Below, one piece after another: positions 1 through 27,335 of a DNA stretch of 27,335 nt. Made by a program: the position numbers and the translations under genes. This stretch comes from JAWLHK01 sp041690355 [NCBI: bacterium] (GTDB taxonomy: Bacteria; J088; JAWLBW01), in assembly GCA_041690355.1 (NCBI GenBank), contig JAWLHK010000033.1, forward strand, positions 1-27,335, written 5' to 3'. Positions within the stretch are counted from its first letter, which is position 1. Each line of letters starts with the position of its first letter. The notes below the pieces were generated by a model. It worked only from the letters and a program-made list of their open reading frames with translations. It made no database searches and was not told the origin of the DNA.

Positions 1-1
1 G

Positions 2-1114
2 CTTGCGGGGATCCTGCGGCCCGCCGGGGCCCCGCTGCGGGCCGACGACACCCCCATCGCCGTGTTTCCCGACGGCGTCTACTACGCCATCGAGTCGTTT
101 CCCGGCCGGTTCCGCGACGAGGCAGATCGGATTGTGGCCGTGGGCGCGCCGGGCGAACCCGAGGCTTCGTGGGCGCTGCTCCCCCAGACCGAGTCCACCG
201 CCGCCTGCGCGGGCGCGGGGCGGCGCTGGGACGGCGCCGCCTATCTGGCCCGCGACACCGTGCGCTGCCTGGGGCTGCAAGAGCCGGAGGGGCTGCCGCT
301 CATCGTGAGCCGGCCCGATTTTCTGCTGGACTTCGTGGCGCCGCCGGGCGACCGGCTGCGGGTGGTCATCGACGCGGGGCACGGGGGGCATGACGGGGGC
401 GCCCGGTCGCACGGCGGCGCGGCCGAAAAGGACATCACGCTCTCGCTCGCGCGCCTGTTCGTCGAGCGGCTCGCGCGGCAGCCGGGTTTCGAGGTCTATC
501 TGACGCGGACCGAAGACGAGTACCTGACGCTCGCCCAGCGGGCTGCCGTCGCCAACCGCGTGCAGGCCGATCTCTTCGTGAGCATCCACTGCAACTCGGG
601 CCGGCGCGAGGCGGCGCAGGGGGTCGAGGTCTTCATCGCCGGCCAGACCGCCGACGATCGCGAGGCCGCGCTGCTGGCCGCGACCGAGAACGCCGCGGCG
701 GCCGACGCGCCCATCGCGCGCAGCGACACCGAGGCGGTGCTCGCCGACCTGGCCGTGGCCGATCAGCTGCAGCACAGCGCGAAGGCGGCCGGCGCGGTGC
801 TGCGCACGGTGACCGAAGCGCTCGGCGCCGAGAGCCGGGGCGTCAAACGCGCCCCCTTCTGGGTGCTGCTCGGGTCGAACATGCCGAGCATGCTCATCGA
901 AACCGGATTTCTCACCAATGCGGCCGAGGCCGAACTCCTGCAGGACGACGCCTATCGCGCCCGCATGGCCCAGGCCTTTGCCGACGCCATGGCCGGCGTG
1001 CGCGAGTCGCTGCTACATCGAAGGGTACGAAAGCAACATGGTTCCTACGTCAACTCGGGTCCCGGGGGCCCTGCGCCCGCTGCGGCTCACGGCGAACTGG
1101 CTGCGCCACGCTGA
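2..1114 (+). CDS. N-acetylmuramoyl-L-alanine amidase (Amidase_3), 5'-truncated by window edge
   Basis: This is a zinc amidase that cleaves the amide bond between N-acetylmuramic acid and L-Ala of peptidoglycan, normally in the periplasm. The reading frame is open from base 2 with no convincing start, so the N-terminus (signal peptide and any targeting domain) lies outside the window. The Amidase_3 domain begins at about base 350 with VVIDAGHGG (first zinc His). It continues with EKD (zinc Glu), SIHCN (second zinc His) and MLIETGF (catalytic Glu), so all metal and catalytic positions are present. The ~100 residues upstream are not recognised and may be an AMIN-like or linker region. The frame runs past the domain and overlaps the start of rph by 77 nt, so the last ~25 residues are probably an unconserved tail. 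The tight overlap suggests co-transcription with rph and rdgB. Confidence 0.93.
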
Positions 1115-1790
1115 GGCGAGCTGCCTGATCGAAATCGGCAACACGCGCGTCATCGCCGCGGCCACGCTCGACACCGGCGTGCCCCCCTTTCTGCGCGGCA
1201 CGGGGCGCGGCTGGATCACGGCCGAATACGGCATGCTGCCGCGCAGCTCGCCCGAGCGCATCCAGCGCGAGGCCGCCAGGGGAAAACAGACGGGACGCAC
1301 GGTCGAGATTCAGCGCCTCATCGGCCGCGCCCTGCGCATGGCGGTCGATCTGGAAAAGCTGGGCGAATGCACGATCACGATCGACTGCGACGTGCTCGAC
1401 GCCGACGGCGGCACGCGCACGGCGTCGGTCACGGCCGGCTACGTGGCGCTGCACCTGGCGGTCGCCAACGCGATGGCGAAGGGAACGCTGACGGTCAACC
1501 CGCTCCTCGACGAGGTCGCGGCCGTGAGCGTCGGCATCGTCGGCGGGCAGCCGCAGCTCGATCTCGATTACGCCTGGGACAGCACGGCCGACGTCGACAT
1601 GAACGTCATCATGACGGGGTCGGGCAAGCTCATCGAGATCCAGGGGACGGCCGAGCACGCGCCCTTCAGCGAAGGCGAGCTGGCCGCGCTGCTCGCGCTC
1701 GCGAAGAAAGGCTGCGGCGAGCTGGTCGCGGCGCAGCGGGCGTGCCTGGCGCAGGCCCTGGGAGAACCGGGTTCTCCGAGGGGCGCATGA
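1038..1790 (+). CDS. rph: Ribonuclease PH
   Basis: Phosphorolytic 3'-5' exoribonuclease that trims the 3' ends of tRNA precursors; a cytoplasmic hexamer in known members. The product is 250 residues, near the usual family length. It shows the expected run of RNase PH motifs: an N-terminal RPL-type segment, [12 protein letters not shown], the [16 protein letters not shown] block, the [14 protein letters not shown] substrate-binding segment, [19 protein letters not shown] and the late DADVDMNV-like [13 protein letters not shown]. The ATG at 1038 was chosen over the longer open frame from 918 because the family begins just before this point and GA-rich bases (1018-1023 and 1029-1033) precede it. 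Its TGA overlaps the ATG of rdgB as ATGA, which indicates translational coupling. Placement beside tRNA genes fits its role in tRNA maturation. Confidence 0.97.
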
Positions 1791-2416
1791 CGGCCGGCGG
1801 CGCCCGGCCGGTGCTCGTGGTGGCCACGGGGAATATGGGGAAGCTGCGTGAAATCCGCGCGCACCTGGAAGGCGTTCCCCTCGACGTCCGCTCGCTGGCG
1901 GATTTTCCGCCCATGGCTGCACCCGAAGAGGATCAGGATACCTTCGAGGGGAATGCGCGCCTCAAGGCCTGCTACTATGCGGAACGACTGGGCGCGTGGG
2001 TGCTCGCCGACGACAGCGGGCTCGAGGTCGACGCCCTCGGCGGGGCTCCCGGCGTGCACTCGGCGCGCTATGCGGGCGAGCAGGGGAACGACGAGGCGAA
2101 CAACGCGCGCCTGCTGCGTGAGCTCCACGGAGTTCCCGACGAGAAGCGTACCGCCCGGTTCCGCTGCGTTCTCTGCATCACGGGCGAAGGCCTGCCGGGC
2201 GGCGAGCGCTGCTTTTCGGGCGTCGTCGAAGGGCGCATCCTGCATGCGCCGCGCGGAACGGATGGGTTTGGCTACGATCCGCTCTTCTTTCACGAAGCGC
2301 TGGGCTGCACGACGGCCGAAATTCCCCTCGCCGAGAAGAACCGCATCAGCCACCGGGGCCAGGCCCTGGATGACCTGCGAGCATATCTTGAGTTACGAGT
2401 GACGAGTGACGAGTGA
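1787..2416 (+). CDS. rdgB: dITP/XTP pyrophosphatase (RdgB/HAM1 family)
   Basis: House-cleaning enzyme that hydrolyses dITP, ITP and XTP to monophosphates, keeping deaminated purines out of nucleic acids. The 209-residue product begins with the family signature [13 protein letters not shown]. It also has FEGNARLKA, the catalytic/metal segment [36 protein letters not shown] and [12 protein letters not shown]. The ATG at 1787 has GAGGGG three bases upstream and overlaps the rph stop. Unusually, the last eight codons and the stop (2390-2416, peptide ELRVTSDE) are made of a heptanucleotide repeat array. The original C-terminus has therefore probably been replaced or extended by repeat DNA, although the conserved domain is already complete before that point. 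Confidence 0.97.
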
Positions 2417-2424
2417 CGAATCAG
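2390..2424. repeat. Heptanucleotide array, GAGTGAC type (5 units)
   Basis: Five consecutive 7-mers: GAGTTAC, three GAGTGAC, then GAATCAG. The array covers the 3' end and stop codon of rdgB. The related 7-mers GACGAAT and GTGACGA recur at 23334-23369 and 23438-23458. Confidence 0.85.
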
Positions 2425-2433
2425 GGGCGATTT

Positions 2434-2461
2434 ATAATTGACGATTTACGATTGACGATTT
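2434..2461. repeat. Heptanucleotide array, ACGATTG/ACGATTT type (4 units)
   Basis: Four 7-mers in phase: ATAATTG, ACGATTT, ACGATTG, ACGATTT. The array is AT-richer than its surroundings and starts ten bases after the preceding array. Confidence 0.8.
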
Positions 2462-2498
2462 GTCCGAAAGGACTTGTGCAGAGTGGTCCTAGCCTCGT

Positions 2499-2526
2499 TG
2501 GCGCTCAGCGCTTGGTGCTTGGCGCT
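2499..2526. repeat. Heptanucleotide array, TGGCGCT/CAGCGCT type (4 units)
   Basis: Four 7-mers: TGGCGCT, CAGCGCT, TGGTGCT, TGGCGCT. The same family recurs 21 kb away at 23397-23431. Confidence 0.8.
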
Positions 2527-2572
2527 TACCCCCCCCCTCGCTTTGCCTGCCTTCGTTCGGGCCCTTGCTTCT

Positions 2573-2600
2573 CAGGAATCAGGAATGAGGAATCAGGAAT
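2573..2600. repeat. Heptanucleotide array, CAGGAAT type (4 units)
   Basis: Four 7-mers: CAGGAAT twice, GAGGAAT, CAGGAAT. An array of four perfect CAGGAAT units lies at 26438-26465. Together with the three preceding arrays this fills most of the gap between rdgB and the tRNA promoter, which otherwise holds no gene I can support. Confidence 0.85.
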
Positions 2601-2625
2601 CAAGCGCGGCGCGGGAGGCCGATTC

Positions 2626-2654
2626 TTGCACGAATGGCCGCGCTTTGGTATGCT
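2626..2654 (+). promoter_or_regulatory. Sigma70-type promoter for the tRNA cluster
   Basis: TTGCAC (2626-2631), a 17-bp spacer, then TATGCT (2649-2654), about 58 bp before the first tRNA. Spacing and position fit a single promoter driving all five tRNA genes. Confidence 0.6.
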
Positions 2655-2712
2655 AATCGTTTCGCCTTGGCGCGTGTCCTGCGCCGCAGGCAGGGCTCTT
2701 TGACAGCATTGA

Positions 2713-2789
<77 letters not shown>

Positions 2790-2856
2790 TCTTGCACCCG
2801 TGCGGGACGCGATCCGAAAAGGCCGGGTGGTCCGAGAAACCCGTGGCGAAGAACAG

Positions 2857-2933
2857 GCGCCCGTAGCTCAGTTGGACAGAGCAACGGCCTTCTAAGCCGT
2901 GGGTCAGAGGTTCGAATCCTCTCGGGCGCGCCA
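2857..2933 (+). tRNA. tRNA-Arg(TCT)
   Basis: 77-nt cloverleaf: acceptor GCGCCCG/CGGGCGC, anticodon stem ACGGC/GCCGT with loop CTTCTAA (anticodon TCT), T loop TTCGAAT, encoded CCA. Confidence 0.97.
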
Positions 2934-2993
2934 TTACCGCCGCCGTGCCGACGCGCCGTTCGCGCGAAGCATCGCGGGGTTTGTACGTTTTGT

Positions 2994-3070
2994 GGTGGCT
3001 TTAGCTCAGTTGGTAGAGCGCCAGGTTGTGGTCCTGGATGTCACGGGTTCAAATCCCGTAAGTCACCCCA
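2994..3070 (+). tRNA. tRNA-His(GTG)
   Basis: Acceptor GTGGCTT/AAGTCAC with the extra 5' G (2994) opposite discriminator C, the hallmark of bacterial tRNA-His. Anticodon stem CCAGG/CCTGG with loop TTGTGGT (anticodon GTG); encoded CCA. Confidence 0.97.
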
Positions 3071-3108
3071 GTTTTTTCCGGTCCCCTTCGGCCCGTGAGC
3101 GAAGCAGC

Positions 3109-3185
3109 GCGCCCTTAGCTCAGCTGGATAGAGCATCAGGCTTCGAACCTGAGGGTCGGGGGTTCGAATCCCTCAGGGCGCACCA
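3109..3185 (+). tRNA. tRNA-Arg(TCG)
   Basis: 77-nt cloverleaf: acceptor GCGCCCT/AGGGCGC, anticodon stem TCAGG/CCTGA with loop CTTCGAA (anticodon TCG), encoded CCA. Second Arg tRNA of the cluster. Confidence 0.96.
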
Positions 3186-3256
3186 GTTTTCGACCGGCAG
3201 AGTTTTTCCGTGCGGCGCCGCCGTTCGGATGGTAAAATAAAGAGATATCCTGACTT

Positions 3257-3332
<76 letters not shown>

Positions 3333-3338
3333 AGTCGA

Positions 3339-3375
3339 AAGCGGGGTTTCGCGAAAGCGGAACCCCGCTTTTTTT
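3339..3375 (+). terminator. Rho-independent terminator of the tRNA operon
   Basis: Perfect stem AAGCGGGGTT / AACCCCGCTT around a 12-nt loop, followed directly by seven T residues. It starts seven bases after tRNA-Lys. Confidence 0.92.
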
Positions 3376-3506
3376 GTGCGCGGAGCGGGCAGGGGGGATG
3401 CAGCCGCGGGCCCGGGCGGGACTCCATTCCCGTCGCCTCCTTGCGTCGCCGGTTCCCTCCCGGCATGCCTCCGGCGAAGAAATATCGCGCCGCCCTGAGT
3501 TCTTCA

Positions 3507-3535
3507 TTGTCCAGCAGCGGGCGAATTGCTATGAT
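3507..3535 (+). promoter_or_regulatory. Promoter of the giant lipoprotein gene
   Basis: TTGTCC (3507-3512), 17-bp spacer ending in TGC, then TATGAT (3530-3535), which gives an extended -10. It leaves a leader of about 40 nt before the ATG at 3583. Confidence 0.55.
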
Positions 3536-3582
3536 CTGGAGCGCTCTGCTCCATGACGGTCAGCGGAGCCGAAAGGTTCCCC

Positions 3583-6500
3583 ATGCGATATCTTCTGCTT
3601 GCGCTCACGTTGACGGCCGTCGCGGCGGCCGGGTGCCGTTCGGAGACCGAGGCGCCGGGCGGCCCCCGCCTGGTCGAAGTCGCCCCTGCTGCGGCGGCGC
3701 CCGGAGATCTGGTCACCGTGATCGGAAGCGGACTTGGACGTTCCGGGATGCTCTTTCTCGGCGACGTGCGTGTGGAGGCGTCGTCATGGTCTGACCGCGA
3801 AATCCACGTCACGGTGCCGCCGCTGCCGCCGGGGACGGTCACGCTCTTCGTGGTGACCGGTGAGAAGAGCAACGAACTCGAGTTTGAAGTGCTCGAGGCG
3901 CCGGCCGCGCGGCCCCCGTCCCTCACGTCGGTGGCCCTGGGCGCCGGCCCCTTCTACACGAACGATACTCTCGTCGCGAAGCCCGCGGGGTGGAAGAGCG
4001 AGAGCGGCGCCGAGCCGGACTATGCCTACGCCTGGTCGGTCAACGGCACGGCCGCCGTGGGGTTCGGCGATTCGCTCCCCGGGTACGCGTTTCAGAAGGG
4101 TGACCGCGTTCAGGTACGGGTGACCCCGCGCGAAGGTGACCGCGAGGGCGAACCGGTCGACTCGAACACGATTGTCATCGCGAACGCCCGTCCGGTGGTC
4201 GACAGCGTGCGGCTCGGCGCCGGCCCGGTCGACGTCACGGGAACCTTGACCCTGGCCGGCGTCGGCGTCAGCGATCTCGACTATGACGTGATTACGCTCG
4301 CCCATCAGTGGGTCGTCAACGGCACGCCACTGCCCTCAGAGACCGGCGCCACGCTGGCCGCCGCCGGCTTGGCCAAGGGCGATTCCGTCCTCCTTCGCGT
4401 GCGCCCCTTCGACGGCGAAGACCATGGGGCGTGGGTCGACTCCGGCGCCATCGTCATTCAGAACGCGGTTCCCGCGGTCGCCGGCGTCACGTTCGCGGCC
4501 GACGGATACACGGCCGGCGAGGCGGTGATCGCGGTTCCCCACGGCGCAACCGATCCGGATGGCGACGCCCTGAGCTGGCAGTTCGCGTGGACGCGGGACG
4601 GCGTGGCGCTCGACGGTGTCGAGACCGATACGCTGCCCGGCGGCCTGACCACGCGGGGGAGCACGGTGGCGGTGCGCGCGCGGCCGTTCGACGGCGAAAG
4701 CTACGGCGAGTGGAGCGAGAGCGCGCAGACGGTCATCGCCAATGCGCCGCCGGCTCTCGCGTCCGTTTCCATCGCCGGCGGACCGTTTCAAACCGACGAT
4801 ACCCTGACGGCCGTTCCGTCGGGGTGGAGCGACGCCGACGACGATACGCCCGGGTACGAATTTGCGTGGACGGTGAACGGCCTTCCGGTCCCCGGCGAAA
4901 TTGCGGCGACGCTCGGGGGGAACCGGTTCGAGAAGGGAGACGTCGTCGCAGTCGCGGCCCGCCCGTTCGACGGGCTGAGCTTCGGAGCCTGGGTGGACTC
5001 TGTGCCGGTCGTGATCGAAAACTCCCCGCCCGCATTTCCGCAGTTCGCTTCGGCCGTGCTCGGCAGCGGGTATGGCGCTGATGCGGTGATCGGCGTTCTC
5101 GTGACCGGGTGGAGCGATCCGGATGGCGATGTGCCCGGATATCGTTTCGAATGGTCGGTGAACGGCACGGCCGTTACCGATGTGGCCGATGCAGCCCTGA
5201 GCGGAGAGTACTTCGCCCGGGGAGACGTCGTGCGTGTGCGCGTCTGGCCGTTCGATGGCGAGTCAAGCGGCGATCCCATCGACAGCAACGAGACGGTCAT
5301 CGTGAATTCCGCCCCGCGGTTGACGGCCGTGACGCTCGGCGCGGGCCCGTTCCGCACCGAGACCACGTTGTCACCGGCGGAACTTCAGGTCGAAGATCCG
5401 GACGGCGATGCGCTGACGTTCGCCTACCGGTGGAGCGTGAACGGCTCTGCGCTGGCGGTGACCACGGCTTCGCTGGATCCTTCGTGGTTCCACAAGGGCG
5501 ATACGGTCACCGTCGCCGTGCAGGCGTTCGACGGCGCCGCCTACAGCGAGTGGCTGGAGAGCGCCGCCGTCACCATCGTCAACACGCCGCCGACCCTCGC
5601 CTCAGCCTCGCTGGGCACGGGCCCGTTCCGCACGAACGATACGCTCTCGGTCACGGTGTCGGGGTGGTTCGATGCGGATGGCGATACGGCCGGCTACGGG
5701 TACGCGTGGTTTGTGAACGGCGTCACGGTCGCCGGCGAGACCGCGGCGTCGCTGAGCGGAACGCATTTTTCGCGCGGAGACGAGGTCGTCTGCGCGGTCA
5801 CCCCCCACGACGGCGAGGAGAGCGGAATCGCGGTGCTCTCCAATTTCGTCCCCATCGACAACACGCTGCCCGAGGCCCTGGCCCTCTCGCTGACGCCGGC
5901 TACCGCGTATACGACGACGGATCTCATTGCACAGTGGACCTTCGCCGACGACGACCAGCAGGTCGACGCCGGAAGCGCGGTGCGCTGGTTCCGTAACGGG
6001 ACCCGCGAGAACACGCTCGATGACGAGCTGGCCCTCCCGGCGGCGCAGACGGCCAAAGGCGAAGTCTGGCACTTCGAAGTGACCCCCTGGGACGGCATCG
6101 ACTGGGGGGCCACGGTGACCTCGTCTGCCGTCCTCATTCTGAATACGCCGCCGACGCTGGCCGCGTTCAGCATCGGCGAGGGGCCCTTCTACCGCGATTC
6201 GGTCCTCTCCGTGCCACCCCTCACGGCCGAAGACCTCGACAACGACGGGCAGACCTACGTCTACCGGTGGCTGGCCGACGGCACCGAGGTCGGCACCACG
6301 TCGACGCTGTCGGGGGCGGTGCTGACCCGGGGCACGGCAATCCAGGCTGCCGCGCGTGCGTTCGATGGCGAGGCCTACTCCGAGTGGGCCTACGGTAATG
6401 TCGTCACCATTGCAAACAGCCCCCCGTCGATCACCGGCGTGACTCTGAGCGCGGCGGTCCTCGGCGCCGGCGATCCGATTGCTGTCGCCGGCATCTTTGG

Positions 6501-9500
6501 CTGGCAGGATATCGACGGCGACACCCCTGGCTATACCTATGAGTGGTACGTCAACGGCGGCCTTGTGGCCGATGTCGCCGCGTCCGCATTCCCCGCCGGG
6601 AGGCTGGCCGAGGGGGATGAGATTTTCGCGCGCGTGCGCCCGGCCGACGGCATCGACACGGGCAACCCTGTGGACAGTGCCGTCTTGCTGGTTCTCCCGC
6701 GCCCCGCCATCGACAGCCTCAGTGCCTCCGCAAGCTACTACCCGGCGATCGTGACGGCATCGGGCCAGAACTTCGGTGCGGCACAGGGGACCGGCCAGGT
6801 TCTCGTGGGCGGCGTCGCCGCCGCGATTGTCAGCTGGTCGTCGACGGTCATCGAATTCACGGTTCCCCCCGGCGCGCCGGGCGGCGCTGTCGAGGTCATC
6901 GTCCGCGCCGACACGGGGCTCGAGAGCGCGCCTGCGGGCTTGACGCTTCTGCCGCGCCTCGTCGCGGTTACGCCGTCTGCGGGATGGACGAATGCCACCG
7001 TCGCGGCAACGGGGTATCACTTCGGATCGCCGCAGGGGTCCGGCGAACTGCATTTCAACGGGGCTCCTGCGGCGGTATTCGCCTGGTCGAACGCGGCGAT
7101 CGATTTCCAGGTGCCCGTCGGCCTTGCTTCGGGGACCTATGACGTCGCCGTCCAGAGCGGGGTCGCCTTCAGCAATTCCGTTACCTTTGCGATCATCCCC
7201 ACGCCGCTCGAAACTCCGGTGAACCTCACGGCGGTCTCGGGGGCGGTCGGCGAAGCGACCGTCACCTGGGACGATACGAATTGGGCGGAATCCGGGTATC
7301 AGGTGGAACGCAGGACGACCGACTCCACGTTCACCGTTGTGGCGACCTTGCCGGCCGATTCCGCGCTCTTCCAAGATACCGGACTCATGCCGGGCGCGGA
7401 GTATACGTATCGCGTCATCGCTTTCAACGGACCTGAACTGTCGCCGTACAGCAACGCGGATACCGCAACGGTGCGCGGCGGAACGTTTGCACCGGTGTCG
7501 CTGGCGGCAGGGGGCAATCACACCTGCGCCATTGTCGAAGACGGTCGCGTGCGCTGCTGGGGGTGGAACTATCACGGGCAGCTCGGCGACGGGACCACGG
7601 AGCGTGCCCCTGTGGCGACGACGGTGAAGGGAATTTCCGGCGTGGTGCAGCTTGCCGCCGGTTCCAATCATACCTGTGCCCTTACCGGCGATGGCGCCGT
7701 AACCTGCTGGGGCGAGAATTCATTCGGCCAGTTGGGCAACGGAACGCAGATTGGAACGCTGACGCCGATGGCGAGTTCCTTCACCGCGGGGGTCGAAGCC
7801 ATCACGGCAGGCGACTATCATATGTGCGCCCTTCTGCAAACCGGGGCGTTGCATTGCTGGGGGGATAATGCATACGGCCAGCTTGGCGACGGGAGTACTA
7901 CAACCCGCACCTCACCTGTGACCGTGAGCGGCTTGAGCTCCGGCGTCGCCGGCGTTGATGCGGGAGGCATTCATACCTGCGCGGTTCTGGATACGGGCGG
8001 CGTGAAGTGCTGGGGATACAACGGCGGGGGACGTCTCGGAAACGGCTCGACGGCCACCAGTTACCTGCCGGTGAACGTGTCGGGCCTCAGCGGTGCGACG
8101 GCGGTATCTGCCGGCGGGAGTCAATCGTGTGCAATCGCCGGTGGGGCGCTCTATTGCTGGGGGCTGGGCGGGCTGGGCCAGACCGGCGACGGCGCGTACA
8201 CGAACCGAAACGTGCCCGTGAGCGTTCTCGGCATGGGTTCGGGCGTCACGCAGATCACGACGGGGACATTGCACACCTGCGCGCTGAAATCCGACGGAGC
8301 CGTGTATTGCTGGGGTTACAACTCCAACGGACAGGTGGCCGACGAATCCTTTGCCAAAACCGGTTTCCCCTTCCGGGTCGCGCTGCCGCTGCGCACCAGT
8401 GCCGTATTCGGCGGCGACTACCATACCTGCGCCCTGCAGGTGACTGGCGAGGTCGACTGTTGGGGGATGAACAGCGAGGGTGAACTGGGCGCCGATTACC
8501 TCTCGGTGCGGGGCGCGCCCGCGCCGGTGGTCGGCACCGAAACCCCCGCCGCGCTGTTCGCCGACGCCTTTGACAGCGGCACGGCCGACGCGGCAGACTG
8601 GGCGCTCCTGCAGGGCGACGCCGCCGTCTCCGGCCTTTATGCCCACTCGGCCTCCTATGCGCTGACCCTCGGGGCCGGCGGATCGGCAAGTACGGTCCTC
8701 TTCGATGCGAGCAGCTGCGCGCAGGGGGTGCGCTGGCAGTATTACGGCAAGCGCGGCCCCGAGGCGCCCGGAGCCGACGTGGCGCTTCTGCTCCGCTATC
8801 GTCCTTCGGCCGGGGGGTGGCTGACCGCAGACGAATGGAGCGGCTCCGGCGGCGTGGATTCGGATTTCATCTTCCGTACCGGCACGCTCCCCGGCGACGC
8901 CGCCCACACCGAGCTCCAGTTCGAATTCTCGAACTCGTCGGCAACGGCCGGCCAGGACCACTTCCGGGTCGACGATTTCGTGGTCGAGTGCGCCGAGCCT
9001 GCGCCGCAGTACCCGGTCTCGGTCTTCTATGACGACATGGAGGCCGGCGACAATGGGTGGGCCGCGGTGTCTCTGGCGGGTACCATCAAGTGGCACCGTA
9101 TCGCGGAGCCGACCTGTTCGCCGAGCGCCTCTTCGCCGAGCGCAAGCTGGTACTTCGGTACCGATGCCACCTGTTCCTTTGCCGCCACCAACCGCGTGGC
9201 CGGCCGGCTCATTTCGCCGCCGGTCTTCGACCTGGTCGAAAATGCGGAGCTGAGTTTCCATTGGCGCAAGGGCACCGAGTGCACCTCCTGCGATTACGAC
9301 AAGGCGACGGTGCAGATTTCGGCCGACCAGGGGGCGACCTGGACGCAGGTTCTGCAGGTGAACTACAACTCGGCCTCCTGGCTGCCGATGACCGGGATCA
9401 GTCTCGCCGCCTGGGCGGGTCAAGATATTCGCATCGGCTTCAAGTTCGACAGCGTCGACGGGGCTTCAAACTCATTTCTCGGATGGATGATCGACAACGT

Positions 9501-12219
9501 CCGCATCGCCGGCGCGGCCACAACGCCGTTGACGGTGGGGAACATGAGCGACACCACGGCAACTTATCCCTCGACTGTCACGGTTTCGGGGACTGGGTTC
9601 GGTTCGGTGCAGGGGACCGGCAGCGTTACGGTCGGCGGGGTTACGGCGACCATTGTCAGTTGGTCTGACACGTCGATCGAATTCCAGATTCCGAATGGCG
9701 CCTCTCTCGGCGAGCAGACCGTCGTGGTAACCAACGACAGCGGCGCGTCGGCGTCCGGCACGACGCCGATCTCGATCGTGCCGGCGATCTACGCGGTGAC
9801 CCCGTCTTCGGTCGCCCCTGGAGAATCGGTCACGTTGTCCGGCTGGAACTTCGGCACTTTGGACGACTCGAGCCAGGTGATGATCGACGACGCATTCATC
9901 AGCCCCGATTCGTGGGGTAACGTGAGCATCACTTTTACGGTTCCGCTCGAGGCCGCCGAGCAATCGTACTCCGTCGTCGTGGTCGTCGGCGGCCAGACCA
10001 GTAATGCACTGACCCTCACGGTGGCGGTGCCGGCGGTTATTCCGACCCGAAAGGTGGCCGTCATGTGGCAGTGGGGTGCGAGCGCCCCCTCCTATTTCGC
10101 GGGGACGTTCGTCAACGAAGCTTCAGCATTCGAGACCGTTTACAATGCCGACCCCGAGGGGCGCTTCGAGGCGACCGTCGTCGCGAATTTCGATTTCCTG
10201 TGGGCCTACGACGTGCTCGTCCTGCCTGACGAGCCGGTGCCCGACGCCGACCTCGCCAAGGTCGCTGAGTGGTTCGAATCCGGCGGCAAAGTGATTGTCG
10301 CGATTGACAGCGCCGCAAGCTATGCGTTCTATTCGGGATACCTCGCTCCGGAGGCCGCGGGGACCAGCGGGCACTTCACCCGCTGGGCCGACGTCTCGGG
10401 CACAGACGACCAGGAGGTCTCCGTCGCCGACCCCGCGACGGCCGGTTACACGGTGGGCCAGGTGCTTTCTTCGGAAAGCGACAAGGCCGTCCTGATCCGG
10501 AGCATCCTTCCCGAAGACGTCGTGGTGCTCACGGAGCGCGCATCCAATCCGGAATACGTCTACGCGGCCTATCGTGACGTGTCCTCGGTCGGCAGCCGCA
10601 TCGTATTTCTCGGGCAGAGCGCGGTCCTCCCCGACGCCGGCAACCTTATCCGGAATGTGAGCATCGCTCCGCTCGCAACCCGTGTCCTGTTCGCCGACGA
10701 CTTTGAGTCGGGCACGTTGGCGAAGTGGCCGCAGACCGCGGGCGGCGCCTATGTGACGACGGATTATGGCGCCTCAGGATACAAATCCGTGAAGTTGGGC
10801 GGCGATAGCAGCTCCATACAGACCCATGCCCTCGACACCACGGTTTGCCCGCTGGGCATCCGCTGGTCCTACCGGGTGAAGCGCGGGCCCGACGCCCCCG
10901 AAACCGACGACTATCTGTCGGTGTCCTATGCCTACGATACCTACTATGGGTTCATTCCTGTGGATGAGGTCTTTGGGAATTCCGCGGTTGATTCGGAGTT
11001 CACGGTACGCGAAGGCATTATTACCGCCGTCGATGCGTACCACGATGCGTTCACTCTTCTCTTTCAGTCGTTCGGTTCCGCCTGGGGAACCGATGATTTC
11101 TATGTCGACGACGTGGTCATTCGCTGCGAAAATCCGCCGTCCAGCACCGGCGGGAGCGGCGAGCAGGTGGTTTTCTTCGACGACATGGAGAGCGGCCCGA
11201 ACGGATGGACGCACGCATCCCTGGGCTCCGAAGACCTCTGGCATCAGCACGCGGGCACTTGTACTCCCCCAGGAGGAGAGCTGACCACGAGCTGGTATTT
11301 CGGCACGGCGAGCTGCACGTACGAAGGAAGCGGGCCTGTGGGCGGCCGTCTGCTTTCTCCGACGATTGCTTCGCTCCCCGGCTCTGCGGTGTTGAACTTC
11401 CGGTATTACCGGCAAACAGAGTGCGACTCCTGCACCTACGATATCACTCGGGTACTCGTTTCAATCGACGGTGGGGGCAGTTTCACCGTACTCCAGACGA
11501 TCACAGGACTTCCTGCGGGTTGGGTGGATTCGGGACCGATTGACCTCTCGAGCCTGGCGGGATACGACATCCAGCTGGCGTTCGAATTCGAGAGCATCGA
11601 CATTACCGCCAACAATTACTTCGGCTGGATGATTGATGATGTATCGGTGACGGCGCCGCCTTCCACCGCGGATGTGGACAACTATGTGGTGAGGCCCGCC
11701 CCGTATTCGTGGGTTTCCGATGCCGACTCGGGTCAGGGCGTGCTCCTGTTCGGCGTCGGGAATGACGATGGTATCATCGGGATTTCGCTTCCGTTCACCG
11801 TCAAATTGTATGCGACCGAATACGACACGCTCAGCGTCAGTTCGAACGGATTTGTCTCTTTTGGGACGCAGACTGATCACGGGTGCTGCGGAGGAACGCT
11901 TCCGACGACGCAGCTCCCCCAGACGATCATGCTGAACTGGAGAGATCTGTATCTGGGAAGCGGTGCTGAAATCCGGTATGCCATCACGGGGACGGCTCCT
12001 GACCGGCGTGTCGTCGTCAGCTATCTCAACGTAGGTAACTGTTGCAGCGGCGATTTGCCGGGCAACTTCCAGCTTGTGATCGACGAAGGTTCCAACATCT
12101 TTCTCGTTCAATATGGAGCCATTCAGTCCGTGGGCGAGGGAGGGATCAACCAGGGTGACGGCGTGACGTACACCGGATGGACGCCCGCGTTCCAGACTGC
12201 GTACTCGGTCGGGCCGTGA
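3583..12219 (+). CDS. Giant modular lipoprotein (TIG, ~93-aa repeats, FN3, RCC1 propeller, NIDO-like)
   Basis: A 2878-residue surface or periplasmic lipoprotein of unknown function. The ATG at 3583 was chosen because GAAAGG lies seven bases upstream and a lipoprotein signal follows at once (hydrophobic run, then AAAGC; lipidated Cys18). Domains read by eye, approximate residues: IPT/TIG 30-110; ten tandem ~93-residue repeats 114-1040 with recurring LGAGPF, W/FxVNG, KGD and PFDGE..G; TIG 1040-1125 and 1126-1206; fibronectin III 1207-1300; seven RCC1-like blades 1304-1650, each with HTCA..CWG-type Cys pairs; module A 1657-1806; module B 1813-1980 (ends GWMIDNV); TIG 1983-2066 and 2068-2150; Rossmann/ThuA-like domain 2155-2360; second A 2367-2520; second B 2529-2695; NIDO-like domain 2700-2878. 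The parts are typical of adhesion, carbohydrate-binding or scaffold proteins. No protease or transport motif is visible. The gene is monocistronic. Confidence 0.9.
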   Translation: MRYLLLALTLTAVAAAGCRSETEAPGGPRLVEVAPAAAAPGDLVTVIGSGLGRSGMLFLGDVRVEASSWSDREIHVTVPPLPPGTVTLFVVTGEKSNELEFEVLEAPAARPPSLTSVALGAGPFYTNDTLVAKPAGWKSESGAEPDYAYAWSVNGTAAVGFGDSLPGYAFQKGDRVQVRVTPREGDREGEPVDSNTIVIANARPVVDSVRLGAGPVDVTGTLTLAGVGVSDLDYDVITLAHQWVVNGTPLPSETGATLAAAGLAKGDSVLLRVRPFDGEDHGAWVDSGAIVIQNAVPAVAGVTFAADGYTAGEAVIAVPHGATDPDGDALSWQFAWTRDGVALDGVETDTLPGGLTTRGSTVAVRARPFDGESYGEWSESAQTVIANAPPALASVSIAGGPFQTDDTLTAVPSGWSDADDDTPGYEFAWTVNGLPVPGEIAATLGGNRFEKGDVVAVAARPFDGLSFGAWVDSVPVVIENSPPAFPQFASAVLGSGYGADAVIGVLVTGWSDPDGDVPGYRFEWSVNGTAVTDVADAALSGEYFARGDVVRVRVWPFDGESSGDPIDSNETVIVNSAPRLTAVTLGAGPFRTETTLSPAELQVEDPDGDALTFAYRWSVNGSALAVTTASLDPSWFHKGDTVTVAVQAFDGAAYSEWLESAAVTIVNTPPTLASASLGTGPFRTNDTLSVTVSGWFDADGDTAGYGYAWFVNGVTVAGETAASLSGTHFSRGDEVVCAVTPHDGEESGIAVLSNFVPIDNTLPEALALSLTPATAYTTTDLIAQWTFADDDQQVDAGSAVRWFRNGTRENTLDDELALPAAQTAKGEVWHFEVTPWDGIDWGATVTSSAVLILNTPPTLAAFSIGEGPFYRDSVLSVPPLTAEDLDNDGQTYVYRWLADGTEVGTTSTLSGAVLTRGTAIQAAARAFDGEAYSEWAYGNVVTIANSPPSITGVTLSAAVLGAGDPIAVAGIFGWQDIDGDTPGYTYEWYVNGGLVADVAASAFPAGRLAEGDEIFARVRPADGIDTGNPVDSAVLLVLPRPAIDSLSASASYYPAIVTASGQNFGAAQGTGQVLVGGVAAAIVSWSSTVIEFTVPPGAPGGAVEVIVRADTGLESAPAGLTLLPRLVAVTPSAGWTNATVAATGYHFGSPQGSGELHFNGAPAAVFAWSNAAIDFQVPVGLASGTYDVAVQSGVAFSNSVTFAIIPTPLETPVNLTAVSGAVGEATVTWDDTNWAESGYQVERRTTDSTFTVVATLPADSALFQDTGLMPGAEYTYRVIAFNGPELSPYSNADTATVRGGTFAPVSLAAGGNHTCAIVEDGRVRCWGWNYHGQLGDGTTERAPVATTVKGISGVVQLAAGSNHTCALTGDGAVTCWGENSFGQLGNGTQIGTLTPMASSFTAGVEAITAGDYHMCALLQTGALHCWGDNAYGQLGDGSTTTRTSPVTVSGLSSGVAGVDAGGIHTCAVLDTGGVKCWGYNGGGRLGNGSTATSYLPVNVSGLSGATAVSAGGSQSCAIAGGALYCWGLGGLGQTGDGAYTNRNVPVSVLGMGSGVTQITTGTLHTCALKSDGAVYCWGYNSNGQVADESFAKTGFPFRVALPLRTSAVFGGDYHTCALQVTGEVDCWGMNSEGELGADYLSVRGAPAPVVGTETPAALFADAFDSGTADAADWALLQGDAAVSGLYAHSASYALTLGAGGSASTVLFDASSCAQGVRWQYYGKRGPEAPGADVALLLRYRPSAGGWLTADEWSGSGGVDSDFIFRTGTLPGDAAHTELQFEFSNSSATAGQDHFRVDDFVVECAEPAPQYPVSVFYDDMEAGDNGWAAVSLAGTIKWHRIAEPTCSPSASSPSASWYFGTDATCSFAATNRVAGRLISPPVFDLVENAELSFHWRKGTECTSCDYDKATVQISADQGATWTQVLQVNYNSASWLPMTGISLAAWAGQDIRIGFKFDSVDGASNSFLGWMIDNVRIAGAATTPLTVGNMSDTTATYPSTVTVSGTGFGSVQGTGSVTVGGVTATIVSWSDTSIEFQIPNGASLGEQTVVVTNDSGASASGTTPISIVPAIYAVTPSSVAPGESVTLSGWNFGTLDDSSQVMIDDAFISPDSWGNVSITFTVPLEAAEQSYSVVVVVGGQTSNALTLTVAVPAVIPTRKVAVMWQWGASAPSYFAGTFVNEASAFETVYNADPEGRFEATVVANFDFLWAYDVLVLPDEPVPDADLAKVAEWFESGGKVIVAIDSAASYAFYSGYLAPEAAGTSGHFTRWADVSGTDDQEVSVADPATAGYTVGQVLSSESDKAVLIRSILPEDVVVLTERASNPEYVYAAYRDVSSVGSRIVFLGQSAVLPDAGNLIRNVSIAPLATRVLFADDFESGTLAKWPQTAGGAYVTTDYGASGYKSVKLGGDSSSIQTHALDTTVCPLGIRWSYRVKRGPDAPETDDYLSVSYAYDTYYGFIPVDEVFGNSAVDSEFTVREGIITAVDAYHDAFTLLFQSFGSAWGTDDFYVDDVVIRCENPPSSTGGSGEQVVFFDDMESGPNGWTHASLGSEDLWHQHAGTCTPPGGELTTSWYFGTASCTYEGSGPVGGRLLSPTIASLPGSAVLNFRYYRQTECDSCTYDITRVLVSIDGGGSFTVLQTITGLPAGWVDSGPIDLSSLAGYDIQLAFEFESIDITANNYFGWMIDDVSVTAPPSTADVDNYVVRPAPYSWVSDADSGQGVLLFGVGNDDGIIGISLPFTVKLYATEYDTLSVSSNGFVSFGTQTDHGCCGGTLPTTQLPQTIMLNWRDLYLGSGAEIRYAITGTAPDRRVVVSYLNVGNCCSGDLPGNFQLVIDEGSNIFLVQYGAIQSVGEGGINQGDGVTYTGWTPAFQTAYSVGP

Positions 12220-12292
12220 GCGCATAGTCCAAATCCAAATCGGGAAGCGTTTGCGCATGACTTCAGTCTTGCCGCGAGTGCCAGCGTGGACC

Positions 12293-12322
12293 TTGACGGA
12301 ATATTCGCAAAAATGCGAAAAT
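12293..12322 (+). promoter_or_regulatory. Promoter and candidate operator of the higBA-like pair
   Basis: TTGACG (12293-12298), 18-bp spacer, GAAAAT (12317-12322). A perfect inverted repeat TTCGCA-AAAA-TGCGAA (12304-12319) sits inside the spacer, where a bound antitoxin would block RNA polymerase. HigA-type antitoxins commonly autoregulate in this way. Confidence 0.5.
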
Positions 12323-12334
12323 GCGGAGTGACAC

Positions 12335-12718
12335 GTGCCGAGGATACGTGTTGTCTTCTACAAGGATGACGATGGCAGCGTGCCGGTCCTCGAATGGTTG
12401 CGGGGCCAGAAACCGAAGGCCAGAGACAAGGGGCGTAAATGGCTCGGTCTGCTTGCCGACCTGGGACACGAGGTGCGTCGCCCCATCGCCGATTATCTGG
12501 CGCACGACATCTATGAACTGCGCTGGTCACTCAACCATGTCCAATATCGGATTCTCTTCTTCTTCGACGGGGAGACCGCTGCCGTTCTGGCGCACTCGAT
12601 CACGAAAGAAGACATCATTCCGCCGGCGGATTTGAATCGAGCGATCGAGCGAAAGAAGAAGTACCATGCCAGCCGCAAAAAGCACACGTATGAAAAAGAG
12701 TTCCCGCAAGACCAGTGA
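12335..12718 (+). CDS. HigB/RelE-superfamily toxin (phage-derived Gp49-like)
   Basis: Probable mRNA-interferase toxin of a type II toxin-antitoxin pair, 127 residues. It starts with GTG; GGAG lies six bases upstream and no better start exists. The fold-diagnostic pattern is visible: VVFYKDDDGSVPVLEWL at the N-terminus, a Lys/Arg-rich helix, DIYELRWSLNHVQYRILFFFDG (the strand pair with the conserved YELR and YRILFFF) and a late HSITKED. The C-terminus is Lys-rich. The antitoxin gene overlaps its 3' end by about 50 nt; toxin-first order is typical of higBA. The family assignment is firm, but toxicity is inferred. Confidence 0.88.
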   Translation: MPRIRVVFYKDDDGSVPVLEWLRGQKPKARDKGRKWLGLLADLGHEVRRPIADYLAHDIYELRWSLNHVQYRILFFFDGETAAVLAHSITKEDIIPPADLNRAIERKKKYHASRKKHTYEKEFPQDQ

Positions 12719-13019
12719 TGCGGTCGAAATCACCGAACGGGAACTTGGGTTGAAGCCCCTTTCCAAGTCCAAACGGGCTGCGCTGGCGCAGAACGCTCGT
12801 ATTGCGATGGCGATCTACGAGCTGCGCACTGAGGCGGGCCTGACACAGACCGAGCTCGCCCGGCACATCGGCACGACACCGTCGGTCATTTCGCGTCTCG
12901 AAGACGTAGACTATGGCGGGCACTCGCTCTCAATGTTGCGCCGCGTGGCCTGGGCGCTCGGCCGGGATGTCGAAATCCGTTTTCCGCCGACGCGCGACAG
13001 ATCACCCGCCACTGCCTGA
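12666..13019 (+). CDS. HigA-like antitoxin, XRE-family HTH
   Basis: Likely antitoxin and transcriptional autoregulator of the preceding toxin, up to 117 residues. The helix-turn-helix is clear at about residues 57-85 (GLTQTELARHIGTTPSVISRLE), followed by a recognisable LxMLRRVAWALG helix and the C-terminal strand VEIRFP, as in HigA/XRE antitoxins fused to short N-termini. Two starts are possible: ATG 12666, or ATG 12690 (MKKSSRK), which would shorten the overlap with the toxin. No strong ribosome site separates them, so translation is probably coupled to the toxin gene. Confidence 0.87.
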   Translation: MPAAKSTRMKKSSRKTSDAVEITERELGLKPLSKSKRAALAQNARIAMAIYELRTEAGLTQTELARHIGTTPSVISRLEDVDYGGHSLSMLRRVAWALGRDVEIRFPPTRDRSPATA

Positions 13020-13122
13020 TATCAGGTCGCCTCGCCGCCAATCTGACGGCATTCCTGTATTCCCCGTCCCCCGACTGCACCCCGCTATAGCGCTTCGCCG
13101 GCCTGAGCGATAGAATATCCCG

Positions 13123-13443
13123 GTGTTACGCCATGCGCACCGCCGGGATTGCAGCGCCGCCGGAGCCCGGAAGTCTTCGGACGCCTGGCCCATCCAATAC
13201 GCGGTGGGGCTGGCGCCGCTGGGGATCCAGTTGCGCGAGGCGGGGGCCGTCACCTTCCGCAACGCGGGGCTGGCCGAGGGGCAGCGGGTCGTCATCTTCG
13301 ACTACGACGGCGCCCCAAAGGAGCAAACATTGACAAGAGATCGCGTTCTCAAAAGGGCTCATTCTTTATCAGCCCTGACGGGGACGGGTATTAGAGAGGG
13401 CAGGCGCCTGGCAGACCCGCGATGCTCAACGAAGAATCGCTAG
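13123..13443 (+). CDS. Doubtful small ORF or gene remnant
   Basis: I do not recognise this product and am not sure it is expressed. The central part (about 13190-13330), YAVGLAPLGIQLREAGAVTFRNAGLAEGQRVVIFDYDG, looks protein-like in composition, but the N-terminal 20 and C-terminal 35 residues do not. The GTG start has TAGAAT a few bases upstream but no ribosome site. It could be the middle of a broken gene left when the neighbouring IS arrived. The remainder of 13020-13450 shows nothing else I can support. Confidence 0.2.
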   Translation: MLRHAHRRDCSAAGARKSSDAWPIQYAVGLAPLGIQLREAGAVTFRNAGLAEGQRVVIFDYDGAPKEQTLTRDRVLKRAHSLSALTGTGIREGRRLADPRCSTKNR

Positions 13444-13563
13444 AGGTGCTCGCGCATGGCCTGTCGGGTAACTGAGCACGCATATCGGATGCTGAAACAT
13501 CCGCAGACCTCAAGCGACAGGACGAGTGAAAATATGGTGAATATTAAGTTCTCTTTGGGGATG

Positions 13564-13612
13564 TTGTCCCTCGCCAATATTCCATCCGGCAGTTTCCCGT
13601 GGGGAAATGCCA
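13564..13612. repeat. Diverged dispersed repeat, copy 1
   Basis: About 48 bp, roughly 79% identical by eye to 16642-16690, beginning TGTCCCTCGCCAA and ending around GGAAA. The pair lies on either side of the IS and the abiE genes. Read forward, both copies give SLANIPSxSFxxGN, with most differences at third codon positions. The rest of 13450-13750 contains no gene I can support. Confidence 0.5.
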
Positions 13613-13749
13613 CGCGCGGTTTGCGTCCCAGGGCCTCGCGTCTGTTACGAACGGGTCACCGGGCATACGGGCAGAATTTCGCACGCGGAGCGAGTGGCAG
13701 GGAAACGGCTATTTTCGCTGCAGGGCGCAGCGGGAAGTCCGAGCTCGGC

Positions 13750-14895
13750 TCAGGCGGCCTTCTTCAGGTCGCCCTCTTGGCCCTGCGGGTCATTCCGCCA
13801 CGCGTAGTGGTGATGGAGACCGCCCAGGTGGGGTACCGCGATCAGGGTCGCCGATGGGGAAGGGCGCGACTCGACGGCGCGCCCGAGCGGCGAATCCTTG
13901 TTGAGGGTCAGGTGCGTCCGCTGGGTATTGTAGTACCGTGCGTACTCGCCGAGGAGGCGCCGCAGGTGGCGCTCGCCCAGCACGATGACATGGTCGAGGA
14001 GTTCGCGCCGCACCGTTCCCACAAACCGCTCGCAGACGCCGTTCTGCCAGGGGCATCGGAAGGCGATTTTCGAGGGCACGATATTCATGCCGCGGAGGGT
14101 CTCCTGCACGGCGTGACTGCAGAAAATGGAATCCTGATCGTGCACCAGGTAGCGGGGCGCCGGTTCATCCCCGGGAAAGGCCTCGCGAAGCTGTTGCGAC
14201 ACCCATGCGGCGGTGGGATGGGCGGTTACGTTGACGTGAAGTACCTTGCGGCGCCCGTGGCCGATGAGGACCAGCGCATACAGGAAGCCGAAGCTCGCCG
14301 TGGGCACGACGAGAAAATCCATTGCCGCGACGGCTTCGTTGCGTAGAAACGCGCGCCATGGCCGCAGGCGGTCCGCAGGGATTGGAAACTGGCGCTTGAG
14401 GATGCGCGAGACGCTGCGTTCGGAGACGTCGATGCCGAGTTTCAGCAGCTCGCCGTGAATCCGGGTCGCGCCCCAGCCGTTCTCGGTCGCCATCCGGCAG
14501 ATGGTCGCGCGGATCTCGGCCTGGAGCCGGGGACGACCTCGCCGCCGGCTTTTCGGGCGCGAGCGCATCCGCCAGACGATCCGCACGAGGTTGCGGTGCC
14601 AGCGAACGACCGTGTCGGGTTGGACGATGCGCAGGGTCTGCAGCCACAGGCCCGGAAAGAAGGTCCGGTAGACGACCCAGAACAGGCGATCCCTGTCCCT
14701 GATGCGCGGTTTGCGCTTGTGCAGGCAGACGGCGAGCTGCTGCTGTTGGGCGAGCCGTTCGAGCGCCCAGGTCTCCGGGGGCGGCCGGTAGAGCTCCGGG
14801 GCGAGCACGCGGGCCAGCCTGTAACAGGCGATCGAGATTCCGCAGCGGACGGCTTTGGCGAGCATGGCGTATCGGTAAGCAAAGCCATGATTCAA
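13750..14895 (-). CDS. IS transposase, integrase-core DDE (IS3/IS481-like)
   Basis: A 381-residue transposase of the rve/integrase-core superfamily that appears full-length. The N-terminal half has VQPDTVVRWHRNLVR and an HTH segment (RPRLQAEIRATICRMATENGWGATRIHGELLKLGIDVSERSVSRIL). The catalytic core shows Asp193 (AAMDFLVV), Asp253 (YLVHDQDS) and Glu289 (WQNGVCERFVGTVRREL), which gives DD35E spacing. The conserved YNTQRTHLTLNKDSPLGR tail is present. I could not identify terminal inverted repeats or a target duplication: the upstream end must lie between 14896 and 15010, and the downstream end before 13750. Alternative starts exist (e.g. MLAKAVRCG, ten residues in). It lies immediately downstream of the abiE operon, on the same strand. 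Confidence 0.9.
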   Translation of the reverse strand: MNHGFAYRYAMLAKAVRCGISIACYRLARVLAPELYRPPPETWALERLAQQQQLAVCLHKRKPRIRDRDRLFWVVYRTFFPGLWLQTLRIVQPDTVVRWHRNLVRIVWRMRSRPKSRRRGRPRLQAEIRATICRMATENGWGATRIHGELLKLGIDVSERSVSRILKRQFPIPADRLRPWRAFLRNEAVAAMDFLVVPTASFGFLYALVLIGHGRRKVLHVNVTAHPTAAWVSQQLREAFPGDEPAPRYLVHDQDSIFCSHAVQETLRGMNIVPSKIAFRCPWQNGVCERFVGTVRRELLDHVIVLGERHLRRLLGEYARYYNTQRTHLTLNKDSPLGRAVESRPSPSATLIAVPHLGGLHHHYAWRNDPQGQEGDLKKAA

Positions 14896-15010
14896 CCATG
14901 CGCGAAAGGTGCCGGCAACCCACGCGATGACTGGCGCACACTGTCACTGAGGCAGATGAGAGGTATCCGCCAACCGGGTTGATACGTCGCAATACTTCCG
15001 TAACGGTAAG

Positions 15011-15934
15011 CTACCGGACTTTACCCCAGCCCTTCTTGGGCGTCCATCGTCTGTCGAGGAGCGTATTGGCGGCGAGGGCCCGCGCCACGGGCATCAGGAA
15101 TGTGCGAAGCCGCTCCGTGATATCATCGATGGGCGGCGCACCGTGGGCGCGAATCTTCTTGACGAACACATCCCACTGACGCATTTTGACGGGGTTGCCG
15201 AAGAACTCCGGTGTCAGTGCCAGCGGCTCGGCCGCCGGCACCGGCAAGTTGCGCCGCTTGAAGGTCGCCTGCATGGACGCTGAGAGCGTAGCTCCGTCGA
15301 ACTCCATGTTGCCCGCGAGCACCCAGACGTCGTAGAAGTCTTTCATGCGGCTGTTGGCCGCGCCCAGATCAACCATGGCGCTGAATTTCTCGGCGACCGA
15401 GGCTTCAGGTGGGTAGCCGAGCAGCAGTGGTTGCGGGTGATTGAGCAGGATGGGGAAAGCGACCTTGCCGGGTTTGGGTATGACTACGTCGCCGAAGCCC
15501 ACGTCGAGCTGCACCGTGGTCCGGGCGACGCCGAGCGAGGCGACGAAACGCACCCGGAGCCCCCGGTACTTCTGTTGCGCCCTGATTTCATCCACGCGGA
15601 TGCTACCGGTGTCGAAGACGAGGCCGTCGTCGGCCACTGCCGATTCCAGTGTGGACTTGACCGTCTGGTAAAGCGAACGGGCGTCTTCAGTCCTTGGCGA
15701 ATGCAGGTCGATGTCCATCGTAGGGCGAGCAAGGGAGTCGTCCCAGACGCGCATCATCATCGCGCCCTTCAGCACATACCTTTTCGCGAACGGCCCTTTG
15801 CTGAGCCGGTAGAGGAACCTCTCCATGGCGTAGAGCGTCAGCACTTCCTGGAAAGGCAGGCCCTGTGACTTTGCAAAGGTGTGGAGTCGCTCGCGCACCG
15901 AAGCCGCGACGTTTGTGACGTTTCGGCGGCTCAT
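15011..15934 (-). CDS. AbiEii/AbiGii-type nucleotidyltransferase toxin
   Basis: Putative toxin of a type IV toxin-antitoxin / abortive-infection pair, 307 residues. AbiEii proteins are DNA polymerase-beta-like nucleotidyltransferases. Motif I appears as LKGAMMMRVWDD...RPTMDIDLHSP, with the metal-binding DxD at Asp74 and Asp76. The usual glycine-serine or double-glycine is Gly-Ala here. A second family block is VAEKFSAMVDLGAANSRMKDFYDVWVL. The ATG at 15934 was preferred over the longer frame (to 15997) because it forms a 4-nt ATGA overlap with the stop of the antitoxin gene upstream, a sign of coupled translation. Phage defence activity is known for some family members and is only inferred here. 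Confidence 0.92.
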   Translation of the reverse strand: MSRRNVTNVAASVRERLHTFAKSQGLPFQEVLTLYAMERFLYRLSKGPFAKRYVLKGAMMMRVWDDSLARPTMDIDLHSPRTEDARSLYQTVKSTLESAVADDGLVFDTGSIRVDEIRAQQKYRGLRVRFVASLGVARTTVQLDVGFGDVVIPKPGKVAFPILLNHPQPLLLGYPPEASVAEKFSAMVDLGAANSRMKDFYDVWVLAGNMEFDGATLSASMQATFKRRNLPVPAAEPLALTPEFFGNPVKMRQWDVFVKKIRAHGAPPIDDITERLRTFLMPVARALAANTLLDRRWTPKKGWGKVR

Positions 15935-16533
15935 TGCAGCGCTTCCAGATACGGAAGCATCACGGACTGGACGCGGCACACGCCGGCATAGTGCCAAAGC
16001 ACGTCCCGCCGAGCGCCCTTTCGTTCAAGATAGAGCTTGAGCGCCTCGATGGCAACATCCTGGCCGATCTTGTTCCGCATCTTGAAGCAGTCGGCGACTG
16101 TCTTTTCGGGGCTGAAAACCTTGATGGGGTTGCCGTCAACGACGCGCCGCTCGATCCCTTCGGTGAGCGCCATGCCTGTAAAGCGAAAAACGCGGACGGG
16201 AGGGTATTCGAGCCTTGGCGTGTGCGTCCCTTTGGGGAGCGCGATCTGCACCTCGTGAGGAAGCTGCGTCGTGAGGTCATGCAGGGAGAGTGCAGAAACG
16301 AGACAGATGACCGCATCGGGGATGCGTAGGCCGACGATGGCAAGGTCGGGGTTCGCCAGCGGCGGGAGGCTGGCAAGTCGGTGCAGGCCGCGTGAGACCT
16401 CGACGAGCTTGCCCTCGTCACGCAGCCGGTATAGCGTTTCAGGATAAACGCCGAGACGCAGGGCTTGCGCAGTGCGAAGCATTCCATGGTGCCTCTTGAA
16501 AATCTGTATGGTCCTTTGCTCCTGGTTTGGCAT
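15931..16533 (-). CDS. AbiEi-family antitoxin/autorepressor
   Basis: Antitoxin partner of the AbiEii protein, 200 residues. AbiEi proteins carry an N-terminal winged helix-turn-helix that binds the operon's promoter and a C-terminal domain that antagonises the toxin. The N-terminus (TIQIFKRHHGMLRTAQALRLGVYPETLYRLRDEGKLVEVSRGLHRL) matches the AbiEi DNA-binding domain. The downstream blocks VCLVSALSLHDLT-like (ICLVSALSLHDLTTQ), VRVFRFTG, GNPIKVFSPEKTVADCFK and DVAIEALKLYL are the family's usual middle section. The ATG at 16533 has no good ribosome site. A strong promoter and a palindrome lie directly upstream, so negative autoregulation is likely. Confidence 0.92.
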   Translation of the reverse strand: MPNQEQRTIQIFKRHHGMLRTAQALRLGVYPETLYRLRDEGKLVEVSRGLHRLASLPPLANPDLAIVGLRIPDAVICLVSALSLHDLTTQLPHEVQIALPKGTHTPRLEYPPVRVFRFTGMALTEGIERRVVDGNPIKVFSPEKTVADCFKMRNKIGQDVAIEALKLYLERKGARRDVLWHYAGVCRVQSVMLPYLEALQ

Positions 16534-16542
16534 ACAGAGACC

Positions 16543-16599
16543 GCATTAAATATAGAGAAGTAATGCACTTATTATAAAAGACGTCGTTGACCGTTGCAA
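16543..16599 (-). promoter_or_regulatory. abiE promoter with overlapping palindromic operator
   Basis: On the minus strand: TTGCAA (16599-16594), a 17-bp spacer, then TATAAT (16576-16571), close to consensus. Just downstream, over the expected transcription start, is the inverted repeat GCATTA-N12-TAATGC (16543-16566). This is the expected layout for repression by AbiEi. Confidence 0.7.
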
Positions 16600-16641
16600 G
16601 CGTTTCTTCCAGCCGACATTCGGATTCGGGAAAAAGGGTTG

Positions 16642-16690
16642 ATGTCCCTCGCCAACATACCCTCCAGCAGCTTTTCGTGTGGAAACGACA
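16642..16690. repeat. Diverged dispersed repeat, copy 2
   Basis: Partner of 13564-13612. It begins with the same TGTCCCTCGCCAA and follows the abiE promoter region, 43 bp from the 3' end of the response-regulator gene. In one frame it starts with ATG and reads MSLANIPSSSF. Confidence 0.5.
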
Positions 16691-16732
16691 CCGATTTTCG
16701 GCCTCGGGACCTTACTGAAAGGCCAAAACCTG

Positions 16733-17431
16733 TCAGACCGAGCAGGCAACCCCGTCGCGCCCGGCGAACCGGTAGCCCCCTTCGGCGCCGGTGACGATGT
16801 AGCGCGGGCGCTCGGGTACGGGCTCGATGGCCCGGCGCAGGCGCAGGGCGAGCATGTGCAGGCGCTTGAGCGAGGGCGGGAGACTGGGTCCCCAGATGCT
16901 CGCGGCAAGCTGCTCGCAGGCGGCGCCGTCGGGGTGCCGGAGCAGGCAGGCGAGAAATTCCCATTGCCGGCCGGTCAAGGTCACCGGCGCTCCACCGCGC
17001 AGGAGCCGCTTCGCGCCGACGTCGATCTCGAGCCAGGCGTCGGCAAAGCGCAGGCGGTCGGCGCCGAAGCGGCGCACCAGATTCCGCAGGCGCGCCGCCA
17101 GTTCCGCCAGAGACGGCGGCTTGGCAAGAAAGTCGTCGGCGCCCCCCGTGAGCGCGGCCACCCGTTCGCGCTCGGTGTCGCGGCCGCTCAGCATGAGTAC
17201 GGGCAGGGTGGCGAAGTCGGGTTCTTTCCGGAGATCCGCCAGCCAGGCAAGCCCCGAAAGATCGCCGAGCATCCAGTCGAGCACGACCGCGTCGGGCCCG
17301 ATACGCGACAGGTCGGCGGGGGCCGGGGCCGTCGTCAGGCAGTGAACGCGGAAGCCGCCGGCGCTAAGCGAGCGGCTGATGGTCGACAGGGTTCGTTCGT
17401 CGTCGTCAATCAACAGTACTTTCGGCTGCAT
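16733..17431 (-). CDS. Orphan OmpR/PhoB-type response regulator
   Basis: Two-component transcription factor of 232 residues. Receiver domain about 1-118: acidic pocket Asp9-Asp11 (LLIDDDE), phospho-acceptor Asp52 (VVLDWMLGDLSG), Ser82 in MLSGRD and Lys104 (FLAKPPS). The winged-helix effector is at about 125-226 (LTGRQWEFLACLLRHPDGA, LKRLHMLALRLRRAI and the terminal YIVTGAEGGYRF wing). All phosphorylation residues are present, yet no histidine kinase is in the window. It is transcribed divergently from the subtilisin-fold gene. Its own promoter (17458-17486) has a perfect palindrome three bases upstream of the -35 box, the expected position for an activator site, so self-activation and control of the divergent gene are plausible. 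Confidence 0.94.
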   Translation of the reverse strand: MQPKVLLIDDDERTLSTISRSLSAGGFRVHCLTTAPAPADLSRIGPDAVVLDWMLGDLSGLAWLADLRKEPDFATLPVLMLSGRDTERERVAALTGGADDFLAKPPSLAELAARLRNLVRRFGADRLRFADAWLEIDVGAKRLLRGGAPVTLTGRQWEFLACLLRHPDGAACEQLAASIWGPSLPPSLKRLHMLALRLRRAIEPVPERPRYIVTGAEGGYRFAGRDGVACSV

Positions 17432-17457
17432 CTCCCGGAAAACTCCCTCAGCCGTAA

Positions 17458-17486
17458 AGCATAGCCCAAAGCGGAAAAAGCGCCAA
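17458..17486 (-). promoter_or_regulatory. Promoter of the response-regulator gene
   Basis: On the minus strand: TTGGCG (17486-17481), 17-bp spacer, TATGCT (17463-17458), about 27 bp from the ATG at 17431. The same TATGCT -10 serves the tRNA cluster. Confidence 0.55.
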
Positions 17487-17489
17487 CCC

Positions 17490-17506
17490 GGTAACGAAAC
17501 GTTACC
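17490..17506. promoter_or_regulatory. Perfect palindrome GGTAACG-AAA-CGTTACC, candidate regulator site
   Basis: A 7-3-7 perfect inverted repeat in the 218-bp gap between divergent genes. It lies three bases upstream of the response-regulator -35 and about 90 bp upstream of the -35 of the subtilisin-fold gene. OmpR-type regulators more often bind direct repeats, so the binding protein is uncertain. Confidence 0.5.
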
Positions 17507-17595
17507 TGTGGATAACTCACAGGTTCACCGTCGCACGCGGAAATGCAGACACCGCAAGCGGTTCAGCGTGGGCCACTTCGCACGGCGGTGGGCGC

Positions 17596-17624
17596 TTGAC
17601 ACCACAGCGCAGCCATGGTTGTAT
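17596..17624 (+). promoter_or_regulatory. Promoter of the subtilisin-fold protein gene
   Basis: Consensus TTGACA (17596-17601), 17-bp spacer, weak -10 TTGTAT (17619-17624). It is followed by a strong ribosome site AAGGAGGG (17636-17643), seven bases before the ATG at 17650. Confidence 0.5.
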
Positions 17625-17649
17625 CACGCCCTTTCAAGGAGGGTTATCC

Positions 17650-20600
17650 ATGCGCGTAGCGTTGTTGTTGAGTGCCGGTCTTCTTGTCATGGGGTCCATG
17701 GCCGAGGCCGATTCGTCGTCCAGTCTGCAATCCGCCGTCGGGTTCGATGAGCGTCTTCTCCTCGAGAGTCTGACCATCGAGCCGGTGGAATTCTTCAGCC
17801 CGCACGTCGGGTCTCTTGCGATTACGGGCCGGGCCTCTGTCGAGGCTGCCGCCGGTGTCGACGGCGATTCGGCGCAGCATGCCTTCGCGCTGCAAGCAGC
17901 CGTGCAGATTTCCGGAGTCGACCCGGTGCAGCCGGTGGTCGATACGGTTCTTGGAACGGCAATGGTCACGCAGAGCGGCCCGGTCGACTTCGGACTCTCC
18001 TGGTCGGGGCTTCCGGGCGGCGCGACGCTCCCCGACGGTGTGTACCGTCTCGATCTCGAGGCCTCGCTGGTGCGCAGCGGCCCCGGCGCGAGCGGCCGCG
18101 TGCTCGATACCGATACCTTCGCAGGCCCGGTCTTCGTGTATGACGCGACGCCGCCCCAGGGCGCGTGGAATGTGGCGGCAGGGGCCTTCCTCAACGTCGA
18201 CCGCCCGCTGCTCGCGGCCACGTACGGCGATGCGCTGGCGGGGATCGATACGGCGAGCCTCCGTATTGAGCTCGATGGCGCCGACGTGACCGCCTCGTTC
18301 GCCGTGAGCGCGGGCGAAGCCGTCTGGACGCCCGCCGCGCCGCTCGCGGAAGGGACCCATACCCTCACGTTTTCGGTCCTGGACCGGGCGGGGAACGAGG
18401 CCGTCGTCACCACCTCGTTCACCATCGACATCACGCCGCCCGCGCTGAGCCTGACGCCGGCCACGGGCACGCAGCTCGCGACCCAGACCCCCGACCTGCG
18501 CGCGGCCTACAGCGACGCGCTGGCGGGGATCGACGCCGGCAGCGTGGCCGTTTCGCTCGATGCGGTCGACGCCACCGCCCGGTTTGCGATTTCGAACAGC
18601 GAAGTTGTCTGGACCCAGGATGCGCCCCTGGCCTACGGCGACCACACCTTCACCGTCTCGGTGGCCGATCGCGCGGGCAACGTCGCGTCGGCCACGGTCG
18701 ACTTCGCCATCGTGGCGCCGTACCGCTACTTCACCCTCGACGGCGGCGAAATCCGCTTCGACGTCGTGAACACCTACTTCCTCGTGAAGCTGGCCGACGG
18801 CGTCTCGCCGGTCGCGGTCGGCGGCGACCTGGCCGCGGCGGGTGCTTCGGCGATCGCGCAGCAGCCCGATCCGTTCGGCTTCTACGAAGTCGGCGTGGCC
18901 GCGGGGAGCTCGGTGGCCGGTCTGCAGGCGGCCGCGAAACTGATTCCCGGTATCGCGAAGGTGCACCCGGTCGTCTCCTGGCCCGACGGACGGGCGACGG
19001 GTACGGCCGACGGCGTCTACGTGAAGTTCGCCGCGGGAACGTCGGATGCCGACGCCCGCGCCCTGCTGGCCCAGGCCGGCGCCGTCGACGTCGCCAATGA
19101 CTGCTGCGAACCGTTCGCCTATCTCGCCGCGGGGAGCCTGACCGATGCGTCGGATGACTTCCTGCTCGCCGACCGCCTGCGCGCGGAGCCCGGCGTGACC
19201 TATGCCGCCCCGGCGCTCGTCATCCGCTATGCGGAATCGGTTGGCGGCGTGCTCGATTCGTCGGTGACGTCGACCCAGGGCTATCTGGCCCAGGCCGGCA
19301 TCACGCAGAGCCGCGCGCTCGTCTACGGTTCTGCCGACTATCTCGTGAGCTATGAGGCGGCCCCCATCGGCCTGCTCAGCACGGGGGTGCAGCATGCGCA
19401 GCCCGGTCTCGCGGGCCGGCTGCTCGACGGCTACAGCGCCTTCGGCGATACGGCGGACCTGACCGGAACCGACCACGTCGAAAACAGCCTCGGTACGGCC
19501 ATGGCCGGCGTGCTCGCGGCCAACTGGGGCACGTACGGACTCGAAGGGGTGACCAAGGATTCGCCGCTCGTGCCCGCCAAGGTGCGCCAGTACAGCTGCG
19601 GCGAGATTTCGGGCGCCTGCTTCTGGGTCGCTTCGGACCGCGGCATCAAGCAGGGGGCCAAGACGGTGCTCGACAGCGGCGCCCGCGTGCTGCTGTTCGA
19701 CTCGCGCTTCGCCGAGTATCTGCCGCAGACCATCGCCTACCTGAACGCCGCGCTGCCCGCCGCCGCCGACAACCGCGGCGCCGTGGCCGTGTTCCCCATG
19801 GGCGACGAGAAGCATGAGCTGTATCCGTACCGCGCGCCCACGCCGCTGCACATTGCGAACGCGGCCTTCGTGACGGCCATCGACGAGAACGATCGCATTC
19901 TCGAGCGCGCCAACGTGCACGATCGGGATGCGGCGCCGACGACGATCAACTACGCCGCGCCGGGCAGCCCGGTTCTGACGCTCGATCCCGTCGGGGCTGC
20001 CGGCGCCGCCGCCGGCGACACGGCCGTCTGGCAGGGGACGCCGATGGCCGCGGCCATCTTCGCGGGGAGCACGGCGCTCTCGTTCCTCATCGACGACGGC
20101 CTCACGGCGCAGGAGATTCTCGACATCTACCACCAGACCGGCACCCTGAGCGTCGAGGAGATCGAGCGGTCGCCGCTCTTCAAGTTCTTCCTCTGGAAGC
20201 TGACGCTCCTGCACGCCAACACGCTGGTCGAAGAGAACCTGTGCCTGAGCACCGACGCGAGTCCGGCGTACGGCTACATCCACCGTGCGACGCTTGCCGG
20301 GAACCTGATGACACTTCCGCTGCCGCCGAACGTCCGGCTCACCGTCCAGGGAAGCCACACGAGCACGCTCGCGGGGTATACCCTGTACAAGGAGAAGCCC
20401 GGAGTCGGGAATCCTGGCCAGCCGCGGCCGCTCTGCGCGCAATTCAGCTGGACGGGGAATACCTACGTCTTCCTGCTCCCGCTCGACAAGCGCGTCGTCC
20501 GCTTCACCCCGTCGACCGCTGACATCGTGAAGGTGCGTGCCGGGATCCGGCGTGGGATGAACCAGACCGAGGCCGACCTTCTGGGTGTCCCCCGCAATGA

Positions 20601-21105
20601 CTATTTCGCGTATGAAAGCGACGGTCTCGGGGTCTACTACGAAGCCAAGCCGTACTCTGTCTTCGGTACGCAGCAGCCGTACAGCGCGCCGGCATACCTG
20701 CACATGAAGAACCTGGCGGGGGCCGAGCTCGACGTGGCGCCGTCGTTCCTGCGGGTCTGCGCGCGGCAGTGCTTCCTCTTCCTCTGCCGCACGAAGTGCT
20801 CGCCGGGGGTGTCGGTTCTCGATACGCCGGACGGGGACCTGACCGAGGCGCAGGTTGCCCTGAAACACGCGGTGCTGGCCAACGAATCGCTGGCCTACGA
20901 GTACCGCCGGCTTGAAGCGGATTTCGATCCGAACGATCCGGGCTTTGACGAGCGTATCCTGACTCAGGATGAAGCCGAGCGGCTCGAGGCGTTCCGCGTC
21001 GAACTGAGCGCCTCGGTCGGGGCCGACCTGCTGCTCAGCGCCGTCGGCTTCTTCGACAATCCGCTGGACCGCGTCGGCGCGACCTACGCCGACCTGATGC
21101 ACTGA
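17650..21105 (+). CDS. Secreted subtilisin-fold protein lacking the catalytic residues (pseudo-subtilase)
   Basis: A 1151-residue secreted protein. The ATG at 17650 was chosen for its strong ribosome site and the signal peptide MRVALLLSAGLLVMGSMAEA. Regions: beta-sandwich about 37-165; two bacterial Ig-like domains 166-358, each with GDALAGID and DRAGN; two propeptide-like alpha/beta segments 358-535 (TYFLVKLADG..., GVYVKFAAGTSDADARALL...); subtilase-like domain about 545-840; unrecognised C-terminal region 840-1151, Cys-rich near 1035-1055 (CARQCFLFLCRTKC). The subtilase fold is recognisable from IGLLSTGVQHAQPGL, SLGTAMAGVLAANWGTYGLEGV, VTAID, INYAAPGSPVLTL and GTPMAAAIFAGSTAL. However, the active-site positions read Ser577 (for Asp), Leu614 (for His), Asp719 (for the oxyanion Asn) and Pro798 (for Ser). 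Proteolysis is therefore unlikely; a binding, chaperone or decoy role is conceivable. A terminator follows directly. Confidence 0.85.
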   Translation: MRVALLLSAGLLVMGSMAEADSSSSLQSAVGFDERLLLESLTIEPVEFFSPHVGSLAITGRASVEAAAGVDGDSAQHAFALQAAVQISGVDPVQPVVDTVLGTAMVTQSGPVDFGLSWSGLPGGATLPDGVYRLDLEASLVRSGPGASGRVLDTDTFAGPVFVYDATPPQGAWNVAAGAFLNVDRPLLAATYGDALAGIDTASLRIELDGADVTASFAVSAGEAVWTPAAPLAEGTHTLTFSVLDRAGNEAVVTTSFTIDITPPALSLTPATGTQLATQTPDLRAAYSDALAGIDAGSVAVSLDAVDATARFAISNSEVVWTQDAPLAYGDHTFTVSVADRAGNVASATVDFAIVAPYRYFTLDGGEIRFDVVNTYFLVKLADGVSPVAVGGDLAAAGASAIAQQPDPFGFYEVGVAAGSSVAGLQAAAKLIPGIAKVHPVVSWPDGRATGTADGVYVKFAAGTSDADARALLAQAGAVDVANDCCEPFAYLAAGSLTDASDDFLLADRLRAEPGVTYAAPALVIRYAESVGGVLDSSVTSTQGYLAQAGITQSRALVYGSADYLVSYEAAPIGLLSTGVQHAQPGLAGRLLDGYSAFGDTADLTGTDHVENSLGTAMAGVLAANWGTYGLEGVTKDSPLVPAKVRQYSCGEISGACFWVASDRGIKQGAKTVLDSGARVLLFDSRFAEYLPQTIAYLNAALPAAADNRGAVAVFPMGDEKHELYPYRAPTPLHIANAAFVTAIDENDRILERANVHDRDAAPTTINYAAPGSPVLTLDPVGAAGAAAGDTAVWQGTPMAAAIFAGSTALSFLIDDGLTAQEILDIYHQTGTLSVEEIERSPLFKFFLWKLTLLHANTLVEENLCLSTDASPAYGYIHRATLAGNLMTLPLPPNVRLTVQGSHTSTLAGYTLYKEKPGVGNPGQPRPLCAQFSWTGNTYVFLLPLDKRVVRFTPSTADIVKVRAGIRRGMNQTEADLLGVPRNDYFAYESDGLGVYYEAKPYSVFGTQQPYSAPAYLHMKNLAGAELDVAPSFLRVCARQCFLFLCRTKCSPGVSVLDTPDGDLTEAQVALKHAVLANESLAYEYRRLEADFDPNDPGFDERILTQDEAERLEAFRVELSASVGADLLLSAVGFFDNPLDRVGATYADLMH

Positions 21106-21112
21106 CCCTTAC

Positions 21113-21144
21113 AACGGGGCGCCGAAAGGCGCCCCGTTTGTTTT
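21113..21144 (+). terminator. Rho-independent terminator after the subtilisin-fold gene
   Basis: Perfect 11-bp stem AACGGGGCGCC / GGCGCCCCGTT with GAAA tetraloop, followed by TTTGTTTT. It starts seven bases after the stop codon. Confidence 0.93.
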
Positions 21145-21190
21145 CGGGGACAGGGCGCTGAAAAGCGGACTGTCAACTGGGACTGTACTG

Positions 21191-21225
21191 CCGACTGGCG
21201 ACTGCCGACTGACGACTGAAGACTT
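21191..21225. repeat. Heptanucleotide array, CCGACTG type (5 units)
   Basis: 7-mers CCGACTG, GCGACTG, CCGACTG, ACGACTG, AAGACTT, preceded by degenerate ACTG-containing units from about 21169. It ends at the first base of the pncA stop codon (minus strand). Confidence 0.8.
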
Positions 21226-21845
21226 CAGCGTCGCCCCGCCATCACCGCCTCCGCCTGCACGATCCCCACTCCCGCCTCCTGCAGCCGCTGGCGCACGGCC
21301 GGGAACCCCGCGACGCCGATGGCCCGCGTGGCGTCCTCGATGAGCGTCGCCTCGAAGCCGAGCCCGACGGCATCGTGCAGGGAATAGTTCACGCAGAAAT
21401 CCGCCGCCAGGCCGACGAAGTAAACGTGGTCGACGCCGCGCCCGCGCAGGTAGCCGGCGAGTCCGCTCGCCTTGCGGTGCTCGTTGTCGAAGAACGTGCT
21501 GTAGCTGTCAATCTCCCGATCGGTCCCTTTGCGGATGATCGCTTCCACCCGCTTCGTGACCAGCTGGGGCGACAGCGCCGCGCCGGGGGAATCCTGCACG
21601 CAGTGATCCGGCCAGAGAATCTGCTCCGATCCGAAGAGCGGAATGCGGTCGCCCGGCTTCTTCCCGGGATGGTTCGAGGCAAAGCTGACGTGATCCTGCG
21701 GATGCCAGTCCTGGGTCGCAACGACGAGCGGAAAACACTCCTGCAGCCGGTTCACGAGGGGAATGATCTCGTCGCCATGCGGAACGGGGAGGGCGCCGCC
21801 GGGGAGAAAATCCGGCTGGATATCGGTGACTATGAGCGCGTCCAT
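21225..21845 (-). CDS. pncA: Nicotinamidase
   Basis: Hydrolyses nicotinamide to nicotinate in the NAD salvage pathway; cytoplasmic, 206 residues. The isochorismatase-like catalytic triad is complete: Asp8 (IVTDIQPDF), Lys106 (IIRKGTD) and Cys151 (ADFCVN), with the cis-peptide region LAADFCV. Metal ligands are visible as Asp46, His48, His52 (TQDWHPQDHVSF) and His81 (WPDHCVQ). The start lies 16 bases inside the 3' end of pncB, so the two are co-transcribed and supply successive steps: nicotinamide to nicotinate to nicotinate mononucleotide. A heptamer array abuts its stop codon. Confidence 0.96.
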   Translation of the reverse strand: MDALIVTDIQPDFLPGGALPVPHGDEIIPLVNRLQECFPLVVATQDWHPQDHVSFASNHPGKKPGDRIPLFGSEQILWPDHCVQDSPGAALSPQLVTKRVEAIIRKGTDREIDSYSTFFDNEHRKASGLAGYLRGRGVDHVYFVGLAADFCVNYSLHDAVGLGFEATLIEDATRAIGVAGFPAVRQRLQEAGVGIVQAEAVMAGRR

Positions 21846-23281
21846 GCCGACCTGTGCTTTTCGATGAGGGCCCCCCGCAGGCGGTGCAGTTCGCGGCTGA
21901 GCCCGAGCGGATACGGCTGCGGTTCGGTCAGGGTGCGGTGCGGGGCGGGCAGGCTCGCCAGCCGCGCCCGCGCGTAGGCGGCGATCTGCGGCAACGGGCG
22001 CGGCGCGTCGGTTCGCCGCCCCTCGCGCATCACGGGACGCAGCAGCGGCTCGAGCGACACATCGCGCAGTGGGCGGATAGCCTCTCCGGTGCGCAGATCG
22101 AGCATCTCGCCGGGGGCCCCCTCGGTGGCGAGCCCGATGACGTCGCCGGCGAATTCCCCCCGATCGGTGTGCAGGCGGTAGACCTGCTTGATTCCAGGCA
22201 GGGTGATCTTCTCCGGGGTCTCCGACAGCTTCAGGCGCGGCTCGCCGTCGGCCATCGCCAGCTTGTAGACCCCGTCGAGGGCCGCGTCGGGCCGGCCGGT
22301 CGTTAGCCGAGTCCCCACGCCGAAGATGTCGATGGGGGCCCCCTGCGCCAGCAGATCGCGGATGACGAACTCGTCGAGCTGGTTCGAAGCGACGAGCTTC
22401 ACGTCGCGGAATCCGGCGTCGTCAAGCATGCGCCGCGCGGCGTGGGCGAGGGCGCCCAGATCGCCGCTGTCGAGGCGGATCGCCCGCATCCGATGCCCCT
22501 GCGCGGCAAGCTCGCGGGCGACCGTGATCGCGTTCGGGACGCCGCTCTCGAGCGTGCTGTAGGTGTCGACGAGCAGAATGCAGCGGTCGGGGTACGCGGC
22601 GGCGAATGCGCGGAAGGCGCTCAGCTCGTCGGGATGGCTCTCGATGTAGGAGTGCGCCATGGTTCCGGCCGCCGGCACGTCGAACGCAAACGCGGCGTAG
22701 ACGTTCGAGGTGCTGTCGAAGCCGCCGACGATGGCGGCCCGCGCCGCCTGGATGGCCCCGAGCCCCTGTCCTCGCCGCAGCCCGAACTCGCTGCAGACCC
22801 GGTCACCGGACACCGAGCGGATGCGCGCCGCCTTGGTGGCGATGAGCGATTCGAAGTTGAGGAAATTGAGCAGCATCGACTCTACCAGCTGCGCCTCGAG
22901 CATCCCCCCGTCGACGCGCACGATGGGCTCGAAGGGGAACACGGGTTCACCCTCGGGGTGCGCATAGACATCCCCACGGAAGCGGAAGGTTTCCAGGTAC
23001 GCCAGAAAGTCGGGGCGGAACCCGTTGCGCTCAAGCCACCCGAGGGCCTCGGGGCCGAAGCGCAGGTCGGCCAGGGCGTCGAGCAGCGTCTCGAGGCCGG
23101 CGAAGAGGGTGAATCCGCCGCCGAAAGGGTTCTTGCGGAAGTGATAGTCGAAGGCCGCGCGGGCCTCGTGCCGCCCTTCGCGGAAGTAGGCCTGCGCCAT
23201 GGTGAGCTCGTAGAGATCGGCGTAGAGCCCGATGTTGTCGTCCAGCAGATTCACGATGGGTACCGCGTCTGCGGCCACCAT
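21830..23281 (-). CDS. pncB: Nicotinate phosphoribosyltransferase
   Basis: Converts nicotinate and PRPP to nicotinate mononucleotide, coupled to ATP hydrolysis, in the Preiss-Handler branch of NAD synthesis. The product is 483 residues, within the bacterial range. Family motifs: LYADLYELTMAQAYF near the N-terminus, AAFDYHFRKNPF, VESMLLNFLNFESLIATKAARI, EFGLRRGQG, FDSTSNV, GTMAHSYI (the His that is phosphorylated in characterised enzymes), LLVDTYSTLESGVPNAI, RAIRLDSGDLG and IDIFGVGTRL. The start was taken at the ATG 23281; no strong ribosome site is visible, and a slightly different start cannot be excluded. It overlaps pncA by 16 bases. Confidence 0.96.
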   Translation of the reverse strand: MVAADAVPIVNLLDDNIGLYADLYELTMAQAYFREGRHEARAAFDYHFRKNPFGGGFTLFAGLETLLDALADLRFGPEALGWLERNGFRPDFLAYLETFRFRGDVYAHPEGEPVFPFEPIVRVDGGMLEAQLVESMLLNFLNFESLIATKAARIRSVSGDRVCSEFGLRRGQGLGAIQAARAAIVGGFDSTSNVYAAFAFDVPAAGTMAHSYIESHPDELSAFRAFAAAYPDRCILLVDTYSTLESGVPNAITVARELAAQGHRMRAIRLDSGDLGALAHAARRMLDDAGFRDVKLVASNQLDEFVIRDLLAQGAPIDIFGVGTRLTTGRPDAALDGVYKLAMADGEPRLKLSETPEKITLPGIKQVYRLHTDRGEFAGDVIGLATEGAPGEMLDLRTGEAIRPLRDVSLEPLLRPVMREGRRTDAPRPLPQIAAYARARLASLPAPHRTLTEPQPYPLGLSRELHRLRGALIEKHRSAWTRS

Positions 23282-23333
23282 ACCATCGCGCCCGGCGCCT
23301 CACCATCTTGGCGCCACCGCTCGGCGGGCGCTC

Positions 23334-23369
23334 ATGGAGTGACGAATGGACGAATGACGAATGACGAAT
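23334..23369. repeat. Heptanucleotide array, GACGAAT type
   Basis: Four GACGAAT units (23341, 23349, 23356, 23363), the first separated from the second by one extra base, preceded by a degenerate unit. Lies in the gap upstream of pncB. Confidence 0.82.
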
Positions 23370-23396
23370 TCGCGGCAAGGGCGTGGGAACCCTCTT

Positions 23397-23431
23397 CAGC
23401 GCTCAGCGCTCGGCGCTCGGCGCTTGGTGCT
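23397..23431. repeat. Heptanucleotide array, CAGCGCT/CGGCGCT type (5 units)
   Basis: 7-mers CAGCGCT twice, CGGCGCT twice, TGGTGCT. Same family as 2499-2526. Confidence 0.82.
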
Positions 23432-23437
23432 TTGCCT

Positions 23438-23458
23438 GTGACGAGTGACGAATGATCA
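23438..23458. repeat. Heptanucleotide array, GTGACGA type (3 units)
   Basis: GTGACGA twice then ATGATCA. The following stretch 23459-23726 has no gene I can support. Short open frames exist on both strands, but none resembles a known protein. Confidence 0.6.
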
Positions 23459-23726
23459 GGGACTTGGGGACAGTCTATTCCGCTCGCCCTGAGGAGGCGG
23501 AACTGGGGAATCGAAAATTCCAATTTCCCTCAGCGTTCGCGAGGATGCCCACCCCGGCGTCTCGAAGGGCCAGCAGGCCATGGATGCGTGCTCGAAGGCA
23601 TGGTGGCGCCGGTGCACAGGTCCTTGAGAAAGTGCTGACCGATACGCTGGCCCTTCGACAGGGCGAACGGACGAAGTAAGAACGCCAGAAGAAGACCACT
23701 GAAGGAAGGCTGGAAACGGAACACGG

Positions 23727-23764
23727 AAAACAAAACGGGGAACCGGCCGTGACCGGTTCCCCGT
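23727..23764 (-). terminator. Rho-independent terminator after the thiolase gene
   Basis: On the minus strand a perfect 12-bp stem ACGGGGAACCGG / CCGGTTCCCCGT with a 6-nt loop, followed by TTTTGTTTT. It begins 26 bases past the thiolase stop. Confidence 0.93.
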
Positions 23765-23790
23765 GTGGAATCAAAGTGCAGATGCAGGTC

Positions 23791-24972
23791 TTACGGCCGC
23801 TCGACCATGACGGCCAGGGCTTCGCCGCCGCCGATGCAGATGGCCGCCACACCGAGCTTCTTGCCGCGGTTCTTGAGGGCGTGCACGAGCGTCGTGATGA
23901 TGCGGGCGCCCGAGCTGCCGATGGGGTGGCCCAGCGAGACCGCGCCGCCGTTGACGTTCACCGTTTCGGGATCCAGGTTGAAGTCCTTGATCGGGGCCAT
24001 GGCGACCACGGCGAAGGCTTCGTTGATCTCCCACAGGTCGACGTCTTCGACCTTCTTGCCGGTCTTCTCGAGCAGCTTCTTGATGGCGTCGACCGGGGCG
24101 GTCGTGAACCACTTCGGCTCCTTGGCCGCGCTCGACCAGCCCACGATGCGGGCGAGCACCGGGGCGCCGATCTTCTGCGCATGCTCTTCGGTCGTCACCA
24201 CGACCGCCGAGGCGCCGTCGTTGATGCTCGACGCGTTGGCGGCCGTGATCGTGCCGCCGTCCTTCTTGAAGGCGGGCTTGAGCGAACCGATCTTGTCGAC
24301 GTTGATCTTCTTGGGGCCTTCGTCTTCGGTGACGACGACCGGGTCACCCTTGCGCTGGGGCACGCTGACCGGCGCGATCTCGTCCTTGAAGGCGCCGCTG
24401 GCGGTCGCTTCCTTGGCACGCACCGTCGAGCGCTTCGAGAACTCGTCCTGGGCCTCGCGCGAGAATTCATAGGACTCGGCGCACAGCTCGCCGCAGTTGC
24501 CCATGTGCATGTCGCCGTACGGATCCCACAGGCCGTCGAAGATCATCGAGTCGACCATCGCGCCGTTGCCCATGCGGTACCCGGTGCGGGCCTGGGGCAG
24601 CAGATACGGGGCGTTGCTCATCGACTCCATGCCGCCGCCGATGGCGATGTCGCACTCGCCGGTCATGACCTGCTGCGCGGCGAAGATGACCGACTGCATG
24701 CCCGAACCGCAGACCTTGTTCACGGTCACGGTCGGCGTGTTGTCGGGAAGGCCGGCGCCGAGGGTCGCCTGGCGGGCGGGGGCCTGACCGATGCCCGCCT
24801 GCAGCACGTTGCCCATGGCGACGAAGCCGACCTGTTCGGGCTTGACCCCGGCCTTTTCCAGCGCGTGCTTGATGGCGGTCGCGCCCAGTTTCGGCGCGGC
24901 CAGCGACGACAGTTCGCCCAGGAACGCGCCCATCGGGGTACGCGATGCGGCAATGATAACAGCCTTGCTCAT
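23791..24972 (-). CDS. Acetyl-CoA C-acetyltransferase (thiolase)
   Basis: Thiolase that condenses two acetyl-CoA to acetoacetyl-CoA or runs the reverse cleavage; cytoplasmic tetramer in known members, 393 residues. Catalytic residues are all in place: Cys88 (NKVCGSG), His349 (GHPIGSSGAR) and Cys379 (CIGGGEA), with the NEAF motif (WEINEAFAVV) also present. Length and the covering-loop segment fit biosynthetic thiolases of the AtoB/PhaA group, but direction of use cannot be told from sequence. A good ribosome site (GAGGAG, eight bases before the ATG) supports the start. The gene is monocistronic with its own terminator. The nearby acyl-CoA-dehydrogenase-like gene, on the opposite strand, hints at acyl-CoA metabolism. 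Confidence 0.96.
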   Translation of the reverse strand: MSKAVIIAASRTPMGAFLGELSSLAAPKLGATAIKHALEKAGVKPEQVGFVAMGNVLQAGIGQAPARQATLGAGLPDNTPTVTVNKVCGSGMQSVIFAAQQVMTGECDIAIGGGMESMSNAPYLLPQARTGYRMGNGAMVDSMIFDGLWDPYGDMHMGNCGELCAESYEFSREAQDEFSKRSTVRAKEATASGAFKDEIAPVSVPQRKGDPVVVTEDEGPKKINVDKIGSLKPAFKKDGGTITAANASSINDGASAVVVTTEEHAQKIGAPVLARIVGWSSAAKEPKWFTTAPVDAIKKLLEKTGKKVEDVDLWEINEAFAVVAMAPIKDFNLDPETVNVNGGAVSLGHPIGSSGARIITTLVHALKNRGKKLGVAAICIGGGEALAVMVERP

Positions 24973-25052
24973 GCGGTCAACTCCTCATGCGGATTGGTTG
25001 GGGACGTAGAACCTCTTATGGTATCCAATGGTCTGCGGAGGGGCAAGAAAGA

Positions 25053-25087
25053 CAGTCGTCAGTCTTCAGTCTACAGTCATCAGTCGG
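25053..25087. repeat. Heptanucleotide array, CAGTCNN type (5 units)
   Basis: 7-mers CAGTCGT, CAGTCTT, CAGTCTA, CAGTCAT, CAGTCGG: five invariant bases and two free ones. Lies in the 457-bp gap between the divergent thiolase and acyl-CoA-dehydrogenase-like genes. Stretch 25090-25310 shows nothing I recognise. Confidence 0.82.
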
Positions 25088-25315
25088 GAGAAGTGAGGCC
25101 ATACCCGCGGGTCAGGGCAGGGAAGGGCCCCCGCGAACCGTTCGTGTCGAGCCGACGGCGGAGGGCAGCGCCCGATGCGACGGCGAGACAGGCGCTTGAT
25201 GGCGGCCGTGTCGCTGTCGCGCACCATTCCATTCCGCGCCGTCAGCTCGGGGCGAACGGAGAAGGGCATCGGCCGCACATCGGTTCTACGCCCTTTCCGG
25301 TCCTTGCTCTATTCC

Positions 25316-25347
25316 CCCACTCTCCCACTCCCCCTCTCTCCCACTCC
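25316..25347. repeat. Octanucleotide pyrimidine array (4 units)
   Basis: 8-mers CCCACTCT, CCCACTCC, CCCTCTCT, CCCACTCC: nearly pure pyrimidine on this strand. The period is 8, not 7 as in the other arrays. Confidence 0.7.
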
Positions 25348-25350
25348 GCG

Positions 25351-25399
25351 TGAAAGCTACGTGGGTCCACTCGGCCCTCTCCGCTTGAAAGCTACGTGG
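25351..25399. repeat. 14-bp direct repeat TGAAAGCTACGTGG, two copies 35 bp apart
   Basis: Identical copies at 25351-25364 and 25386-25399, immediately upstream of the -10 element of the acyl-CoA-dehydrogenase-like gene. Could be a regulator-binding pair or part of the surrounding repeat-rich DNA. Confidence 0.6.
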
Positions 25400-25416
25400 A
25401 TGCACATTGTGCGCGG

Positions 25417-25422
25417 TATACT
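25417..25422 (+). promoter_or_regulatory. TATACT -10 element, leaderless-type promoter
   Basis: TATACT ends seven bases before the ATG at 25430, so transcription would start at or next to the start codon. No ribosome site and no clear -35 are visible. Confidence 0.4.
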
Positions 25423-25429
25423 ATTGGCC

Positions 25430-26368
25430 ATGCGTTCCCTCCCGACCACCCTCCTCGCGACAGACCCCACGCCTCACGAAGCCCCCGACATCCGCGCCTG
25501 GTGGAACCGGGTCGACGCCGAGCTGGCCGACTGTGCTCCCTTCGAGCGCGCCGTGCTGGCAGGCATGCGCACCGATCGGCTCGGTTATGCCTTCGTCGGC
25601 GGCTACGAAAGCGCGCTCCGGCGGATGCTCCCCGATCTCCCCGGCGGAAAAACGGCGGCACTCTGTGTCACCGAGGAAGGGGGCGGGCACCCGCGCGCCA
25701 TCCGCTCGACGCTGCGGCCTGAGGGTGACGGCTGGCGCCTCGACGGCAGCAAGAAGTTCATCACGCTCGGCACCGAAGCCGATCTCCTCCTGGTCGCCGC
25801 CTCGGTGGGCGAAGACGGGGAAGGGCGCAACCGCCTGCGTATGGCCTTGATTCCGCGAGACGCCGACGGCGTGACCCTGGCGCCCATGCCCGAGCTCCCG
25901 TTCGTCCCGGAGATTCCGCATGCGGAAGTGCGCTTTGAGAACGTGCGCGTGGGAGAAGGGGAACTGCTGCCGGGAGACGGCTACGCGCGCTACGTGAAGC
26001 CGTTCCGCACGTTCGAAGACATCCACGTGAACGCGGGCATTCTCGGCTACCTGCTCGGCGTGGCGCGCCGTTCGGGCTGGCCGCCCGAAGCCATCGAGCG
26101 GCTGATCGCGCTGACGATGCTTCTGGGCGAGCTCGGCGCGGGAGACGCGTCGGATCCGGGCGTACACGTGGCGCTCGGCGGGTACTTCACGCTGTTCCGC
26201 GAAGCCCTGGCCGCGGTGGAACCGCATTGGGAGCTCGCGCCGGAGGATGTGCGGAACGGCTGGCATCGCGACGTTGCCCTCTTCCAGGTCGCGGGCAAAG
26301 CCCGCGCCCAGCGGCTCGCCACGGCCTGGCAGCGATTTTCCACGCCGGCCCCCGAAGGGGGACGGTAG
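25430..26368 (+). CDS. Short acyl-CoA-dehydrogenase-like protein
   Basis: 312-residue flavoprotein-like product. The segment at about residues 76-185 matches the acyl-CoA dehydrogenase middle beta domain: LCVTEEGGGHPRAIRSTLRPEGDGWRLDGSKKFITLGTEADLLLVAAS, then the PFVPEIPHAEVRFENVRV block. The N-terminal helical part is only ~70 residues (usually ~120), and the C-terminal helices (YLLGVARRSGW..., LALGGYFTLFREAL) are reduced and divergent, against ~380 residues in classical enzymes. I see no certain catalytic Glu. It may be a divergent desaturase, a non-catalytic relative or an enzyme on an unusual substrate. Start: ATG 25430, just after TATACT; ATG 25400 in the same frame is less likely. Confidence 0.75.
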   Translation: MRSLPTTLLATDPTPHEAPDIRAWWNRVDAELADCAPFERAVLAGMRTDRLGYAFVGGYESALRRMLPDLPGGKTAALCVTEEGGGHPRAIRSTLRPEGDGWRLDGSKKFITLGTEADLLLVAASVGEDGEGRNRLRMALIPRDADGVTLAPMPELPFVPEIPHAEVRFENVRVGEGELLPGDGYARYVKPFRTFEDIHVNAGILGYLLGVARRSGWPPEAIERLIALTMLLGELGAGDASDPGVHVALGGYFTLFREALAAVEPHWELAPEDVRNGWHRDVALFQVAGKARAQRLATAWQRFSTPAPEGGR

Positions 26369-26437
26369 GGGTCGTTCCGGCGTTCGTTCTCGAGGGTTCG
26401 CTCCGGTGTGTCGGGTTCTTGCTGCGCCCGTTCCGCT

Positions 26438-26465
26438 CAGGAATCAGGAATCAGGAATCAGGAAT
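26438..26465. repeat. Heptanucleotide array, CAGGAAT (4 perfect units)
   Basis: Four exact CAGGAAT units in the gap between two convergent genes; same family as 2573-2600. Confidence 0.88.
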
Positions 26466-26466
26466 G

Positions 26467-26496
26467 GCCGCAGCCGCGCCCTAGCGCGGCTGCGGC
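26467..26496. other. Perfect 13-bp GC hairpin at convergent gene ends
   Basis: GCCGCAGCCGCGC / GCGCGGCTGCGGC with loop CCTA. The stem spans the last codons and the stop of the deoxynucleoside kinase gene. No T-run follows on either strand, so it is not a classical terminator, though it could stop or protect the converging transcripts. Confidence 0.6.
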
Positions 26497-27116
26497 AGGT
26501 AGTACTTGGTTCCCCCGCGCATCGTCATGATCTCGCGCGCGAGCTCGTTGAGCGCCTCGGGTTCCCGCGTGTCGATCTGGTTCGTGTTCACGACCAGCAG
26601 CGGCGTCTCGGTGTAGTGGAAGAAGAACTGGTTGTAGCTCTTCGAAAGTTCCACCAGATAGTTTTCCTGAATGTTGCGCTCGTACTCCCGCCCGCGCTTG
26701 CGGATGCGCTGGAAGAGGGTATCGAGATCGGCCTGCAGGTAGACGACCAGATCGGGCTTCACGATTTTGCAGTCGAGCGCCTGAAAGACCTTCTCGTACA
26801 GCGCCAGCTCGTCTTCGTTCAGCGTCAGATGGGCGAAGATGCGATCCTTCGCGAACAGGTAATCGCTCACCAGCCCGCCGCGCGCGAAAAGCGTCTGCTG
26901 CGGCAATTGCTCCTGCTGGCGGTAGCGGCTCAACAGAAAGAAGAGCTGCGTCTGGAAGGCGAAGTGCTTCGGGTCGCGGTAGAAACCGGGGAGGAATGGA
27001 TTTTCTTCGACCGCTTCGAGCAGCAGGTCGGCGCCGATGCGCCCGGCAAGCGCCTTGGCGAACGTCGTCTTGCCGACCCCGATCGGTCCCTCGATGGCGA
27101 TGTAACGCGGCTTCAC
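26481..27116 (-). CDS. Deoxynucleoside kinase (dGK/dCK family)
   Basis: Phosphorylates deoxynucleosides to monophosphates in nucleotide salvage; cytoplasmic, 211 residues. P-loop GPIGVGKTT right at the N-terminus, then EAVEENPFLPGFYRDPKHFAFQTQLFFLLSRY (substrate-site helices), the DYLFAKDRIFA segment that contains the conserved Asp-Arg pair, VVYLQADLDTLFQRIRKRGREYERNI (LID region), and YNQFFFHY. Substrate choice between purine and pyrimidine deoxynucleosides cannot be settled by eye. The GTG at 27116 gives the normal family N-terminus (KPRYIAIEG). An ATG at 27158 would add 14 unconserved residues and place the -10 TACACT (27124-27129) inside the gene. Confidence 0.9.
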   Translation of the reverse strand: MKPRYIAIEGPIGVGKTTFAKALAGRIGADLLLEAVEENPFLPGFYRDPKHFAFQTQLFFLLSRYRQQEQLPQQTLFARGGLVSDYLFAKDRIFAHLTLNEDELALYEKVFQALDCKIVKPDLVVYLQADLDTLFQRIRKRGREYERNIQENYLVELSKSYNQFFFHYTETPLLVVNTNQIDTREPEALNELAREIMTMRGGTKYYLPQPR

Positions 27117-27123
27117 GCTCCAA

Positions 27124-27129
27124 AGTGTA
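27124..27129 (-). promoter_or_regulatory. TACACT -10 element, leaderless-type promoter
   Basis: On the minus strand TGTTACACT (extended -10) ends seven bases before the GTG at 27116, the same spacing as at 25417-25430. No independent ribosome site at a normal distance. Confidence 0.4.
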
Positions 27130-27162
27130 ACAGAGCGGCCCCCGTGCTGTCGCCCCATGCGT

Positions 27163-27335
27163 CACCGCCGTCACATCGCTCCGACCGAAGTGGAGGAGTC
27201 GCCCGAGGACGCACCGCCGTCACGTCGCTCCGACCGAAGTGGAGGAGCCGCCCGAGGACGCACCGCCGTCACGTCGCTCCGACCGAAGTGGAGGAGCCGC
27301 CCGAGGGCGCACCGCCGTCACGTCGCTCCGACCGA
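27163..27335. repeat. 49-bp tandem repeat, 3.5 copies, continuing past the window
   Basis: Units start at 27163, 27212, 27261 and 27310 with CACCGCCGTCAC; only a few substitutions separate them. Each unit holds a small inverted repeat, CTCC...GGAG. The period is not a multiple of three and no known protein reads through it, so it is probably non-coding. Confidence 0.92.

What the first reader, a model, noticed from the sequence alone, without database searches (positions are those of the whole stretch)
19330..20110. Subtilisin-fold protein with all catalytic positions replaced
Seen: subtilase landmarks are in order, but the DTG position reads STG (Ser577), the HGTHVAG position reads LGTAMAG (Leu614), the AAGN oxyanion position reads PMGD (Asp719) and GTSMA reads GTPMA (Pro798). 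Known: S8 peptidases need Asp, His and Ser. The gene is intact, has a good promoter, a strong ribosome site and a terminator, and keeps Ig-like and propeptide-like domains, so it looks selected rather than decaying. Inference: a secreted pseudoprotease with a binding or regulatory role.
Basis: partly seen in the sequence, partly recalled or inferred. Interest (0 to 1): 0.68.

Follow-up and report, generated by a model that had tools for sequence, protein, structure and literature searches.

The report
Secreted subtilisin-fold protein lacking its active site
A bacterial gene encodes a protein, probably secreted, with the shape of a protein-cutting enzyme (subtilisin) in which every residue needed for cutting has been replaced, so it most likely works by binding something rather than by cutting; a few such 'dead' subtilisins are already known, so it is an interesting new example rather than a new principle.

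Summary
The 1151-residue product of 17650-21105 (+) has a signal peptide (by eye), two Ig-like domains, a prodomain-like region, a subtilisin-fold domain (569-830) and a C-terminus of unknown family. The S8 match is real: Pfam E 2.7e-7; 55.8 bits with a profile built here against at most 8.6 bits for 2000 shuffles. The model superposes on subtilisin at Z 28, though its alignment held only subtilases. At the catalytic columns it reads S/L/D/P (577, 614, 719, 798); the 42 other fully covered rows read DHNS (40) or EHNS (2). Best reading: a pseudosubtilase that cannot self-process by the S8 mechanism and acts by binding; its partner is unknown. No orthologue was found, so conservation of the replacements, the key test of selection, could not be made. 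Bacterial pseudosubtilases are known (CspC, CspA); this one lacks their jelly-roll insertion. New member of a known kind.

The parts
17636..17643 (+). Ribosome-binding site AAGGAGGG, 6 bases before the ATG
   Evidence: seen directly in the sequence
17650..21105 (+). Gene for the 1151-residue pseudosubtilase (P0001)
   Evidence: homology in this frame; codon-position GC 0.689/0.497/0.866, like neighbouring genes
17650..17709 (+). Sec-type signal peptide, residues about 1-20
   Evidence: by eye; no predictor run
18247..18429 (+). Bacterial Ig-like domain 1 (best stretch residues 200-260)
   Evidence: Pfam Big_13 E 7.4e-16, 2 stretches
18529..18705 (+). Bacterial Ig-like domain 2 (residues 294-352)
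   Evidence: Pfam Big_9 E 4.8e-5, best stretch; Big_13 has two stretches
18775..18972 (+). Possible first prodomain-like unit (residues 376-441), predicted strand-helix-strand-strand-helix-strand
   Evidence: AlphaFold2 secondary structure, ten-residue block pLDDT 57-76; no Pfam match and no sequence match to the second unit
19012..19224 (+). Second prodomain-like unit (residues about 455-525)
   Evidence: tblastn to the region before an intact S8 domain in L165; weak Fervidolysin_NPro-like match E 0.077, below cut-off; strand/helix pattern at low confidence, block pLDDT 46-69
19354..20139 (+). Subtilisin-fold domain without catalytic residues (residues 569-830)
   Evidence: Pfam PF00082 573-828 E 2.7e-7; 55.8 bits with own profile; Z 28.0 to subtilisin 1st2
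19378..19380 (+). Codon of Ser577 at the catalytic Asp position
19489..19491 (+). Codon of Leu614 at the catalytic His position
19804..19806 (+). Codon of Asp719 at the oxyanion Asn position
20041..20043 (+). Codon of Pro798 at the catalytic Ser position
20155..21102 (+). C-terminal region of unknown family (residues 836-1151), 6 cysteines, helical end
   Evidence: no Pfam match up to E 10; no listed genome match goes beyond residue 840; cysteines; helices
21113..21138 (+). Terminator-like hairpin, 11-pair stem

Best explanation
The gene encodes a secreted pseudoprotease of the subtilase (S8) superfamily. Shown here: the domain is homologous to subtilases and all four positions of catalysis (Asp, His, Ser and the oxyanion Asn) hold other residues; a prodomain-like segment still precedes it. 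Inferred: the domain folds like subtilisin but cannot cleave by the S8 mechanism, so it cannot cut off its own prodomain, which stays attached in cis and covers the cleft, as in the uncleaved CspC. The protein then works by binding: the Ig-like domains, the occluded subtilisin platform and the C-terminal region form a multi-domain binding or scaffold protein outside the cytoplasm, which may act on an active protease, on another partner, or as a sensor.
For: S8 homology: Pfam E 2.7e-7; own profiles 34.0 bits and 55.8 bits against at most 8.6 bits in 2000 shuffles. Catalytic tetrad SLDP; of 43 fully covered rows the 42 others are 40 DHNS and 2 EHNS (56 rows aligned, 13 partly covered rows left out of the count). 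Conserved columns kept: 0 of 4 catalytic, 17 of 27 others, one-sided Fisher p 0.032. Model of residues 449-836: pTM 0.66, mean pLDDT 65.1; subtilisin fold Z 28.0, rmsd 2.9, 239 aligned. Prodomain-like segment kept (low-confidence pattern). Intact frame of 1151 codons with codon-position GC like neighbouring genes; under random substitutions the first stop appears after a median of 32 changes, 1000 runs. Longest end branch of 47 S8 rows, 2.95 against a median of 0.66, as expected after loss of catalytic constraint.
Against: No orthologue found, so nothing shows that the replacements are conserved or the gene is under purifying selection. 10 of 27 non-catalytic conserved columns are also replaced, as would be seen in a gene losing constraint. 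The comparison rows lean towards intact enzymes: the family search kept only matches at E 1e-10 or better, a limit this protein (Pfam E 2.7e-7) would not pass. The fold model used an alignment of subtilases only, which pulls it towards that fold. No partner or ligand is known; binding is by analogy. Secretion rests on a signal peptide read by eye. No promoter was found.
Confidence: 0.72

Rival explanations
1. A gene in decay: the ancestor was an active secreted subtilase, constraint was lost, and this copy has not yet gained a stop or frameshift.
For: Longest branch in the tree; 10 of 27 other conserved columns also changed; no orthologue found; no sigma-70-like promoter found; the antisense strand is open for 1152 codons, so openness is cheap at this base composition.
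Against: Only about 24-37% identity over the matched stretches to the relatives found, yet no stop or frameshift in 1151 codons, while the first stop comes after a median of 32 random substitutions; GC at codon position 3 of 0.904 in the S8 domain, in the range of neighbouring genes; ribosome site and terminator-like hairpin in place. How many of the changes came after the loss of activity is not known.
Confidence: 0.14
2. The protein is still a hydrolase that uses other residues (for example His582 or His609, or Asp719 with a different nucleophile).
For: His582 and His609 lie a few residues from the Asp and His positions; Asp719 is an ionisable residue in the oxyanion place.
Against: The nucleophile position holds Pro798, and no substitute nucleophile is apparent; the alignment of the His motif with L167 puts Leu614 at the His without a gap.
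Confidence: 0.07
3. The S8-like domain is only a structural spacer inherited from a protease, and the function lies wholly in the Ig-like or C-terminal regions.
For: Ig-like domains and a large C-terminal region of unknown family; no listed genome match goes beyond residue 840.
Against: The domain keeps 17 of 27 non-catalytic conserved columns and a prodomain-like unit, more than a pure spacer needs.
Confidence: 0.12

Closest known systems
CspC and CspA of Clostridioides difficile (subtilisin-like pseudoproteases of spore germination)
   Same: Bacterial subtilisin-fold proteins with replaced catalytic residues and, in CspC, a prodomain that stays uncleaved (PMC6636752, passages; PMC12880746, abstract).
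   Different: Csp proteins carry a jelly-roll insertion of about 130 residues in the subtilase domain and CspA and CspC lost two catalytic residues; here the S8 match spans 256 residues without such an insertion, all three triad residues and the oxyanion Asn are replaced, and Ig-like domains and a long C-terminus are present. No Csp sequence was compared directly.
PCSK9
   Same: A subtilase whose secreted form works on its receptor without needing catalysis (PMC13276728, title and start of abstract in a search listing).
   Different: PCSK9 cuts off its own prodomain, which stays bound (same listing); this protein lacks all catalytic residues. Eukaryotic.
   Same: L164 is the best sequence match of the region (E 1.2e-12); same S8 domain and, in L165, the same prodomain-like segment.
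   Different: Intact D/H/N/S; no match to the C-terminal region of this protein was reported.
Fervidolysin (1r6v) and mirolase (8ehe)
   Same: Among the best Foldseek matches of the model; the weak prodomain match here is to a family named after fervidolysin.
   Different: Proteases by their names in the PDB; their active sites were not compared here.

Membership tests
Subtilase superfamily (Pfam PF00082, Peptidase_S8), by descent | Sequence match above the family cut-off | tested here: met
   30.6 bits against a cut-off of 21.8, E 2.7e-7; 55.8 bits with own profile
Subtilase superfamily (Pfam PF00082, Peptidase_S8), by descent | Subtilisin fold | tested here: met
   AlphaFold2 model pTM 0.66; Z 28.0 to 1st2, 239 aligned, rmsd 2.9. 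Caveat: the alignment consisted of subtilases
S8 serine peptidases (active enzymes) | Asp, His, Ser catalytic triad and oxyanion Asn | tested here: not met
   Ser577, Leu614, Pro798, Asp719 in those columns
S8 serine peptidases (active enzymes) | Proteolytic activity and self-processing | not testable with these tools
   needs purified protein
Csp-type pseudoproteases (CspA, CspC) | Jelly-roll insertion of about 130 residues in the subtilase domain | tested here: not met
   S8 match 573-828 covers profile positions 6-270 of 288 in 256 residues; feature from PMC6636752
Csp-type pseudoproteases (CspA, CspC) | Prodomain kept uncleaved on the dead domain (shown for CspC) | tested here: inconclusive
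   A prodomain-like segment is present; cleavage cannot be tested
Pseudoenzymes (functional, selected) | Catalytic replacements conserved among orthologues under purifying selection | tested here: inconclusive
   No orthologue found: genome contigs, viral contigs, plasmids, S8 domain only, ten searches of sampled genomes
Subtilisin prodomain (Pfam Fervidolysin_NPro-like) | Match above the family cut-off | tested here: not met
   Only 13.8 bits against a cut-off of 21, E 0.077, for residues 449-561; no family for 366-451

The most novel reading that the evidence does not exclude
A new family of secreted, permanently zymogen-like pseudosubtilases: two tandem prodomain-like units locked on a dead subtilisin platform, combined with Ig-like domains and a new cysteine-containing C-terminal domain, serving as an extracytoplasmic receptor, scaffold or decoy, possibly under control of the divergently encoded OmpR-type response regulator.
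Probability: 0.2. Interest if true: 0.55.

Novelty: new member of a known kind. Interest (0 to 1): 0.36.

Why it matters
Described bacterial pseudosubtilases seem few: in the listings of the paper searches made here (11 and 15 papers listed; 15 and 10 of many more) the bacterial examples I saw were the Csp proteins of C. difficile and of Paraclostridium bifermentans. Most of the matching papers were not listed or opened. A secreted one outside that group, with every catalytic position replaced and a prodomain-like segment kept, would show that the subtilisin platform has been reused for binding more than once. Without orthologues or a partner it stays one suggestive protein.

Tried and rejected
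Looking for orthologues: the genome-contig scan with residues 366-1151 found 51 pattern matches and no relative; the viral-contig scan found 8 and no relative; plasmid tblastn with residues 561-820 found none. Searches of sampled genomes with residues 366-1151 (genomes with a match / genomes searched, E limit): 0/249 (1e-5), 1/148 (1e-3), 3/148 (1e-3), 1/148 (1e-3; the listed genomes repeat those, an avoidable repeat), 7/247 (1e-4), 5/246 (1e-4), 2/29 (1e-4), 1/12 (1e-4), 3/198 (1e-4; overlaps), 3/392 (1e-6; overlaps). All listed matches lie in query 90-475 (P0001 455-840). They fall in 20 distinct loci, and all 20 read DHNS at the four columns. The tool warns that an empty answer shows nothing unless a match is known to exist.

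Finding the host: no genome is held for the window. NAPRTase matches (best 80 of 257 kept) were mainly Bacteroidota, mixed with other groups; RNase PH matched 11 of 19 genomes, at best 60% in Pseudothauera. Of ten regions around rph, L327 (genome of L074, titled Deltaproteobacteria) shows amidase-rph-rdgB-tRNA-Pro and L330 (genome of L076, Thermosulfurimonas) rph-rdgB-tRNA-Pro. Not decisive; host left open.

Subtilase-seeded viral scans: A1 was too diverse to scan with; L159 and L167 gave no relatives, L164 gave two. A sequence duplication between the two prodomain-like units was looked for and not found. The second AlphaFold2 job (residues 366-1151) gave a poor model overall (pTM 0.45, mean pLDDT 53.7) and did not repeat the strand-helix pattern of residues 455-511 seen; no fold is claimed for the C-terminus. 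The BFVD search gave mainly viral subtilases among its 20 matches at E 0.001 or better. A catalytic His at His609 with an insertion was considered and rejected because the ungapped alignment with L167 fits better. In the tree the place of P0001 inside a 29-row group is unresolved.

Rows dropped and biases: in the tetrad count 13 of 56 rows did not cover all four columns; L139 and L143 hold the same reading frame, and loci of neighbouring genes such as L136/L147 overlap, so rows are not all independent; one EHNS row (L142) is doubtfully aligned. The PF00082 loci were kept at E 1e-10 or better, which favours intact enzymes. In one search the set was cut from 76 to 56 domains by similarity; part of these came from viral contigs picked by an intact His motif, so the His column there is conserved partly by construction; the region 672-690 aligns differently in MAFFT and in the profile, so the count 17 of 27 depends a little on the alignment.

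Full report
What was checked. The finding describes a subtilisin-like domain in which the catalytic positions are replaced. The gene is 17650-21105 on the + strand (1151 residues). The ORF list starts it at an upstream TTG, 17596, but the ATG at 17650 has the ribosome site AAGGAGGG six bases upstream and starts a typical signal peptide.

Is the domain a subtilase? Pfam Peptidase_S8 matches residues 573-828 with 30.6 bits (cut-off 21.8, E 2.7e-7). The best S8 chain by sequence in the PDB is 7w2a, E 0.0017. A profile built from 8 subtilase domains of other genomes scores 34.0 bits, a larger one from 76 domains 55.8 bits over residues 569-830; neither contains the window's protein. 2000 shuffles of residues 556-836 reach at most 8.6 bits. 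An AlphaFold2 model of residues 449-836 (16-row alignment, pTM 0.66, mean pLDDT 65.1) superposes on subtilisin 1st2 with Z 28.0, rmsd 2.9 over 239 residues; Foldseek agrees. The other alignment rows were subtilases, so the model is not independent of the sequence match.

Are the catalytic positions replaced? Both profiles put Ser577, Leu614, Asp719 and Pro798 in the Asp, His, Asn and Ser columns. The MAFFT alignment with 15 other S8 sequences lists the same columns as nearly invariant D, H, N and S. In the largest tally 56 rows were aligned and 43 covered all four columns: 40 DHNS, 2 EHNS (one of them, L142, doubtfully aligned) and this protein SLDP (a first tally gave 36 DHNS, 2 EHNS and SLDP in 39 fully covered of 52 rows). 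These rows lean towards intact enzymes, because the family search behind most of them kept only matches at E 1e-10 or better. Among 31 columns at least 80% conserved in 56 non-redundant domains, 0 of 4 catalytic and 17 of 27 other columns are kept (one-sided Fisher p 0.032). So the loss is strongest at catalysis, but ten other conserved positions are changed too, including a His near the Asp motif (Gln584) and the Pro after the Ser motif (Ala802).

Architecture. A Sec-type signal peptide (by eye), about 170 residues without a Pfam match, two bacterial Ig-like domains, then a prodomain-like region. Residues about 455-525 align with the region before an intact S8 domain in L165, match Fervidolysin_NPro-like weakly and below its cut-off (E 0.077), and are predicted as strand-helix-strand-strand-helix in one model, at low confidence (block pLDDT 46-69); the second model does not repeat this. 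Residues 376-441 are predicted as strand-helix-strand-strand-helix-strand with block pLDDT 57-76; this could be a further prodomain-like unit, but no sequence match supports it. After the S8 domain come about 315 residues without a Pfam match, with six cysteines and a predicted helical end.

Is it a living gene? The frame is intact and the codon-position GC (0.689/0.497/0.866; S8 domain third position 0.904) resembles neighbouring genes. Under random substitutions the first stop appears after a median of 32 changes (95% by 138, maximum 278, 1000 runs, no indels modelled), far fewer than the protein's differences from the relatives found. Against this, the antisense strand is open for 1152 codons over the same span, so an open frame is cheap here; no sigma-70-like promoter was found; and in a tree of 47 S8 domains this protein has the longest end branch (2.95, median 0.66), which fits either a new function or loss of constraint. 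A terminator-like hairpin begins 7 bases after the stop codon.

Relatives. No orthologue was found in genome contigs, viral contigs, plasmids (S8 domain only) or ten searches of sampled genomes, some overlapping. Those searches brought in 20 distinct loci, and all 20 read DHNS. The best is L164 (E 1.2e-12), which like L165 and L167 comes from the phylum of the genome that holds L068 (titled Planctomycetota). No listed match goes beyond residue 840. The host is unknown.

Mechanism. An S8 domain without Asp, His, Ser and the oxyanion Asn cannot cleave by the S8 mechanism and so cannot cut off its own prodomain. In CspC of C. difficile the prodomain stays uncleaved because of substitutions in its triad (PMC6636752, passages), and CspC works with a second pseudoprotease, CspA, as a signalling heterodimer (PMC12880746, abstract). 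By analogy I expect a zymogen-like, permanently occluded platform that works by binding, in a secreted protein whose Ig-like domains also point to binding. No other S8 domain was recognised by Pfam in the 22 frames of the window scanned, so any partner protease would probably lie elsewhere. The gene is divergent to an OmpR-type response regulator (16733-17431, -), with two perfect 7-base inverted repeats between them; a regulatory link is a guess.

Verdict. Pseudoproteases are an established kind; MEROPS gives non-peptidase homologues identifiers of their own (PMC5753285, passages), and subtilisin-like ones are described in C. difficile. This is a new member, outside the Csp group by the missing jelly-roll insertion.

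Noticed in passing
17644-21102 (-): The antisense strand of the pseudosubtilase gene is open for 1152 codons, probably an effect of the high GC at codon position 3; a warning against using open frames as evidence in this genome.
   Followed up: partly
17490-17524: Two perfect 7-base inverted repeats, one after the other (GGTAACG/CGTTACC and ACCTGTG/CACAGGT), in the 218-base gap between the divergent response regulator and the pseudosubtilase gene; possible operator sites.
   Followed up: no
3553-12219 (+): A 2888-residue lipoprotein-like product with TIG, fibronectin III and RCC1-repeat domains.
   Followed up: no
15011-16533 (-): AbiEi/AbiEii-type toxin-antitoxin pair.
   Followed up: no
12335-13019 (+): Gp49-like protein followed by an overlapping helix-turn-helix protein, a HigBA-like arrangement (name recalled; Pfam matches), with an integrase-core (rve) transposase-like frame at 13750-14895 (-).
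   Followed up: no
21225-23281 (-): Isochorismatase-family and nicotinate phosphoribosyltransferase genes overlap like an operon; the best 80 phosphoribosyltransferase matches are mainly Bacteroidota although the window has 58-74% GC, and an isochorismatase-family relative lies beside the gene in many of those loci.
   Followed up: partly
2713-3332 (+): Five tRNA genes (Pro, Arg, His, Arg, Lys) downstream of amidase, rph and rdgB genes; part of this order recurs in L327 and L330.
   Followed up: partly
26481-27158 (-): Deoxynucleoside kinase gene, antisense to the longer open frame listed at the window's end.
   Followed up: no
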